A stretch of 64,000 nt of DNA, from contig NZ_VAHM01000003.1 of NCBI RefSeq assembly GCF_005796185.1, positions 124,001-188,000 on the forward strand, read 5' to 3'. This stretch comes from Pseudarthrobacter sp. NamB4. Lineage in GTDB: Bacteria; Actinomycetota; Actinomycetes; Actinomycetales; Micrococcaceae. The translations under genes and the position numbers were made by a program. Below the pieces are notes generated by a model, which ran no database searches, had not been told where the DNA came from, and saw only the letters and a program-made list of their open reading frames with translations. This document shows positions 1-64,000 of this stretch, piece by piece. Each line of letters starts with the position of its first letter. Positions within the stretch are counted from its first letter, which is position 1.

Positions 1-1
1 C

Positions 2-1045
2 AGCCAGGTGCTCGGCGCAGCCGTCCTGGAAGTCAACCCCGACGCGGCCCGGCAGAAACTGCGCGAGCGCTGGCTCGCCGTCGGCCTGGCCGCCGCGGTG
101 ATGGCAGCGATGTTGCTGGCCATTGCCTCCAGGGTTACCCGCTGGGTGCTCCGCCCTGTCCACCGGCTTAATGCAGCTGTGGCCGAGCTTGGGACGACGG
201 GCCGGAGCAGCCGGCTACCGGAGGAAGGACCGCCCGAGCTCCGGGAATTGAGCCGGTCCTTCACCGCCATGGCACAAAGCGTCAGCCACAGCATGGAGTC
301 CCAACGCCAGCTCATTGCCGATACTTCCCACGAACTGCGAAACCCGGTGGGCGCCTTGCGGCTGCGGATTGACCTGCTGGAGCTGGAACTGAAGGCGTCC
401 GGCCAAGGGGCTGCCGCCGCGGCCGTTGTCACCGAACTGGAACGGGTGGAAGGGATTCTGGACAGCGTACTCAAGCTCGCAGCGGCCGAACACCGGGCCT
501 TCGAGGACTCCGTGGCCGCGCCCCTTCCCGGCATGGGCACGACAGGCCGGTCCGGCCGGGCCGCACCCATCGATCCTTTCCCGGTCCTGCAAGAGGAAAC
601 GGAGCGGGCAGGGCCGGCAGCACGCCTCGCCGGCGCCACCGTCATTCTCGGCAGTCCCCTGGAGCGCCCGGCGCTGATCGCCTGCAACCGTGACGACCTG
701 TCGCACATGGTCGGGGAACTGCTGGGCAACGCGGTCAAGTACGCCGGCGCTGCCCACATCTCGGTGCGCGTGCTCATGAATGCCGCAGCAGTGGTGATAG
801 AGGTTTCAGACGACGGTCCAGGGCTTTCGGCGGAAGAAACGGCTGCTGCGCGGCAGCGTTTCTGGCGTTCCCCGCGACACCGGGACCTGAGCGGCAACGG
901 CCTGGGCATGACGATCGTGGACAAGCTGGCGGCAGCCAATGGAGGCCGTTTGGTGCTGGCCTCCGCACAACCATACGGCCTGGCTGCCCGCCTGGAGTTC
1001 CCGCAGACGGCGGACGTGGACAGGCAGGCGGCTCCCCATGGCTGA
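2..1045 (+). CDS. Sensor histidine kinase, 5'-truncated by the window edge
   Basis: This is the C-terminal part of a membrane sensor kinase. The reading frame is open to the first base of the window, so the true start and the sensory domain lie upstream. Visible in order are one hydrophobic membrane segment, a HAMP-like linker, a phosphoacceptor H-box (SHELRNP), an N-box (LLGNAVKYA), and G-boxes (DDGPGLS and GNGLGM) of a HATPase_c domain. It would autophosphorylate on the H-box histidine and pass phosphate to a response regulator, presumably encoded just upstream. Its stop codon overlaps the start of the TAXI lipoprotein gene by 8 bases, so the two are almost certainly co-translated. The signal sensed cannot be read from the part present. 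Confidence 0.93.
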   Translation, partial: SQVLGAAVLEVNPDAARQKLRERWLAVGLAAAVMAAMLLAIASRVTRWVLRPVHRLNAAVAELGTTGRSSRLPEEGPPELRELSRSFTAMAQSVSHSMESQRQLIADTSHELRNPVGALRLRIDLLELELKASGQGAAAAAVVTELERVEGILDSVLKLAAAEHRAFEDSVAAPLPGMGTTGRSGRAAPIDPFPVLQEETERAGPAARLAGATVILGSPLERPALIACNRDDLSHMVGELLGNAVKYAGAAHISVRVLMNAAAVVIEVSDDGPGLSAEETAAARQRFWRSPRHRDLSGNGLGMTIVDKLAAANGGRLVLASAQPYGLAARLEFPQTADVDRQAAPHG

Positions 1046-2051
1046 AATGACGTCAGGCAGTTTTTCCCGGCGAATGGCCTTGAGGGCGGGTGTTGGGCTT
1101 GGCCTGGCCGGTCTCCTGTCGTCGGCCCTGGGCAGTTGCAGCCAGGATGACCGGCCCGATTCCGTCACAGTGGCGGGCGGTGAACCCGGAGGTTTCTATC
1201 TTGAATTCGCTGCCCTGCTGGCGGCGTCCCTCCAGCGGAACGGCGTGGCGCGCCAGGCATCGGCGTTGACCACCGGAGGCAGCCTGGACAACCTCGAAAA
1301 CCTCTTGGCTGGGCAGGCCACTTTCGCCGTTGCCCTGGCCGATTCTGCGGCCCAGAGCGCCGCACGGAAGAGCGCGGCCGGAGCTGGGCTCACCGCCCTT
1401 GGCCGGGTTTATGAAAACTATGTTCATTGCGTGGTCCGGAAGAGCGGCGGCATCCGCACGGTTTCCGATCTGGCCGGCAGGACGGTGGCTGTGGGCGAAC
1501 CCGGCTCCGGCACATCCCTGACAACTCCGCGCCTGATCGAGGCCGCCGGGCTCGTTGCTTTCACCGGCACACCACCGGCAGCACGGGCCAGCCAGGCGGC
1601 CACAGTCCTGAGCCTCGGACTGAACAACGGACTCAGCGCACTGAAGGAAGGCTCAGTGGATGCCCTGTTCTGGTCCGGGGGTGTCCCCACTGCCGCCATC
1701 GCTGCCGTCAACAGCGATGTTGGACTTAACTTCCTGGATCTTTCCGTCGTCCTGCCGGCACTCCGCGCCAGGCACGGGGTGTTCTACGACCGGGTGCTTA
1801 TTCCGGAGGGCGCCTATAACGGGGTTCCCGCTGTGTGGACGGTGGGGGTAACCAACCTGCTCCTGTGCCGCAGCGACCTTGCCGATGCGACCGTCAAGAG
1901 GACTGTGGAGCTCCTGGTGGAACATGCCGCTGAGTTGATCCCGCGCTCCAGCCTTGGAGTCCAGTTCCTCAGTCCTGAGTCGCTCATCAACACTGCCGGC
2001 CTGCCGCTGCACCCGGCAGCTGCCGCCGCCTACCGGGAGCTCCATGGGTGA
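1038..2051 (+). CDS. TAXI family TRAP-type solute-binding lipoprotein
   Basis: This 337-residue protein belongs to the TAXI solute-binding family, whose members bind small organic acids or amino acids outside the membrane. The N-terminus carries a twin-arginine-like pair, a hydrophobic segment and a lipobox-like LGSC, so it is probably anchored by lipid. A typical opening (VAGGEPGGFYLEFA) follows. I chose the ATG at 1038 because it overlaps the kinase stop by 8 bases and places the signal sequence at the N-terminus; an upstream in-frame ATG at 939 would lie inside the kinase gene. No TRAP permease is visible downstream; the next gene is convergent. The pairing with a histidine kinase suggests the binding protein may present a ligand to the sensor rather than only feed a transporter. 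This role is inference. Confidence 0.85.
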   Translation: MAEMTSGSFSRRMALRAGVGLGLAGLLSSALGSCSQDDRPDSVTVAGGEPGGFYLEFAALLAASLQRNGVARQASALTTGGSLDNLENLLAGQATFAVALADSAAQSAARKSAAGAGLTALGRVYENYVHCVVRKSGGIRTVSDLAGRTVAVGEPGSGTSLTTPRLIEAAGLVAFTGTPPAARASQAATVLSLGLNNGLSALKEGSVDALFWSGGVPTAAIAAVNSDVGLNFLDLSVVLPALRARHGVFYDRVLIPEGAYNGVPAVWTVGVTNLLLCRSDLADATVKRTVELLVEHAAELIPRSSLGVQFLSPESLINTAGLPLHPAAAAAYRELHG

Positions 2052-2060
2052 GAGAGCGTC
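2048..2060 (+). repeat. Single copy of the GTGAGAGAGCG repeat core
   Basis: GTGAGAGAGCGTC spans the stop codon of the TAXI gene. The same core occurs four more times, in inverted pairs, at 6991-7094. Here it stands alone without its inverted partner. Confidence 0.5.
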
Positions 2061-2098
2061 CGGCGAAACACTGCAGGACCTGATGGGCCGTCCTGCCG

Positions 2099-3586
2099 TC
2101 AGATCCCCGAGTGTGCCTGCAGGAAGCTGTACACCTCGGTCTCATCCACACCGGGGAACGCGCCCGGCGGCATGGCGGCCAGCAGGTGCGAGTGGGCCCG
2201 GGCGGACGGCCAGGCGTTGCCGGCCCACTCCGAGGCGAGCTCCGCGGGCGGCCGTTTGCAGCAGTTCGGATCCGGGCACGTGGACTTGGCCCTCGCTGTC
2301 GTCTCCCGCCCGCGGAACCATTTCACGTGCTGGTACGGGACGCCGATGCTCAGCGAGAACTCGCCGGTGGCGGAGCGCTCAGTCCTGGCGGTGCACCAGT
2401 ACGTTCCCGAAGGCGTGTCTGTGTACTGGCTGTAGGCGCTGAACTTGTCCGGCACATCGAAGACGGCCCGGGACGTCCAAGCCTTGCACGACGGCTGGCC
2501 CTCGATGGCGCCGGTATGGTCCTGCGGGAACGTCACGCCGTCGTTCTCGTAGGCCTTGTAGATGATGCCGCTCTGGTGGGTCTTCTGGAAATGCGTGGTG
2601 AGGCCCAGGTGCTGCGTGGCGAGGTTTGTGAACCGGTGGGCCGCGGTTTCATAGGAAACGGCAAAGGCGTCGCGGATGTCCTCCACCGCAATTTCCTTGG
2701 CGGCCTTGGCCTTGTGCAGGAACTCCATGGTGGCCTGCTCGGGGAGCAGCAGTGCAGCAGCGAAATAGTTCGTGGCCACACGCTGGGCCAGGAAGTCGCC
2801 GTAGTTCTTAGGCGTTTCATGTCCCAGCACATAGTGCCCCAGGGCCTGCAGCAGCACCGAACGCGGGTCGTGGTCCTGGCGCTGGTTCTGCGTCAGGTAA
2901 ATTCTGCGGTTCTTCAAATCCGTGACTGACCGGGTGGAATGCGGCAGGTCACCCACATGGTGGAGGGAAAATCCGAGGTTCTCCGCGATGTCCGCGATCA
3001 CGTGCTGGCTCAGCGGTCCGCTGGTGTAACCCACGGCTTTGAGGACCTTCTGCGCCTCCGCCTCATATTCCGCGAAATAGTTGCCGCGCTCGCGCATCAT
3101 GGCACGCAGTTCACCGTTGGCGCGGCGTGCTTCCTCGGGGGTGGCCACCTGCTCATTCATCTTCCGCTCCAGCTCATGCAGCAGCCCTACCTGGGCCTCC
3201 AGCACGTCCAGCGGGAGCCTTGAGCTGATGCGGATTTTGGGCAGGTTCAGCGTCTCGTACAGCGGGCTGCGCTGGTAGCGTTCCAGCTCGATCTCCAGGG
3301 CTGCCCGACGGCTGGGCGGCTCAGCACCTAGCAGCTGGTCGATGCTGACGTTAAGTGCGGCCGCCAGGTGCTGAAGGAGTCCCAGTTTGGGTTCCCGCTT
3401 GCCGTTCTCGATCAGGCTCAGCTGGCTGGGAGCAGTGCCGACGGCGGCGCTCAGGTTATCGAGGGTCAGCCCGGCCTGTTTGCGCAGGTGGCGCACCCTT
3501 CGGCCAAGGCTGATGACGTCCAGTTCAGCGGATGAGGTGGGCGGTGATAGCGTCGCGGCTTCGCGGTTCCAGCTTCCAAGCGGCAT
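2099..3586 (-). CDS. ramB: RamB-like XRE/IrrE (ScfR family) transcriptional regulator
   Basis: This 495-residue regulator has an N-terminal Cro/C1-type helix-turn-helix (LGRRVRHLRKQAGLTLDNLS, then SQLSLIENGKREPKLG). An IrrE/M78-like central domain follows, with ALGHYVLGH in place of a zinc-protease HExxH. The C-terminal short-chain-fatty-acyl-regulator domain has a cysteine cluster (CPDPNCC). Length and architecture match Corynebacterium RamB, which controls acetate and glyoxylate genes. It is divergent from aceA, which fits control of aceA and aceB. The ATG at 3586 is the first Met start. A TTG at 3613 preceded by GGAAAG would add nine residues and would place the start next to the inverted repeat at 3616-3640. 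Binding to that repeat and autoregulation are inference. Confidence 0.85.
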   Translation of the reverse strand: MPLGSWNREAATLSPPTSSAELDVISLGRRVRHLRKQAGLTLDNLSAAVGTAPSQLSLIENGKREPKLGLLQHLAAALNVSIDQLLGAEPPSRRAALEIELERYQRSPLYETLNLPKIRISSRLPLDVLEAQVGLLHELERKMNEQVATPEEARRANGELRAMMRERGNYFAEYEAEAQKVLKAVGYTSGPLSQHVIADIAENLGFSLHHVGDLPHSTRSVTDLKNRRIYLTQNQRQDHDPRSVLLQALGHYVLGHETPKNYGDFLAQRVATNYFAAALLLPEQATMEFLHKAKAAKEIAVEDIRDAFAVSYETAAHRFTNLATQHLGLTTHFQKTHQSGIIYKAYENDGVTFPQDHTGAIEGQPSCKAWTSRAVFDVPDKFSAYSQYTDTPSGTYWCTARTERSATGEFSLSIGVPYQHVKWFRGRETTARAKSTCPDPNCCKRPPAELASEWAGNAWPSARAHSHLLAAMPPGAFPGVDETEVYSFLQAHSGI

Positions 3587-3615
3587 TTTTGAAGGATAAG
3601 TGAAAAAGTGCAATT

Positions 3616-3640
3616 CTTTCCAGTACTTTCGTCTGGAAAG
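3616..3640. promoter_or_regulatory. Perfect inverted repeat in the ramB-aceA intergenic region
   Basis: CTTTCCAG at 3616-3623 is repeated inverted as CTGGAAAG at 3633-3640, with a 9-base spacer. Further GGAAAG elements occur toward aceA at about 3672 and 3690. It sits between the divergent ramB-like and aceA genes, so it is a candidate operator. It does not clearly match the published RamB consensus that I remember. Confidence 0.5.
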
Positions 3641-3762
3641 CGCCCTGGAAGTGCTGAAAAGTAGTTGTCACGGAAAGAAACACCGCACCGGAAAGCCGGT
3701 GGGAGCCTCAAAGGCGAGGTTCCCACCTACCCGATTCCGGAGCTCAATCAAGGAGATCAACG

Positions 3763-5079
3763 ATGACTGCAGCATTTGAGCCCACCCAGCAGACGCCCGA
3801 ACAGCAGGCTGCCGCCCTGGAGCTCGAGTGGGACGCCAACCCCCGCTGGGAAGGTGTAACCCGGGACTACTCAGCCTTCGACGTCGTCCGTCTCCGCGGC
3901 CGCGTCTCCGAAGAACACACCCTGGCCCGCCGCGGTTCCGAAAAACTGTGGAAGCAGCTCACCGAGGAGCACAAGGAAGGCAAGTACACCAATGCCCTGG
4001 GCGCCCTGACGGGCAACCAGGCGGTGCAGCAGGTCAAGGCCGGGCTGCGGGCGATCTACCTTTCCGGCTGGCAGGTTGCCGCGGACGCCAACAACTCCGG
4101 CCACACCTACCCGGACCAGTCCCTCTACCCGGCCAACTCCGTACCCACCGTGGTCCGCAGGATCAACAACGCCCTGCTCCGGGCGGACCAGATCGAGTTC
4201 GCCGAGGGTGTCCAGAGCGTTGAAGACTGGCTGGTCCCGATCGTCGCCGACGCCGAGGCCGGCTTCGGCGGACCGCTGAACGCCTATGAACTCATGAAGT
4301 CCATGATCCAGGCCGGCGCCTCAGGTGTTCACTGGGAAGACCAGCTCGCGTCCGAAAAGAAGTGCGGCCACCTGGGCGGCAAGGTCCTCATCCCCACCCA
4401 GCAGCACGTCCGCACCCTGAACGCAGCCCGCCTCGCAGCCGACGTCGCCGGCACCCCCTCGGTGGTCATCGCGCGCACCGACGCCGAGGCAGCCACCCTG
4501 ATCACTTCCGACGTCGACGAGCGCGACCGCGAATTCATCACCGGCGAGCGGACCGCAGAGGGCTTCTACAAGGTCCGCAACGGCATCGAACCCTGCATCG
4601 CCCGCGCCAAAGCCTACGCCCCCTACTCGGACCTGATCTGGATGGAAACCGGCACCCCGGACCTGGAACTGGCCCGCAAGTTCGCCGAAGCCGTCAAGGC
4701 CGAGTTCCCAAACCAGATGCTCTCCTACAACTGCTCCCCGTCGTTCAACTGGCGCAAGCACCTGGACGACGCCGCCATCGCCAAGTTCCAGCGCGAACTC
4801 GGCGCCATGGGCTTCACGTTCCAGTTCATCACCCTGGCCGGCTTCCACGCCCTGAACTACTCGATGTTCGACCTCGCCCACGGCTACGCCCGCGACGGCA
4901 TGAGCGCCTACGTCGAGCTCCAGGAAAAGGAATTCGCCTCTGAATCCCGCGGCTACACCGCCACGAAACATCAGCGCGAAGTTGGCACCGGCTACTTCGA
5001 CACCATCTCCACCGCGCTCAACCCGAACGCATCCACCCTCGCGCTTGTCGGATCGACAGAAGAGGGCCAGTTCCACTAA
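3763..5079 (+). CDS. aceA: Isocitrate lyase
   Basis: Isocitrate lyase cleaves isocitrate to succinate and glyoxylate, the first step of the glyoxylate shunt, allowing growth on acetate or fatty acids. The 438-residue protein has the family signature [14 protein letters not shown], with the catalytic cysteine at about residue 201. Metal- and substrate-binding segments are also intact (NCSPSFNW, and TDAEAA after VVIAR). The ATG at 3763 follows a good ribosome-binding site (AAGGAG) with normal spacing. The length is that of the actinobacterial and enterobacterial AceA class. It is followed by malate synthase after 140 bases and preceded by a divergent RamB-like regulator, which is the expected control arrangement. 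Confidence 0.98.
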
Positions 5080-5090
5080 TCCCTTTGCCA

Positions 5091-5119
5091 CAGGTGAGGT
5101 TGTTCGCTCCGCTCACCTG
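5091..5119 (+). promoter_or_regulatory. Hairpin between aceA and aceB
   Basis: CAGGTGAG at 5091-5098 pairs with CTCACCTG at 5112-5119 across a 13-base loop, just after the aceA stop. A third CTCACC copy lies near 5137. There is no U-tract, so it is not a standard terminator. It may affect mRNA processing or relative expression of the two shunt genes. Confidence 0.35.
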
Positions 5120-5219
5120 GAGGCACGACGGCGGTGCTCACCTAAGCGTGATCGTCGCCCCCACCCACTCAGGCAAGTCCCGCCGTCGAATTTCCCTTTT
5201 CGTCTTTAAGGAGACAGAA

Positions 5220-6872
<1,653 letters not shown>

Positions 6873-6990
6873 CGGCGGACAACCCGTCCAACTTCCGTCC
6901 GCCGGGCCTGCACGCCCTATCGCAACAGGCACCTCCGAAATCCGGAGCGCCGGCCCGGCGGCGGAGCATTCCACAACCCGCCGTCCATCC

Positions 6991-7094
6991 CGACGCTCTC
7001 TCACTTAATGCAGAATTTCCGGATCGCTCTCTCACTTCCCAATGGAAAGTGAGAGAGCGATCGTTATTGTGCGACGTTAAGTGAGAGAGCGTCG
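6991..7094. repeat. Nested palindromic intergenic repeat (four GTGAGAGAGCG cores)
   Basis: An outer perfect 18-base inverted repeat (6991-7008 and 7077-7094) encloses an inner perfect 16-base inverted repeat (7022-7037 and 7047-7062). All four arms share the core CTCTCTCACTT or its complement. The element lies between the convergent aceB and MFS genes and could fold as a cruciform or act as a bidirectional transcription stop. A related lone core is at 2048-2060, so it looks like a dispersed REP-like family. Confidence 0.8.
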
Positions 7095-7129
7095 GAAGGG
7101 GGTGGAGACGTACGACGGCGGCGCCTGGC

Positions 7130-8323
7130 TCACCGTCCCTTAGGCACCTTCCGCACGGAGAGGGTGGTGGCGACGAAGAAGGTCAGCACCGAGGCTAGGA
7201 CGACGAGCAGGGCAGGAGTCCAGGAACCCGAAGCATCGTGGACAAAGCCCAACAGGGGCGGTGCCACGGCGGCGAGGGCGTAGCCTAGGCCCTGGACCGT
7301 GGCGGACATCCTGCCGGCGGACGCCTGGTCCCGGGCCAACTGGATAATGGCAATGAAAATAACTGTGATGCCGCCGCCCTGCGCGATGCCGCCAAAAGTG
7401 GACCACAGCCACCAGAGCTGCGGCGCCAGCAGCAGCCCCGCCGGCACGGCCGTCCACAGCGCACCCACGGTGACCGCCACCGCCGTCGTACTCATGAACC
7501 TGGCCGCAAACGGCACGCCCAGGGCGCCCACGATCGCAAGGATCTGGAAAATGGAGGAAGCGGCACCGGCCTCTGCGGCGGACATCCCCAGCTCATCATC
7601 GAGGTAGGTGGGCAACCACGCCGTCACCCCGTAATAGGAAAACGCCTGACCGCCGAAGCCAGCCGTCAGTCCTGCTGTAATCCAGCCTGATCCGGCCACC
7701 CGCGGCCGGCTGCTGTCCCCGCTGTTCCCGGGGGAGGCCAGGAACGCGTTGCGGGGTCCCACGGCCAGGGTCCAGACCACGACGGCCGCCACGGCGAACA
7801 CCGCCACGGAGCCCAGCGCGAAGCGCCACCCCGCCAGACCCGCCAGCGGTGCCGTCAACACCGACGTCAGGAATGAACCGATGTTCAGGGCCGCCGTGTA
7901 GATTCCCATCGCGGTCCCCTGCCGCCTGGGGGCGAAGTCGCGGCGGATGATCAGCGGCGCCGCGATGTTGCCCACTGTGATGGCGACGCCGATCAGCACC
8001 GTTCCTGCCACCACCAGCGCAGACCCGCCCGCCGAGCGCACCAGGACCCCCGCCAGCACACCGAGGATGGTCAGCGTTACGGCGAACTCGGCACCGAACT
8101 TCCTCGCCGCCAGGGAAGCCAGCGGTGCCGCGAGGGAGAAGCAGAGCACGGGGATGCTGGTCAGAAGCCCCAGCATAACGGGTGAAAAAGCCAGTTCCGC
8201 CTGGATCAGGCCAACTACCGGGGCAACCGCCACGAAGGGGCCCCGCAGGTTCAGCGCCAGCAGCCCGATGCAGGCGAGCAGGATCCAACTGTTGGGAAAC
8301 CGGGAAAGGATCCGGCCTCTCAT
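7130..8323 (-). CDS. MFS transporter, CynX/NimT type
   Basis: This 397-residue integral membrane protein has about twelve hydrophobic segments and the opening LNLRGPFVAVAPVVGLIQ, typical of the CynX/NimT branch of the major facilitator superfamily (cyanate, nitroimidazole and similar anion or drug transport). The loop after the fourth membrane segment contains RRDFAPRRQGTAMGIYTAAL, a usual MFS signature position. It reads toward aceB and ends after the palindromic repeat. The ATG at 8323 is about 130 bases from the divergent dehydrogenase gene, so the two may share a regulatory region. The substrate cannot be deduced from sequence alone. Confidence 0.88.
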   Translation of the reverse strand: MRGRILSRFPNSWILLACIGLLALNLRGPFVAVAPVVGLIQAELAFSPVMLGLLTSIPVLCFSLAAPLASLAARKFGAEFAVTLTILGVLAGVLVRSAGGSALVVAGTVLIGVAITVGNIAAPLIIRRDFAPRRQGTAMGIYTAALNIGSFLTSVLTAPLAGLAGWRFALGSVAVFAVAAVVVWTLAVGPRNAFLASPGNSGDSSRPRVAGSGWITAGLTAGFGGQAFSYYGVTAWLPTYLDDELGMSAAEAGAASSIFQILAIVGALGVPFAARFMSTTAVAVTVGALWTAVPAGLLLAPQLWWLWSTFGGIAQGGGITVIFIAIIQLARDQASAGRMSATVQGLGYALAAVAPPLLGFVHDASGSWTPALLVVLASVLTFFVATTLSVRKVPKGR

Positions 8324-8454
8324 GCGGTGCGCGGGATATGGATACTCATCACTCCATTGCTATCACGCCCGGTGGTTGGGCGGGTCCGGCACGGCGGACA
8401 GTACTGTGCCATACGATGAACATCAGCCAGTGCCCCGGGACAAAGGACACCGCC

Positions 8455-9414
8455 ATGCAGCACCGCCTCGCCATCCTTGATGACTACCAGGATGTAGCCC
8501 ACGGATTCGCCGACTGGGCGGCCCTGGAAGCGGAAGGCGTCACCGTCATGACGTTCCGGGAACCCTTTGCCTCGCCGGAAGCCCTGGTGTCAGCACTGGC
8601 CGATACCACCGTCGTGGTCGCCATGCGGGAGCGGACCGCCTTTCCCCGGGAGGTTTTCGAGAAACTTCCCGCCCTCCAACTCCTGGTCACCACGGGGATG
8701 GCGAATGCCGCCATAGATGTTGCCGCCGCAACCGAGCAGGGCATCACCGTCTGCGGCACGCCGGGCTCCCCCGCCGCAGCTCCGGAACTGACGTGGGCAC
8801 TGCTGCTGGCGCTGGCCAGGAACCTCACTCCGGAAGAGAACTCCCTGCGCGCAGGCTCGTGGCAGACGACGGTGGGCTTCGAGCTTTCCGGAAAGACGCT
8901 GGGCATCGTGGGGCTCGGCAAGATCGGCCGCCGGATCGCCGGTTACGCGAAGGCGTTTGGGATGGAGGTGCTGGCATGGAGCCGGAACCTGACGGCGGAG
9001 GCAGCGGCAGAGGCCGGCGCGCGCCTGGTGGACAAGGCGGAGCTGTTCCGCCTGTCGGACGTCGTCACTGTTCATCTGCGGCTGTCCGAGCGCTCGGAAA
9101 ACACCGTGGGTGAGGAGGAACTGCGGCTGCTGGGCCCGGAGGGGGTCCTGGTGAACACGGCCAGGGGTCCGCTGGTGAACCAGGACGCACTGCTGCGGGC
9201 ACTCAGCGAGGGCTGGATCCGTGGGGCGGCACTTGACGTGTTCGACCAGGAACCACTCCAGGCCGGCCATCCGCTCCTTACTGCCCCCAACACGGTGCTC
9301 TCGCCGCATCTTGGCTACGTCACCCGCGAAAGCTACCGCCAGTTCTACGGCGGCGCCTTTGAGGACGTCACTGCCTGGCTTGCCGGATCACCCATCCGCA
9401 CCATCACGGCCTGA
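8455..9414 (+). CDS. D-2-hydroxyacid dehydrogenase family protein
   Basis: This NAD(P)-dependent oxidoreductase of about 319 residues has the D-isomer-specific 2-hydroxyacid dehydrogenase fold. It shows a Rossmann motif GLGKIGRRIAGYAKAFG, a catalytic arginine in NTARGPLVN, an acidic residue in DVFDQEPL, and a catalytic histidine in SPHLGY. The substrate would be a 2-oxo or 2-hydroxy acid, not identifiable here. I chose the ATG at 8455 because AAAGGA precedes it and the N-terminus HRLAILDDYQDVA matches the family; an in-frame ATG at 8417 would add 12 or 13 residues. The divergent MFS gene could export or import its substrate or product, but that link is only positional. Confidence 0.9.
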   Translation: MQHRLAILDDYQDVAHGFADWAALEAEGVTVMTFREPFASPEALVSALADTTVVVAMRERTAFPREVFEKLPALQLLVTTGMANAAIDVAAATEQGITVCGTPGSPAAAPELTWALLLALARNLTPEENSLRAGSWQTTVGFELSGKTLGIVGLGKIGRRIAGYAKAFGMEVLAWSRNLTAEAAAEAGARLVDKAELFRLSDVVTVHLRLSERSENTVGEEELRLLGPEGVLVNTARGPLVNQDALLRALSEGWIRGAALDVFDQEPLQAGHPLLTAPNTVLSPHLGYVTRESYRQFYGGAFEDVTAWLAGSPIRTITA

Positions 9415-9465
9415 CGGCGCGGATAGGGGTGGCGGTCCTGCCTGCATGATGCAGGTATCCGGGAG

Positions 9466-10026
9466 TCAGGCCGGAATCGGGAGGGAGGAAGTGAGGCTTT
9501 GCCCCAGTTCCGGAAGCTGCAGCACCAGCCAAGGACTGAATGCCCAAGGTGCGGCCTCAGTTGCCGCTATCAGATCCGGTAGGGGAGCCCATTGATATTC
9601 GCATAGCTCTGACGGCCGTGGCGTCAGGCCACCGGCAATCGTGGCGGTGAATACAGGGCAGACTTCATTTTCGACAATGCCATTCGCGTCCACAGCCCTG
9701 TAGCTAAAGCGCGGCAGGCACTGTTGCAGGTTGGAGATCTCCATCCCGAGTTCCCATCTGCCCCTGCGCCGGACCGCATCAACAGTGCTTTCCCCGGGCA
9801 TCGGGTGTCCACAGAACGAATTTGTCCATACTCCAGGCCAGGCCGCCTTGGTGAGGGCACGCCGGGTAACCAGGACCCGTCCCGCCTCATCAAACACGTA
9901 ACAGGAAAAGGCCAGGTGCAAGGGGGTATCCCCATGATGGACGTCCTGCTTCGGTGCTGACCCGCAAGGGATTCCGTCTGCGTCCAGGAGTACCACGAGT
10001 TCCTGGACCGGATCCGTAACAGTCAT
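9466..10026 (-). CDS. idi: Isopentenyl-diphosphate delta-isomerase, type I
   Basis: This enzyme interconverts isopentenyl and dimethylallyl diphosphate, priming isoprenoid synthesis in the cytoplasm. The 186-residue Nudix-fold protein has the type I active-site cysteine in TNSFCGHP (about residue 72), the Nudix-like segment AVRRRGRWELGM, and the catalytic glutamate in ENEVCPVF. It is a single gene flanked by unrelated neighbours, with the terminator of the next gene just upstream of its start. In this window it is one of three isoprenoid genes; the others are the UbiA-like EboC at 14.3 kb and the polyprenyl synthase at 24-25 kb. Confidence 0.96.
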   Translation of the reverse strand: MTVTDPVQELVVLLDADGIPCGSAPKQDVHHGDTPLHLAFSCYVFDEAGRVLVTRRALTKAAWPGVWTNSFCGHPMPGESTVDAVRRRGRWELGMEISNLQQCLPRFSYRAVDANGIVENEVCPVFTATIAGGLTPRPSELCEYQWAPLPDLIAATEAAPWAFSPWLVLQLPELGQSLTSSLPIPA

Positions 10027-10057
10027 TCGGTTCTTCCTGCTATTGGAAAGATGTGCG

Positions 10058-10098
10058 AAAGCCGGGCCGGCGGATGGATGACCGCCCGGCCCGGCTTT
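10058..10098 (-). terminator. Terminator of the Tat-exported isomerase-like gene
   Basis: AAAGCCGGGCCG at 10058-10069 pairs with CGGCCCGGCTTT at 10087-10098, a perfect 12-base stem. On the minus strand it directly follows the stop at 10123. Confidence 0.65.
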
Positions 10099-10122
10099 CA
10101 GGCGAAACCTCAGCGGCCGGTA

Positions 10123-11064
10123 CTAGAAGCGGAGCGTCCGCAGGTAGTTGTAGCCCACCTCGGCCGTCTGCAGCGGCGTGACGTCCGGCTGGTCGTTTTC
10201 GACGATGAACTCCTTGGGGGTGTGAGCCCGGAAAATGCGGGCGAAGTCGATGGTCCCGGTTCCCAGGTCAGCGAAACCACCCGAGACGTCGCGGTCCTTC
10301 ACGTGGTACTGCAGGACCTTCTGCGGAGCCTGGAGGATAGTGTCGATGGCAAACTGGATCGGGTCTGCTGCGCCCACGCCGACACCGCCGCTGACGGCCC
10401 AGTAAAGGTCAACCTCAAGGTGGACCAGCTTGGGGTCGAGCCGGCTGGTGAAGATGTCCCAGGGGGTCAGGCCGCCGCCGAGGTCGGTAGTGAACTCGTG
10501 GGCATGGTTGTGGTAGCCGTACTTCAGCCCGGACTGCTGGGCAACAGCAGCCTCCTCGTTCATCTGGTCAGCCCACCGGCGCCAGTTGTCAGCGGAGCTG
10601 GAAACCAGGTACGGCACGTTGATGTGGGTCTGGCCGAGTGTCACTGCATTGGCGATCTTCGTCTCCAGCGCGGCCGGGGTGGCGCTGATTCCGTCGTGGC
10701 TTGAGGACGGGGTGATGCCGAGCGAATCGAGCGTCCCACGCATCGCTTCGGCGGTGCGGCCGTAGAGGCCGGCGAGCTCAACCTTGGTGAAGCCGAAGTC
10801 AGCCAGGCTTGCCAGCGTCGCTTCGATGCCCTCACCGCGCATGATGGAACGGAGCGTGTAGAGCTGGATGCTGATAAGTCCGGGGGCTACCGGTCGGCCG
10901 GCAGCCTGCGCGGCGGGTGCCGCGACAGCAGCGGTTCCACCGATGCCGGCGAGGCCAACGCCTACGCCTGCTGCTACTGCTCCCCTCAGGAAGCTGCGGC
11001 GGTCGACCCCCTTTTCTTCCAACGAGCGACGAAGGGCGCCTGGGGCATTAAATCCGAAGCACAT
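10123..11064 (-). CDS. Tat-exported sugar phosphate isomerase/epimerase-like protein
   Basis: This 313-residue xylose-isomerase-like TIM barrel is preceded by a twin-arginine signal (DRRSFLRGAVAAG) and an Ala-rich cleavage region, so it is likely exported folded. Barrel features include ISIQLYTLRS, KYGYHNHAHEF with metal-ligand-type histidines, HLEVDLYWA, and QYHVKDRD. Related proteins act on sugars or keto-sugars, often beside sugar oxidoreductases. The ATG at 11064 has AGGAAAGG at good spacing, so the longer open frame to 11208 is rejected. Export suggests periplasmic-side or extracellular sugar conversion, perhaps of the product of the secreted PQQ-type dehydrogenase at 20.3 kb; that link is inference. 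Up to 442 bases lie upstream, with a promoter candidate at their far end. Confidence 0.88.
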   Translation of the reverse strand: MCFGFNAPGALRRSLEEKGVDRRSFLRGAVAAGVGVGLAGIGGTAAVAAPAAQAAGRPVAPGLISIQLYTLRSIMRGEGIEATLASLADFGFTKVELAGLYGRTAEAMRGTLDSLGITPSSSHDGISATPAALETKIANAVTLGQTHINVPYLVSSSADNWRRWADQMNEEAAVAQQSGLKYGYHNHAHEFTTDLGGGLTPWDIFTSRLDPKLVHLEVDLYWAVSGGVGVGAADPIQFAIDTILQAPQKVLQYHVKDRDVSGGFADLGTGTIDFARIFRAHTPKEFIVENDQPDVTPLQTAEVGYNYLRTLRF

Positions 11065-11506
11065 AAGTTGCCTTTCCTGGCAGTGAGTGCGTTCCTCCAC
11101 CGGCATTGGGGAGAAGCAGACGAAGCTGCAACGCAGCGGCTTTAAGGTTTCGCGGCACGCACTGATTATGGCTGCGGCTGGCAGGCCACGGTTAGTTGCT
11201 TCACCCACAGCGTCCTCGCCGTGAGCTCCGCGCGCTACCGCTGCCGTCGATCAGTACGGACACGAAGGGAGCAGGAACTCACTGCTACAGCTGTGGTGCG
11301 AGCTTTGCTGACTGAATTCCTTGATTTCACGCGCCTTATTGGCGCCCGAAACCCAAGCAGAAAGTGTTTTCTTCCGGCCTGGCCGGGCAACGGCGTCTTG
11401 TACTCGAAGTAGCGTCTCCGTTGACCGGGCTTCTGGCTTGAGACTATTCTCGGCTTTTGTTGTCTGTCAAGCAAAAGTCAAGGATTGTTAGGAGAAGTTT
11501 GTCGCC
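11065..11506. other. 442-base non-coding region upstream of the Tat isomerase gene
   Basis: No convincing gene is visible; short open frames here lack ribosome sites and family similarity. The far end holds a promoter candidate (11441-11470). The long leader of roughly 370 bases would be unusual and could hold an unrecognised regulatory element. Confidence 0.5.
11441..11470 (-). promoter_or_regulatory. Sigma-70-like promoter candidate
   Basis: On the minus strand a perfect TTGACA (-35) at 11470-11465 is followed after 16 bases by AATAGT (or after 18 bases by TAGTCT). It lies just after the ROK regulator gene and reads toward the Tat-exported isomerase. A second TTGAC lies a few bases upstream, so overlapping operators are possible. 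Confidence 0.45.
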
Positions 11507-12715
11507 CTAGCCGGCCGCCGCACCGGAAAGGCCCAGAACCATGGCGTCGATGCGCTGCGGAGACATTGCATGGTGGATAGCGAGCATGCTGGCGCCAAGA
11601 ACACCGGCGTCCAGACCGGACGTGGACTGGACAATCTGGAGGTGCTGGGTGGCCAGGGGGATGGTGCGGGAGTAGACCACTTCGCGAATGCCTGCCAGGA
11701 ACTGCTCACCCGTCATGGCCATGGAACCGCCAATAACGATGACGGAAGGGTTGATCAGGCTGACGCACGCGGACAGCACCTCACCCACATCCCTGCCGGC
11801 CTGGCGGACGGCGTGCACAGCTTCTGTGACGCCGGCCCCTACGAGCCGCACAACATCCTCGCTGGTGCTTGCGTCCAAGCCGAGCGCACGCAACCTGGTT
11901 GCCACCGCAGGCCCTGACGCCACAGCTTCAAGGCAGTCCTGATTTCCGCAATGGCAGGGAATTCCGGTGCCGTTATGCACCCGGATATGCCCGATGTCGC
12001 CGGCCACCCCGTCCGCCCCACGCTGCAGCATGCCGCTCGACACGATGCCCGAGCCGATGCCCGTGGCAACTTTCACGAAGATGAGATCGTCCACGTTCGG
12101 CCAGGCAACGTTCCGCTCGCCCAGCGCCATGATGTTGACATCGTTGTCCACGAGGACCGGCACCTGGAAATGGCCCTGCAGGTAGCCTGGAACGTCGAAG
12201 CCGTTCCAGCCGGGCATGATCGGAGGATTGATGGGCCGGCCGGTCCGGTGCTCCACCGGGCCGGGAAGGCCGATGCCAATCGCGAGCAGATCCTCCATGG
12301 CCCTTCCGGATTCCTTGAGGAGGCCGGAGGCGAGCTCAACTACGTCCTGCAGCACAACATCGGGACCGCTCTTTACTTCGATGCTGCGGGCCGCCTCCTT
12401 TAAACGGTGCCCGGTGAGGTCCGTGACCGCCAGGCGCAGGTGCGATGCGCCGATGTCCACTCCCAGGACGATTTTGCTGCCGGCCTTCAAGGCAATGCGC
12501 GAGGAAGGACGTCCGCCGGTCGAGACGGCGTCGTCCACAAAGCCAACCAGCCCCAGTTCCATCAGCGCCTCAATGCGGAGCGTGATGGTGGAACGGGCCA
12601 GCCCCATCTGTTCCGCGAGCTCGGTCCGGGTGCGCGGACGTCCATCCCGAAGGATCTGAAACAGTTCGCTCGCTCCGGACGAACCCAGGCCGTTGAAGCT
12701 ACTTATGTCACTCAT
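11507..12715 (-). CDS. ROK family transcriptional regulator
   Basis: This 402-residue protein has an N-terminal winged helix-turn-helix (RTELAEQMGLARSTITLRIE) followed by a ROK sugar-kinase-like domain. That domain has a DIGASHLRLAV phosphate-loop region and the ROK zinc motif CHCGNQDCLE. ROK repressors typically release DNA when a sugar or sugar phosphate binds. The gene is divergent from the Ebo-like operon across 323 bases and upstream of the Tat-exported isomerase on the same strand, so it could control either or both. The ATG at 12715 places the DNA-binding domain normally. Confidence 0.92.
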   Translation of the reverse strand: MSDISSFNGLGSSGASELFQILRDGRPRTRTELAEQMGLARSTITLRIEALMELGLVGFVDDAVSTGGRPSSRIALKAGSKIVLGVDIGASHLRLAVTDLTGHRLKEAARSIEVKSGPDVVLQDVVELASGLLKESGRAMEDLLAIGIGLPGPVEHRTGRPINPPIMPGWNGFDVPGYLQGHFQVPVLVDNDVNIMALGERNVAWPNVDDLIFVKVATGIGSGIVSSGMLQRGADGVAGDIGHIRVHNGTGIPCHCGNQDCLEAVASGPAVATRLRALGLDASTSEDVVRLVGAGVTEAVHAVRQAGRDVGEVLSACVSLINPSVIVIGGSMAMTGEQFLAGIREVVYSRTIPLATQHLQIVQSTSGLDAGVLGASMLAIHHAMSPQRIDAMVLGLSGAAAG

Positions 12716-13038
12716 CGACTAATTACAGCACACCTTTCGACGAAACGCCCCGACCTCGAAGTCGCACCCCTGCCCCCGGCAGCGTTATGTGCACCCCACT
12801 CCCACAAGCATGGGTAAAGGAAGGGTTAATCCGTCAACAATGGAAACAAGTGGCGTTACTCCTGCCAATTTCGCCCTAACTACGGCAGCAGACGTCATGC
12901 ATATATCGATATGACGAGAACATTCGTTGTTTGCTGTCATTAGTCGTGTTAGGTTTCTTTGTGATCGGCACCACGCGCGTCAAGCGGCGTGACCGAGCGG
13001 CCGGCTGGCCGCAGCACCGCTTCAAGGAGGAAGACACA
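12716..13038. other. 323-base divergent control region between ROK gene and Ebo-like operon
   Basis: No gene is seen. The region turns AT-rich near 12895-12960 and holds an inverted repeat, CGTCAT at 12893-12898 and ATGACG at 12911-12916, around an ATATAT centre. The ribosome site of the inositol phosphate synthase (AAGGAGGAAG at 13024-13033) ends it. It is the likely promoter and operator region of the operon. Confidence 0.5.
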
Positions 13039-14289
13039 TTGGGTACATCAGCTGACAGCACGCCGGGCACGGGCCCGATGGCAGAACAGGCCTCCCACGC
13101 CTACGGCAGGACGGGCATCTGGCTGATCGGGGCGCGCGGGTCTGTAGCCACAACGGCAACCGCCGGCCTAGCCGCCATTACCGCCGGACTGGCAAAGGCC
13201 ACCGGGTGCGTCACTGAGCAGGATGCTTTTGGCGGCGTCGCACTGCCTGCCTTCGGGGACCTCGTGGTGGGCGGGCACGATATCAGCAGTGTCTGCATGG
13301 CAAAGCGCGCGGAAGCACTGGTCGAGTCGGGAATGCTGCCGCCCCATCTCGTCGAGGCTGTCCGGCCCCAGCTTCTGGAGGCTGACCAGCGGGTACGGCC
13401 CGGTTACGATCCTGCCCAGCAGCAGGAAGCGCAGGCTGAGGTGGCCCGGCGGCTTGCCCAGGACATCCTGGACTTCAAGCGCTCCAGCGGCCTGGACTGC
13501 GTCATAGTTATCGACGTCGCCTCTACGGAAGCACCTGTGGAGCAGATCCCCGAATTTGCGGATGCGGACCTTCTTCTTGCAGCACTCGAGGATCCGGCAC
13601 GCCAGGTGCTGCCGGCCAGCTCCCTCAGCGCCTACGCCGCGATATTGGCCGGTTCGCCCTACGCATGTTTCACCCCGTCTACTGCACTCAATCTCCCTGT
13701 ACTGCGGCAGCTGGCGGCACAGCACGGAATCCCCACCGCAGGCCAAGACGGCAAGACGGGCCAGACCTGGTTGAGGTCTGTCCTGGCTCCGGCTTTCGCC
13801 GCACGCGGTTTGCGTGTCCTGTCCTGGGCGGGAACCAACCTTCTGGGCGGCGGTGACGGTGCCACCCTCGCCGACCCTCTGGCGGTCTCCGGGAAGCTGC
13901 AGTCCAAGAACCGCGGGCTGCAGGAACTGACCGGGGGTGCTGTAACTCCGCTGCACATCGACAACGTCCAGGACCTGGGCGAGACGAAAGTGGCCTGGGA
14001 CCACATCAACGTCGAGGGGTTCCTCGGCTCGCGCCTCTCGCTGCAGACGACCTGGAGCGCCTATGACTCCATGCTGGCTGCGCCCATGGTCCTCGACCTT
14101 TCGCGGCTGATGGCCCTGGCCCACGCGGCTGGAGAAGAAGGCCACGTCGGGGCGCTCGGATTCTTCTTCAAGGATCCATGGGGCAGTGACGAGCACGCCT
14201 TCGCCCACCAGACCCGCAACCTTGTGGAGTGGGCACGGTCCGCCAGCGCCAAAGCGGCCGCCGGTGCCGGAAGCTCCGGTCAGCTATGA
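13039..14289 (+). CDS. ino1: Inositol-3-phosphate synthase (INO1 type), first gene of Ebo-like operon
   Basis: This 416-residue enzyme belongs to the myo-inositol-1(3)-phosphate synthase family, which cyclises glucose 6-phosphate to a cyclitol phosphate using internally recycled NAD. Signatures are the NAD motif LIGARGSVATT, the conserved DGKTGQT, TNLLGGGDG, and the C-terminal DSMLAAPMVLDL. TTG at 13039 is the best start because AAGGAGGAAG sits 5-6 bases upstream; the open frame above it has no family similarity. Its stop overlaps the eboC-like start (ATGA), so it is co-translated with the operon. Ebo clusters elsewhere carry EboD, a dehydroquinate-synthase-like sugar-phosphate cyclase, which is missing here. 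This gene may supply an equivalent carbocycle; that is inference. It may instead feed general inositol lipid or mycothiol synthesis. Confidence 0.9.
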   Translation: MGTSADSTPGTGPMAEQASHAYGRTGIWLIGARGSVATTATAGLAAITAGLAKATGCVTEQDAFGGVALPAFGDLVVGGHDISSVCMAKRAEALVESGMLPPHLVEAVRPQLLEADQRVRPGYDPAQQQEAQAEVARRLAQDILDFKRSSGLDCVIVIDVASTEAPVEQIPEFADADLLLAALEDPARQVLPASSLSAYAAILAGSPYACFTPSTALNLPVLRQLAAQHGIPTAGQDGKTGQTWLRSVLAPAFAARGLRVLSWAGTNLLGGGDGATLADPLAVSGKLQSKNRGLQELTGGAVTPLHIDNVQDLGETKVAWDHINVEGFLGSRLSLQTTWSAYDSMLAAPMVLDLSRLMALAHAAGEEGHVGALGFFFKDPWGSDEHAFAHQTRNLVEWARSASAKAAAGAGSSGQL

Positions 14290-15167
14290 GCTCCCTGAAC
14301 GACTACCTGGAGCTCGTCCGGGCGCCTGCTGTCCTTACTGTCATCGGCGACACGCTGGCGGGCGGGGCGGCAGCGGGGCACCGACTCGGTGGCCGCAGGA
14401 CCCTTCTTCCCCTGGCGAGTGCCTGCTTCTATGCCGGCGGCATGGCGCTCAACGACTATGCCGACCGCGGGACCGACGCAGACGAGCGCCCTGAAAGGCC
14501 CATCCCTTCCGGGCGTATCAGCCCGAACAAGGCTTTGGCGGCGGCTGCCGTCCTCACCCTGGCGGGTCTGGGCCTAAGCGCCGCCGGTGGAGGCAGGCGT
14601 GCGGCCGCCGTGGGCCTCCCCCTCGCCGCCGCCATCTGGACCTATGACCTGCTGGCCAAGCAGCATCCGGTTTCCGGTGCACTCACCATGGGCAGCTGCC
14701 GGGCACTCGATGTCCTGATGGGGGCCGGCTCGGCGAAGCTCCGGCCCGCGCTTGCGTCCGCCGGCCTCGTGGGCAGCCAGGCCGTGGCCGTGACAGTGCT
14801 CTCCCGCGGTGAAGTCGGGGGAACAACCACGACGACGGCTTCCGGCGTTGCCGCCGGCACTGGCCTTATTGCCGCTGCGCTGCTCGCCGGTGCTACAGGT
14901 CCCCGCGGCACATTCCCCGCCGTCCTCGCCGCCACCGCGGCCTATGCCGCACGTTGTGCCCCGGCACAGATCCGGGCTGCGCGGAGCCCCCAAGCCAAGA
15001 ACGCGCTGGAGGCAACCAGGGCAGGAATCCGGGCCATGATCCCGCTGCAGACGGCGCTCACCCTCCGTCAGGGGAATCCGGCGGCGGCAGCAGTACTCGT
15101 GTCAGTGGACCTGTTTGGCAAAGCCATGCGGTCACGTCCCGGGAAAATGAGGATCAGCGAGTCATGA
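14286..15167 (+). CDS. eboC: UbiA-like prenyltransferase, EboC type
   Basis: This 293-residue membrane protein has several hydrophobic helices and the UbiA family prenyl-diphosphate motif in LNDYADRGTDADERPERP, at about residues 60-77. UbiA enzymes move a prenyl chain to an aromatic or other acceptor in the membrane. A clear second aspartate-rich motif is not visible, as in divergent members such as EboC, so catalysis is not assured. ATG at 14286 overlaps the previous stop, and its own stop overlaps the next ATG at 15164, both as ATGA, so translation is tightly coupled. The neighbours (EboA, EboB, EboE and EboF types) identify the gene as EboC rather than a menaquinone MenA or heme CtaB. Confidence 0.85.
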   Translation: MSSLNDYLELVRAPAVLTVIGDTLAGGAAAGHRLGGRRTLLPLASACFYAGGMALNDYADRGTDADERPERPIPSGRISPNKALAAAAVLTLAGLGLSAAGGGRRAAAVGLPLAAAIWTYDLLAKQHPVSGALTMGSCRALDVLMGAGSAKLRPALASAGLVGSQAVAVTVLSRGEVGGTTTTTASGVAAGTGLIAAALLAGATGPRGTFPAVLAATAAYAARCAPAQIRAARSPQAKNALEATRAGIRAMIPLQTALTLRQGNPAAAAVLVSVDLFGKAMRSRPGKMRISES

Positions 15168-16657
15168 CAGCCGGCACATCCCCCATGCCTTTCAGCCTCG
15201 GATACGGGACCAACGGATTTACGGACCATCCGCTTCCCATAGCGCTGGAACTCCTCGCGGAACAGGGCTACGGTGCGGTGGCCCTGACACTGGGCCACCC
15301 GCACCTGGATCCGTTCGCCGAGGACCTGGACGTCCAACTGTCGGCCCTGCGGCAACAACTTGATGAGCTGCGATTGCGCGTGGTCATTGAAACCGGCACC
15401 CGCTTCCTGCTTGACCCGCGGCACAAGCACCGCCCTGCACTGGTAGATGAGGAGGCCGGAATCCGCCTCGCCTTCCTTCGCCGTGCCGTCGACATCGCGG
15501 CCGGCCTGGAGGCGGAATGTGTCTCCTTCTTCTCGGGGATCCTGCCGGAGGACACAAGCGCCGAAACGGGATGGCAACGGCTGACCACGCGGGTAGCGGA
15601 CATCGTTGACTACGCGCGTTCCCGCAACGTGACAGTCGCCGTCGAACCTGAACCCGGCATGCTGGTCCAAACAGTCTCCGACGTACTGCGCCTGCGGACA
15701 GCACTGGGAAATCCGGCCAACCTGCGTGTGACAGTGGATATCGGCCACTGCGTAGTAGTTGAACCCGCCGGTGTCCGCGGGGCCCTCCTCGAGGCCGGGC
15801 CGCTGCTGGCCAACGTCCAACTCGACGACATGCCCAAGCACAGGCACGAGCACCTGCCGTTCGGCGAAGGCGCCGTCGACCTGCCCCTCGCGCTCGCCAC
15901 GCTGGCCGAACTGGAGTACCGCGGCGTTGCCGCCGTCGAACTGCCCCGGCATTCCCACGACGCTCCGGGGCTTGCCGCCCGGAGCATGGCCGCGCTTCGC
16001 GCCGGCTGGGAGGAATCGCTGCGCACCAGGGACCTGGAGCGCTGGCTGCAGGAGAGCGCGACGGCGGTCTCGGCGGACCGGGGGTCCCTCACCAGGGTTT
16101 TTGCGGCTGCCGGCCGCCGCCTGGGGCGGGGCCCCCTCCGGCCGGAGGCAGATCCGTCCGGCATCCTGTTCGGCACGACAAGCGACCACGCGCGTGGGCA
16201 GCTGATTGCCCGGCTCCGGGACATCCTGCCGGAGGAGGAACTGGCCGAAACGCTGCTGGCCCTGTACGACGGGGGCGACTCGGCGGAGCGCCGCGGCGTC
16301 CTTCGGGGATTGGGAGCGTTGGCTGCAGGATCACCCAAGCTGCCGGCCGCCGTCGTGGCCGCAGGACTGCGCATGACAACGGAGGCATTGCGGACCAACG
16401 AGAGCGGCCTGGTTGCCGCCGCCGCTGGTCCCTTCGCTGCCGCCCACCTGGACCAGCACAGCTGGCGCCACGCGGTGCTGAAGCTGGTCTTCCTGGGCAT
16501 CAGCCTCACCGCCGTAACCGATCTCAGGGAACGGGCCGATGATGAGCTCGCCCGGATGGCTGGCGATTTCGCCGCCGAACGCCGTGCCGCAGGGCGGCCG
16601 GTCCCGGATGACGTCCACCTGATCCTGGCGTCTTCCCGTACCCCCACTTCTTCCTAA
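15164..16657 (+). CDS. eboA: Fusion: sugar isomerase/epimerase barrel plus EboA domain
   Basis: This 497-residue protein has two parts. Residues about 1-280 form a xylose-isomerase-like TIM barrel (SLGYGTNGF, VAVEPEPGMLVQTVSDV, VTVDIGHCV, VAAVELPRHSHD). Residues about 330-490 resemble EboA, with repeat-like helices and the conserved DQHSWRHAVLKLVFLG. EboA is usually a separate protein of unknown biochemistry in metabolite-traffic clusters. The barrel shares the VEPEPG block with EboE two genes downstream, so it is probably an EboE-related paralogue joined to EboA. The ATG at 15164 overlaps the eboC stop. Joining suggests the two parts act on the same intermediate; no reaction is known. Confidence 0.82.
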   Translation: MTAGTSPMPFSLGYGTNGFTDHPLPIALELLAEQGYGAVALTLGHPHLDPFAEDLDVQLSALRQQLDELRLRVVIETGTRFLLDPRHKHRPALVDEEAGIRLAFLRRAVDIAAGLEAECVSFFSGILPEDTSAETGWQRLTTRVADIVDYARSRNVTVAVEPEPGMLVQTVSDVLRLRTALGNPANLRVTVDIGHCVVVEPAGVRGALLEAGPLLANVQLDDMPKHRHEHLPFGEGAVDLPLALATLAELEYRGVAAVELPRHSHDAPGLAARSMAALRAGWEESLRTRDLERWLQESATAVSADRGSLTRVFAAAGRRLGRGPLRPEADPSGILFGTTSDHARGQLIARLRDILPEEELAETLLALYDGGDSAERRGVLRGLGALAAGSPKLPAAVVAAGLRMTTEALRTNESGLVAAAAGPFAAAHLDQHSWRHAVLKLVFLGISLTAVTDLRERADDELARMAGDFAAERRAAGRPVPDDVHLILASSRTPTSS

Positions 16658-16668
16658 GGACATCCCGC

Positions 16669-17547
16669 ATGCGCATTTTCGATCCCCATATCCATATGAC
16701 AAGCCGCACCACCAATGACTACGAGGCCCTTTATGCCAGCGGAGTGCGGGCCCTCGTGGAACCGGCCTTCTGGTTGGGGCAGCCCCGCACCAACGTCGGC
16801 TCCTTCATCGACTACTTCGACTCGCTGCTGGGGTGGGAACGGTTCCGTGCCGCCCAATTCGGCATCCGCCACCACGCCACCATCGCCCTCAACCCCAAGG
16901 AAGCGAACGACCCCCGGTGCGTTCCCGTCCTCGAGGAAATTCCGCGCTACCTGATCAAGGAGGGCGTGGTGGCCGTTGGCGAGATCGGCTACGACTCGAT
17001 GACTCCCGCTGAGGACGAGGCCTTCAGCCGGCAGCTGGAGCTGGCGCGCGAGTACTCCCTGCCGGCGATGGTGCACACACCGCACAGGGAGAAGCTTGCC
17101 GGCACGCGCCGAACACTTGACGTGGTCCGCGAGTCGGGGTTGGCCCCCGGAATGGTGGTTGTTGACCACCTCAACGAAACGAACGTTGAGATGGTCAAGG
17201 ACGCCGGGGCCTGGATGGGATTCTCCATCTACCCCGACACCAAAATGGACGAGCAGCGCATGGTGGCCATCCTCCGCACCTACGGAACGGACAGGATGCT
17301 GGTGAACTCTGCCGCCGACTGGGGCCGGTCCGACCCCCTGAAGACAGTCAGCACCGCACAAGCAATGCTCGACGCCGGCTTCACTGCTGATGACGTGGAT
17401 AAGGTGCTGTGGCGCAATCCGGTCGAGTTCTTCGGCCAGAGCGGCCAACTGATCCTCGATCCCATCCCGGGGTTCGATGCCGCGGAGCTGCCGGATGCGG
17501 CTGCCGGCTTTGAGGGCAACTCCGTGCTGCGGGGGGTTCGCGCCTGA
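16669..17547 (+). CDS. eboB: TatD-like metal-dependent hydrolase, EboB type
   Basis: This 292-residue protein has the amidohydrolase/TatD fold. The metal motif is at residues 5-9 (DPHIH), followed by a GEIGYD strand end, a MVHTPH block with histidine ligands, VVVDHLNE, and a late NSAADWG at the position of the last aspartate ligand. In Ebo clusters this gene is EboB. It begins 11 bases after the EboA fusion and its TGA overlaps the EboE ATG by one base. The reaction is unknown; the metal ligands look intact, so it is probably an active hydrolase on a metabolite rather than a nuclease. Confidence 0.85.
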   Translation: MRIFDPHIHMTSRTTNDYEALYASGVRALVEPAFWLGQPRTNVGSFIDYFDSLLGWERFRAAQFGIRHHATIALNPKEANDPRCVPVLEEIPRYLIKEGVVAVGEIGYDSMTPAEDEAFSRQLELAREYSLPAMVHTPHREKLAGTRRTLDVVRESGLAPGMVVVDHLNETNVEMVKDAGAWMGFSIYPDTKMDEQRMVAILRTYGTDRMLVNSAADWGRSDPLKTVSTAQAMLDAGFTADDVDKVLWRNPVEFFGQSGQLILDPIPGFDAAELPDAAAGFEGNSVLRGVRA

Positions 17548-18671
17548 TGCTCCTCTCCTACTGCACCAACGTCCACCCTGCGGAGGACTTCGACGGCGTG
17601 ATCCGCCAGCTCCGCGAATATGCGGGGCCCATCCGCCGCAAGGCAGGCCTTGACATCCTGGGCATCGGGCTGTGGCTGCCGGCCGGACTGGCCCGCCAGC
17701 TGGCAGGCAGCGCCGTGGACCGTGCAGCCCTCAGCGACGTCCTCGACGCCGAAGGGCTGCAGCTGCACACCATCAATGCTTTCCCCTACGGCGGCTTCCA
17801 TAATGAGGTAGTCAAGCTTGACGTCTACAAGCCGACATGGGCAGAGACCGGGCGGCTGGACTACACGCTGGACTGCGCCGAAGTGCTGGCGGCCCTGCTG
17901 CCAAAAGGAACCACCGGTTCCATCTCCACCCTTCCCCTTGCGTGGCGGACGTCCTGGTCCGGGGAGGACGACGACGCCGCCACCTCCGGCTTCGCCGAGC
18001 TGTCCTCCCGCCTGCGGGACCTGCGCGAGCGGACGGGAAAGACCGTGCGCGTTGCCGTCGAACCGGAACCGGGCTGCGTCCTGGATACAGTCGCGGATGT
18101 TGTCGGTTGGCTGGAACCCCGGATCCAACGGGGCATCGATCCGGAATTCGTGGGCCTGTGTGTGGACACCTGCCACCTGGCTGTTTCGTTCGCTGACCCT
18201 GCCGGCGCTGTCCAGCAGATCGCCGCAGCAGGCCTGCGGATCGTCAAGGTGCAGGCGTCAGCCGCGCTGCACGTCGCCGATCCGTCCGATCCGGCAGCCC
18301 GGGAGGCCCTGGCGGGCTTCGTTGAACCGCGGTACCTCCATCAGGTGCGGGAAGCGCAGCCGGCCGGAGTTATCCGTGCCGACGACCTCGACGAAGCGCT
18401 CAGGGATCTGCCGGGGGAAAGCGCATGGCGTGTCCACTTCCACATCCCACTGCACCATGTGCCATCCGCCCCACTGGAGACCACCGTGGACGTACTGCGC
18501 CGGACGGTTGCCGAAGTTGCCCGGCTGCCTTACGCGCCTGAAGTCCACCTCGACATCGAGACCTATACCTGGAGCGTGCTGCCCGGCGCCTCGGTGGGTA
18601 TCGCCGACGGAATCGCTGCAGAAATCACGTGGGCCGCGTCCAACCTGTTGGACGCCGCGGGCGTCCGGTGA
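17547..18671 (+). CDS. eboE: Metabolite traffic protein EboE (TIM-barrel isomerase-like)
   Basis: This 374-residue protein begins LLSYCTNVHPAEDFDGV, characteristic of EboE, and continues as a xylose-isomerase-like barrel with VAVEPEPGCVLDTV, CVDTCHLAV, VRVHFHIP-like (WRVHFHIPLHHVP) and HLDIETYTW strands that carry possible metal ligands. EboE is required with other Ebo proteins for moving a precursor across the inner membrane during scytonemin synthesis in Nostoc, but its chemistry is not established. Here it overlaps eboB by one base and precedes the EboF phosphatase by 39 bases. The match to EboE is the strongest single argument for naming this operon. Confidence 0.88.
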   Translation: MLLSYCTNVHPAEDFDGVIRQLREYAGPIRRKAGLDILGIGLWLPAGLARQLAGSAVDRAALSDVLDAEGLQLHTINAFPYGGFHNEVVKLDVYKPTWAETGRLDYTLDCAEVLAALLPKGTTGSISTLPLAWRTSWSGEDDDAATSGFAELSSRLRDLRERTGKTVRVAVEPEPGCVLDTVADVVGWLEPRIQRGIDPEFVGLCVDTCHLAVSFADPAGAVQQIAAAGLRIVKVQASAALHVADPSDPAAREALAGFVEPRYLHQVREAQPAGVIRADDLDEALRDLPGESAWRVHFHIPLHHVPSAPLETTVDVLRRTVAEVARLPYAPEVHLDIETYTWSVLPGASVGIADGIAAEITWAASNLLDAAGVR

Positions 18672-18710
18672 CCCGCAGCGCGTCCTGACCACCTGAAGCA
18701 AGGAATAACC

Positions 18711-20111
18711 GTGAAACCAGTACTGCTGCTGAACGTTGTTGGCCTGACCGCCAAGGCCCTGCGCCGGATGCCCCGGCTGTCGCGGCTGGCCGCGCAAGGC
18801 TGGTCCTCCGAACTGGCCACCGTGCTGCCGGCGGTGACGTGCACCGTCCAGTCCACGATGTTGACGGGCCTGTCACCGGCGCAGCATGGGATTGTGGGCA
18901 ACGGATGGTACTTCCGGGAACTCGGCGATGTCTTCCTGTGGCGCCAGCACAACATGCTGGTCAGCGGTGAGAATATCTGGGAGACCGCGCGCCGCCGCCA
19001 TCCCGGCTACAGTGCGGGCAACATCTGCTGGTGGTATGCGATGGGGATGTCCACTGACGTGACGGTGACCCCCCGGCCCATTTACCATGCGGACGGCCGC
19101 AAATCCCCTGATGCGTACGTACGCCCGGCGGAACTGCACGGCGAACTGGTGACCCACTTCGGCGACTTTCCGCTCTTCCAGTACTGGGGCCCCACGGCCA
19201 CCATCAAGTCCACTGAGTGGATCGTCAACGCCACCCGGCACGTCCTGCGGAACCAGTCACCGAACCTGCTCATGGCGTACCTGCCGCACCTGGACTACGA
19301 CCTGCAGCGGTTCGGACCGGACTCGCCGCAGGCTGACCTTGCGGCGGCAGAGCTGGACCGCGCCCTTGCCCCGCTCCTGGACGAGGCTGGAGAGCGCGGT
19401 TATGAAGTCATCGCCGTGGCGGAGTACGGGATCGAGAACGCGCACAAGCCGGTGGATATCAACCGCATCTTGCGCCGGGAAGGACTCCTTGAGGTTTACG
19501 TACAGGACGGCAGGGAGCAACTCGACCCATGGACTTCGCGCGCCTTTGCCGTCGCCGACCACCAGGTCGCCCACGTCTACGTCTCCAACCCCTCCGACCT
19601 GGAGCGCGTGGCGGCACTGCTTCGCGGGACCGACGGCGTGGACGAGGTCCTCGACCGGGAAGCGCAGGGCCGCTACGGACTCGACCATGAAAGGTCAGGG
19701 GAACTGGTAGTCATAGCGGAACCGGGCGCCTGGTTCACATATTACTTCTGGCTGGACGACGACCGGGCGCCTGAATACGCACGCGGCGTGGATATCCACC
19801 GGAAACCGGGCTATGATCCCGCCGAGCTCTTCTTCAACCCGGCGGACAGGCTTGCCAAGGCAAAAGCCGGCCTCAACCTGGTGAAGAAGAAGCTGGGCCT
19901 GCGTTATGCCATGAGTACAGTGCCGCTGGACCCCACGCACGTTCGGGGCACGCATGGCCGGCTTCCCGATTCAGCGGACAGCACGCCCCTGGTGATCGGT
20001 TCAACTGACCGGATTCCTTCTGCTGTCGAGGCGTTCGTGAATTCCGGCCGGCAGGTCCCCGCTGCCGCGGTGAAGGACCTTGTGCTGCAGACGCAGGGCA
20101 TCGGCGTCTAA
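18711..20111 (+). CDS. eboF: Alkaline phosphatase superfamily protein, EboF type
   Basis: This 466-residue protein has the nucleotide pyrophosphatase/phosphodiesterase-type fold. A nucleophile-region threonine lies in PAVTCTVQSTMLTG, followed by HGIVGNGWY and a late GTHG. Two positions usually used for metal binding differ: the opening strand reads LLLNVVGLT where most family members have an aspartate, and AEYGIENAH replaces the usual SDHG. EboF relatives share such changes as far as I recall, so the site may be altered by design. No signal peptide is seen, so it should be cytoplasmic. It closes the operon; a GC-rich hairpin follows the stop. Confidence 0.83.
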   Translation: MKPVLLLNVVGLTAKALRRMPRLSRLAAQGWSSELATVLPAVTCTVQSTMLTGLSPAQHGIVGNGWYFRELGDVFLWRQHNMLVSGENIWETARRRHPGYSAGNICWWYAMGMSTDVTVTPRPIYHADGRKSPDAYVRPAELHGELVTHFGDFPLFQYWGPTATIKSTEWIVNATRHVLRNQSPNLLMAYLPHLDYDLQRFGPDSPQADLAAAELDRALAPLLDEAGERGYEVIAVAEYGIENAHKPVDINRILRREGLLEVYVQDGREQLDPWTSRAFAVADHQVAHVYVSNPSDLERVAALLRGTDGVDEVLDREAQGRYGLDHERSGELVVIAEPGAWFTYYFWLDDDRAPEYARGVDIHRKPGYDPAELFFNPADRLAKAKAGLNLVKKKLGLRYAMSTVPLDPTHVRGTHGRLPDSADSTPLVIGSTDRIPSAVEAFVNSGRQVPAAAVKDLVLQTQGIGV

Positions 20112-20112
20112 A

Positions 20113-20140
20113 CCCGGGCCCCGGGATCGGGTTAAAAGTT
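20113..20140 (+). terminator. Possible terminator after eboF
   Basis: AACCCG and CGGGTT flank a self-complementary CCCGGGCCCCGGG just after the eboF stop, followed by AAAAGTTT. The stem can form in more than one register, so the call is moderate. Confidence 0.4.
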
Positions 20141-20337
20141 TCAGGCAACAAATAAAGCCGAACCGACCTTTGCTTTTTTGCGCCTATTTCCGACCCCATG
20201 TTCCGTCTTCCGAAAGGAGTCGAAAGAAATAGCAGCACTTTGTTTGTTGAAACCACTAGGTAAAGCGCTGCAGTTCAATTAGCGTTTCAGGTACCGAGTC
20301 CGGCTGGTCCGGCTCCTCAATGACGAGAAGAAAGTAA

Positions 20338-22488
20338 ATGATGACAGTCAATCGACAAGGGATAGCGAAAGCGGGCGCCGGCCTCGCGATGGCCGCACTG
20401 CTGGCCACCGCTTTTGCGGCCGCACCAGCCCAGGCACAGCCGGGCAACCCTGCTCCCGGTGCAGCCCCGGCCGACAGCAGCTTCCAAAAGGTGACGCTGA
20501 ACGACACGCCGGGTGAGCCCGTGGACCTGGCGGTGCTGCCCAACAACAACGTCCTGCACACGACGCGCGGCGGTGAGGTCTGGCTCAACGACAACAAGAC
20601 AGGGCTCAACACCCTGGCTGCAACGCTGGACGTCTACGAGCACGACGAAGAGGGCCTGCAGAGCATCGCCCTTGACCCCAAGTTCGGTACCAAGGGCAAC
20701 AACTGGGTTTACCTGTACTACTCTCCCCCGCAGGACACCCCCGTTGACGACCCCGCCACCCCCGGAGTCAATGAAGGTGACGCGCCGTTCAGCGGTACGG
20801 CGGCGGACTTCGATAAGTTCAAGGGCTCCCTGGTGCTTTCGCGCTTCCAGTTCAACGGGTCCACCATCGACCTGGCTACCGAGCAGCAGATTATCGAAGT
20901 ACCCGTGGACCGTGGCATCTGCTGCCACGTCGGCGGTGACATCGTGTTCGATGCCGAGGGCAACCTGTACCTCTCCACCGGCGACGACACCAACCCCTTC
21001 CAGTCCGGAGGCTATACGCCGATTGACGAACGCCCCACCAGCAACCCCGCACTCGATGCACAGCGGACGTCTGCAAACACCAACGACCTGCGCGGCAAGG
21101 TCCTGCGCATTACGCCCAAGGACGGCGGCGGCTACACCATTCCCGAGGGCAACCTTTTCCAGCCCGGTACTCCCCAGACCCGCCCGGAGATCTACGTGAT
21201 GGGCCTGCGCAACCCCTTCCGCGTGGAACTCAACCAGAACACCGGCGAACTCTACATCGCCGACTACTCGCCTGACGCCCGTTCCGCCAACCCCCTCCGC
21301 GGTCCTGCCGGCACCGGCAAGTGGATGTCAGTCACGGAACCCTCCAACTACGGCTGGCCCTACTGCGCCACCGCAGAACTGCCGTACGTGGACTACGACT
21401 TCGCCACCGGCACCTCCGGTGCAGCCTTCAACTGCGCCGCTCCGGTCAACGAATCCCCGAACAACACCGGCCTCCGCGAGCTGCCTCCGGTTTCGCAGCC
21501 CCAGGTCTGGTACTCCTACGGCGCTTCGGCTGAATTCCCCGAGCTGGAACGGGGCGGAATCGGCCCGATGGCCGGCCCCGCCTACGAGTTCGACGAGAAG
21601 GCAACCAAGGGCAACGCCCCTGTCGCCTGGCCGTCCTACTACGACGGCAAGTCCTTCTTCTACGAGTGGACCCGCGATTACATCAAGGCCATGACCACCG
21701 AGAACGGCGACCTGGTCTCCATCGAGAACGTCGTCGACTCCCTCGTCGTCGACAACCCCATCGACATGGAGTTCGGCCCCAATGGTGCCCTCTACGTCCT
21801 TGAGTACGGCGACGGCTACTTCGGCGAAAACCCGGACGCACAGCTGTCACGCATCGACTACATCGGCGCGGGCGGGAACCACAGCCCGGTGGCTGTAGCC
21901 TCCGGCACCCCCACCGCTGGAGCCTCCCCCCTCAATGTCCAGTTCTCCAGCGAGGGCACTGCAGACGCCGACGGCGACAAGATCCGCTACGAGTGGGACT
22001 TCAACTCGGACGGCATCGTGGACTCTGAGGAAGCCAACCCCACCTACACCTACCAGAAAACCGGAACCTACACCGCAAGCCTGAAGGTTATCGACCTGGG
22101 TGGCAAGCACCGTGGCCGCCACTCCTCGGCGGAGGTTGCGATCGAGGTAGGCAACCAGGCACCTGTCATCGAATTCGTCAGCCCCGTTGCCGGCCAGGCG
22201 TTCCAGTTCGGTGACACCGTCACCTACGAGGTCCGCGTCACTGATGACCAGCCGGTGGACTGCTCGCTCGTCAAGGTGAGCTACATCCTCGGCCACCACA
22301 CGCACGGTCACCCGCAGACCACCACTTCGGGCTGCACCGGAACCCTTACCACCACTGTTCCCGAAGGACACGACCCCGCCGTGGACGACCTCTCGGCAGT
22401 CTTCAGCGCAAGCTACACCGACGCCGGCGACGATGCTTCGGCTCCGCTCACCGGAACCGCGGAGGTAGTTCTGCTGGCCTCCAACTGA
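20338..22488 (+). CDS. Secreted PQQ-dependent sugar dehydrogenase with PKD domain
   Basis: This 716-residue exported protein has an N-terminal signal peptide ending in the AQA region (residues about 10-35). A six-bladed glucose/sorbosone dehydrogenase-type propeller follows (NNVLHTTRGGEVWL, RGICCHVGGDIVFD, GLRNPFRVELN). Next come a PKD-like domain at about residues 515-605 (IRYEWDFNSDGIVDS, TYTYQKTGTYTASL) and a further beta domain. Family members oxidise sugars to keto-sugars or lactones with pyrroloquinoline quinone or a similar quinone cofactor. No PQQ synthesis genes are in the window. It stands alone between the Ebo-like operon and a ROK regulator and ends in a very strong terminator. 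It may supply keto-sugars to the nearby isomerase and oxidoreductase genes, which is inference. Confidence 0.88.
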   Translation: MMTVNRQGIAKAGAGLAMAALLATAFAAAPAQAQPGNPAPGAAPADSSFQKVTLNDTPGEPVDLAVLPNNNVLHTTRGGEVWLNDNKTGLNTLAATLDVYEHDEEGLQSIALDPKFGTKGNNWVYLYYSPPQDTPVDDPATPGVNEGDAPFSGTAADFDKFKGSLVLSRFQFNGSTIDLATEQQIIEVPVDRGICCHVGGDIVFDAEGNLYLSTGDDTNPFQSGGYTPIDERPTSNPALDAQRTSANTNDLRGKVLRITPKDGGGYTIPEGNLFQPGTPQTRPEIYVMGLRNPFRVELNQNTGELYIADYSPDARSANPLRGPAGTGKWMSVTEPSNYGWPYCATAELPYVDYDFATGTSGAAFNCAAPVNESPNNTGLRELPPVSQPQVWYSYGASAEFPELERGGIGPMAGPAYEFDEKATKGNAPVAWPSYYDGKSFFYEWTRDYIKAMTTENGDLVSIENVVDSLVVDNPIDMEFGPNGALYVLEYGDGYFGENPDAQLSRIDYIGAGGNHSPVAVASGTPTAGASPLNVQFSSEGTADADGDKIRYEWDFNSDGIVDSEEANPTYTYQKTGTYTASLKVIDLGGKHRGRHSSAEVAIEVGNQAPVIEFVSPVAGQAFQFGDTVTYEVRVTDDQPVDCSLVKVSYILGHHTHGHPQTTTSGCTGTLTTTVPEGHDPAVDDLSAVFSASYTDAGDDASAPLTGTAEVVLLASN

Positions 22489-22538
22489 TGCTCCCAGGAG
22501 TACAGGTGGCCGCACGCTAACGGCAAGCCTGCGGCGCG

Positions 22539-22588
22539 AAAGCGGACCCTGTCCCAGCCAAAGCTGGGACAGGGTCCGCTTTCTTTTT
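22539..22588. terminator. Strong terminator, 20-base perfect stem
   Basis: Arms at 22539-22558 and 22563-22582 are perfectly complementary around a 4-base loop CAAA, followed by CTTTTT on the plus strand and preceded on the other side by bases that are less U-rich. It ends the sugar dehydrogenase gene and separates it from the convergent ROK gene. Confidence 0.92.
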
Positions 22589-22606
22589 GGTAGCCGTAGG
22601 GAAAGG

Positions 22607-23878
22607 CTACGGAACCGGAATTGGCGTGCCGCCGTCGTCGTGCTGCGGGCGCAGGAACCCGGCGGGGTCCAGGATGAGCGGTTCAAAGGCGAGTTCCGCC
22701 GCGCCGACAAGGATGGGGTCCTCGCCAAGGGGGGCCAGCTCAATGGCAACGTTTTCCCGGGGACCGCGCGTTGCGGGAGCGCGCAACGCCTCGCTCAGGG
22801 CCTCCGGCGCTGCGCGGACGAGGATGCGCAGGAACCCTCCCATGACGATCAGGGAGGGATTCAGCAGGTTGACGACGCTCCTCAGGCCGGCGGCCAGCAG
22901 CTGGACTTGCCGGTCTATGATCCTGCGCAGGTCCTGGGACGCCGATTCGTCCCGCAGCTTTTCCAGAACGGCCTCTTCGAGGTTCTCCGTTTCACCTGCG
23001 GGAAGGCCGACGGCAGCGATGAGCTCTTCACGGGTAACCTCCGCTTCAAGGCAGCCGAAGGACCCGCAAGTGCAGCGGGCACCGCCCGAGCGTACGAGGG
23101 TGTGCCCAAGCTGCCCGGCGAACCCGGTGGCTCCGCGAACGAGGCGGCCCTCGCTGATGACGCCACCGCCAATGCCACTCGCTCCGCCGTAGAGATAGAC
23201 AAGGTCGCAAACACCGCGGCCGGCACCGAACGTGGCCTGCGCCCTGGCGCCCACCACGGCGTCGTTCGCGGCGATCACCGGCAGTTTCAGGGCGTCGCTC
23301 AGGAGTGCCGAGAGCGGCTGGTCCCGCCAGCCAAGATGCGGTGCCTCGATCACTGTGCCGTCAACAGGATCCACCAGGCCCGGGATGGCCAACCCCACAC
23401 CCATGATCCGGTGGCCTGCGGGCAGCGAGGTGCGCATACCGGTGTAGACCGCCGTCACGATATTAACCACTTCCGCTACCGAGGGAGGGCGGACCGTATG
23501 GAAACGGACAGGATTGACGATGCGGCCGCCAAGCGAGACGAGCGCAACGCTGACGACGTCGATGTCCGGGTTAACTGCCAATGCCAAGGCGCCCGGACTC
23601 GGCTGGATCATGATGCTCGGCCGGCCAAACCCCTGTGCCTGGTCCAGGTCGCTCTCCACTACCAGGCCGAGCTGGACCAGTTCCCCGACGAGCGCCGCGA
23701 TGGTGGAGCGGTTAAGTCCGGTGGCGCGCGTGAGCTGGGCGCGGGAGACACCCGACATCGAGTGCACCAAGCCAAGCACCGTGGACAGGTTGTGCTGCCG
23801 GGTGGAGTCGCGGTTGTTTCCGAGGCTGCTGCCGGACAACCCCCACCGGACACGTTCCTCCTGCGGTGGCGAAGTCAT
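22607..23878 (-). CDS. ROK family transcriptional regulator
   Basis: This 423-residue repressor has an N-terminal winged helix-turn-helix (RAQLTRATGLNRSTIAALVG). The ROK domain carries the zinc-binding block CTCGSFGCLE and a GGASGIGGGV loop. It is convergent with the sugar dehydrogenase and is followed, in its own direction, by no other gene. Upstream lies the polyprenyl synthase on the same strand, ending 47 bases away. It most likely responds to a sugar ligand and controls a local sugar locus, either the dehydrogenase or the 25-34 kb transporter cluster. The ATG at 23878 gives normal domain spacing. Confidence 0.92.
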   Translation of the reverse strand: MTSPPQEERVRWGLSGSSLGNNRDSTRQHNLSTVLGLVHSMSGVSRAQLTRATGLNRSTIAALVGELVQLGLVVESDLDQAQGFGRPSIMIQPSPGALALAVNPDIDVVSVALVSLGGRIVNPVRFHTVRPPSVAEVVNIVTAVYTGMRTSLPAGHRIMGVGLAIPGLVDPVDGTVIEAPHLGWRDQPLSALLSDALKLPVIAANDAVVGARAQATFGAGRGVCDLVYLYGGASGIGGGVISEGRLVRGATGFAGQLGHTLVRSGGARCTCGSFGCLEAEVTREELIAAVGLPAGETENLEEAVLEKLRDESASQDLRRIIDRQVQLLAAGLRSVVNLLNPSLIVMGGFLRILVRAAPEALSEALRAPATRGPRENVAIELAPLGEDPILVGAAELAFEPLILDPAGFLRPQHDDGGTPIPVP

Positions 23879-23925
23879 GCCGTCATGATATCGGCAGGAA
23901 GGCTGTATCTATGAGGCGGGAACCA

Positions 23926-25026
23926 TTATGGCGTACCCCGTTGTGGTTCCATGCCGGAGACGACGGCAAACAGCATCTCTTGAAGGCGCCGGCGCAGGGC
24001 GGGGGGCACTCCGTCCGACTCAAGATGCATTACCGCCAGCTGGGCGTTCTCGGTGGCCAATGCAATGGCATAGTTCTTTGCGCCGCAGGCCATCAGGACA
24101 GTCCGGACGTACCCGGCGTCGGCAGCGGTCATGTTCGGGGACCCGATGACTGAGGCGATCCTGCTCCACTCCGGCTGTGTGGCTGCATAGGAGAGCAGCG
24201 CGGTCCGCTTGCCTTCCCGAAGGTCCCCCCAGTTGGTTTTGCCGGTGCGGCTTTCCTTGCCGAAAACTCCCAGCACGTCATCGGCGATCTGGTACGCGAT
24301 CCCGGCGTAGCGCCCGGCGGACGCAAGCGCGCAAATAACCTTTTCCGGTGCTCCGGCCAGCACGGCTCCTGCCTGCAGCGGCGCCTCAAAGGAGTAGACC
24401 GACGTCTTCTGGTAGGCAGTCTTGGTGATGTCCTCGATCGTGGGCATCGTGGAGGTGCGGCTGAACTCGACATCCAGGATCTCCCCGCCAACAGAGGAAA
24501 AAATCGCGTCGTCGAGGATGTCGTGCAGGCGCTGGCGCACACGGGCCGGCGCTTCGGATGACCTCAACAGCCGGTAGGCGCCGGAAAGCGCAAGGTCACC
24601 GGCGAGGAGCCCGGCCGCGACTCCGGCGTGCTCTGCGGTGGCAGCGGGGGCACCGGAACGCAATGCACGGCTTCGGTAGTGGCCGGACACGTTCGGGATA
24701 CCGCGCCGAATGAAATCACGGTCAACCACGTCGTCGTGAACAATAAGGGCGCTGTGCAGGAGCTCGTAGGAGGCGCCGACTGCAGCGGCGCTGGAGAAAT
24801 CAGTGCCGCCGAGGAGCCGGTACGCCAGCATAACCAACCGCGGGCGGGAACGCTTGCCGCCCGCGGTTGCCCTTTCAAGTGCTTCCCAAAGGTGCAGATA
24901 GGAGCCGTTGACGGCGGCAGCACGCAACTTCGCGTCCGCGAAAAACTGCTGCAGCGTATCCTCGACGAGCGCGAGGTCGGCGCTGGCATTCAGTGCATGG
25001 TCTGCGTCCACGTAAGTCACCGTCAC
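23926..25026 (-). CDS. Polyprenyl diphosphate synthase (geranylgeranyl type)
   Basis: This 366-residue trans-prenyltransferase condenses isopentenyl diphosphate onto an allylic primer. The first aspartate-rich motif DDVVD is at residues 98-102, with two small residues and a serine just before it; GKRSRPRL binds diphosphate at about 57-64. The second motif reads QIADDVLG. The short DDxxD first motif and size match actinobacterial geranylgeranyl or farnesyl diphosphate synthases (IdsA/CrtE class). Chain length cannot be fixed from sequence alone. No carotenoid genes adjoin it. It could feed the UbiA-like EboC or general isoprenoid needs. Its start is about 50 bases from the end of the permease gene on the same strand. 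Confidence 0.93.
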   Translation of the reverse strand: MTVTYVDADHALNASADLALVEDTLQQFFADAKLRAAAVNGSYLHLWEALERATAGGKRSRPRLVMLAYRLLGGTDFSSAAAVGASYELLHSALIVHDDVVDRDFIRRGIPNVSGHYRSRALRSGAPAATAEHAGVAAGLLAGDLALSGAYRLLRSSEAPARVRQRLHDILDDAIFSSVGGEILDVEFSRTSTMPTIEDITKTAYQKTSVYSFEAPLQAGAVLAGAPEKVICALASAGRYAGIAYQIADDVLGVFGKESRTGKTNWGDLREGKRTALLSYAATQPEWSRIASVIGSPNMTAADAGYVRTVLMACGAKNYAIALATENAQLAVMHLESDGVPPALRRRLQEMLFAVVSGMEPQRGTP

Positions 25027-25073
25027 GGCCCTCCACTCCGTCGTCCTGGCTCCCCCGGTCTGGCCGGTACTGT

Positions 25074-26150
25074 CTATGCGGCGGCTTTCTGCAGGCCTGG
25101 CTTTTCCCTCTTCCTGGGGCCCCGGGCTGCGAAGCGCTGCTGCAGGAGTACTGCAACAACGATGATCAGGCCCTTTGCCAGTGCCTGGACGGAGGTGTCG
25201 AGGTTGTTCTGGGTGAAGACATTGGTCAGGGTGCTGAAGATCAGCACTCCGAGGACCGTCCCCATGATCGTTCCACGCCCGCCGATGAGCAGCGTGCCGC
25301 CGACAACGACGGCGGCAATCGCGTCGAGTTCGTACAGGAGGCCGTGCGTTGAGGTGCCTGCGGTGGTGCGACCAAGCATCATGACGCCAGCGATGCCGGC
25401 GGCAAGCCCGGCAAGCACATAAAGGTAGACGAGGTGGCGCTTCACCTTGATGCCGGCCAGGCGGGCTGCTTCAAGGTTTCCGCCGATGGCGATGGTACGG
25501 CGGCCAAAGGTGGTGCGGTTCAGGAGGAACCAGCCCGCGATGGCCACGATAACGAAAATCCAGATCAGGAGCGGAACGCCGAGTACTTCGGCGCGCATGA
25601 CCCGCAGGAAGTCACGGTTGGTCACGATCTGGGTGCTGCGCCCGGAGATGAGTTCGGCAAGGCCACGTGCCCCGACCAGCATGGCCAGAGTGGCAATGAA
25701 GGCCACGACGTTGCCGTACGCGATCACCAGCCCATTGATCAGGCCGGCAATCACGCCCACCGCGAGAGCGACGAGAACCATGAGGACCCATGACGACTGC
25801 GCAGCAGCCAGCTGAACGCTGGTCAGGCTGGCAATGACGGTGGTAAGCCCCATGACGGAACCGACGGAGAGGTCGATGCCGCCCGCCGTAATCACGAACG
25901 TGACGCCGATGCTGATCACACCAATAATCGAGGCGTACCGGAAGATGGTGAGCAGGTTCTCGAAGTTGAGGAACCGGTCCCCACTGGTGACGGCGCCGAC
26001 CACGAAGAGCAGCGCCAGGGCGATTACCAGTCCCAGGCTTCGTCCTGCTGAGCCCTTTAGGAAACCCTGAAGAGGGCTGGCCTTGGGGGCGCGGTGGTCG
26101 GCCGGCGCGTTGGTGGGCGGTTCAGCGACCTTGGTGTTCTGCTCGCTCAC
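25074..26150 (-). CDS. Sugar ABC transporter permease, RbsC type
   Basis: This 358-residue integral membrane protein of the ribose/galactoside permease family has about ten hydrophobic segments and the core signature GGIDLSVGSVMGL, followed by GLINGLVIAYGNVVAFIATLAML. A soluble Pro-rich N-terminus of about 40 residues precedes the first membrane helix. The start is GTG at 26150 and overlaps the ATPase stop (GTGA), so the two are translationally coupled. It forms the channel of the RbsA-type transporter with the divergent binding lipoprotein. The substrate is probably a monosaccharide, inositol or related polyol. Confidence 0.94.
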   Translation of the reverse strand: MSEQNTKVAEPPTNAPADHRAPKASPLQGFLKGSAGRSLGLVIALALLFVVGAVTSGDRFLNFENLLTIFRYASIIGVISIGVTFVITAGGIDLSVGSVMGLTTVIASLTSVQLAAAQSSWVLMVLVALAVGVIAGLINGLVIAYGNVVAFIATLAMLVGARGLAELISGRSTQIVTNRDFLRVMRAEVLGVPLLIWIFVIVAIAGWFLLNRTTFGRRTIAIGGNLEAARLAGIKVKRHLVYLYVLAGLAAGIAGVMMLGRTTAGTSTHGLLYELDAIAAVVVGGTLLIGGRGTIMGTVLGVLIFSTLTNVFTQNNLDTSVQALAKGLIIVVAVLLQQRFAARGPRKREKPGLQKAAA

Positions 26151-27667
26151 GCGGCACTTCCCTTCATGACGAGGTCGAGCACTCCGTGCTCATCTATATC
26201 GCTTGCTTTTGTTTGGGTGAGGACTTTGCCGTCATCAATGACGAGCACGTTGTCGGCGAGGCCCAGGACTTCCTCGATTTCGCTCGAAACGACGATGATC
26301 GCCGTCCCGGCCGCCGCCAGTTTGCGGATGAGGGCGTAAATCTCGGAGCGTGCACCCACATCGACGCCCCGCGTCGGTTCGTCCAGCAGCAGGACCGACG
26401 TTCCGTGTACCAGCCAGCGGGCGAGGAGGATCTTTTGTTGATTCCCGCCCGATAGGGTCCGGGCGGGACGGTCAGGATCAGCCGGACGCAGCTCCAGTGC
26501 AGCGATCTGCTCACGGGTGGCGTCCCGTTCAGCCGCCTCGTTCAGGTGGCCGGCCCGGGCAAAGCGCTCGAAGGTCGAAAGAGTGACGTTCTTGAAGATC
26601 GGCTCATCCAGGATCAGCCCCTGGCTCTTGCGTTCCTCGGGCGATAGCCCGATGCCAGCGTTCACCGCGGATGTTACCGAGCCCGGTCGGAGCACCTTGC
26701 CGTTCACGGTCACCCGGCCGGAAGAGGCCTTGCGCGCACCGTAGACGGTCTCGAGGATCTCGGAGCGCTTGGATCCCACCAGTCCGGCGAACCCGAGGAT
26801 CTCACCGGCGCGCACCGTGAAGCTGATCTTGTCGAAGTGTCCCAGGAGCTCGAGGTTGTTCACGTCGAGCACAACCGGGGCATCGGACGGCACGGGTTTC
26901 CCCTTCGGGAAGACATTCTCGACGTCCCTGCCCGTCATCAGGCGGATCAGTTCTGGCCTCGGAGTATCTGTCACGCTCAGCCCGTTTGCCGTGCTGCGCC
27001 CGTCCTTGATCACCGAGATGCGGTCGCCGATCTGCCGGATTTCTTCGAGCCTGTGAGAGATGTAAACGACCGCGATGCCCTGCGCGGTGAGTTCGCGGAC
27101 CACGCGGAAAAGGTTGGAAACTTCGCCAGAGTCGAGGATGGCGCTCGGTTCATCCATGATGATCAGCTTGGTATCGCGAGACAGCGCCCGGGCCATGCTC
27201 ACGATCTGCTTGTTTGCAGCGGAAAGGGTGCCTACTTCCGTGGAAGGGGAAAGATTCCCGTGCCCCAGCCTCTTCAGGAGGGTCCGGGCAATGGCGTTCG
27301 CCTTTTTTACATGCAGGACACCCCCGGTGGCGCGCTCATGGCCGAGGAAGATGTTCTCGGCAACAGAAAGCCCGTCGACGACGTCAAGCTCCTGGTACAT
27401 GGTGGCGATGCCCAGGTCGAGAGCCGCAGTGGGGCGGGGAAGGGTAATCGGCTTGCCCTCCCAGCGAATTTCGCCGCTATCGGGCTGATGGACGCCGGAG
27501 AGCGTTTTGATAAGGGTCGATTTGCCGGCTCCGTTCTGTCCCATGACGCAGTGGACTTCTCCTGGCAGGACCTGCAGGTCGACACCTTTGAGCGCCTGGA
27601 CGCCAGCAAATCCCTTGGTGAGTCCCCGGACTTCGAGCAACGGCCGTGGCTGATCTTCTTCGAACAT
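26147..27667 (-). CDS. Sugar ABC transporter ATP-binding protein, RbsA type
   Basis: This 506-residue protein has two ATPase domains, as in RbsA/MglA. The first has GQNGAGKSTLIKTLSG (Walker A) and LIIMDEPSA (Walker B). The second has a degenerate Walker A (GLVGSKRSE), an intact LSGGNQQK signature and LLLDEPTRG. This asymmetry is normal for the family. It energises import of a sugar or polyol through the adjacent permease. The ATG at 27667 faces the divergent gene for the binding protein across 153 bases that contain a CRP-like palindrome. Confidence 0.95.
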   Translation of the reverse strand: MFEEDQPRPLLEVRGLTKGFAGVQALKGVDLQVLPGEVHCVMGQNGAGKSTLIKTLSGVHQPDSGEIRWEGKPITLPRPTAALDLGIATMYQELDVVDGLSVAENIFLGHERATGGVLHVKKANAIARTLLKRLGHGNLSPSTEVGTLSAANKQIVSMARALSRDTKLIIMDEPSAILDSGEVSNLFRVVRELTAQGIAVVYISHRLEEIRQIGDRISVIKDGRSTANGLSVTDTPRPELIRLMTGRDVENVFPKGKPVPSDAPVVLDVNNLELLGHFDKISFTVRAGEILGFAGLVGSKRSEILETVYGARKASSGRVTVNGKVLRPGSVTSAVNAGIGLSPEERKSQGLILDEPIFKNVTLSTFERFARAGHLNEAAERDATREQIAALELRPADPDRPARTLSGGNQQKILLARWLVHGTSVLLLDEPTRGVDVGARSEIYALIRKLAAAGTAIIVVSSEIEEVLGLADNVLVIDDGKVLTQTKASDIDEHGVLDLVMKGSAA

Positions 27668-27735
27668 GCGACGAACCTAACACATTATGTCGGCAATCGG
27701 TACAAGGTCGTCGATTTGTGCCAGTCTTCTGTTAT

Positions 27736-27751
27736 TGTGACAGCAGTCACG
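27736..27751. promoter_or_regulatory. CRP/GlxR-like operator
   Basis: TGTGACAGCAGTCACG matches the TGTGA-N6-TCACA consensus of CRP-family regulators at nine of ten defined positions. It lies between the divergent ATPase and binding-protein genes, where catabolite control of sugar uptake would be expected. Confidence 0.5.
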
Positions 27752-27820
27752 CAAAGTAGCGGGCATGAAAGAGCATGCTGCACCAGGCGAAGACGCACCT
27801 AACTCATTGAGGAGATACAC

Positions 27821-28864
27821 ATGCTTGCAGTTCGTACGGGCCGGAAGATGCTCGTCACCACCGCTGCCCTTCTTGCTGTCGGCACCCTTGTTACCGGGTG
27901 CACGGAAGGGGACGGCGGTACTAACACGCAGCCGACCAACGCGTCCGTTGAAGGCAACCAGGCCCAAGGTGACACCGTTGTCATCGGCTTCTCCGGCCCG
28001 GCGGCTGACCACGGATGGCTTGGAGCCATTAACTCCGCAGCCATTGCGGAAGCGAAAAAGTACGGGGACATCGACCTGCGGGTTGCTGAGGGCACCAACG
28101 ACGCAAACCTGCAGATCAGCCAGGTAGAACAGTTCATCAACGACCGTGTGGACGCCATCGTGCTGCTGCCAACTGACGGCGCCGCGCTGACACCGGTTGC
28201 CACACAGGCAATGGAAGCCGGAATCCCGGTGATCAACGTAGACCGCGAGTTCTCCACCCCGTTCGCGGCGCGCACCACTATCCTGGGCGACAACTACGGG
28301 ATGGGTGTCAGCGCGGGGACCTACATCTGCGAGAAGCTCGGAGACAACAAGAATGCCGTCGTTGCGGAGATCGCCGGCATCGACTCGTTGCCCCTGACCC
28401 AGGACCGTAGCAAGGGCTTCGCTGACGCTTTGGAATCATGCGGACTCAACGTGGACAACCGCGTAGCAGCCGACTTCACCGTCCAGGGCGGTGAAGCAGC
28501 CACCTCGCAACTGCTGTCCGCTGCCCCGAAGATCGACGCCATCTGGAACCATGACGACGATCAAGGCATCGGCGTGCTGGCTGCCATCGACAACGCCGGA
28601 CGCAAGGAGTTCTTCATGGTTGGCGGAGCCGGCTCGGCCAACGCCATGCGCGAGATCCAGTCTGACGAAAGCGTCCTCGACGCGACCGTCATCTACCCCT
28701 CCACCCAGGCGGCTGACGGCATCCGACTGGCCCGCCTGGTCGTCCAGGGCAAGGCCATGAGCGATCTCGTGGAAGTGGAAGTTCCGAAGCGCATCGTTCT
28801 CAACGCGCCGGTTGTTACCAGCGAGAACGTTGAGCAGTACCTGCCCACCGGCTTCGAGTCGTAG
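27821..28864 (+). CDS. Sugar ABC transporter substrate-binding lipoprotein
   Basis: This 347-residue protein of the periplasmic-binding-protein class I (RbsB-like) family has a signal peptide with a lipobox (LVTGC). The ligand fold then runs from VVIGFSGPAADHGWLGAINSA through VEQFINDRVDAIVLLP, PVINVDREF and AIWNHDDDQGIGVLAAID. It would deliver a monosaccharide or polyol to the RbsA/RbsC-type transporter encoded divergently. ATG at 27821 follows a GAGGAG-type site. It is followed after 88 bases by an oxidoreductase gene, so uptake and first oxidation may be co-expressed. Confidence 0.95.
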   Translation: MLAVRTGRKMLVTTAALLAVGTLVTGCTEGDGGTNTQPTNASVEGNQAQGDTVVIGFSGPAADHGWLGAINSAAIAEAKKYGDIDLRVAEGTNDANLQISQVEQFINDRVDAIVLLPTDGAALTPVATQAMEAGIPVINVDREFSTPFAARTTILGDNYGMGVSAGTYICEKLGDNKNAVVAEIAGIDSLPLTQDRSKGFADALESCGLNVDNRVAADFTVQGGEAATSQLLSAAPKIDAIWNHDDDQGIGVLAAIDNAGRKEFFMVGGAGSANAMREIQSDESVLDATVIYPSTQAADGIRLARLVVQGKAMSDLVEVEVPKRIVLNAPVVTSENVEQYLPTGFES

Positions 28865-28952
28865 GACGGCGCGGTGTGGGTTCCCTGCCACTGGCGTGGA
28901 GCCCACACCGATCCAACTGCTTAACCACCATCTGCCGGATAAAGAGGAAAGA

Positions 28953-30125
28953 ATGCTGAACGACGTACCATCCCTGAGGGTTGCCCTAATCGGACACGGA
29001 TTTATGGGCGCAGCCCATTCGCAGGGATGGCGGGTTGCACCGCGATTCCATGACCTGCCGGCCAAGCCGGAGATGACACTGCTGGTGGGCCGCAACGCCC
29101 AGGCAGTTGAAGCATCGGCCGCAAAATGGGGTTGGAAGGAGTGGGAGACCGATTGGCGGGCAGCCATCGCCCGCGACGACATCGACGTTGTCGACATTGT
29201 TACGCCCGGTGGCGCGCATGCCGAGATCGCCATTGCCGCACTGGAGGCGGGCAAGCATGTACTGTGCGAGAAGCCCCTGGCAAACACGCTTGAAGAAGCT
29301 GAAGCCATGGCTGCCGCCGCCGACGCCGCCGGTAAGGACGTCTTCGCCATGGTGGGCTTTACCTACCGGCGTGTTCCTGCCGCGGCATTCGCAAGGGACC
29401 TGGTGCAGTCCGGTGCCATCGGTGAAATCCGCCAGGTACGTGCGGCCTACCTTCAGGATTGGCTGGTTGACGCCGAGGCGCCCCTAACCTGGCGGCTGCA
29501 GAAAGACCATGCCGGGTCCGGAGCGCTCGGAGACCTTGGCGCACATGCAGTAGATCTTTCCCAATTCATCACCGGCCAGAAGGTCACCGGCGTCAGCGGG
29601 ATGCTGAACACCTTCGTCCACGAGCGCCCCCTGCTTGGCCAGGCATCCGGGCTGGCCGGCACTGCCTCAGCCGGGCGTGGCCAAGTCACCGTGGACGACC
29701 TCGCACTGTTCACCGGCCGTTTCGACGGCGGGGCAGTCGGTTCCTTTGAGGCCACCCGTATGTCCACCGGCCGGAAAAACGCGCTCCGCATTGAGGTCGC
29801 AGGCACTACCGGCGCCATCTCCTTCGACCTTGAAAACATGAACTCGCTCGGTTTTTACGACGGCACCGCACCGGAGACCCGCCAAGGGTTCACCAACATC
29901 ATGGTCACCGAGCCCGCCCACCCCTACATGTCTGCCTGGTGGCCTGCCGGGCACACTCTGGGTTACGAACACGGATTCGCTCATCAGGCGAAGGACTTTG
30001 TGGAGGCCATCGCGGAACGACGCCGGCCGGAGCCGTCCTTTGCTGACGGCCTGCAGGTGCAGAAGGTACTCCATGCCGTGGAACGCAGCGCGGAGGCGGA
30101 CAGCGTATGGACCAAAACGATCTAG
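28953..30125 (+). CDS. Gfo/Idh/MocA family oxidoreductase
   Basis: This 390-residue NAD(P)-dependent sugar or polyol dehydrogenase has an N-terminal Rossmann motif (ALIGHGFMGAAHS), the catalytic lysine block CEKPLAN, and GDLGAHAVD with the active-site aspartate and histidine. Typical reactions oxidise inositols or sugars to keto forms, or reduce keto-sugars. The ATG at 28953 follows AGAGGAAAG; an in-frame start further upstream is not needed. It is very similar to the paralogue at 32315 (shared IRQVRAAYLQDWL and TGRKNALRIEV-like blocks), so one probably arose by duplication within the locus. Confidence 0.93.
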   Translation: MLNDVPSLRVALIGHGFMGAAHSQGWRVAPRFHDLPAKPEMTLLVGRNAQAVEASAAKWGWKEWETDWRAAIARDDIDVVDIVTPGGAHAEIAIAALEAGKHVLCEKPLANTLEEAEAMAAAADAAGKDVFAMVGFTYRRVPAAAFARDLVQSGAIGEIRQVRAAYLQDWLVDAEAPLTWRLQKDHAGSGALGDLGAHAVDLSQFITGQKVTGVSGMLNTFVHERPLLGQASGLAGTASAGRGQVTVDDLALFTGRFDGGAVGSFEATRMSTGRKNALRIEVAGTTGAISFDLENMNSLGFYDGTAPETRQGFTNIMVTEPAHPYMSAWWPAGHTLGYEHGFAHQAKDFVEAIAERRRPEPSFADGLQVQKVLHAVERSAEADSVWTKTI

Positions 30126-30432
30126 TGTCGGACGCCACTGATCCTGCCACCGAAGGGGCCGAGGGGGCATGGCCCGCAGCCGGAGCCGCCTACTCTCGGC
30201 ACCAGTGTTTGCTGCCGGAAGCCTTAGGTGAATCGGCGGTTGAACTGCGTGCCTTCTATGGCGCGCTCTCCGCTTTGTAGGCAGTGGCTCAGCCAGCCTT
30301 TCCAACAAAGCACCAGCTCTTATCAGTTTTACGTGCAACGACTTATGCTTGACCGTCTGAGAAAAGCCCTCCTACCTTTGCAGGAGATGGACATGCACCG
30401 GACGGGCGCATGCCAATGACGCCAGGAGACCC
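30126..30432. other. 307-base non-coding region with a promoter candidate
   Basis: No gene is seen. A promoter candidate lies at 30349-30378 (TTGACC, 18 bases, TACCTT), reading into the isomerase operon. A further AT-rich stretch near 30318-30350 may carry operators. Confidence 0.45.
30349..30378 (+). promoter_or_regulatory. Promoter candidate for the isomerase-oxidoreductase operon
   Basis: TTGACC (-35) and TACCTT (-10) are separated by 18 bases, ending about 55 bases before the ATG at 30433. Confidence 0.4.
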
Positions 30433-31179
30433 ATGTCCTACTCACTTCAGCTCTATACCCTCCGCGATGCCATTGCGGAGGACCTGCCCGGAACCATCCG
30501 CAAGGTGGCGGACATCGGGTTCGCCCAGGTGGAGCCCTACAACTTTGTGGCCACGGCCAAGGAACTTGGAGCAGCGTTGAAGGAAAGCGGGCTGACGGCT
30601 CCGTCAGGTCACGCTCCCCTGCTGGGCCAGGACCAGGACGAAATCTTTGCCGCCGCCAGGGAACTGGGCATCAGCACTGTCATCGATCCTTTCATTCCCG
30701 CTGAGCTCTGGCAGTCGGCCGAAGACATCCGGGAAACCGCCGCGCGGCTTAACGCTGCCGCCAAAAAAGGTGCCCGGTACGGCATCCGGGTGGGCTACCA
30801 CAACCACCAGTGGGAGCTGGAGTCCATCATTGAGGGCCGCACAGCCCTGGAGTTCTTCGCGGACCTGCTGGATCCCGGGCTGGTCCTCGAAGTGGACACC
30901 TACTGGGTTGCCGTGGGCGGCCAGGACCCGGTCGAGATCATCACGAAGCTGGGAGACCGGGTGAAGTTCATCCATATCAAGGACGGTCCGCTCACCACCG
31001 ACACCAAGGCCCAGCAACCGGCAGGACAGGGCAAGCTTCCGGTCCTGGATGTCATCGCCGCCGCCACGTCGCTCGAGGTGGGAGTGGTGGAATTCGACGA
31101 CTACGCCGGAGACATCTTCGAAGGCATCAACGAAAGCCTTTCGTTCCTGACGGCAACCGGCGAAGGAATCAAGGCATGA
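30433..31179 (+). CDS. Sugar phosphate isomerase/epimerase family protein
   Basis: This 248-residue xylose-isomerase-like TIM barrel carries YSLQLYTLRDAI at the N-terminus, VGYHNHQWELE, LVLEVDTYWVAVGG, and KFIHIKDGP, which hold the usual metal-ligand Glu, Asp and His positions. Members interconvert keto-sugars, including inosose isomerisation or 3-keto-sugar steps. It opens a four-gene run; its stop overlaps the next ATG (31176, ATGA). It resembles the Tat-exported paralogue at 10.1 kb in the LYTLR and YHNH blocks. Confidence 0.92.
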   Translation: MSYSLQLYTLRDAIAEDLPGTIRKVADIGFAQVEPYNFVATAKELGAALKESGLTAPSGHAPLLGQDQDEIFAAARELGISTVIDPFIPAELWQSAEDIRETAARLNAAAKKGARYGIRVGYHNHQWELESIIEGRTALEFFADLLDPGLVLEVDTYWVAVGGQDPVEIITKLGDRVKFIHIKDGPLTTDTKAQQPAGQGKLPVLDVIAAATSLEVGVVEFDDYAGDIFEGINESLSFLTATGEGIKA

Positions 31180-32318
31180 GCATCCCCGCCCCGGCAAAAT
31201 CATCCCGCAAAGGCCCTGTGGGTGTCGGCGTTATTGGCGCCGGCAACATCAGCAAGCAGTACCTGGACAGCCTCACGGTCTTCCCGGACCTCAAGGTCCA
31301 CGTCATTGCCGACCTCTTCGAGGAAGCCGCCGCGGCCCGCGCGAAGGAATACGGCATCCCCGAATGGGGAGGCGTGGATAAGGCACTGAACCACCCCGAC
31401 GTCGAAATCATCGTCAACCTGACCATCCCGGCCGCGCACGTCGAGGTGGCAACCGCCGCCGTGAACGCAGGCAAGCATGTCTGGACCGAGAAGCCGTTTT
31501 CACTGGACCGGGAATCCGGCCTGGGGCTGCTAAAGGCAGCCGACTCCGCGGGTATCCGCCTTGGCTGCGCTCCCGACACCTTCCTGGGCGCCGGCCTCCA
31601 GACAGCACTGAGGCTGATCCAGCGCGGTGATATCGGTACGCCCCTGACCGGCATGACCACGTTCCAGACCCCCGGCCCGGAGTCCTGGCACCCCAATCCG
31701 GCCTTCCTGTTCCAGTACGGTGCGGGCCCGCTGTTCGACATGGGCCCTTACTACCTCACTACCTTGGTCCAGGCCTTCGGCTCCATCCGCAAGGTGGCCG
31801 CCGTCGGGTCCAAGGCGAAGGACATCCGCGTCATCGGCTCCGGACCCAAGGCGGGCGAGGAATTCACCGTGGAGGTACCCACCCACGTCTCCGCCATGGC
31901 GCAGTTCGAGTCCGGCGCGTCCTCCCACAGCGTCTTCTCCTTCGAGTCGCCCCGCACCCGGATGGGGTTCGTGGAGATCACCGGCACCGAGGCCACCATC
32001 TCGCTGCCGGACCCCAATAACTTCGACGGCGACGTCAGGCTCTGGCGGGCAGGCGACGAGGATTGGACCACCATCCCCGCAACAGGTCCGGCGAACGGGC
32101 GCGGCATGGGCGTCCTGGACATGGCACGCTCCCTCCGTGCCGGCGTCCCCCACCGCGCCACAGGAAGCCTCGCCTATCATGTGCTGGACGCCATGGTTTC
32201 CATCTCGGAGTCCATCGACTCGGGCACCTTTGTGGATGTTGAAAGCTCCGCGCCCGCCTCCGCGCCCCTTCCGGTGGATTGGGCACCGGAAACGATGACC
32301 CTTGGAGGTCATGCATGA
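31176..32318 (+). CDS. Gfo/Idh/MocA family oxidoreductase
   Basis: This 380-residue dehydrogenase has a Rossmann start (GVIGAGNISKQYLDSL), the lysine block TEKPFSL, and a C-terminal substrate domain with LFDMGPYYLTTLVQAFG at the catalytic aspartate/tyrosine region. It differs clearly from the two flanking paralogues and so may catalyse a separate step or the reverse reduction. Both ends overlap neighbours by four bases (ATGA at 31176 and 32315), showing a translationally coupled operon. Confidence 0.93.
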   Translation: MSIPAPAKSSRKGPVGVGVIGAGNISKQYLDSLTVFPDLKVHVIADLFEEAAAARAKEYGIPEWGGVDKALNHPDVEIIVNLTIPAAHVEVATAAVNAGKHVWTEKPFSLDRESGLGLLKAADSAGIRLGCAPDTFLGAGLQTALRLIQRGDIGTPLTGMTTFQTPGPESWHPNPAFLFQYGAGPLFDMGPYYLTTLVQAFGSIRKVAAVGSKAKDIRVIGSGPKAGEEFTVEVPTHVSAMAQFESGASSHSVFSFESPRTRMGFVEITGTEATISLPDPNNFDGDVRLWRAGDEDWTTIPATGPANGRGMGVLDMARSLRAGVPHRATGSLAYHVLDAMVSISESIDSGTFVDVESSAPASAPLPVDWAPETMTLGGHA

Positions 32319-33520
32319 GCCGGCAACAGGGCAAGACGCGCCTGGGCGTGGCGATGGTCGGTTACGCGTTCATGGGCAAGGCCCACTCGAACGCGTGGCG
32401 GAACGTTGCCAGCTTCTTCGAGGTCCCCGCCTTCGAGCAGAAGGTCCTGGTGGGCAGGGACGCCGCAGCCGTTTCCGAAGCCGCCGCCAGGTATGGCTGG
32501 TCCGAAACTGCGACGGACTGGCGGAGCATCCTGGACCGGGACGATATCCACATCGTCGATATCTGCGCACCGGGGTGGATGCATGCCGAAATTGCCACGG
32601 CCGCCCTTGAAGCCGGCAAGCACGTGCTCCTCGAAAAACCGCTCGCGAACACGCTGGCGGAGGCCGAGGCCATGACCGAGGCGGCACAGGCTGCCCGGGC
32701 CAGGGGCGTGCAGTCCATGGTGGGCTTCAACTACCGCCGCGTTCCCGCCCTGGCACTGGCCAAGGAACTGATCGCCACCGGCAGGATCGGGACCGTCCGG
32801 CAGGTCCGCGCCGCCTACCTGCAGGACTGGCTCGCCGACGACCAAGCACCCATGACCTGGCGGCTGAAGAAAGACACGGCCGGATCGGGCGCACTGGGCG
32901 ACATCGCCTCCCACGCCATCGATCAGGTCCTCTTCCTCCTCGGTGACTACGTCACCGAGGTCTCCGGCCGCCTGCAGACCTTTGTCACCCGCCGGCCCGG
33001 CACCGGCGGGCTGGAGGACGTCACGGTCGACGACGCCGCCTGGGCCACACTGACCCTCGCCTCCGGAGCAATCGCCTCAGTCGAGGCCTCAAGGGTGGCC
33101 ACCGGCCGGAAAAACTCCCTGCAGCTTGAGGTTTACGGCGACAAGGGCGCGCTCCGCTTCGACCTGGAAAACCTCAACGAACTGCAGTTCCTGGACGCCA
33201 CGGCACCCGCCGACGAGCAGGGCTTCCGCCGGGTCGTCGTCACCGAACCGGAACACCCCTACCTGGAAGCCTGGTGGCCGCAGGGCCACATCATCGGCTG
33301 GGAACACACCTTCACGCACGAGATCCGCGACTTCCTGCTCGCCATCGACAGCGGTACCGCACCCTCGCCGTCGTTCGAGGACGGACTGGAAGTCCAGCGC
33401 ATCCTGAACGCCGTGGAGGAATCGGCCGCCGCGAAAAGCACCACCATCCAACTGGCTTCACCGCCAGACTCCCCCGCCGCTGCCACTGCCACTGCTGCTG
33501 CCCGCATTGAAGGAGCCTGA
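32315..33520 (+). CDS. Gfo/Idh/MocA family oxidoreductase
   Basis: This 401-residue protein has MVGYAFMGKAHSNAW at the Rossmann turn, LEKPLAN with the catalytic lysine, and GDIASHAIDQ with the catalytic Asp and His. It is a close paralogue of the protein at 28953. ATG at 32315 overlaps the previous stop; the open frame begins 36 bases earlier. It is followed after one base by the second TIM-barrel isomerase. Related enzymes oxidise the C3 position of sugars or glycosides; substrate assignment is not possible here. Confidence 0.93.
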   Translation: MSRQQGKTRLGVAMVGYAFMGKAHSNAWRNVASFFEVPAFEQKVLVGRDAAAVSEAAARYGWSETATDWRSILDRDDIHIVDICAPGWMHAEIATAALEAGKHVLLEKPLANTLAEAEAMTEAAQAARARGVQSMVGFNYRRVPALALAKELIATGRIGTVRQVRAAYLQDWLADDQAPMTWRLKKDTAGSGALGDIASHAIDQVLFLLGDYVTEVSGRLQTFVTRRPGTGGLEDVTVDDAAWATLTLASGAIASVEASRVATGRKNSLQLEVYGDKGALRFDLENLNELQFLDATAPADEQGFRRVVVTEPEHPYLEAWWPQGHIIGWEHTFTHEIRDFLLAIDSGTAPSPSFEDGLEVQRILNAVEESAAAKSTTIQLASPPDSPAAATATAAARIEGA

Positions 33521-33521
33521 G

Positions 33522-34517
33522 ATGCCCCGCCCGTTCACCCTGTTCACCGGCCAATGGGCCGACCTCCCTTTCGAAGAAGTCGCCCGCCTCGCCTCAGGCT
33601 GGGGCTACGACGGCCTGGAAATCGCCGTCTCCGGCGACCACCTGGACGCCTGGCGCTGGGACGAACCCGGCTACGTCGACTCCAAACTCGAGATCCTGGA
33701 CAAGTACAACCTCAAGGTCTGGGCCATCTCCAACCACCTCAAGGGCCAGGCCGTCTGCGATGACCCCATCGACTTCCGCCACCAGGGAATTGTCGGCGCG
33801 AAAGTATGGGGTGACGGTGACCCCGAAGGCGTCCGCCAACGGGCCGCCGAGGAAATGAAGCACACCGCCCGGCTCGCCAAAGCACTCGGCGTGGACACCG
33901 TTGTCGGCTTCACCGGTTCCTCCATCTGGCAGTACGTCGCCATGTTCCCGCCCGTCCCCGAGAAAGTCATCGATGCCGGCTACCAGGACTTTGCCGACCG
34001 GTGGAACCCCATCCTGGACGTCTTCGACGAAAACGGCGTCCGCTTCGCCCATGAGGTCCACCCCTCCGAGATCGCCTACGACTATTGGACCACTGTCCGC
34101 ACCCTTGAAGCGATCGGCCACCGCGAAGCGTTCGGCCTGAACTGGGACCCCTCGCACATGATGTGGCAGGGCATCGACCCCGTCTCCTTCATCTGGGACT
34201 TCAAGGACCGGATCTACCACGTGGACTGCAAGGACACCAAGGTCCGCCAGACCGGCCGCAACACCGTCCTCGGCTCCCACCTGCCCTGGGGCGACCCCCG
34301 CCGCGGCTGGGACTTCGTTTCCGCCGGCCGTGGCGACGTCCCCTGGGAAGCCTCCTTCCGCGCCCTCACCGCCATTGGCTATGACGGCCCCATCAGCATT
34401 GAATGGGAAGACGCCGGCATGGACCGCCTCCACGGCGCCCCCGAAGCCCTCGCGGCGCTAAAGAAGTACGACTTCCCGCCGTCGAACACCTCCTTCGACG
34501 CCGCCTTCCAGCAGTAG
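33522..34517 (+). CDS. Sugar phosphate isomerase/epimerase family protein (CarC/DgpC-like size)
   Basis: This 331-residue TIM barrel opens PFTLFTGQWADLPFEEVA. It contains FAHEVHPSEIAYD, LNWDPSHMMWQGID, YHVDCKDTKV and SIEWEDAGMD, giving Glu, Asp, His and Glu metal positions. Its length and these blocks resemble the catalytic subunit of 3-keto-C-glycoside deglycosidases and related inosose or keto-sugar enzymes. However, the small partner subunit of those deglycosidases is not found nearby, so I do not claim that activity. ATG at 33522 is preceded by AAGGAG. It is the last gene of the coupled run. Confidence 0.9.
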   Translation: MPRPFTLFTGQWADLPFEEVARLASGWGYDGLEIAVSGDHLDAWRWDEPGYVDSKLEILDKYNLKVWAISNHLKGQAVCDDPIDFRHQGIVGAKVWGDGDPEGVRQRAAEEMKHTARLAKALGVDTVVGFTGSSIWQYVAMFPPVPEKVIDAGYQDFADRWNPILDVFDENGVRFAHEVHPSEIAYDYWTTVRTLEAIGHREAFGLNWDPSHMMWQGIDPVSFIWDFKDRIYHVDCKDTKVRQTGRNTVLGSHLPWGDPRRGWDFVSAGRGDVPWEASFRALTAIGYDGPISIEWEDAGMDRLHGAPEALAALKKYDFPPSNTSFDAAFQQ

Positions 34518-34532
34518 GAAATAAATCCCTGC

Positions 34533-35066
34533 ATGGCTTCAGCAATACGACAGGCAACAACGGACGACGCCGGGGCGCTGGCTGCCCTGGCGTCGGTCAC
34601 CTTTCCGCTGGCATGCCCGCCGTCCACGTCACCTGAGGACATTGCCGCCCACCTGGCCAACACACTGAGCGAAGGCCACTTCCGGAAATACCTCGGCGAC
34701 CCTGGCGTCACCGTGCTGGTCATTGACGCAGAGGGTGACCTCCGGGGCTACAGCCTCCTGGTCAACAGGCCCACGGCGGACCCGGACGTGTCCTCGGTGC
34801 TGACACGGACGCCATCCGTGGAACTGAGCAAGTGCTACGTCCATCCCGGGCACCACGGGTTGGGCGCGGCGGCCGATCTCATGCACGCCAGCCTGCAAGC
34901 GGCGGCCGCCGCGGGCGGTGCCGGCATCTGGCTCGGCGTGAACAGCCAGAATGCCCGCGCCATCCGCTTTTACGAGAAGTCGGGCTTCCGGAAGGTGGGC
35001 ACCAAGTCCTTCCAACTGGGAAGCACTGTGGAACACGACTTCGTGCTGGAGCGGCCCCTTCCCTGA
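34533..35066 (+). CDS. GNAT family N-acetyltransferase
   Basis: This 177-residue protein has the GNAT fold, with the acetyl-CoA-binding region KCYVHPGHHGLGAAADLM (Q/RxxGxG/A-like) and a final block GVNSQNARAIRFYEKSGF. It would transfer an acetyl group to an amine on a small molecule or protein; the substrate is not readable. It starts 15 bases after the isomerase stop but has a poor ribosome site, so it may be a separate addition to the end of the operon. Confidence 0.88.
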   Translation: MASAIRQATTDDAGALAALASVTFPLACPPSTSPEDIAAHLANTLSEGHFRKYLGDPGVTVLVIDAEGDLRGYSLLVNRPTADPDVSSVLTRTPSVELSKCYVHPGHHGLGAAADLMHASLQAAAAAGGAGIWLGVNSQNARAIRFYEKSGFRKVGTKSFQLGSTVEHDFVLERPLP

Positions 35067-35084
35067 CGGCCGTACTGATGCGGC

Positions 35085-37265
35085 TTATCTTGCCGCCTGC
35101 TTCAGGTCGCTCTGTCCGGAGCCTGCGGCCCCAGCCTGAGGCGGGTAGGCCAGCGGTGGCCGCGGCTCTGCCACGAGCTTGAGGCCGGGCGGAAGGCCCT
35201 CGATGTCGCCGTGGTTCCCGCGCGCCTTAATCGTGATCCGCGAGGTGTCCAGCAGCACGTTCTCGGCCTGGAAGTCGCCCATGTCCTCGGGCAGGATCGG
35301 GGCCAGGTGCACTACTCCGCGGGTGTGGACGGGGTCGAAACGCAGCAGCGCACGGATCAGCTGAATGGGCGCTGCCGCCGCCCACGCCTGCGGTGAGCAG
35401 GCGGTTGGGTAGGGCACGGGTCCGGGGAACTCGGCGCGGTCGAAGCCGCAGAACAGCTCAGGCAGCCTGCCATCGAAATGTTCGGCGGCCTCGAAGATGC
35501 CGGAGGCTACCCGCCCGGCCTCCTCCACGAACCCGTATCTCATCAGCCCGGTGGCGACCAGCGCAGTATCGTGCGGCCACACCGACCCGTTGTGGTAGCT
35601 CACGGGGTTGTACGCACCCATGTCCGAGGCAAGCGTCCGGATCCCCCAGCCGGTGAACATCTGGGGTGACATCAGGTGCTCCACCACGGAGGCTGCTTTG
35701 TCCTCATCCACAATGCCGAGCCAGAGGCAATGGCCGATATTCGACGTTAGGCCGTCCACCGGCCGTTTGTCCTTGTCCAGTGCCACCGCGAAGTAGCCTT
35801 TCTCCGGCAGCCAGAACTTTTCGTTGAAGGCGGCCTTCAGGTCCGATGCCCGTTGGGCCCAGTGCTGTTCCAGGGCAACGTCACCGCTCCAGCGGGCCAG
35901 CAACGACCGGCCCACGTAGGCGGAATAGACGTAGGCCTGGACCTCGCAAAGGGCTATGGGGGCCTCGGCCATAGTTCCGTCCGCGAAATTGATGCCGTCC
36001 CAGGAGTCCTTCCACCCCTGGTTGATGAGCCCGTGGTCGTTGGGGCGGAGGTACTCCACGAATCCATCGCCGTCGCGGTCGCCGTAACGGTCGATCCACT
36101 CCAGGGCGCGGTCAACGTGCGGCAGCAATGATTCGATGATGTCCTCCGACAGCCCCCACCTGCTCAGTTCCCCCAAGAGCGCAGCAAAAAGGGGCGTGGC
36201 ATCGGCCGTTCCGTAGTAGGCCGTTCCGCCGAGGGACAGGCCCGCTGTGACGCCGAGCCTCACTTCATGGGGGATGCGTCCGGGCTCTTCCTCGGAGTCC
36301 GGATCCACTCTCCTGCCCTGAAGGCCGGCCAACGTCTGCAGCGTCCCCGCGGCCAGGTTGGGATCAACCATCAGGCTCATGTAGGAGGCCAAAATGGAGT
36401 CCCGTCCGAACAACGCCATGAACCAGGGCGCGCCTGCCGCCACGGCAGCCCGTTCCGGATGGTGGGGATCAAAAATGCGCAGTGACCCCAGATCGCTCTG
36501 GCTGCGGTTCAGCAGTGCCTGCAGGTTTGCATCCCCCACGGTAATCACCGGGACGTTCTGTTCCCAATGCCGGTGCCGGCGCACACCCTCCCGATGGCGC
36601 GGAAGCCCGTCGTCGGAGAAGGCTCCGGCGGGCGCCTGCCCGTTGATCAGCGGTACCACAATGACGCTCGTTGCCCACTTGCCGCGTGGCGGAATCCTTG
36701 TGCGGAATCGTAGTCCCTCACTGCTGACAGTCGCGCCACGCGCGTGGACGGCAGATCCGCGCTTTTGGCCGTTGTGGGATGTTTCGATCACGAGCTGGCC
36801 GTCACGGACAGTACGCACGGGTTCGGGATGCTGGGACGCCCGCCCTACCTTGACGTCAAACAGATCAGCCTGGTCCGCATCCACCAAGAGCTCGATATCG
36901 CAGTCCACAGACTCCGCCGAGTAGTTTTCCAAGGTGATGTCATCCTGCAGGCCGGCGCCAATATGCCGGGTGTGGCGCACTACGAGAGGGCTGTCGAAAC
37001 GGCCGTCCGGCCATTTCGCCCTACCAACAAAAGTCGCTTCAAAGGGTTTCGGGCGCTGGGCCACCAGCGGCTCGCGCAAGGATTCGTTGATGCGCAGTAC
37101 CCAGTCGGAAATGATGCGCGTGTCCTGGAAAAAGGCCCCGTTAGTGCCTGAGTCGGAACTGATGTCTCCGGTCCCGGACGAAATGCAGAATGAGGATCCT
37201 TCCACCACCGTTACCGATCCTGATTCGGATGCTGCAGCCTCGGTATCGGCGTTCCATGCAGTCAT
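35085..37265 (-). CDS. Glycogen debranching-type amylo-alpha-1,6-glucosidase family protein
   Basis: This 726-residue protein has an N-terminal glycogen-debranching beta domain (EGSSFCISSGTGDISSD, RIISDWVLRINE). An alpha/alpha-barrel follows with APWFMALFGRDSILASYMS, GWKDSWDGI, NIGHCLWLGI and PYPTACSPQAWAAAAPI, a pattern shared with MGH1/GH63-like glucosidases. It probably trims alpha-linked glucans or glucosides in the cytoplasm. It lies 59 bases downstream of a glycosyltransferase on the same strand, suggesting a two-gene glycan or glycoside locus. No signal peptide is seen. Confidence 0.9.
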   Translation of the reverse strand: MTAWNADTEAAASESGSVTVVEGSSFCISSGTGDISSDSGTNGAFFQDTRIISDWVLRINESLREPLVAQRPKPFEATFVGRAKWPDGRFDSPLVVRHTRHIGAGLQDDITLENYSAESVDCDIELLVDADQADLFDVKVGRASQHPEPVRTVRDGQLVIETSHNGQKRGSAVHARGATVSSEGLRFRTRIPPRGKWATSVIVVPLINGQAPAGAFSDDGLPRHREGVRRHRHWEQNVPVITVGDANLQALLNRSQSDLGSLRIFDPHHPERAAVAAGAPWFMALFGRDSILASYMSLMVDPNLAAGTLQTLAGLQGRRVDPDSEEEPGRIPHEVRLGVTAGLSLGGTAYYGTADATPLFAALLGELSRWGLSEDIIESLLPHVDRALEWIDRYGDRDGDGFVEYLRPNDHGLINQGWKDSWDGINFADGTMAEAPIALCEVQAYVYSAYVGRSLLARWSGDVALEQHWAQRASDLKAAFNEKFWLPEKGYFAVALDKDKRPVDGLTSNIGHCLWLGIVDEDKAASVVEHLMSPQMFTGWGIRTLASDMGAYNPVSYHNGSVWPHDTALVATGLMRYGFVEEAGRVASGIFEAAEHFDGRLPELFCGFDRAEFPGPVPYPTACSPQAWAAAAPIQLIRALLRFDPVHTRGVVHLAPILPEDMGDFQAENVLLDTSRITIKARGNHGDIEGLPPGLKLVAEPRPPLAYPPQAGAAGSGQSDLKQAAR

Positions 37266-37324
37266 GGAAAGGGCTCCTTCCTGAAGGATTCGGGATGCTC
37301 CGCGGATCGGAGGACCGCCGCCCC

Positions 37325-38386
37325 TTAAAGATTCTGGTGCAAAGCCACCACATCCGGAACCCCTGCTGGCATTCTGCCGTCAAGCAGTTCCGTGAAAAGC
37401 CGAAGGTGGTCGTTCACCATGCGTTCCTCGCTGAACCGTTCCGCCACAACCCGCCGGCACACGTTCCGATCCAGGCCCGCTGCCTGCTGGATGAAGCCGG
37501 CCAATTGTCCAGTCGATCCCAAGCAGCCTGTGCGTCCGTGCTCGATGATTTCGGGTGCTGAACCTATCAAAGTGCCTACTACCGGGGTCCCAGTCGCCAG
37601 CGATTCGATCATCACCAGCCCGAAAGGCTCCGGCCACTGGATTGGATTCAGGAAAGCCACTGCCTCCCCCATCAGTTTGTACTTGGCGGCATCATCCACC
37701 TCGCCCACAAAGTCTTCGTTCGGTCCCAAGATTGGTTCGATGACCTCACGGAAGTAACGGATCTCTCCCTGCTCGCGCATCTTGACCGCGATCCTCAGCG
37801 GAATTCCGGCCTCGCGGGCGATCATGACCGCTTCCAGCAGTCCCTTGTCCGGACAAGCCCTCCCTACGAAACACAGATAGCCTCCACTGCCGGAACCCGT
37901 CGGCACGGACGAGAGGTCCATGCCGTGGTGAATCACGCGGGTGACAGGAACCTCGGGAGCACGTGAACACTGATCCCGGGAAATGGCGATGAGTGCTGCT
38001 TTCTGCGCAATGGCGCTGTAAACGTCCTTGGCTTCGGCGTTGAGCGGGCCGTGGATCGTGGTTACCAGGGGGATATGTTCCGGCCGCTGCAGATAAAGCG
38101 GGCCGGCCATCGTGTGGTCATGAATGATGTCCACCTCATCCAGTCCGGCGTACGCCCGGACGACATGGCTCAGCTCGGAAAGAGTCAGGTTCAACTCCTC
38201 CGGAATTGAGGGCCTCATCCCTGCCACCTTCGGCACGGGGCATCCACTGTCCGACGGTGCCGCCAGTAACACCTCATGTCCGGCAGCAGTGAAGCCCCTG
38301 GCGAGGCTGTCCACCACTCTTTCCGTTCCGCCGTACGTCATTGGCGGGACCGTGATCCAAGGTCCTGCAACCAGTCCTATCCTCAT
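37325..38386 (-). CDS. Glycosyltransferase family 4 protein
   Basis: This 353-residue GT-B glycosyltransferase starts MRIGLVAGPWITVPPMTYGG. The acceptor-domain loop GGTERVV follows, and the nucleotide-sugar domain has YLCFVGRACPDKGL and EPFGLVMIESLATGTPVV, including the family EX7E pair. It transfers a sugar from an NDP-sugar to an acceptor. The ATG at 38386 has GGAGG at good spacing, so the longer frame to 38485 is not used. It leads a probable operon with the debranching-type enzyme. Confidence 0.93.
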   Translation of the reverse strand: MRIGLVAGPWITVPPMTYGGTERVVDSLARGFTAAGHEVLLAAPSDSGCPVPKVAGMRPSIPEELNLTLSELSHVVRAYAGLDEVDIIHDHTMAGPLYLQRPEHIPLVTTIHGPLNAEAKDVYSAIAQKAALIAISRDQCSRAPEVPVTRVIHHGMDLSSVPTGSGSGGYLCFVGRACPDKGLLEAVMIAREAGIPLRIAVKMREQGEIRYFREVIEPILGPNEDFVGEVDDAAKYKLMGEAVAFLNPIQWPEPFGLVMIESLATGTPVVGTLIGSAPEIIEHGRTGCLGSTGQLAGFIQQAAGLDRNVCRRVVAERFSEERMVNDHLRLFTELLDGRMPAGVPDVVALHQNL

Positions 38387-38605
38387 CCCTGACCTCCATG
38401 AAATGACAGGCCGGGCTCCCCAGCAGGCCGGGCGCCTTTCCCGCGGATCACTCCAGATCCGCGAATGCTGTTCGGAGTACAACAAGGCGTCTGCTTATCC
38501 CACAATCTGACTATTGCCCACGAACCCCCCGCAGACAAGGCCCCCTGTGCCGGATCTCACGACCCTCCATGGAATGGCAGGTGACGCCCTGCTGTTGGGC
38601 AGGAC

Positions 38606-39304
38606 ATGAAGATCGAAATCTGGTCCGACGTCGCGTGCCCCTGGTGCTTCATCGGCAAGCGGCGCTTCGAAGCAGCCCTCGCCGCCTTCCCGCACCGCGA
38701 TTCAGTGGAAGTGACCTGGCGCAGCTACCAGCTGGACCCCACCCTGCCGGAACACTATGAGGGAACCGAACTGGAGTACCTGAGCAGCCGTAAGGGACTT
38801 CCGGCGCAGCGGGTTTCACAGATGTTCGATCACGTGGCGCAGCAGGCACGAGCTGAAGGGCTGGACTACCGTTTTGACGCAGTGGTGGTGGCCAACAGCT
38901 TCACGGCGCACCGGCTGATCCACCTGGCTGCAGCGCACGGCAGGCAGGACGAGGCCAAGGAACGTCTGCTTAGCGGCCACTTCGAACATGGCCAGGACAT
39001 TGGCAGCCGTGAATACCTGACGTCGCTGGGCGTGGACCTGGGCCTAGGCCGCGGCGAGGTGGAGGAGCTGTTCACCACGGACAAGTACGCGAACAGCGTC
39101 CGGTCCGATGTCGAGGAGGCGCGGTCCCTGGGCATCAGCGGCGTCCCGTTCTTCGTCATCGACCGTAAGTACGGGCTCTCGGGCGCCCAGCCCGCCGAAA
39201 CCTTCACGGCCGCGCTCAACCAGGCCTGGCAGGAATCGAACCCCCTGGTGCTCGTGAACTCAACCGACGCTGACGCCTGCGGCCCCGACGGCTGCCAGGT
39301 TTAG
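38606..39304 (+). CDS. DsbA family oxidoreductase, FrnE type
   Basis: This 232-residue thioredoxin-fold protein starts MKIEIWSDVACPWCFIGKRR, with the CPWC active-site pair at residues 11-14, followed by an all-helical insertion. The C-terminal block GISGVPFFVIDRKYGLSGAQ carries the cis-proline. Members of the FrnE group act as cytoplasmic disulfide oxidoreductases or polyketide-associated isomerases. A C-terminal pair CGPDGC is an extra potential redox or metal site. It is followed after 55 bases by a TetR regulator gene. Confidence 0.93.
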   Translation: MKIEIWSDVACPWCFIGKRRFEAALAAFPHRDSVEVTWRSYQLDPTLPEHYEGTELEYLSSRKGLPAQRVSQMFDHVAQQARAEGLDYRFDAVVVANSFTAHRLIHLAAAHGRQDEAKERLLSGHFEHGQDIGSREYLTSLGVDLGLGRGEVEELFTTDKYANSVRSDVEEARSLGISGVPFFVIDRKYGLSGAQPAETFTAALNQAWQESNPLVLVNSTDADACGPDGCQV

Positions 39305-39329
39305 CCGGGCGGTCATGCCGGTAGGGCGG

Positions 39330-39356
39330 TTTACTGACACATAGCGGTAAAGTGTC
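39330..39356. promoter_or_regulatory. Overlapping inverted repeats before the TetR gene
   Basis: TTTAC (39330-39334) with GTAAA (39347-39351) and GACAC (39336-39340) with GTGTC (39352-39356) interleave just upstream of the ATG at 39360 and cover a TAAAGT -10-like element. This is a plausible autoregulatory operator. Confidence 0.45.
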
Positions 39357-39359
39357 TGT

Positions 39360-40010
39360 ATGCCCAGGATTTCAGCGGCCAGCAACGCCGAGCAACGCGC
39401 GGACACCCAGCGCCGCATCCTTACTGCCTTTGGCGAGCTGCTGTTTTCCCACGGCCTGCCTGGGCTGACCATGACGGACGTGGCCCGGCACGCCGGCGTG
39501 GGCCGGACCGCCGTCTACAACTACTATGCGGACATCGAAGAGCTGCTCATTTCCTATGCGCTGGAGGAAACAGAGAAGTTCCTGTCCGAGCTGCGCGAGG
39601 AGCTCGGCCGCCTGGACAACCCGGTGGACCGGCTGGCACTGTACGTGCGCGCCCAGGTGGTTGACCTCAGCCGCCGCCACCTGCCTCCTGGACCCGCGAT
39701 GGGGGCGGTGCTGTCGCCGTCGTCCTTTGCCAAACTTGCCGACCATGTGGGCGAGCTGAGCGTCCTGCTGCAGGGCATCCTGCGGGACGGGATGGAACAG
39801 GGCTACCTGCCTGCTGGAGACGTCCACCAGCAGGCACAGCTGATCCTGGGCACGCTGTCCTCCAGCGCCGCCAGGGGCAGCGATGAACCCGCCGAACTGG
39901 AGGCGCGGGTAACCAGGACGGTGCGCTTCATCCAGTTGGGTGCCGGCGCACGGTTCGACGACGCCGGCCACCCCGTGCGCGTTGCCCCGCTTCCCGCCGT
40001 GGCCAGCTAG
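39360..40010 (+). CDS. TetR/AcrR family transcriptional regulator
   Basis: This 216-residue regulator has an N-terminal TetR helix-turn-helix (LTMTDVARHAGVGRTAVYNY) and a helical ligand domain with no recognisable ligand type. The ATG at 39360 lies directly beside the inverted repeats, leaving almost no leader, so the transcript may be nearly leaderless. It is in line with the DsbA-type gene and may control it or itself. Confidence 0.92.
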   Translation: MPRISAASNAEQRADTQRRILTAFGELLFSHGLPGLTMTDVARHAGVGRTAVYNYYADIEELLISYALEETEKFLSELREELGRLDNPVDRLALYVRAQVVDLSRRHLPPGPAMGAVLSPSSFAKLADHVGELSVLLQGILRDGMEQGYLPAGDVHQQAQLILGTLSSSAARGSDEPAELEARVTRTVRFIQLGAGARFDDAGHPVRVAPLPAVAS

Positions 40011-40079
40011 TTACCCTGTCAGCTGTGATCCTGATCAGAACTGTTCAGCAACCCGGTTTGACAGCGCAACTGCCGGCCC

Positions 40080-40757
40080 TCAGGGAGTGGGCGCCGCCGT
40101 CGGGACAACCGGCACCTGCTGGTCATCTGCGATGCGCCGGCTTTCGCGGGGACAACTGAGTGTTCCGGGCGTTTGGTCAACGAGCTCGGGTGGCGTCAGC
40201 CCCCTGTAATCCTGCGCCAGGATCACATCAACGCTGCCGTCCAACCTGCCGTCCTGGAAGTAGTCGGACCCCGCAAGGTTCCGCTGCACACTGAAGGCCG
40301 CCGCCTGTCCGGCTGCCCCGGAAATTACCGCGGCAACGCCACGGTAACCGGCGTCGATATTGGACACCGCACCCACCACGAACTTCCTGGCCAGGAATTC
40401 GTCCGCCACGGTGCGGGCAAGTCCTGGCCGGCTGGTGGAGTTGTAGACGTTCAGGTTGATCTGATCGTTGGGAGTGTAATCGAAGGTTGCATCCGGGCAG
40501 GCGGAGACGGTCTCTTCGGCAGCAGGCTCGGCGGCAGGAATCTTCAACCGCCCATCAATGATGGCCAGGGCGGTGATGATGGCCGCCACGATCAGGCCGA
40601 TCAGGAGGACCAGGACCACCCCGTGCAGGGAGCGGCGGCGGATGCGGGCGGTATCGTCGGCATCGCGGGCAGCGTCAAAGGTGGCACGCAGTTCGGAGCC
40701 GGTGACAACGTGGTGGCCGTGGAGGACGCTGGGGTCCTGCTGCTTGTTCCTAGCCAT
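40080..40757 (-). CDS. LytR C-terminal domain membrane protein
   Basis: This 225-residue protein has one membrane segment (VVLVLLIGLIVAAIITALAI, residues about 45-65), then an extracytoplasmic LytR_C domain (DQINLNVYNSTSRPGLA, FVVGAVSNIDAGYRGVAA). LytR_C proteins are envelope-associated in actinobacteria. The ATG at 40757 overlaps the stop of the small upstream gene by 8 bases, so the pair is co-translated. Its C-terminal tail is rich in Pro, Val and Thr. Confidence 0.87.
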   Translation of the reverse strand: MARNKQQDPSVLHGHHVVTGSELRATFDAARDADDTARIRRRSLHGVVLVLLIGLIVAAIITALAIIDGRLKIPAAEPAAEETVSACPDATFDYTPNDQINLNVYNSTSRPGLARTVADEFLARKFVVGAVSNIDAGYRGVAAVISGAAGQAAAFSVQRNLAGSDYFQDGRLDGSVDVILAQDYRGLTPPELVDQTPGTLSCPRESRRIADDQQVPVVPTAAPTP

Positions 40758-41049
40758 CGAGCACCAGGACACGGGCGTGGATCGCGGTGCGCTGGTGCAG
40801 GGCGGTGCGGACTGCGCGATGCAGCCCGTCCTCCAGGTACAGGGTTCCCTGGTACTGCACCACGTGCGGGAAAAGGTCGCCGAAAAACGTGGAATCTTCA
40901 GCCAGCAGGGCCTCGAGGTCGAGGGTGCGCTTGGTGGTCACCAGTTCGTCCAGCCGGACCGGACGCGGCGGGAGCGAGGCCCACTCCTTGGGCGTCGTGT
41001 AACCATGGTCGGGGTAAGGGCGGCCCTCGCCCACAGCTTTAAAGATCAC
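40750..41049 (-). CDS. Small conserved actinobacterial protein, ParB-like region
   Basis: This 99-residue protein, starting at GTG, contains PPRPVRLDELVTTKRTLDL and YLEDGLHRAVRTALH. The DGLHRA block resembles the active loop of ParB/sulfiredoxin-like proteins (usually GxHR). It is found next to LytR_C genes in relatives, where it has sometimes been given a toxin-antitoxin-like name; I see no toxin partner here. The function is unknown. It overlaps the LytR_C gene by 8 bases. Confidence 0.75.
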   Translation of the reverse strand: MIFKAVGEGRPYPDHGYTTPKEWASLPPRPVRLDELVTTKRTLDLEALLAEDSTFFGDLFPHVVQYQGTLYLEDGLHRAVRTALHQRTAIHARVLVLDG

Positions 41050-41194
41050 CTTGCCACACTAGGCATCCTGCACGCTGAGCGAAAGTGCCCGGCCCCTGCC
41101 TCTGCAGGTTGTGGCCAAACAGTGACCAAGCGTTACATGGTTCCACGGCGGCTGGCGGCACGGGCGGCCCCGGCACTGCTGACAGAATAGGACC

Positions 41195-42124
41195 ATGACA
41201 GCACCCCAGGCCCCTGCCGCGTCCGCACCCGCAGCCCACCCGCCGGCAACGCCGCCGCTGGCGCTCCTGCTCGATGTGGACGGGCCGGTGGCAAGTCCTG
41301 TCACCCGCAACGTGAAGCCGGAGATCATCGATGACCTCGTGGCCCTCGCCGCAGCCGGAATTCCGGTTGTTTTCAACACAGGACGCTCCGATGCCTTTAT
41401 CCGTGAACAGGTCATGGAACCCATGATCACCGCCGGAATTCCCGCCGGCACCATCATCCACGCCGTGTGCGAGAAGGGTGCCGTGTGGTTCAGCTTCACG
41501 TCAGCCGGTCCTGGCCCCATCCATGTGGACCGGGAACTCGCCGTGCCTGCGGCCTACGGCGACGACATCCGCCGCATGGTGGCCGAGGACTACGCGGCGC
41601 ACATGTTCTTTGACGAGACCAAGCGTGCCATGGTGTCGGTGGAGCAGCACATCGGGGTTCCCAGCGCAGACTACCTCGCGGAGCAGAAACTCTTCGACGC
41701 CGACGCCATGGACCTGATGGCGCGCCACGGGCTGGGTGTTGTGCGGCTGGACCACCATGCCCCCAATTCCGACGACGAGGTGGACTACCGCGTTGACCCC
41801 ACCATTATCTCCACAGACATAGAGTCGGTGCGGCTCGGCAAGGACCTGGGCGCCAGCCGGGCGGTGGAGTTGCTCGCCGCGCAGGGGATCACCCCTGAAG
41901 CGTGGCGGACCGTGGGCGATTCGCGCACGGACTACGCCATGGCCGATTGGCTGCACCACAACGATCACGCCGTCAAGCATGTGGACGTCCGCCCCGCGGA
42001 CGGGATTCCGGCCAAGCCGTACGCCATCCTCACGGCCGGGGACCTGGGGCTTGGGGAGTCCGTTATCCATGACGACGCCGGCGGTGCCTTCCTGCGCAGT
42101 TGGCGGGAGGCGCTGGGCGCCTAA
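41195..42124 (+). CDS. HAD family hydrolase
   Basis: This 309-residue phosphatase of the haloacid dehalogenase superfamily has LLLDVDGPVAS (motif I DxD), VVFNTGRSDAF, and a motif IV-like VGDSRTDYAMADWL. A 30-residue Ala/Pro-rich N-terminus precedes it. The cap domain between these motifs is of the C2 type, common for sugar-phosphate phosphatases. The metabolite dephosphorylated is unknown. It precedes the Stealth-type gene by 96 bases and could act on a related sugar phosphate. Confidence 0.88.
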   Translation: MTAPQAPAASAPAAHPPATPPLALLLDVDGPVASPVTRNVKPEIIDDLVALAAAGIPVVFNTGRSDAFIREQVMEPMITAGIPAGTIIHAVCEKGAVWFSFTSAGPGPIHVDRELAVPAAYGDDIRRMVAEDYAAHMFFDETKRAMVSVEQHIGVPSADYLAEQKLFDADAMDLMARHGLGVVRLDHHAPNSDDEVDYRVDPTIISTDIESVRLGKDLGASRAVELLAAQGITPEAWRTVGDSRTDYAMADWLHHNDHAVKHVDVRPADGIPAKPYAILTAGDLGLGESVIHDDAGGAFLRSWREALGA

Positions 42125-42220
42125 GCCCCTTCCGGCGGAGTGCGCCGGAAACCTGCAGTTACCCCGGCAGGGCTATCATGCACGTAGGAACGCTCACCTT
42201 TCACCAGCACGGAGACAGCC

Positions 42221-43816
42221 ATCACAGAAGCACCGGTACAGGACGAGGTCTACTTCGGTGGCCAGGCGTCCGTAGAGGAACAATTTCACGAGGAAGCCAC
42301 CTCCGCGGCTGCGGAGCGGCGCCTCAACCATCGGCCCGACGTCATCAGGCACCGGGGACGGTATGCGCTGATCAACTACAACAGGACCCACTACCAGGCC
42401 ATGGTCGAGGACCTGCTGTTCCTGCGGACTGTCCTCGCGGACGCGGGCCTGGCGTACCTGCTGGTGCGCGGCAACAATGACCGGCCCGTCATAGCCCTGG
42501 ACTGGAAGGACCGGAAGAAGCTCCGCGCGGCCCTGGTGGAAGCCTGCCGGGATGAGCCCTTTTACTCCATGACCGTGGATGCCAAGAAGAAGACCTCCAT
42601 CCTGGTTGCCGACGGCGAGCTTTCCACCAACCGGCAGACGCGCATCTTCCGGCTTTACCGGCCCCGGGTCGAGCCCGGGGGCGGCTTCGAATTCGGCGCG
42701 TCCGCGGGCGTACAGATCGAGCTGTGGTCCTTCAAGGGCGACGAAATCGTCCTTCCGATCGAAAACTCCCTCACCCGCAGGACAATGCTCCGGCAGGATG
42801 CCGTGCGCGGCACCGTTGAGCGCTATGGGCACACCTGGCCCACCATCGAGAACATGTTCGCCGACCACGCCAGCGATATCAGCTTTGACATCGACCTGGT
42901 GTTCTCGTGGGTGGACGGCAGCTCCCCCGAGTACATCGCGGCCAGGCGGGCCCAGCAGAAGGACGTGGTCCTGGGCGAGGGCGATGACCACGAGGCCCGC
43001 TTCCGGCAGATCAACGAACTGAAGTACGCCCTCCGGTCGGTGTACATGTTCGCGCCGTGGGTACGCCGGATCTTTATCGCAACGGATTCACCGGCTCCGG
43101 AATGGCTGGCTGAACACCCGTCGGTGACCATCGTCCGCAGCGAGGAGTTCTTTTCGGACCCCTCCGTCCTTCCCACGCACAACTCACAGGCTGTGGAGTG
43201 CCAACTCCACCACATCGATGGACTGTCGGAGCACTTCCTGTACTCCAATGACGACATGTTCTTTGGCCGGCCGGTCAGCCCGGATGTGTTTTTCACTCCT
43301 GGCGGCATCACCAAGTTCATCGAGGCCGAAACCAGGATTGGCCTGGGCGAGAACGCGGCAGAACGCAGCGGTTTCGAGAACGCGGCGCGGGTCAACCGGA
43401 AACTGCTATGGAACAGGTTCGGACGGATCACCACGCGCCACTTGGAGCACTGCGCCGCACCCCTGCGCCGCAGCGTGGTGGCGAAGATGGAGCGCGAGTT
43501 CCCTGAGGAGTTCCGCAAGACGGCAGCCAGCCGTTTCCGTGCGGCGGACAACATCTCCGTCACCAATTCCTTCTACCATTACTACGCCCTGCTCACGGGC
43601 CGTGCCGTGACACAGACGGCCGCGAAGGTCCGCTACGTTGACACCACCATGCGGGTTGGCCTGAACTACCTGCCCAAGCTGCTGTCCAAGCGGAATGTGG
43701 ACTTCTTCTGCCTGAACGATGGCAGCTTCCCGGAGGTGGACGCTGACGAGCGGGCCAAACTGGTCACCGATTTCCTGGAAAAATACTTCCCGGTCAAGGC
43801 GCCCTGGGAGAAGTAG
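42221..43816 (+). CDS. Stealth family sugar-phosphate transferase, probable non-AUG start
   Basis: Stealth proteins transfer sugar-1-phosphate units to make capsule-like polymers. The 531-residue protein has conserved regions CR1 (RGRYALINYNRTHYQAM), CR2 (DIDLVFSWVDGSSPEY, then RQINELKYALRSV) and CR3 (AVECQLHHIDGLSEHFLYSN, DDMFFG). A CR4-like end (FFCLNDGS) follows. CR1 begins before the first ATG (42401). No ATG, GTG or TTG lies in frame between the upstream stop (42185) and 42401. ATC at 42221 follows GGAGACAGCC at ideal spacing, so I place the start there. Either AUC initiation or a mutated start codon explains this. An ATG-42401 start would delete CR1. A strong bidirectional hairpin follows. 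Confidence 0.82.
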   Translation: MTEAPVQDEVYFGGQASVEEQFHEEATSAAAERRLNHRPDVIRHRGRYALINYNRTHYQAMVEDLLFLRTVLADAGLAYLLVRGNNDRPVIALDWKDRKKLRAALVEACRDEPFYSMTVDAKKKTSILVADGELSTNRQTRIFRLYRPRVEPGGGFEFGASAGVQIELWSFKGDEIVLPIENSLTRRTMLRQDAVRGTVERYGHTWPTIENMFADHASDISFDIDLVFSWVDGSSPEYIAARRAQQKDVVLGEGDDHEARFRQINELKYALRSVYMFAPWVRRIFIATDSPAPEWLAEHPSVTIVRSEEFFSDPSVLPTHNSQAVECQLHHIDGLSEHFLYSNDDMFFGRPVSPDVFFTPGGITKFIEAETRIGLGENAAERSGFENAARVNRKLLWNRFGRITTRHLEHCAAPLRRSVVAKMEREFPEEFRKTAASRFRAADNISVTNSFYHYYALLTGRAVTQTAAKVRYVDTTMRVGLNYLPKLLSKRNVDFFCLNDGSFPEVDADERAKLVTDFLEKYFPVKAPWEK

Positions 43817-43825
43817 AAGGCAAAA

Positions 43826-43873
43826 GAACAGGGCCGCCTCCCGTAATTCGGTTACGGGGATGCGGCCCTGTTC
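43826..43873. terminator. Bidirectional terminator between Stealth and phosphodiesterase genes
   Basis: GAACAGGGCCGC at 43826-43837 pairs with GCGGCCCTGTTC at 43862-43873, and an inner CCCGTAA/TTACGGG stem extends it. It lies between two convergent genes. Confidence 0.85.
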
Positions 43874-43924
43874 CTGCGCCTGAGCTTCTCATGCCTGCCA
43901 GGTTTCCGGACTGGGCAGGAGTTC

Positions 43925-44854
43925 CTAGCGGCCCGCAGGCAGTCCGAGCTTCGCGCTGTTCCGCTGCTTGGCGGTCTCGGGGATGCGGATGCCAGCGGCA
44001 GCCAGCCGTCGCTGTGTCTCGTCCGGGGAGACATACTCCCCCACCGTCGTCGAGCTGCCCAGCGGAACCACCGAGTGCACGATCGTGTGCTCGTATACAT
44101 GCACCAGGTTGAAGGACTGCCCCGCGTCCTGTCCGCGGGTGCCTCCCACTGGCACATTGAGGTCCTGGGTGTAGCAGCTCGCCGAAGCCACCGAGACCGG
44201 GATGCCGGCAAAGGTGGCCGTCGTCGAGTAGTGCAGGTGGCCGGCGAGAATGCTGCGGACATCCGAATTCCGGATGACTGCCTCGAGCGATGCCTGGTCC
44301 CGCAACTCAACCAGCACCGAAAGGTCAAGAACTGAAGGCACGGGCGGGTGGTGCAGTGCCAGGATGGTGCCGTCAGGGGCAGGGGTGTCCAGCTGCCGCG
44401 TCAGCCATTCCAGCTGGGACGCGCTCAGCTCCCCATGGTGAAAGCCGGGCACTGTGGTATCCAGGGTGATGACCCGGAGCCCATTGACGAAGTAGCTCTT
44501 GTCCACGGGATGATCAGTGGCCGGTTCATCAAGCAGGGCCGTCCGGAAATTGGCGCGGTTGTCGTGGTTTCCCATGGCCCAGATGATTTCCGCGCCGAGT
44601 TCCTTGCATGCCGGTTCAACGATGCCGCGAAGCTTCGCGTAGGCTCCCGGTTCGCCCTTGTCTGCCAAATCTCCCGTGAAGATGACTGCCTCCGGCCGCG
44701 CCCCGGATGCCTTCACTTCTTCGAAAAGTTGGATGAGGCGCGCTTCGCTGTCGACGACGCCGTAAAGGGGGTCCGGCCCTCCCATCAAGTGGGGATCGCT
44801 CAAGTGGAGTAGGAAGTGGCGTGGCCGGGGGTGTTCGGCCTCGATGTGCTCCAT
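43925..44854 (-). CDS. Metallophosphoesterase, cyclic nucleotide phosphodiesterase-like
   Basis: This 309-residue class III phosphodiesterase has the metal motifs [29 protein letters not shown] and GHLHYS in order. It is similar in layout to CpdA and mycobacterial Rv0805, which hydrolyse cAMP and other phosphodiesters. It is a single gene on the minus strand, with an AT-rich control region upstream that holds an 11-base direct repeat. The link to the CRP-like site at 27.7 kb, through cAMP, is only suggestive. Confidence 0.92.
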
Positions 44855-44907
44855 TGCTGCCTCTGTGGTCGGTGGGAAACGGCGCTTCCCTTGTACCCTT
44901 CAGTAAT

Positions 44908-44946
44908 ATTTATCCAATCAGACATTGGGCAAATTTTGGGTAAATT
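44908..44946. promoter_or_regulatory. Repeated TTGGxxAAATT elements upstream of the phosphodiesterase
   Basis: TTGGGCAAATT (44925-44935) is followed immediately by TTGGGTAAATT (44936-44946), a tandem pair differing at one base. An inverted relative, ATTTATCCAA, lies at 44908-44917. The block lies 54-92 bases before the phosphodiesterase start and could bind a regulator. Confidence 0.45.
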
Positions 44947-45017
44947 GCCGCAGGTGATGTGGAAAAAGATGAAAGAACTGCGCTTTTGCAGGTCCGCATT
45001 CGCCTGGAAGCCCCTAG

Positions 45018-45237
45018 TCAGGCAAGGGCCTCTTCAATGGCGTCAATGACCTCCGGCGCATCGGGCTCCACGGTAGAGCCCCGCATACTGGGGCGTGAAA
45101 CCGCAGTTGGAGGCAACGTTGGCCACCATCACCACCTTCCCCTTGAATCTGCCGAAGTCAGTGGCGGTACCGTCGTTCAGGGTCAGCGGGATCTGGTACA
45201 AGGGGGGCACAGGCTGCGTCCTCGGGTAGTTGTCCAT
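45018..45237 (-). pseudogene. Glutathione peroxidase remnant with internal deletion
   Basis: The minus strand encodes the first part of a glutathione peroxidase, including the active-site block NVASNCGFTPQY, then runs out of frame and stops at 45043. In the next frame the normal C-terminus appears (EPDAPEVIDAIEEALA, stop at 45018-45020). The middle of about 95-100 residues is missing, so an out-of-frame internal deletion joined the two ends near 45065. The protein cannot be functional. The starting Met is at 45237. Confidence 0.8.
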
Positions 45238-45317
45238 GCTTGGAATTCGTCGCAAAGGGACAACCGTGCTGGCCCCGGCTTGGTGTTCCTGCATGGCCTT
45301 CCCCATAAAGCCGGCGG

Positions 45318-46934
45318 TTACGGCGTCGCGGACGGGCTCGTTGTGGGCGCAGGTTCGGTTGGCGCCGGGTCCGTCGGGGCTGCAGTCGGTGCAGGTGCAG
45401 GCTGAGTCGGCGCAGGTGCAGGCTGAGTCGGGGCAGGCTCCACCGGCACCGGGGCAGCGGTCGGCGCAGGTGCCGGCTGAGTCGGGGCAGGCTCCACCGG
45501 CACCGGGGCAGGCTCACTTGGGGGCGGTTGGGTCGGCGCCGGGGTCACCGTCCCCGGATCCGAGGGCGGGGTCGGCGCCGGGGTCACCGTCCCCGGATCC
45601 GAGGGCGGGGTCGGCGCCGGGGTCACCGTCCCCGGATCGGAGGGCTGGGTCGGCGTCGGGGTCACCGTCCCCGGATCGGAGGGCTGGGTCGGCGTCGGGG
45701 CCACCGTCCCCGGATCGGAGGGCTGGGTCGGCGACGGGGCCACCGTCCCCGGATCCGAGGGCTGGGTCGGCGACGGGGCCACCGTCCCCGGATCCGAGGG
45801 CTGGGTCGGCGACGGGGCCACCGTCCCCGGATCCGAGGGCTGGGTCGGCGACGGGGCCACCGACCCCGGACCAGCCGGCTTCGTCGGCGACGGTGATCCA
45901 GAGTCAGCCGGCCACAGCGCCGACGGCGAGGATGACGGCCTGGACGTTGAGGCGGGCGACGTCGTCGGCCAATTCAACCAGCGGGGAGCCGGCGGAGGCT
46001 CGCTGCCCTGCCCCACCGGAATGGTCCAGCGTATGGGTCCGGTGGACGGACCAGCGGGTCCGGGCACGTACGTCCGCAGGTCGGCCTCTCCCACGCCGAG
46101 TGGTATGAGCGGTATCAGGCGCCACTTCAGTGGACTGGTGTGGCGCCCGTTGAGGATTGTTTCGAAGTGCAGGTGGCATCCGGTGGACCACCCGGTGGAG
46201 CCCACCCGGGCAATAACTTCACCAACGTTGACGGAATCTCCGCTGCGGACCGCAATGGACTCAAGGTGGTTATAGGTAGTGATGAGCCCGTTGCCGTGAT
46301 CTATCTCCACCCGGTTGCCGCCGCCCCAGGGGTGCCAGCCCGCTGCACGGACCACTCCTGAATCAGCCGCATAGACCCGTGTACCGCATGGAGCCGCATA
46401 GTCCTGGCCAAGATGGAAGTCCCCGTCAGCACCGGACAAGGGGCTGACCCGGAACCCGAAGGGCGACGAGGGATTCAGCAGTTTGAGGGGCGCCATAAGA
46501 TAACCCGCCGGCGGCCTGCCCAGCCCTGTCAGCTGAACGGACAACGGTGAGGAGGTCTCCTCGCCAGGACCGCTCACCAGGGGACGCGGGAAGAAAATCT
46601 CAACCTCGGGAGCCGTCAGGAGGGCTTCAGTCTGTGGGCCGGCAACAAGGCCGTCCAGGGGCAGCAGGCCCGTCCCAGTGCTGCCAGGCATGTGCGTGGA
46701 AGTGTTGGCACCGGCCGGGGCGGCGGAACGCGTCGGAATGCCCGCAGCACCCATGCCTGCGCCGGAACGGACGGCGGAGGCCGTAGCCGTCCCTGCTTCA
46801 GGTGTACCGCCGGAAAGGTTCAGTGCCCAGACGGAAACGGCGAGCACCCCCGTGGCCGCCACTGCACGCGCAGCAGGCAGGCAGAACCCTTTGGGGCTTT
46901 TGGCGTCCTTCCCGGATACCGCGTGATTGCCCAT
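45318..46934 (-). CDS. M23 family metallopeptidase with Pro/Thr repeat tail
   Basis: This 538-residue envelope protein has an N-terminal membrane or signal segment (residues about 15-45). An M23 (LytM-type) domain follows with the zinc motifs HLGQDYA and HLHFE, plus GTRVYAADSGVV and WSTGC. It would cleave peptidoglycan cross-bridges or act as a hydrolase regulator. A long C-terminal tail consists of 13-residue repeats of the type VAPSPTQPSDPGT, then PAPTQPAPA-rich sequence; this looks like a wall-spanning linker. The ATG at 46934 follows TGGAGAC; alternative ATGs upstream lack a better site. The repeat copy number may vary between strains. Confidence 0.87.
   Translation of the reverse strand: MGNHAVSGKDAKSPKGFCLPAARAVAATGVLAVSVWALNLSGGTPEAGTATASAVRSGAGMGAAGIPTRSAAPAGANTSTHMPGSTGTGLLPLDGLVAGPQTEALLTAPEVEIFFPRPLVSGPGEETSSPLSVQLTGLGRPPAGYLMAPLKLLNPSSPFGFRVSPLSGADGDFHLGQDYAAPCGTRVYAADSGVVRAAGWHPWGGGNRVEIDHGNGLITTYNHLESIAVRSGDSVNVGEVIARVGSTGWSTGCHLHFETILNGRHTSPLKWRLIPLIPLGVGEADLRTYVPGPAGPSTGPIRWTIPVGQGSEPPPAPRWLNWPTTSPASTSRPSSSPSALWPADSGSPSPTKPAGPGSVAPSPTQPSDPGTVAPSPTQPSDPGTVAPSPTQPSDPGTVAPSPTQPSDPGTVAPTPTQPSDPGTVTPTPTQPSDPGTVTPAPTPPSDPGTVTPAPTPPSDPGTVTPAPTQPPPSEPAPVPVEPAPTQPAPAPTAAPVPVEPAPTQPAPAPTQPAPAPTAAPTDPAPTEPAPTTSPSATP
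45530..45871 (+). repeat. Tandem repeat, 39-base unit, within the M23 peptidase gene
   Basis: Units begin at 45530 and then every 39 bases through 45842, giving eight full copies and one decaying copy. Each encodes 13 residues in the antisense reading (SDPGT-containing). Units are near-identical, with changes at two or three positions that define two subtypes. This is a coding minisatellite, not a CRISPR array. Confidence 0.92.
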
Positions 46935-47149
46935 GAGATTGTCTCCAGGACCTGGCCAACCGCCCTCTGTCTTGACGGTACCTCCCATGGGAACATACGG
47001 GTCGGGAGCGTGTGAACCCTGCAATTCCAGACTGTGGTTTTTTTGTGGATGCCCACCGTTGTGTTTCTGCCTGCCGGCATCCCCGGACCTGCCGCCTTGT
47101 GCTTACGATTAGCCAAGACCCACCAAGTTTTCCACAGGAGGGCGCGCAC

Positions 47150-48073
47150 ATGAAGAGTATCCTGAGTCCCGTTAAGCGACGCCTGGTCCGCACGTTCAGC
47201 AATGGCTCTGAAGGCGTTCCGCAGTGGCAACTCGATCTTGCGGAAGGCGGCGACCCTGGCTACCACCTGCCAGGGTCTGCTGTATGGGCTGTGCACGGCT
47301 CGATGTCGCCCATTGTTGCCGGAATCCGCACACTGCTCATGCAGTCCCTGCACCCGGGCGCCCTGGCAGGCGTCCACGAACACTCGAACTTCCGCGAGGA
47401 TCCATTGGGGAGGCTCGCCAACACTATCCGGTGGATCTTCACCGTCACGTACGGCTCCACGGAAGCCGCGGGAAATGCCTCACGGAGGGTCCGTCAGCTG
47501 CATGAAGCTGTGCATGGCACCTACAGCGACAACAGCGGGGCGGAACGTGGCTACAGCGCCAACGATCCGGAACTTGCCAGCTGGATCCACCTCACCTTCA
47601 CGGATGCGTTCCTGACAGCGCACAAGCTGTGGGGCGGCAGCATCCCGGGAGGGCCGGATGCGTATGTCAAGGAATGGGCCCAGGCCGGCAGCCTGATGGG
47701 GGTGGAGGACCCGCCGCTTTGCGAGGAGGACATGCACAGGCAACTGGACCGCTGGTACGAAAGCGGTGAGCTTCGCGGGGACGCCCGAGTGGCAGAGACG
47801 GTGGAGTTCATCCGGAACCCGCCCCTGAACAGGTTGCTCCGGCCCGGTTATCGGGTCCTGTTCGCCGGGGCGGTGTACAGCCTCGAACCAAGGTACCGCC
47901 AGATGCTCGGACTGGCTGTTCCACGGCTGGGACCCGTGGCTCTGCCCGTAAGGTCTGCAACCAAGCTGGTTCTCGGCGTCGTACGCCTTGCGCTTGGAAG
48001 GAGGGGCCCCAGCGAGCTGGCGGCCAGGGAGCGGCTCCGGAGGCTGGGCCTGCCGGCTGCAGACGAACGATAA
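47150..48073 (+). CDS. MpaB-type oxygenase (DUF2236 family)
   Basis: This 307-residue protein has the conserved family blocks LLMQSLHPGALAGVHEHSNF, RWIFTVTYGSTEAA and WIHLTFTDAFLTAHKLWGG, with several histidines that could hold heme or iron as in MpaB and latex-clearing-protein relatives. The substrate is unknown; relatives include oxidoreductases acting on isoprenoid or other hydrophobic chains. The ATG at 47150 follows a GGAGG site; the open frame above it lacks similarity. A strong terminator separates it from the convergent tRNA gene. Confidence 0.87.
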   Translation: MKSILSPVKRRLVRTFSNGSEGVPQWQLDLAEGGDPGYHLPGSAVWAVHGSMSPIVAGIRTLLMQSLHPGALAGVHEHSNFREDPLGRLANTIRWIFTVTYGSTEAAGNASRRVRQLHEAVHGTYSDNSGAERGYSANDPELASWIHLTFTDAFLTAHKLWGGSIPGGPDAYVKEWAQAGSLMGVEDPPLCEEDMHRQLDRWYESGELRGDARVAETVEFIRNPPLNRLLRPGYRVLFAGAVYSLEPRYRQMLGLAVPRLGPVALPVRSATKLVLGVVRLALGRRGPSELAARERLRRLGLPAADER

Positions 48074-48112
48074 GCGCCGCGGGCGGCGTTTGAAGTTGTG
48101 GCAAAACGAAAG

Positions 48113-48142
48113 AACCCGGCCCCTGCGTGCAGGGGCCGGGTT
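48113..48142. terminator. Bidirectional terminator between MpaB-type gene and tRNA-Ser
   Basis: Perfect 14-base arms at 48113-48126 and 48129-48142 leave a 2-base loop (in practice a 4-base loop). On the tRNA strand a TTCTTTCGTTTT tract follows. Confidence 0.85.
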
Positions 48143-48150
48143 CCGACCGG

Positions 48151-48235
48151 CGGAGAATGGGGGATTTGAACCCCCGAGGGCGTTAACCCAACACGCGTTC
48201 CAGGCGTGCGCCATAGGCCGCTAGGCGAATTCTCC
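48151..48235 (-). tRNA. tRNA-Ser (anticodon GGA)
   Basis: The minus strand gives an acceptor stem GGAGAAT/ATTCTCC, an anticodon stem-loop with CTGGAAC (anticodon GGA), a long variable arm typical of serine tRNAs, and a GGTTCAAATCC T-arm. The discriminator is G and CCA is not encoded. It reads UCC (and UCU by wobble) codons. Confidence 0.95.
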
Positions 48236-48563
48236 AACTGCTTCTGAATCAAAAGCAGGTACCAGATTACCTGATCTTTTGCGCATCGCCCAATTGGCTC
48301 AGGGGAAGCCTGCCGGCAGGGGCCTCCACAACCATGCCGACAGGCCTGCAACCCCCTGCTTAACCACGAAAATGGACGCCCCCAACGCGCCCATTTCAGC
48401 GAAACACCGTTGAGCTGCCGGGTCCGGCCCCGTTCAGCCAGGCCACGCCGCTCACCACCTCGAGATTGCCCCAATCGGTGTATATATCCATAATCGGTGG
48501 AGCCGCAGGGATAAGCAACGGATTCCGTGCACCGACTTGGTTGGTTCCGGCACCATGGAGGGC
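48236..48563. other. 328-base region between tRNA-Ser and the NIF3-like gene
   Basis: No gene is seen. It should hold the tRNA promoter on the minus strand and, near 48478-48500, an AT-rich TATATATCCATAAT stretch that may be the -10 region for the plus-strand gene at 48564. Some GC-rich short inverted repeats occur near 48310-48350 but form no clear element. Confidence 0.45.
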
Positions 48564-48887
48564 ATGAAGCAACTTCATGCTTTGGTGATCTATGTCCCCC
48601 GCTCCCATACCGAGCAGGTCCTGATCGCTATCGGCAATGCCGGCGCAGGGAAGGTGGGCAAGTACTCGCATTGCTCCTTTGTCGCGCCGGGAACGGGCCG
48701 GTTCACTCCGCAGGAAGGCGCCGAGCCTTATCTGGGGAAGGTGGGGCAGCCGGAACAGGCCGCCGAGGACAGGATCGAGTGCGTGGTTGAGCAGCCCTTG
48801 CTTGCCGGCGTGGTGGCCGCGTTGAGGGCCGCCCATCCCTACGAGGAACCGGCCTTCATGAGTTGGCAGGTGGAGGGCTGGCGTTAA
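48564..48887 (+). CDS. NIF3/YqfO insert-like protein
   Basis: This protein of about 107 residues matches the domain inserted in NIF3/YqfO proteins, related to CutA/PII folds. It shows LVIYVPRSHTEQVLIAIGNA, GKYSHCSFVAPGTGRFTP, GKVGQPEQAAED, and the end AAHPYEEPAFMSW. Stand-alone copies are widespread; the function is unknown, though metal binding through the HPYEE block is plausible. The start is uncertain: ATG at 48564 has GGAGG too close, and ATGs at 48555 and 48537 are in frame. It lies just before the SRP RNA gene. Confidence 0.8.
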   Translation: MKQLHALVIYVPRSHTEQVLIAIGNAGAGKVGKYSHCSFVAPGTGRFTPQEGAEPYLGKVGQPEQAAEDRIECVVEQPLLAGVVAALRAAHPYEEPAFMSWQVEGWR

Positions 48888-48933
48888 GTTTCGGCGGATT
48901 CGAGTCATGCCGGAAGTTCGGGTAAAGTGTCTG

Positions 48934-49023
48934 ACGGCCCCTCATGTGGCGTCATCCTGTTGAACTCCCCCAGGACCGGAAGGTAGCAAGGGTAAATGGG
49001 CTCTGGCGGGTGCATGGGGGGTC
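48934..49023 (+). ncRNA. ffs: Signal recognition particle RNA (small bacterial type)
   Basis: The region contains the conserved SRP core GGAAGGTAGCAAGGGTA within a long hairpin whose ends pair (CCCCTCATG with CATGGGGGG). A TAAAGT -10-like box lies just before it at 48923. Its position directly upstream of dnaX is typical of actinobacteria. It would form the RNA scaffold for Ffh in membrane targeting. The exact ends are estimated from base pairing. Confidence 0.9.
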
Positions 49024-49080
49024 TTTACTATTCCCCCACAGGGCGGCACGATGTCAGCCCGGATTGGTAGGGTTTTCTCT

Positions 49081-52000
49081 GTGACAGTTACTACCGCCCT
49101 CTACCGCAGATACCGTCCAGATTCGTTCGCTGACGTTATCGGGCAGGAGCATGTCACCGAGCCGCTCATGACGGCGTTGCGGAAAAACCGGGTTAACCAC
49201 GCGTACCTTTTTTCCGGTCCCAGAGGCTGCGGCAAAACCACGTCCGCGCGAATCCTGGCGCGCTGCCTCAACTGCGCGCAAGGACCTACAGACACACCCT
49301 GCGGCACTTGCCCGAGTTGCGTTGAACTGGCCCGCGGCGGCTCAGGTTCCCTGGATGTCATCGAGATAGACGCCGCAAGCCATGGCGGTGTGGACGACGC
49401 CCGGGATCTCCGCGAGCGCGCCACTTTCGCCCCGGTGCGGGACCGCTACAAGATCTTCATCATCGACGAGGCCCACATGGTCACCTCGGCCGGGTTCAAT
49501 GCCCTGCTGAAGATCGTTGAAGAACCGCCGGAACATATCAAGTTCATCTTCGCCACTACTGAACCGGACAAGGTGATCGGGACTATCCGCTCCCGCACCC
49601 ACCACTACCCTTTCCGGCTGGTGCCTCCGGAACCCCTGATGGCCTACCTGGAGCTCCTGTGCCGGCAGGAGAACGTCCCCGTGGCCCCCGGCGTCCTGTC
49701 GCTGGTGATCCGCGCCGGCGGCGGTTCAGTCCGTGATTCGCTCTCCGTGCTGGACCAGCTGATGGCGGGGGCGGGGCCAAATGGGCTGGACTATGAGCTC
49801 GCCGTCGCGCTCCTGGGCTATACCCACGCTTCGCTGCTGGACGACGTTGTGGAGGCTGTTGCCGCCTCTGACGCCGCCACCGTTTTCCGGGCCGTGGACC
49901 GGGTGATCCAGACCGGCCACGATCCCCGCCGCTTCGTGGAGGATCTCCTGGAGCGCTTTCGCGACCTCATCATTGTCCAGGCGATGCCGGAGAGCGCGCA
50001 GACCATTCTCCGGGGCATGCCCGCGGACCAGATTGCACGCCTGAAGAGCCAGGCACACAATCTCGGCGCTGCCGAGCTGTCCCGTGCCGCCGATGTCACC
50101 AACACGGCGTTGACCGAGATGACCGGTGCCACGTCCCCCCGGCTTCATCTTGAGCTGCTGTGCGCACGGATCCTGCTGCCGGGTTCCGAGCAGAACGAGC
50201 GCGGCATCGCAGCAAGGATAGACCGCGTGGAGCGCCGGCTTAACTACGCCGGGAACGACGTCACGACTCCAGCCGGCCCACGTGCGGCTGGCGCCGATGC
50301 CGCCGTTGCAGGTCCGGCAGCCCCCGCTCCGGCCGCCGCTTCGGCTGTCGGATCCCCCGCCTCCCAGCCCGGCACACGTCCGGCCGCCATCCAGCAGCCG
50401 CCGGTACCTGTTGCCGCTGCAGAGCCCAGCGCTCCCGCAGCATCTGTCACTGGACCAGAAGATCCCTCGACCCGTATTGAGGACATCTCCGCCGGACCGG
50501 GCGAAAGCCGCACGCCACTGGCTGCTCCCCGCGTCAGCACCAATGACTGGCCGAAGGAGGATTCGGCCGGGAGCAGGGCCGCAGGCGCCCGTACTGCCCA
50601 TCCATCAGGGTCCGGGCGAGACGGGGGTCCGCAGAGCGCCGGGCTGGAACATTCCGGTTCACCTGCGGCGCGTTCAGAGCAAGGACCTGGCCGGGTATCC
50701 GGAGCCGGACCAGCGCCGGCGGCAGGCCAAACAACCGGATCGGGTCCAGTGCCGGGTTCCGGCCCGCGCGCAGTCCCCGGTGCTGGCCGGCCGGACAATT
50801 CAGTTGGCGGGTCCAGGTTCACTGCGTCGCCTGGACCAATGGGTGATGTCGAGGTCGTGCGCCGCGCCTGGCCGGACATCCTGCAGAGACTGTCCAAAAT
50901 CAAGCGCAGTACTTGGGCATTGGTTGAACCCAATGCCCAAGTAGCTGCATTCGACGGCACCCTCCTCACCCTTGCGTTCACAACGCCAGGACTTGCCGGC
51001 GCCTTTGGCCGGGGACACCATTCCGAGAACCTGCGGCAGGCAATCCACAAGACCGTCGGCATCGACTGCCAAATCAATGCGTCCGCTAACGGCGGTACCA
51101 CGCAGGCGAGCTCTGACCCAAACCCAAAAGCACCCGCCCACCGGGTGGCACCGGCCACTTCGGCTGATGTCGCCTGGGGGCTGGCGCCCGCGCCTTCGCC
51201 CAGCGGCATCTCCCTTCAGCCGGCCAGTGCAGGCGAGACGAGCGCCGGAATCCAGCAGGGCAACAAGCCGGAAACAGAGCCCCAGCGGCCCGCCGCCCAG
51301 GGGCAGGCACCGGGCGGTGCCGGCCGCACCCGCGCTGATGTCCCGGCAGCTGCGGCCCCGCCCTCCGCCGTGCCCGCCGCACCGGCAGCCGTGTCCGCAT
51401 CACCCGACGGTGCCGGTCCCCAGGTCGCCGCCGTCCAGCCCAGCGCTTCGGGCCCTGCCAATCAGGTTCCACCCTCCCTTCAAGAGCCCTCTGTTCGGGC
51501 TCCTTACGCCGATCCGGCAGGAGACTATTCGTACTCGGACGACGATTGGGGCCCTGCCAGGGATGAAGACGCTCCTCCACTGGACGAGGAACCTCCCATG
51601 GATTGGGATTCTTCCTCCCGGTCCCAGCCTGCGGCAGCACCGACCGGTCTGGATTCGGCCCGTTTGAATCCGGCCGGCGCTATAGCGGGTTCCCCTGCGG
51701 CCGGTTCCGCTGTGGCAGGTTCCACCGGGAACGCCTACACGTCGTCCGGACAAACGGCCGGTGCCATCCCGGCGTCCCGACCCTATGGGCAGCCTGAGGC
51801 AGTCACGGCACCCACTGCAGACACCGATCCTTGGGCGCGGGCCGTAGAGCAGACACCCGGGGTATGGGTGGTCGGCGAGGAAAGTAACCTGGGCAGGACC
51901 GCTGCGGGCAGGGCGGACGAAACGCCAGGGCCCCAGGTCCCCCGCTACGAACCTGCCGCGGCCCAGGTTCCGCCCTCCATCCCAGTGGTGAAGGCGGGCC

Positions 52001-52524
52001 CGGAACCGGAACCGGAATGGGGCTTGGCGCCCCCGGGACCATCCGATGGTGCGGGTGGTACAGGGGAGCCTGACACAACGGAGCAACCCTCGGCAGATCA
52101 GGTCAGGGTGCCTGAATATGCCATGGCCACAACTGCTTCCGCTCCCGCGGTTGCCGCCCAGGCCAGTCCTGCCACCGCCCCCGATGTCACAGCTTCGCCG
52201 GCCACTGCGCCCCAGCCTAAGGCTGCGCCGGCAAAGGCTGCGCCGGCAAAGACTGCACCGCGAGCTCCTGCCGGCGCAGGGCATGCCCGGCAGAGCCTTT
52301 ACCAGCGCCTGTCCAACAGCCCCGAAGCAGAAGCAGGGCGCGCCAAGGCGCCTGCCCGGGCTGTGGCTGCCGCTGCCACCTACGTCCAGGACATCCCGAG
52401 CGCCGATGATGAGACGATCGAGGAGTCAGGCGTGTTCGGACGTGCTGCGGTGGAGCGTATTCTGGGCGGAAAGTTGATTGAAGAGCGCTCCCCCGATGGA
52501 AGCCCCGTCACGCCGCGCTACTGA
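49081..52524 (+). CDS. dnaX: DNA polymerase III subunits gamma and tau
   Basis: This 1147-residue clamp-loader ATPase has Walker A FSGPRGCGKTT (about residues 45-55), a zinc-binding Cys cluster (CLNCAQGP, CGTCPSC), DEAH at Walker B and the sensor 1 region. GTG at 49081 is the likely start, giving TVTTALYRRYRPDSF at the N-terminus; an ATG ten codons earlier lacks similarity. After the collar domain comes a very long Ala/Pro/Gly-rich, probably disordered tail. Within it is a conserved block near residues 590-670 (VVRRAWPDILQRLSKIKR). It is longer than most DnaX because of this linker. It follows the SRP RNA and precedes recR. Confidence 0.96.
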   Translation: MTVTTALYRRYRPDSFADVIGQEHVTEPLMTALRKNRVNHAYLFSGPRGCGKTTSARILARCLNCAQGPTDTPCGTCPSCVELARGGSGSLDVIEIDAASHGGVDDARDLRERATFAPVRDRYKIFIIDEAHMVTSAGFNALLKIVEEPPEHIKFIFATTEPDKVIGTIRSRTHHYPFRLVPPEPLMAYLELLCRQENVPVAPGVLSLVIRAGGGSVRDSLSVLDQLMAGAGPNGLDYELAVALLGYTHASLLDDVVEAVAASDAATVFRAVDRVIQTGHDPRRFVEDLLERFRDLIIVQAMPESAQTILRGMPADQIARLKSQAHNLGAAELSRAADVTNTALTEMTGATSPRLHLELLCARILLPGSEQNERGIAARIDRVERRLNYAGNDVTTPAGPRAAGADAAVAGPAAPAPAAASAVGSPASQPGTRPAAIQQPPVPVAAAEPSAPAASVTGPEDPSTRIEDISAGPGESRTPLAAPRVSTNDWPKEDSAGSRAAGARTAHPSGSGRDGGPQSAGLEHSGSPAARSEQGPGRVSGAGPAPAAGQTTGSGPVPGSGPRAVPGAGRPDNSVGGSRFTASPGPMGDVEVVRRAWPDILQRLSKIKRSTWALVEPNAQVAAFDGTLLTLAFTTPGLAGAFGRGHHSENLRQAIHKTVGIDCQINASANGGTTQASSDPNPKAPAHRVAPATSADVAWGLAPAPSPSGISLQPASAGETSAGIQQGNKPETEPQRPAAQGQAPGGAGRTRADVPAAAAPPSAVPAAPAAVSASPDGAGPQVAAVQPSASGPANQVPPSLQEPSVRAPYADPAGDYSYSDDDWGPARDEDAPPLDEEPPMDWDSSSRSQPAAAPTGLDSARLNPAGAIAGSPAAGSAVAGSTGNAYTSSGQTAGAIPASRPYGQPEAVTAPTADTDPWARAVEQTPGVWVVGEESNLGRTAAGRADETPGPQVPRYEPAAAQVPPSIPVVKAGPEPEPEWGLAPPGPSDGAGGTGEPDTTEQPSADQVRVPEYAMATTASAPAVAAQASPATAPDVTASPATAPQPKAAPAKAAPAKTAPRAPAGAGHARQSLYQRLSNSPEAEAGRAKAPARAVAAAATYVQDIPSADDETIEESGVFGRAAVERILGGKLIEERSPDGSPVTPRY

Positions 52525-52607
52525 CCGCCCGTCCCGGTGATTGGCCGGGCGGTCTTCCAGGATGACTTTGCTTTACCCGCAATCCACACCGAGCTGAAGA
52601 GGGAAAC

Positions 52608-53207
52608 GTGTACGAAGGTGCTGTCCAGGAGCTGATTGATGAGCTCGGACGCCTTCCGGGGGTGGGCCCAAAATCCGCTCAGCGGCTGGCATTCCACATC
52701 CTTGAAGCGGATTCCCAGGACATGAAACGGCTGGTTGACGCGATCACCACAGTCAAGGATCGGGTCAAGTTCTGCACTGTCTGCGGCAACGTCACCGAAC
52801 AGGAACTCTGCAACATCTGCCGCGACCCCCGCAGGGACCCGGCCATCATCTGTGTGGTGGAGGAATCGAAGGATGTGCTGGCCGTGGAGCGTACCCGCTC
52901 GTTCCGGGGCCGCTACCACGTGCTGGGCGGTGCCATCAATCCCATTGCCGGGGTGGGCCCGGAGCAGCTCCGGATCCGTGAGCTGCTGACCAGGCTCAAC
53001 GACGGCGCCATCCAGGAAGTCATCATCGCCACGGACCCCAACCTCGAGGGTGAAGCCACAGCCACTTACCTGGCCCGGATGCTGAAGACCATCGGCATCA
53101 CTGTCACCCGCCTTGCCTCCGGGCTGCCGGTGGGCGGCGACCTGGAATACGCGGATGAAGTTACCTTGGGGCGGGCGTTCGAGGGACGCCGGAACGCCCT
53201 GGCCTGA
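52608..53207 (+). CDS. recR: Recombination mediator RecR
   Basis: RecR works with RecO (and RecF) to load RecA on gapped DNA. The 199-residue length is normal. It has a helix-hairpin-helix ([18 protein letters not shown]), a four-cysteine zinc finger (CTVCGN, CNIC), and a Toprim domain ([28 protein letters not shown]). Start is GTG-preceded context at 52608 with GAGGGAAAC upstream. It lies downstream of dnaX, the standard arrangement. Confidence 0.97.
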
Positions 53208-53311
53208 ACTCAGCCGCAAGGAGGCGCAGCCCTCCTGCCGGCACACCCCGGCTGCGACCGGCCGGCGCACCGGCTGGTCCAAAGGAGCAGCCGGGGCTGG
53301 GCAGCGCCTGC

Positions 53312-54450
53312 TCAGGCGACACGCGTTCCGGGGGCAAGCCTACGGGCAGGCGTGCGGAGTGACCGCCAGCCCAGCCACAACAGCAAACCGGCGAGCGCGA
53401 GCTGCAGGACCAGGCCCAGGGGCCAGAGCGGGGTGGTCTGCGACAGGTACTGCGGCTTCACCTCACCATTGGCACAGGGGTATGAACCCTCCGGGCCAGC
53501 CAGGGCATGACGGGCTCCCTGGCTGATGTTCTCGATGGCGCCCGCCGGCATGTAGGAGTAATGCTGCGCCGTCCTGTCCCGGTACGGGATGGCATCGGCC
53601 ACCACTACATAGGGGTTCATGGACAGCAGCCAGGCCACGCGTTCTGTGCGCATCGCGGGCTGCTCCTGCAGCGGGCCAACGCAGGTGTATTCCGGCTGCG
53701 TGGGCCGTTGCGACAAGGGCTCAGACTGGCGGTACTGCGGCTGGTTGGCCAGGACTGTGCCGTGGCTGAGGCCGGTGCCCAGCCCGAAGGCGATCAAGGT
53801 CCCTGCCGCCAAGCCGGCGACTGCCAGGTAGGTGGTCACGATGGCGAAGAGGGGACGCCCGGCCAATGCCGAGATACCCACGCCCAGGGCGCGCACACGA
53901 TTCCCACTTCAAGGGCAAGCATCACCAGTGACACCACAACGTGCGCTGGTGTGAGCCCGCCCAGAGCCACTCCGATCACCAGGAACGGGGCACTGGCCAC
54001 AAGAAATGCCAGGGCTGCCAGCCACGCGGCAAAGAATTTCCCCCACAGGATCTGGCCGGGTTCAAGCAGGGTGACCTGCAGAATCGCCAGGGTGCCGCCT
54101 GCCCGGTCCCCGGTGATCGCATTTGCGGACAAGGCTGGTGCCACCAGCAGTGCGAACAACAGGACAAACGCCAGTACCACTTCAAAAATCATGGAGCCCG
54201 GGCTGGAGGCTTCCGGCGGGATGTAGCCGCCGTAGGCCCGCTGGGCATCCAGCGAAGCGCTCCAGCTTGCCCACGTCAGCCACGTCACCACACCGGTCAG
54301 GGCAAACCAGATGGCCAGCATGATGTACCAGCCGCGCGAACGCAGCCGCTGCTTGAGTTCCAGGACCACTACGTCGCGGATGGCCGCAAAGTGGGCAGCG
54401 GGTGTCCGGCCACCGGAAGACTCGGACCTGTTGAGGATTACCTGACTCAT
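53312..54450 (-). pseudogene. ABC-2 type transporter permease, frameshifted
   Basis: The N-terminal half (54450 to about 53890) encodes an ABC-2 permease with several membrane helices and SGNAITGDR-like (SANAITGDRAGGTL). Near 53888-53892 the frame shifts: ALEVGIVCA continues in the next frame as ALGVGISALAGRP. The second half, to 53312, keeps membrane segments and ends LAPGTRVA. One base lost in a GCGCGCC run explains the break. Both halves are otherwise undamaged, so the change is recent or an assembly error. Confidence 0.8.
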
Positions 54451-55412
54451 GGCTGCTCCCCCTCGAGGTTCATGTAGGTCTCTTCAAGGGCCCCGGCGGC
54501 CGGTGCGAAGGAACGGATCGCGACGCCGGCCAGCACCAGGTCGCGCAGGAGGCGCTCCGCGTCGCCGTCGTTTTGCAGCATGAGGCTTACGCCCGGATGG
54601 CGTCCGTCCTCCTTGCGAAAGGTCAGGCCAAACTCGGTGAGTTTGGCGGCAAGGGCAGCAACGTCCGGACCGGAAATTGCGTACCGGCGCCCCGCGGCGG
54701 CCGCCTGTGCGGTGGTCTGTGGCGGACGGTTCGGCCCTTGTTGACAAACACCGCCCCGTCGGCCACCTCATCAAGTTCGTTGAGGACGTGGGAGGAGACC
54801 ACCACGGCTTTGCCCTCCGCCGCCAGTTGCCTGAGCAGGATGCGCAGCTCCACACGCGATCCCGGATCGAGGCCTGAGGCGGGCTCGTCAAGGAGCAGGA
54901 CGGAAGGATCATGGATCAGGGCACGGGCGAGGCTCAGCCGCTGCTGCTGTCCACGGGACAACACCCGGGCGGGCTGGTCCGCGAGCCCGCCCAGCCGGAC
55001 CCGCTCCAGCATGTCCGAAACCCGCTGCCCGATCCCTGGTGCCGGCAGCCGGTAAAACCGGGCCATCTGCGTGAGGATCTCCCGCGCGGTCAAGGACTCC
55101 CAAACGCCCAGGGTGTCCGGCATCCAGCCCAGCTGCCCCTCACCTCGGCGCGCTGCCGCAAAGGGTCCAGGCCGCCCACGCTGATGGTGCCCTCATCCGG
55201 AGCCAGCAGCGATGCCAGCATCAGCAGGAGCGTCGTTTTGCCTGCGCCGTTGGGCCCAATCAGGGCGCGGTCACTTTGCCTGCCGGGGCATGGAAATCCA
55301 TGTGCTCGACGGCGCGCACCGTACCAAAGCTTCGGCTGACGCCGTTCGCAGTTATTCCGTCACGGGGCTCCGGCCCCGCCGAAGCCCCCGGCACCTCAGA
55401 AATCACTGCCAT
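54447..55412 (-). pseudogene. ABC transporter ATP-binding protein, broken by three frameshifts
   Basis: The remnant starts at ATG 55412 ([15 protein letters not shown]). The Walker A ([10 protein letters not shown]) is present but only in another frame after a break at about 55263-55271. A second shift lies at the CCCC run 55135-55140, just before [13 protein letters not shown]. The signature (LSRGQQQRLSLARALI) and Walker B (VLLLDEPASGLDP) are intact. A third shift lies near 54715-54722; the true C-terminus (ALEETYMNLEGEQP) then appears in the next frame and its stop overlaps the permease ATG. The gene cannot make a working ATPase as written. Confidence 0.8.
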
Positions 55413-55650
55413 GTAGTTGCACCCGTCCCCCACAGTGTTCATGCATGCTGACTTCTGAGCGTACGCCTCCCCTTCACGCTTGCGGGTGCGCGCAGGGGCT
55501 GAAAATGGTCACAATTCAACGGCCGGGAGCGGGCGGCGATAAACTGTGGAGAGAAGTCGCGCCAACAACGGCGTTAGTTCAGCCCCCCCTGGCCACCACA
55601 GCGTTACGGCTGCCGGCCGGACTCCAATTTGATCCAGTGAAGGTACGCGC

Positions 55651-57009
55651 ATGAGTACGCCCACTACCGAAGTGCACAACGCGACGCAGCCGCAGGAGCT
55701 GCCCGACGGCCGTGTGGTGACCAAACAGCTGATTGTGCAGAAGTTCGGCGGCTCCTCCGTGGCTGATGCAGACGGCATCAAGCGGGTTGCCAAGCGGGTT
55801 GTGGATGCGCAGGCTGCTGGCAACGAAGTAGTAGTCGTTGTCTCGGCCATGGGTGATACCACTGATGAACTCCTGGACCTCGCCGCACAGGTGACGGACT
55901 CAGCTCCCGCCCGCGAAATGGACATGCTGTTGTCCGCCGGGGAGCGCATCTCCATGGCCCTGCTGGCCATGGCCATCAACAAGCTTGGCGCCTCTGCACA
56001 GTCCTTTACGGGTTCCCAGGCGGGCATGATCACTGACGGCATCCACGGCAAAGCCAGGATCATCGACGTCGACCCCCACCGCATCCGCACCGCCCTGGAC
56101 AAGGGAAACATCGCCATTGTGGCCGGCTTCCAGGGTATGAGCCGGGCAACCAACGAGATCACGACGCTGGGCCGCGGCGGCTCAGACACCACCGCGGTGG
56201 CACTCGCAGCTGCGCTGGAAGCGGACGTCTGCGAAATCTACACGGACGTGGACGGCATCTACACCGCTGACCCGCGCGTTGTTCCCTCCGCCCAGAAGAT
56301 CGAGAGGATCTCCAGCGAGGAGATGCTTGAGCTGGCAGCCTCCGGCGCCAAGATCCTGCACCTGCGCTGCGTTGAGTACGCCCGCAGGTTTGGCGTGCCG
56401 CTGCACGTCCGCTCCTCATTCAGCCAGCACGAAGGCACCTGGGTCATCCCCAGCGCCGAAGACAAGATCACCACACAAGAGGGAGTTGCCTTGGAGCAGC
56501 CAATCATCTCCGGCGTTGCACACGACCGTTCCGAAGCCAAGGTCACCGTTGTCGGCGTGCCGGACATCCCCGGCAAGGCGGCAGCAATCTTCCAGGTCAT
56601 CGCCGACGCCCACTCGAACATCGACATGATCGTGCAGAACGTGTCCACCCACGGTACGGGCCGGACGGACATCTCCTTCACCCTGCCCATTGTGGAAGGT
56701 GCGGACGCGCTGGCGGCCCTGCACGCAGCGCAGGACCAAATTGGGTTCGAAAGCATCGAATACAACGAGCAGATCGGCAAGCTCTCCCTGATCGGCGCCG
56801 GCATGCGCTCACACCCGGGCGTCTCAGCGACGTTCTTCAAAGCGCTGTCCGGTGCGGGCATCAACATCAACATGATCTCCACCTCCGAGATCCGCATCTC
56901 CGTGGTCACCCACGCGGACCTGCTGGATGAAGCTGTGCGCGTCATTCACAAGGCCTTTGACCTCGACAGCGAAAGCGAAGCCACGGTCTACGGCGGCACC
57001 GGCCGCTGA
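55651..57009 (+). CDS. lysC: Aspartate kinase
   Basis: Aspartate kinase phosphorylates aspartate, the first step toward lysine, threonine, methionine and diaminopimelate for the wall. The 452-residue protein has [16 protein letters not shown] at the kinase start, the block [19 protein letters not shown], and two C-terminal ACT domains ([18 protein letters not shown] and [18 protein letters not shown]) that usually bind lysine and threonine for feedback control. The N-terminal extension of about 26 residues is longer than in corynebacterial LysC, where the protein begins near LIVQK; an internal start is possible. Internal translation of a separate beta subunit, known in relatives, is not excluded. 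Confidence 0.96.
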
Positions 57010-57019
57010 ACGGCGGCGA

Positions 57020-57063
57020 AAAGGCCGGGCTCCTTCCCATCAAGTGGAAGGAGCCCGGCCTTT
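57020..57063 (+). terminator. Terminator after lysC
   Basis: Perfect 18-base arms at 57020-57037 and 57046-57063 with an 8-base loop; the stem ends in TTTCT. Confidence 0.92.
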
Positions 57064-57118
57064 CTGCGTTTGCCGCTGCGCTTGTCCTTGACGCGGACAA
57101 TGCACCGGGTGCATCAGG

Positions 57119-57310
57119 TTAGCCCTGCTTCTCCAGGTCTTCGCGGCGGACAGCGTAGTGATGGCCGGCTGAATCGGTCTCCACGATAAAGTGCGAAAGC
57201 TCTTCCTCCGAGGCCTGCTCAAACTCATCGTGCCTATGCACCACTGGTGAGCTGGAGTCCAGCCGGGCAGCCGGGCCGAAGAAGAAACGGAGCCTGTCGG
57301 TCAGGCTCAT
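57119..57310 (-). CDS. Small conserved hypothetical protein
   Basis: This protein of 63 residues begins MSLTDRLRFFFGPAARLD, followed by an acidic middle (DEFEQASEEELSHFIVE) and VRREDLEKQG. It shares the RxxFGPA pattern with the next small protein at 57446, suggesting a related family. There are no motifs of known function. The ATG at 57310 is chosen because the protein starts at the conserved part; an in-frame ATG at 57397 would add 29 residues. Confidence 0.6.
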   Translation of the reverse strand: MSLTDRLRFFFGPAARLDSSSPVVHRHDEFEQASEEELSHFIVETDSAGHHYAVRREDLEKQG

Positions 57311-57445
57311 GAACCCGTCGACGGAATGTGCCACTGTTTTCCACCCCCTTCCCATACCAGGGAAAAGTGCTGCTGTCTGCGAAAGCAGTGCCCTCATTTT
57401 AAGCCCTTGGGCGGGAAAATGCTCCCGCAGGCTGTCGGGCGGGGG

Positions 57446-57688
57446 TCAGCGCAGGGACCTGTCCTCCGGGTTCCTCGGCACCACATACGTACTGCCGTCC
57501 GGCCGGGTGATGGTTTCCCATTGCTGGGTCTCCGCCTGGCGCTGGGCCAGCAACCGACGGTTTTCCTCGGTCATCTCGTGTGCGATCGAGGAGCGGTTCG
57601 CCGGTCCGAAAACAGCCCGCAGCTTGCCCGTGGCCCGCATGAACCGCTGCGCCGCGTTGCCCCTGTCTTCAATGCGCCCTTTCGCCAT
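57446..57688 (-). CDS. Small conserved hypothetical protein
   Basis: This 80-residue basic protein has KLRAVFGPANRSSIAH, then a charged helix (TEENRRLLAQRQAETQQWE) and TRPDGSTYVVPRN. It resembles the small protein just downstream in the FGPA segment. ATG at 57688 has AAGGAG six bases upstream; GTG at 57691 is alternative. The gene is divergent from the MarR-type regulator. Function unknown. Confidence 0.7.
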   Translation of the reverse strand: MAKGRIEDRGNAAQRFMRATGKLRAVFGPANRSSIAHEMTEENRRLLAQRQAETQQWETITRPDGSTYVVPRNPEDRSLR

Positions 57689-57734
57689 CACCGGCTCCTT
57701 CCGTTTACCCTGCTCCTGCTATGAGTGTACGCTA

Positions 57735-57754
57735 ATTGTTAGTGGCCTAACAAT
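57735..57754. promoter_or_regulatory. Palindromic operator before the OhrR/MarR-type gene
   Basis: ATTGTTAG (57735-57742) and CTAACAAT (57747-57754) form a perfect 8+8 palindrome with a 4-base centre, 16 bases before the GTG start. It lies between the divergent small gene and the regulator and is a good candidate for autoregulation. Confidence 0.65.
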
Positions 57755-57770
57755 CGAAGGAGCTAGGACC

Positions 57771-58241
57771 GTGGACACCGATATCGCGCAGGACGACGAC
57801 CTGCTTCTGGAGCACCAACTGTGCTTTGCGCTGACCGTCGCCGCGCGGAGCGTAGTGGGGGCCTACAAACCGGTCCTGGAGAAGCTCAACCTCACCCATC
57901 CGCAGTACCTCGTCATGCTGTGCCTATGGGAAACCAGCCCCCGGACGGTCCGGAACATCAGTGAAGCGCTTGCCCTTGAACCCGCCACCATCTCGCCGCT
58001 CCTGCGCCGGCTGGAGGCGGCAGGCCTCATTACCCGACGGCGTGCGGACGGCAATGAGCGCGCCCTCGCCGTCGAACTGACGGAAAAGGGCGCGGCACTC
58101 CGCCAGGAGGCCCTGAACGTTCCCGGCACCATGATGGAGCGGCTCGGGCTCACACGCGGCCAGGTCAATGAACTGCATGCCTCAATGATGGGGCTGATTG
58201 CGGCCACTTCCAACGGCGGACAGACGCAGGGCCGGCAGTAG
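57771..58241 (+). CDS. MarR family regulator, OhrR-like
   Basis: This 156-residue winged-helix regulator reads LLLEHQLCFALTVAARSVV, placing a cysteine at the position of the peroxide-sensing cysteine of OhrR. It is followed by LTHPQYLVMLCLWE and the DNA-binding ALEPATISPLLRRLEAAG. GTG at 57771 follows AAGGAGC; the frame is open far upstream with no similarity. No ohr peroxidase gene adjoins; the nearby genes are a lipoprotein and a putative DNA repair-like protein. Organic-peroxide sensing is likely by family but unproven. Confidence 0.88.
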   Translation: MDTDIAQDDDLLLEHQLCFALTVAARSVVGAYKPVLEKLNLTHPQYLVMLCLWETSPRTVRNISEALALEPATISPLLRRLEAAGLITRRRADGNERALAVELTEKGAALRQEALNVPGTMMERLGLTRGQVNELHASMMGLIAATSNGGQTQGRQ

Positions 58242-58250
58242 AATATGTGC

Positions 58251-58838
58251 ATGAAGGACAGGTCGCGGTCCATGCGCAAAATGCATCTGCAGGCACTTGC
58301 CCTGCTGTTGGCGGCAGCGGTACTGCCGGCCTGTTCCCCTGGACAGGGGGGCGGCACACCCACGGCAACCACCGCAGCTCCCACAACACCCGACACTGGG
58401 TCGCCGGCACCCAGCCCTGGCGGTCCGTCTCCGGATGCCGAAACTTCCGTTCCGGCCCCTGCCCCCGAGCCTTCAGCGGCACCTTCCGGCCCGGGCCAGG
58501 GAAATGCAGAACTGGCCATCAACATCATCCCGGCAGAGGGAGAAGCGGAAATCAGCTACACACTGGTGTGCACTGACGGAGTCCCTGCTGCCGAGAGCGT
58601 ACATCCCGACGCTGATGCCGCGTGCGCCGCGTTGAAGGAGAACGCAGGCCTGCTGAGCCCCGCCACCCCCGGAACAGACCAGGCCTGCACGCAGCAATAC
58701 GGCGGGCCCCAGAAGGCTATGGTTACCGGCGTTGTGGACGGGATACCGGTGGAGGCCAGCTTCTCCCGCACGGACGGATGTGCAATCAGCTCCTGGGACG
58801 CGGCAAAGGATGTTCTTGGTGAAGCCGGTGGAGCTTAA
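58251..58838 (+). CDS. Lipoprotein with subtilisin-inhibitor-like domain
   Basis: This protein of about 195 residues has a signal peptide with lipobox (AAVLPAC), then a Pro/Thr/Ser-rich linker of about 60 residues. A C-terminal Streptomyces subtilisin inhibitor (SSI)-like domain follows: TLVCTDG, ACAALKENAG, CTQQYGGPQKAMVTGVVDG, and ASFSRTDGCAISSWD. The four cysteines that form two disulfides in SSI are present (VCTDG, ACAAL, ACTQQ, GCAIS). It could inhibit serine proteases at the cell surface. The start is uncertain (ATG at 58245, 58251 or 58272). Confidence 0.88.
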   Translation: MKDRSRSMRKMHLQALALLLAAAVLPACSPGQGGGTPTATTAAPTTPDTGSPAPSPGGPSPDAETSVPAPAPEPSAAPSGPGQGNAELAINIIPAEGEAEISYTLVCTDGVPAAESVHPDADAACAALKENAGLLSPATPGTDQACTQQYGGPQKAMVTGVVDGIPVEASFSRTDGCAISSWDAAKDVLGEAGGA

Positions 58839-59748
58839 GCTCCTGGCTGCTGACGATTGGCAGGTGCTGGAGAAAGCCCACCACCTGCGTGTCAGCCGCT
58901 ACGCCGACCCCTACCTCGCCCGCAGGTCTGCGGGCAGGAAGCACCCGGTGGAAGATTTCCTTTTCACCTACTACACGCAGAAGCCGGGCCAGCTGCGCCG
59001 CTGGCATCCCGGTGCGGGCTACGTCCTGCTGGGTAAGGACGCGGCGGCGCGGCGGGACTGGAAGCATTACCGGGTGCTCGACGACGGCGAGCTGGCCTCA
59101 CTGGGGCTGCCGCCAGGAAGCAACGCGGTTACCTTTGACCGGGAGGCTTTCCTTGCCGACCGCAGGGAGGCCGTTGCCTTTGCCGGCATCATCCTGCGCG
59201 GAACGGCTGCACGGCCTGCCCAGTTTGGCTGCTTCGGACTCCACGAGTGGGCCATGGTGTACCACCAGGACAGGTTCGACCTGCGCCACGAATACCTGCA
59301 GTTGCGTTTGGGGTCCGCGGGAACTGACAAGGTGGTGGAGGAAAACCGGATCCGCTGCACCCATTTCGACGCCTTCCGTTTCTACACGCCGGACGCCGCG
59401 CCACTGAACGAGTTTGAACCGAGCCGGGAAAACCAGCGCCGGCTTGAGCAGCCCGGCTGCCTCCACGCCAACATGGACCTGTATAAGTGGGCGTATAAGC
59501 TCCTTCCTGCCCTGCCCAGCGAACTGGTGATGGACTGCTTCGAGCTGTCCTGGCGAATCCGTGCCATGGACATGCAGGCTTCCCCGTATGACCTGGCGGA
59601 GTGGGGTTATCCAGCGATCCCCATCGAGACACCACAGGGCAAGGCAGCTTACGTGGAGCACCAGCGTGCGTTCGCTGCCGAGGCAGCAGGACTGCGGGAG
59701 AAACTGGCCGTGGAACTTGGTGTGCTGTCCAATCCGGTCCCCGCATGA
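58810..59748 (+). CDS. Conserved actinobacterial protein annotated by homology as 3-methyladenine DNA glycosylase-like
   Basis: This protein of about 312 residues has the family block HPVEDFLFTYYTQKPGQLRRWHPG, then QFGCFGLHEWAMVY, RCTHFDAFRFYTPDAAP and ANMDLYKWAYKLLPALP. Proteins of this type are often labelled 3-methyladenine DNA glycosylase, but I see no HhH-GPD or AlkA motif, so that name is a weak homology label. It overlaps the SSI lipoprotein by about 29 bases; ATG 58810 or GTG 58819 are both possible. Its stop overlaps the next gene (ATGA). Confidence 0.8.
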   Translation: MFLVKPVELKLLAADDWQVLEKAHHLRVSRYADPYLARRSAGRKHPVEDFLFTYYTQKPGQLRRWHPGAGYVLLGKDAAARRDWKHYRVLDDGELASLGLPPGSNAVTFDREAFLADRREAVAFAGIILRGTAARPAQFGCFGLHEWAMVYHQDRFDLRHEYLQLRLGSAGTDKVVEENRIRCTHFDAFRFYTPDAAPLNEFEPSRENQRRLEQPGCLHANMDLYKWAYKLLPALPSELVMDCFELSWRIRAMDMQASPYDLAEWGYPAIPIETPQGKAAYVEHQRAFAAEAAGLREKLAVELGVLSNPVPA

Positions 59749-60110
59749 TTTCGGATTCCCCGATGATCGACCTCACCATACGGTTGCGCGAGGATCCGGA
59801 GTCCCCCGAACGCGTATTCCGCCTGGTTGCGGGCGGCGGGGGCATTCAGCCTGCAACCACAGTCACCGATCCCGGGGCGGCCTTAGCAGCTGTTGAAAAG
59901 TACGGCGAGGACATTTTCTTCCCCCGGCCGGGCCCGCCCAAGCTGTGCACGCAACAGTACGGCGGGCCGCAGGTGGCCGTTGTCACCGGGACTTTCCACG
60001 GTCGCACCGTGGAATCTGTCTTTACCAGGACCGACGGCTGCGAGATCTCACGCTGGAAAGCCATGGCGCCTTTGCTCGGCAGCGCAGGCGGGGCCTTCGG
60101 CGCCACGTAG
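59745..60110 (+). CDS. Subtilisin-inhibitor-like protein without signal peptide
   Basis: This 121-residue protein keeps the SSI-like core (LCTQQYGGPQVAVVTGTFHG, FTRTDGCEISRWKAM), but only the second cysteine pair (LCTQQ, GCEIS) is present. The equivalent of the first pair is missing. No signal peptide is seen, so it should stay inside. It is clearly a paralogue of the upstream lipoprotein's C-terminal domain. ATG 59745 overlaps the previous stop. A role as a cytoplasmic inhibitor is speculative; it may have another binding role. Confidence 0.83.
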   Translation: MISDSPMIDLTIRLREDPESPERVFRLVAGGGGIQPATTVTDPGAALAAVEKYGEDIFFPRPGPPKLCTQQYGGPQVAVVTGTFHGRTVESVFTRTDGCEISRWKAMAPLLGSAGGAFGAT

Positions 60111-60145
60111 TCCGCGGCGTCCCGCAGCCGCCATTGCCGCAAGAA

Positions 60146-60187
60146 AAAACAGGATCCCGGCGGTTCAACCACCCGGGATCCTGTTTT
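60146..60187. terminator. Bidirectional terminator between SSI-like and subtilase genes
   Basis: AAAACAGGATCCCGG (60146-60160) pairs with CCGGGATCCTGTTTT (60173-60187), giving a 15-base stem with A/T tracts at both sides suitable for stopping transcription in both directions. Confidence 0.9.
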
Positions 60188-60206
60188 CGTTTTGAACGTC
60201 AGGCTG

Positions 60207-63200
60207 CTACCTCGCGGGGACCGCATCCGCGAGCGCGACCTGCGGGGCTCCGGCCGGGGCAGCAGGCGCGTCGCCCACCCGGACGTTGACCCAGGTCCTG
60301 ATTCCGTTATCGCCCAGGCTCAGCCGCGACAGGTGGGCACCCTGGGAGAGGCCGGCCCAGGACAATGTGGCTGATGTGGCGGTGCCGTTCGGAGCCACGA
60401 TCGGGTTCGGTTCGACGGAGAGGTTTCCGGCGTCACCGGCGAAAGTCACGGCCTGCACTGAGGCGCTGGCTGCACCGTTGTCCGGAGTCGAGTACAGGTT
60501 GGCCACGACGTAGTACGTGCCGGGGCGGGGGGACTCAAGGTCCAGGAACTCGCTGGCGGAAGCTGTCGCCACCTGGGTGGCAGTGAGGCCGCCCGAAGCG
60601 TTCGGCGCGTACACCACCATGTCCCAGTCGACGTCGTCAGACTGCGCCTGGACGCCTAGTCGGGCAAACGAAGCTCCCTGCCGAACGGTCACCTGAAGCA
60701 GCGCGTTGTGGGCGTCGTTCCGCGGTGCGTATTCGCCAGGGGTTTTGGTGATGGCGGTCTCGCTCATTGGGGCCAGGCCTTCCACACCCACATTGATGGG
60801 ACTGTCCGAACCCGAAACCAGTTCCATCGTCCCGCTCCCGCTGCCCGTGGGTGAGCTGAAGGAGAAGGACGGCGCGATCTGTGCATCGACCGGACGGATG
60901 GCGACGGGTGAACTGACAATCCGGGGGCCCTTCCAGGTCAGGGTGCCCGTGCTGAATTTGCCCACCGGGGCATTGACGTTCCGGATGGTGAGGGTGATCT
61001 CCCGGGTCTGGCCGGCTTTGGCGAAGTTCAGGGACTTTGGCTCCACCTGGACGTTGAAGCCGGGCAGGTTGACTTCCGGCCGGTACATTCCCGGAACCAG
61101 GGCCGTCAGCTGGCGCTTGACCTGCACTTCTCCCACCAGGCTGCCGAGCGCTACGGACGGCACGTTGAGGTCCCGGGCGGCGATGGTACCTGCCTGCGGA
61201 ACTCCGGTGTCCACGCCCTGGCCGTTGAGGAAGCCGAGCCAGTCCTTGATGCCGGACTTGTAGACCAGACCGGGATCGAGGACCCGGGTTGAGTCGACAT
61301 GGCCGGCGCCGCCGTGGAAGGGATCGGTGTTGGGCGAGCCGTCAGCGTTCACCAGCGGGTACGCGGTGGTCATCATGGCTGACTTCACCATGGCGGGGGA
61401 CCAAACCGGCTGCTTGCTAAGCACCAGGGCACCGAAACCCGCGATGTGCGGAGCAGCCATGGAGGTGCCGGACATGAAGCCGAACTGGTCACCGTTGTTG
61501 CCGATGGTTGATACGCCCGCCAGGACATTGACGCCCGGCGCTGCAACGTCCGGCTTCAACAGGTCCCCGCCAGCGGCCAGGGTGGGCCCACGTGAGGAGA
61601 AGCCGGCGATCTGCGGCGCCGGAGACGGCGGCAGGCCGGTGAGGTCACCCTTGACCAGGCTGACAGTCAACGCCGGGTTCGCTTCCAGCTTCGACTTCAG
61701 CTCCAGGCTCTTGGGTGCGTTGACATGGACAGTGGGCAGCACGTGGTTATCGGCATCTTCGGAGCTGCTGGCGAGGTTTACCAGGATCATGCCGACGCCG
61801 CCCTTGTCCTGGACTTCCTGGCTCTTGGCCGTCCTGTCCACCACGCCGCGGTCGCAGACAACGACTTTGCCCGCCACCTTCGCGGTGTCAAGGGAGCCAG
61901 GAGCGCAGAGGCTCGCGTTTGCGGCTCCTGCCGCTGCCGCTGCTGCGGCAACCACAACCGGCTTGTCCGCCACCTCCGACTTCATGATGGATGCCCCGCG
62001 GTAGAGCGAGCCATCAGATACCTTGACCGTTCCCAGCAGGTCACTGGGGAAGGTCGAGGCGGCAACCGTGGTCAGCCACGGCGATGCGTGGTTGACCGTG
62101 GAAACGGTAGGACCGGAGTTGCCGGCCGAGGCGGAGACGAAGACGCCTGCAGCGGCTGCGTTCAGGAACGCCAGCGCCACGGGGTCCGTCGTGTTGTTGT
62201 TGTTCCCGGAAATCGAGTAGTTCAGGACATCCACGCCGTCCTTGATGGCAGCTTCAACGGCTTCCACCGAGGCTGAGGAGTAGCAGCCTCCGGTGTCGGG
62301 GTTGGTGTCTTCCCAGCAGACCTTGTACACCGAGACTTTGGCCGCGGGGGCAACGCCCGAGCTCTTGCCGAAGCCTAAGCCATCGATGACCTGCTCCACA
62401 TTGGCGTTGCCCGCCGCGGTGGTGGCAGTGTGGGTGCCGTGGCTTCCGACGTCGACCGGGGAGATCAACTCCTCCGGCGCCCGGTTTTCGGGAGGCACGT
62501 ACCGCAGGAAGGTATCCGCGAAGTATCGGGCGCCCACCACCTTGGAGTTGCAGAGGGATCCGTCAAATGATGCACCGGACCCCTGGCCCTTCTGGCATTC
62601 ACCCTCGAAAGTGGTGCCGTCTGCTTTGAGCATGGCGATCCTGCCCTCGGCTGTGCGGTAGGGAACGCCCACCTGCGCCGGGCCGGTCAGCGGCTGGACG
62701 GGTTCACCCTGCAGGAAGGGGTTGTCCGGCGCATAGCCGGAGTCGATGACACCGACAACTACGCCCTTGCCGGCATTGGCTTCGCCGCCGAACTGCTTGG
62801 CCCATACGCCATCAGGGCCGGTCAGCTTGAGGAAGTCCGTGGTGGTGTAGTCAGGCTTGTTTTCCACATCCGGTGCTACCGTCAGGACGCGCTCATCCTT
62901 TGCCAGCTCCATGGCCTGGGCAGCTGTCAGCTCAGCCGTGAAACCGTTAAGCGCCGCGGTGTATTGCTTCCCAGGCGTTACTCCCTGGCTGGCGGCAACA
63001 TCACGCTGGACTTTGCGCAGGTGTGCGTCGTACGCCTTGTAGTTAGGGCTGCCAGCGTCCAGCTTCCGCCCGTTCTGGGGCTTTGTGGCGCCAAAACCGG
63101 CAATCTCCCCTTCATAAGCGGCCGCTGCCGCACCCGCCAGGACAACGATGTAGCGGCCGTCCTTGAACGCAATAGTTGCCGCGTTCTTTGCGGTAACTGC

Positions 63201-63335
63201 TTTGCCCTGCCCGGCCGGCGCCGCCGTAGCGGGGCTTATGGCCATCGAGGTGAGGAGAAGCGGCAAGCCTACGGCCAGGGCCGCTGCCTTCCGGAATCCC
63301 CCGCCCCGCATGGGGCTCTTTCCAGTAGATCTCAC
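60207..63335 (-). CDS. Secreted subtilisin-like serine protease (S8) with PA and Fn3-like domains
   Basis: This exported protease of about 1040 residues has a signal peptide (GLPLLLTSMAISPATAA) and an inhibitor I9-like propeptide (YTAALNGFTAELTAAQAMEL). The catalytic domain has Asp in VGVIDSGYAP, His in GSHGTHTATTAAGN and Ser in SGTSMAAPHIAG. A protease-associated domain is inserted before the serine (CDRGVVDRT, GVGMILVN). The subtilase Fn3-like domain (RQLTALVPGMYRP region) and a C-terminal beta domain follow. It digests extracellular protein. The start is uncertain: GTG 63335 follows AAAGGG, while ATG 63311 and GTG 63350 are also possible. It is convergent with two SSI-like inhibitor genes. 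Confidence 0.92.
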   Translation of the reverse strand: MRSTGKSPMRGGGFRKAAALAVGLPLLLTSMAISPATAAPAGQGKAVTAKNAATIAFKDGRYIVVLAGAAAAAYEGEIAGFGATKPQNGRKLDAGSPNYKAYDAHLRKVQRDVAASQGVTPGKQYTAALNGFTAELTAAQAMELAKDERVLTVAPDVENKPDYTTTDFLKLTGPDGVWAKQFGGEANAGKGVVVGVIDSGYAPDNPFLQGEPVQPLTGPAQVGVPYRTAEGRIAMLKADGTTFEGECQKGQGSGASFDGSLCNSKVVGARYFADTFLRYVPPENRAPEELISPVDVGSHGTHTATTAAGNANVEQVIDGLGFGKSSGVAPAAKVSVYKVCWEDTNPDTGGCYSSASVEAVEAAIKDGVDVLNYSISGNNNNTTDPVALAFLNAAAAGVFVSASAGNSGPTVSTVNHASPWLTTVAASTFPSDLLGTVKVSDGSLYRGASIMKSEVADKPVVVAAAAAAAGAANASLCAPGSLDTAKVAGKVVVCDRGVVDRTAKSQEVQDKGGVGMILVNLASSSEDADNHVLPTVHVNAPKSLELKSKLEANPALTVSLVKGDLTGLPPSPAPQIAGFSSRGPTLAAGGDLLKPDVAAPGVNVLAGVSTIGNNGDQFGFMSGTSMAAPHIAGFGALVLSKQPVWSPAMVKSAMMTTAYPLVNADGSPNTDPFHGGAGHVDSTRVLDPGLVYKSGIKDWLGFLNGQGVDTGVPQAGTIAARDLNVPSVALGSLVGEVQVKRQLTALVPGMYRPEVNLPGFNVQVEPKSLNFAKAGQTREITLTIRNVNAPVGKFSTGTLTWKGPRIVSSPVAIRPVDAQIAPSFSFSSPTGSGSGTMELVSGSDSPINVGVEGLAPMSETAITKTPGEYAPRNDAHNALLQVTVRQGASFARLGVQAQSDDVDWDMVVYAPNASGGLTATQVATASASEFLDLESPRPGTYYVVANLYSTPDNGAASASVQAVTFAGDAGNLSVEPNPIVAPNGTATSATLSWAGLSQGAHLSRLSLGDNGIRTWVNVRVGDAPAAPAGAPQVALADAVPAR

Positions 63336-63600
63336 GCGCAACCCTTTCACGATGTACCGGCCCAGCCAGGATCGGGGGCCCGAAATGACTTGGCATGGCA
63401 CGCGAAGTTACAGATCTTGTCATTCCGTGAGACCAGCCGATTCAAAGAGTACAGACTGATAGCCGAATATGACATGGGCCACTCAAGCCGATTTCCCGAA
63501 CGCTGCAAAGCGGCAGGAAAGGTCCTTCGACAGGAAAAGGACAGAAAAAAGGGCGCCCCGCAGGACGCCCCGGCGCAACCGGAACCCGCAGCCGCCCGCG

Positions 63601-63786
63601 CTATTGCCGTGGCGTGCGGACCACGTCGCTGATCCACTGCCTGGTCTTATCATTCATGGGTCCCGCAACCCTGTTCTCCCTGGCGAACCGGTCAGCCTTG
63701 ATCTTCTGGAGCACCATCCTCCCCAGTCCGGCAAACACTGCAGCGGCGACCATGGGCAACAGCACGGATTTCGGTTTATCAGCCAT
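63601..63786 (-). CDS. Small membrane-associated hypothetical protein
   Basis: This 61-residue protein begins MADKPKSVLLPMVAAAVFAG, one likely membrane helix, followed by a basic segment (KIKADRFARENR) and TRQWISDVVRT. AGGA lies 8 bases before the ATG. There are no known motifs. It lies on the minus strand upstream of the subtilase gene with 200-plus bases between. Confidence 0.65.
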   Translation of the reverse strand: MADKPKSVLLPMVAAAVFAGLGRMVLQKIKADRFARENRVAGPMNDKTRQWISDVVRTPRQ

Positions 63787-64000
63787 TCAACAATCCTAGT
63801 GAGGCCATACCCACAACTCCAGAACCTCCCGGGGGCCGCCATCGCGAACCAGCATTTCGCTCCGCACACCGCAGGACCCGGTGCCCCGGCGGAGGCAGGA
63901 ATCCGCCGAATACAGCGTGGGGCGTTCCGGCCGGTAGAATGGTAAGGCAAGCTCGCGGAGCGCCCGTCCACGATGTCTAAAAAACAGTGTCGAAGCAACA

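Follow-up and report, generated by a model that had tools for sequence, protein, structure and literature searches.

Organization of the operon

Positions 13039–20111 of the window, the 64,000-nucleotide stretch of Pseudarthrobacter sp. NamB4 DNA analyzed here, contain six co-directional plus-strand genes separated by −4, −4, 11, −1, and 39 bases, so that four of the junctions overlap or span no more than 11 bases, in agreement with the tight packing described in the initial annotation. Gene 1 (13039..14289), whose TTG start is preceded by AAGGAGGA, encodes a myo-inositol-phosphate-synthase (MIPS)-like cyclitol-phosphate synthase in the position of EboD. Gene 2 (14286..15167) encodes a UbiA-superfamily membrane prenyltransferase in the role of EboC, gene 3 (15164..16657) a sugar isomerase/epimerase TIM barrel fused to an EboA domain, gene 4 (16669..17547) a TatD-like metallohydrolase (EboB), gene 5 (17547..18671) the xylose-isomerase-like TIM barrel EboE, and gene 6 (18711..20111) a type I phosphodiesterase/pyrophosphatase family protein (EboF). 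Scores above cut-off for EboE (NF035939, 419.1 bits, cut-off 250) and for the EboA domain (NF035938, 138.2 bits, cut-off 50) identify the operon as Ebo-type, as had been claimed for it together with the individual assignments of EboE and the epimerase-EboA fusion; a narrower EboA family model scored gene 3 at 50.9 bits, below its cut-off of 320. No dedicated NCBIfam model matched EboB or EboF, and these were placed by Pfam (PF01026, 58.9 bits, cut-off 27, and PF01663, 219.9 bits, cut-off 23, respectively) and by tblastn, in which the EboB and EboF queries recovered the TatD genes (189–358 bits) and the EboF genes (420–498 bits) of seven EboD-type loci, bearing out both original assignments. 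The description of gene 2 as an EboC-type UbiA stands for the superfamily (PF01040, 75.3 bits, cut-off 34.2) but not for the EboC family (NF035940, 157.7 bits, under the cut-off of 250), the protein scoring instead above the cut-off of the SCO3242 prenyltransferase family (NF045897, 300.4 bits, cut-off 260). The family-model search suggested in the initial annotation as a check therefore placed EboE and the EboA domain, and not EboC, in the Ebo families. The NCBI annotation of such genes already reads EboE, EboA domain, and SCO3242 family.

The isomerase part of gene 3 matches the TIM-barrel family PF01261 (116.7 bits), and an AlphaFold2 model of the protein (pLDDT 94.0) gave UlaE as the nearest match of the barrel. 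The EboA domain was modeled at a pLDDT of 95.7, with a best Foldseek E-value of 0.065 and an alignment to 8qo9 chain B1 (Z 12.4, rmsd 3.7, 190 aligned) that lies within the tool's helical-repeat background. The EboE profile had no match among solved structures at an E-value of 0.001. Isomerase and EboA are fused in 16 of 70 judged loci and separate in the other 54; an earlier tally of 80 loci gave 14 fused, eight in the same frame but interrupted, 48 separate, and ten not judged. An isomerase-EboA hybrid in Actinobacteria was mentioned in 2016 as 'data not shown' (Yurchenko et al., PMC5133447).

An inositol phosphate synthase homologue in place of EboD

Gene 1 scores above both Pfam cut-offs for MIPS (PF07994, 174.9 bits, cut-off 25; PF01658, 92.8 bits, cut-off 27), consistent with the inositol phosphate synthase proposed originally, and aligns to the MIPS of Archaeoglobus fulgidus (1u1i) with an E-value of 7.4e-53. 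The positions aligned with A. fulgidus N255, D261, K274, K278, K306, D332, and K367 are invariant in the 15 rows compared; these are putative catalytic residues, of which K367 is seen mutated in structure 3qvx. Gene 1 thus shares the fold family and the aligned putative catalytic residues of the A. fulgidus enzyme but belongs to a separate, Ebo-linked clade, and its activity is predicted. The mycothiol-type Ino1 equivalog TIGR03450 scored only 14.9 bits against a cut-off of 638, and a second MIPS is encoded elsewhere in the NamB4 genome. Since 6k96, a MIPS relative (30.8 bits to the gene 1 protein), makes a five-membered cyclitol phosphate according to its annotation, the product of gene 1 could differ.

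Family-model searches found no EboD sugar phosphate cyclase among the six genes of the operon, and tblastn with four EboD queries found none in any of 59 related loci. The operon is therefore not a 'complete' Ebo operon, as it had been called; the initial annotation overlooked that an unrelated MIPS homologue has been exchanged for EboD, which is the feature that makes the locus interesting. The only DHQ-synthase-family gene (PF01761) of the genome lies on another contig, and we take it for aroB. EboD was found in seven of the eight non-actinobacterial EboE loci looked at, so that MIPS and EboD are unrelated cyclitol-type synthases occupying one operon slot, and their exchange is regular. A survey of 296 genomes of the phylum found EboE above cut-off in 13, all of which encode a MIPS of at least 484 bits located 3.1–4.2 kb upstream of an EboE, while the best MIPS score in the remaining 283 was at most 348 bits. 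At that score, the presence of this MIPS in 13 of 13 EboE genomes versus 0 of 283 others indicates that it is dedicated to the EboE operon. A literature search found no published account of the replacement of EboD by MIPS.

Conservation and relatives of the MIPS-type operon

Of 80 related loci kept, 59 reached at least 7 kb beyond EboE on its upstream side and 3 kb on its downstream side, and in these the Ebo genes are kept together across Actinomycetota, the outcome expected from the initial annotation. With a match counted anywhere within the locus, tblastn detected EboB in all 59, the isomerase, EboA, and EboF in 57 each, EboC in 56, and MIPS in 47. The other 12 loci gave no tblastn match to MIPS. 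An inositol-monophosphatase-like gene, considered as a substitute for a missing MIPS, occurs in seven loci, all of them MIPS-less, but this proves little, as the seven are close relatives (80–87% identical to the query) and the best score of the gene, to HisN, is below cut-off.

Compared to the Ebo/EDB cluster (eboABCDEF; PMC5133447, PMC6282210), the NamB4 locus has in common EboE and EboA above cut-off and a tight operon with UbiA, TatD-like, and PF01663 genes, and it differs in the MIPS homologue replacing EboD, in the additional isomerase fused to EboA, and in a prenyltransferase of the SCO3242 rather than the EboC family. In Streptomyces loci, e.g., those on plasmids L026, L027, L029, L039, and L040, MIPS, SCO3242 prenyltransferase, isomerase, EboA, TatD, EboE, and EboF occur with the same order and content, except that isomerase and EboA are two genes there and one fusion in NamB4. 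In the CDA cluster of Streptomyces coelicolor, the adjacent numbers SCO3242 and SCO3243 denote a 'putative transferase' and a 'myo-inositol phosphate synthase' (PMC3610822).

In a phylogenetic tree, the Ebo-linked actinobacterial MIPS form a single clade (100/99) whose sister is the MIPS from similar haloarchaeal loci (98/91); this tree was calculated without two very long branches (the other MIPS of the genome and that of Arthrobacter plasmid pZXY24), with many Streptomyces rows thinned, without 1u1i as a row, and without L146, which yielded no sequence. In the haloarchaeal locus scanned, EboE, EboC, and EboA were below the family cut-offs or not found. The MIPS swap is partly shared by salt-loving archaea, and the haloarchaeal loci suggest that an Ebo-type system spans domains.

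The prenyltransferase and its acceptor

The gene 2 protein carries the Asp-rich motif NDYADRGTD (NDxxDxxxD), and a matching pattern is present in all 59 judged loci. The prenyltransferase subfamily is not a marker for MIPS, since the MIPS-less locus L106 passes the SCO3242 model and the MIPS-bearing Gemmatirosa locus fails it. The prenyltransferase Ubi-297 and its ebo-cluster homologues, from Flavobacteria and relatives, farnesylate 8-hydroxyquinoline-2-carboxylic acid (8-HQA) in E. coli membranes (PMC9235831). These are the sole EboC-group enzymes tested, and the parts of that study drawn on here describe quinoline farnesylation in vitro and mention no cyclitol. This raises the alternative that the prenyl acceptor in NamB4 is likewise aromatic, with inositol from MIPS used in another step, e.g., a sugar-like attachment, and in S. 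camelliae the operon is indeed adjoined by an aromatic prenyltransferase gene. We consider this unlikely. Ubi-297 resembles gene 2 in its superfamily, ebo-cluster context, and Asp-rich motif, but the prenyltransferases considered here fall into another subfamily, SCO3242, and the operon has no fixed aromatic-ring gene; furthermore, six of 14 aromatic acceptors tested with Ubi-297 reacted and, in the same parts of the study, its natural substrate is not established (PMC9235831).

Neighboring genes

Downstream of EboF by 226 bases lies a plus-strand gene (20338..22488) for a glucose/sorbosone-dehydrogenase-like protein (PF07995, 94.5 bits) with a PKD domain (PKD_4, 56.7 bits) and a secretion-signal-like start. 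A homologue occurs in 31 of the 59 related loci, and the gene is possibly co-transcribed with the operon; on the same strand it is followed by a terminator-like hairpin of 20 pairs with a T-run (22538..22583), predicted by a consensus scan only. Kinship of this protein with ScyE was marginal (24.2 bits, cut-off 80). Upstream, and divergent from the operon, a minus-strand gene (11507..12715) encodes a ROK-family regulator/kinase that matches NCBIfam ROK models, e.g., TIGR00744 at 166.3 bits, which is below the cut-off of that model. It is followed on the minus strand by a TIM-barrel protein (10123..11208; PF01261, 43.1 bits) with, as judged by eye, a twin-arginine-like N-terminus and a homologue, partly weak, in 28 of the 59 loci. 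Two further minus-strand genes, for isopentenyl-diphosphate isomerase Idi (9466..10026; NF002995, 251.8 bits, cut-off 127) and a polyprenyl diphosphate synthase (23926..25026; PF00348, 160.4 bits), are possible supply genes. Neither is a fixed part of the operon, being near it in three and five (one weak), respectively, of the 100 loci searched. The related loci compared have no transporter gene that consistently accompanies the operon.

The region from 22.6 to 34.5 kb of the window encodes Gfo/Idh/MocA dehydrogenases, TIM-barrel isomerases, a sugar ABC transporter, and ROK regulators, as would be expected if the operon served an uptake and 3-keto-sugar/inositol catabolic locus. Across 89 stretches including the window, ROK homologues were found in at least 15, each of two ABC subunits in at least 11, and the binding protein in at least nine; these counts are lower bounds because the codon-bias filter used in this comparison misses real genes. 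Many loci, however, carry the operon without such catabolic genes, MIPS forms inositol instead of degrading it, and we know of no catabolic role for the prenyltransferase, EboE, or EboA. A role in sugar or inositol use is therefore very unlikely.

Proposed function

The presence, in the EboD slot, of an unrelated enzyme family with well-known chemistry strongly hints at a pathway that begins with the conversion of a sugar phosphate to a cyclitol, and the exchange of MIPS and EboD favors a prenylated cyclitol product. A cyclitol-derived, possibly prenylated compound, as suggested in the initial annotation, is still the best reading of the parts, and an isoprenoid-cyclitol metabolite was also proposed by Yurchenko et al. 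(PMC5133447). We infer, with a probability of roughly 0.5, that the MIPS-type Ebo operon makes a small prenylated cyclitol that aids the transfer of a metabolite across the membrane. Gene 1 would form an inositol phosphate by cyclization of a hexose phosphate; the two TIM barrels (EboE and the N-terminal part of gene 3), together with TatD-like EboB and the EboF phosphohydrolase, would reshape and dephosphorylate the cyclitol; and the membrane prenyltransferase would join an isoprenoid chain to the cyclitol or a derived compound. EboA, probably a helical-repeat scaffold, may tether the enzymes at the membrane, a role that fits both its fusion to the isomerase and its helical model. As in Nostoc with its Ebo products, the prenylated cyclitol would then help a metabolite across the membrane; on the far side, two proteins encoded at the NamB4 locus, the secreted dehydrogenase-like protein and the exported TIM barrel, may act on it. 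The 12 related loci lacking a MIPS match, the quinoline acceptors of the tested EboC-group enzymes, the lack of a fixed transporter next to the operon, and the low or missing EboE, EboC, and EboA matches in the haloarchaeal locus count against this reading.

The transport step is suggested by analogy to Nostoc, whose cluster, of the EboD type, is the only one for which such a role is known: eboA, B, C, E, and F are each required for the scytonemin monomer to reach the periplasm, and all ebo mutants accumulate the same unaltered monomer in the cytoplasm (PMC6282210). The latter phenotype, along with the recurrence of secreted-type neighbors next to the operon, speaks against biosynthesis without transport, in which the prenylated cyclitol would itself be active as a signal, repellent, or the like and export in Nostoc would be a special case. 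Biosynthesis alone would accord with the metabolite proposal cited above, the natural-product-like genes around several actinobacterial loci, the patchy occurrence of the operon (13 of 296 genomes), and the protection against nematodes afforded by the Pseudomonas EDB cluster (cited in PMC6282210); we regard it as somewhat unlikely. More tentatively than the membrane-transfer role itself, we suggest that bacteria and haloarchaea may share a system in which a prenylated inositol acts in metabolite export as a cofactor or as a small carrier within the membrane. Its cyclitol head would have been built twice in evolution, by MIPS or by a sedoheptulose-type cyclase, while the core, consisting of a prenyltransferase, TIM barrels, a TatD-like enzyme, and a phosphohydrolase, would be common to both versions. 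If true, this would constitute a new class of lipid-linked export chemistry.

The Ebo cluster is widespread; Nostoc requires it to export scytonemin, and in Pseudomonas it has been linked to nematode resistance, yet its product was undefined when it was named in 2016, and our literature search found no paper identifying it. The MIPS swap hints at the building block of this product and makes a vague question testable.

Organization of the operon

The six genes of the operon (13039-20111) lie at the positions claimed by the initial annotation, all on the plus strand and with successive gaps of -4, -4, 11, -1, and 39 bases, and the TTG start at 13039 is preceded by the Shine-Dalgarno-like AAGGAGGA. 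Family scans identified, in order, a homologue of myo-inositol-phosphate synthase (MIPS; 13039-14289), a UbiA prenyltransferase, an isomerase joined to an EboA domain, a TatD-like protein, EboE, and a PF01663 phosphodiesterase (EboF). The initial assignment to Ebo families was thus borne out for EboE, the EboA domain, the TatD-like protein, and the PF01663 protein; the UbiA protein, which had been called EboC-type, is of the SCO3242 type.

A glucose/sorbosone-dehydrogenase-like gene with a PKD domain (20338-22488, plus strand; family scan), whose start resembles a signal peptide by eye, begins 226 bases after the EboF gene. Since the terminator scan listed no plus-strand terminator-like site between the two genes and a terminator-like hairpin of 20 pairs lies behind the second (22538, plus strand), the transcript may be longer than the six genes first noted. 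Further along, 22607-34517 encodes a ROK protein, a polyprenyl synthase, a sugar ABC transporter, and several Gfo/Idh/MocA and TIM-barrel proteins, a predicted sugar-processing neighbourhood adjoining the operon.

MIPS in place of EboD

Classical ebo clusters carry EboD, described in PMC5133447 as a sugar phosphate cyclase of the dehydroquinate-synthase superfamily, whereas the first gene here is a MIPS homologue. The operon, initially called complete, is therefore not so in the classical sense, as EboD is missing. Because the MIPS fold differs from that of the EboD-type cyclases, MIPS has replaced EboD rather than arisen by divergence. The single PF01761 gene of the NamB4 genome is on a different contig from the operon, and a second MIPS is encoded away from it.

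MIPS aligned over its full length with A. fulgidus MIPS (1u1i; E 7.4e-53), keeping D225, N255, D261, K274, K278, K306, D332, and K367 (A. fulgidus numbering), all invariant in 15 rows. All eight are putative catalytic residues; K367 is mutated in the deposited structure 3qvx. The prenyltransferase motif reads NDYADRGTD, and the invariant acidic and histidine residues of a 16-row EboE alignment are preserved. The isomerase-EboA fusion was modelled with confidence (pLDDT 94.0) as a sugar-epimerase barrel, with UlaE as the best PDB match of the predicted barrel, plus a helical EboA domain. Modelled alone (pLDDT 95.7), EboA has the look of a HEAT/ARM-type solenoid, with a best Z of 12.4 that may reflect just a common helical-repeat arrangement. 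Fusion to an isomerase would fit the TPR-like scaffold that Klicki et al. propose for EboA (PMC6282210). The operon is real, apparently intact, and Ebo-type.

Linkage of MIPS and EboE

A contig scan with an EboE alignment from several phyla returned at least 583 relatives. The 80 best were retained, and the genera named in their record titles place all of them in Actinomycetota; among these the closest was Pseudarthrobacter sp. NamE2 (EboE 88% identical). In the 59 loci where EboE is flanked by 7 kb or more upstream and 3 kb or more downstream, counting genes anywhere in the locus, the genes were kept together: EboB was present in 59, isomerase, EboA, and EboF in 57 each, EboC in 56, and MIPS in 47. 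EboD was found in none of the 59 with four queries (Ketogulonicigenium, Deinococcus, Azospirillum, Aureibacter). These queries recovered EboD from three other EboD-type loci with scores of 408-478 bits, a positive control that was non-actinobacterial only. Of the 70 loci that could be judged, 16 have isomerase and EboA joined in one gene. Homologues of the dehydrogenase-like gene recurred as neighbours (31/59), and relatives, some weak, of the predicted exported TIM barrel encoded at 10123-11208 (minus strand) were near the operon in 28/59.

Seven MIPS-less Streptomyces loci (L106:3623-6052, L072, L076, L089, L092, L094, L107) share two genes upstream of the prenyltransferase, encoding an inositol-monophosphatase-superfamily protein and a CrtI/CrtO-like FAD oxidoreductase. 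Three Streptomyces plasmids recall the scytonemin locus in having ScyD/ScyE-annotated genes immediately upstream of MIPS (L027:3185-4387, L039:3171-4370, L040:2990-4189); on the first, a 324-base 2Fe-2S protein gene (L027:15433-15756) is labelled tet(W/32/O) resistance by the plasmid database, probably a false prediction. On a plasmid of Streptomyces sp. NBC_01244, a lone EboE (L028:8965-10143) adjoins type II polyketide genes, and no other ebo genes were found in the 19 kb stretch.

Of 296 genomes of the phylum, 13 had EboE above the cut-off, as did 4 of 59 relative genomes and 2 of the 37 genomes of the genus in the latter set, NamB4 counted; the operon is a patchy accessory trait. The 296 genomes were also scanned with a profile from 15 Ebo-linked MIPS, including that of NamB4. 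In each of the 13 EboE genomes, a MIPS of at least 484 bits shared contig and strand with an EboE and lay 3,149-4,154 bases upstream of it, and the best score in the other 283, including one with only EboE pieces below the cut-off, was at most 348 bits, a gap partly expected from a profile made of Ebo-linked MIPS. The perfect linkage, unlike the score gap, is not expected from how the profile was built. MIPS was also listed for 28 of 32 actinobacterial EboE plasmid records; by eye, the two genes of each pair share a strand and are separated by about 3-5 kb.

Loci outside Actinobacteria

Eight of the 16 non-actinobacterial EboE plasmid records were examined. In seven (Ketogulonicigenium, two Deinococcus, Azospirillum, Salipiger, Mycetohabitans, Aureibacter), a gene annotated as 3-dehydroquinate synthase adjoins other ebo genes and MIPS had no match in the stretch; the eighth, Gemmatirosa, has MIPS. 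Four of the five haloarchaeal records listed by the MIPS plasmid search were opened, and in Natronococcus (L153:939-11164), Halobaculum (L158:4172-10722), and Halocatena (L159:3138-10605) MIPS, EboF-type, UbiA, TatD, and isomerase genes are adjacent; Halomarina BND7 has MIPS without this adjoining set. Natronococcus further encodes a PQQ-dependent sugar dehydrogenase and a TIM barrel that weakly matches a TAT signal. As its gene set scored 197 bits with the EboC model (cut-off 250) and only 21-28 bits for EboE, with no match to the EboA model, we term the haloarchaeal loci, from these scores, Ebo-like rather than Ebo. MIPS genes with Gfo/Idh/MocA and YcaO genes on Hymenobacter and Roseomonas plasmids (L154:4557-10303, L155:4611-10786) possibly represent another cyclitol pathway.

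In a midpoint-rooted tree of 66 MIPS rows (Streptomyces thinned; NamB4's other MIPS, Arthrobacter plasmid pZXY24, and related locus L146 left out), one clade holds all 43 actinobacterial Ebo-linked MIPS (support 100/99). Its sister is haloarchaeal MIPS (98/91), with the non-ebo Halomarina copy alongside; Gemmatirosa branches next, and a 100/100 branch separates 18 MIPS from elsewhere. The operon is a coherent MIPS-type variant, common to other actinobacteria and, in part, haloarchaea. Among the matches listed from the main texts of the open-licence literature, no description of a MIPS-type ebo cluster was recognised, and the word inositol is absent from the main text of PMC5133447, PMC6282210, and PMC9235831.

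Implications for the pathway

The exchange of MIPS and EboD argues that the EboD slot calls for a cyclitol derived from a sugar phosphate, not for one particular cyclase. Counting against this reading, 12 of the 59 loci had no MIPS match, and Ubi-297, a farnesylating prenyltransferase of ebo-cluster context, prefers quinolines. MIPS leaves the phosphate on its product. EboD-type cyclases release it, according to the account of these enzymes in PMC5133447. The retained phosphate would give EboF a plausible substrate in the MIPS-type operon.
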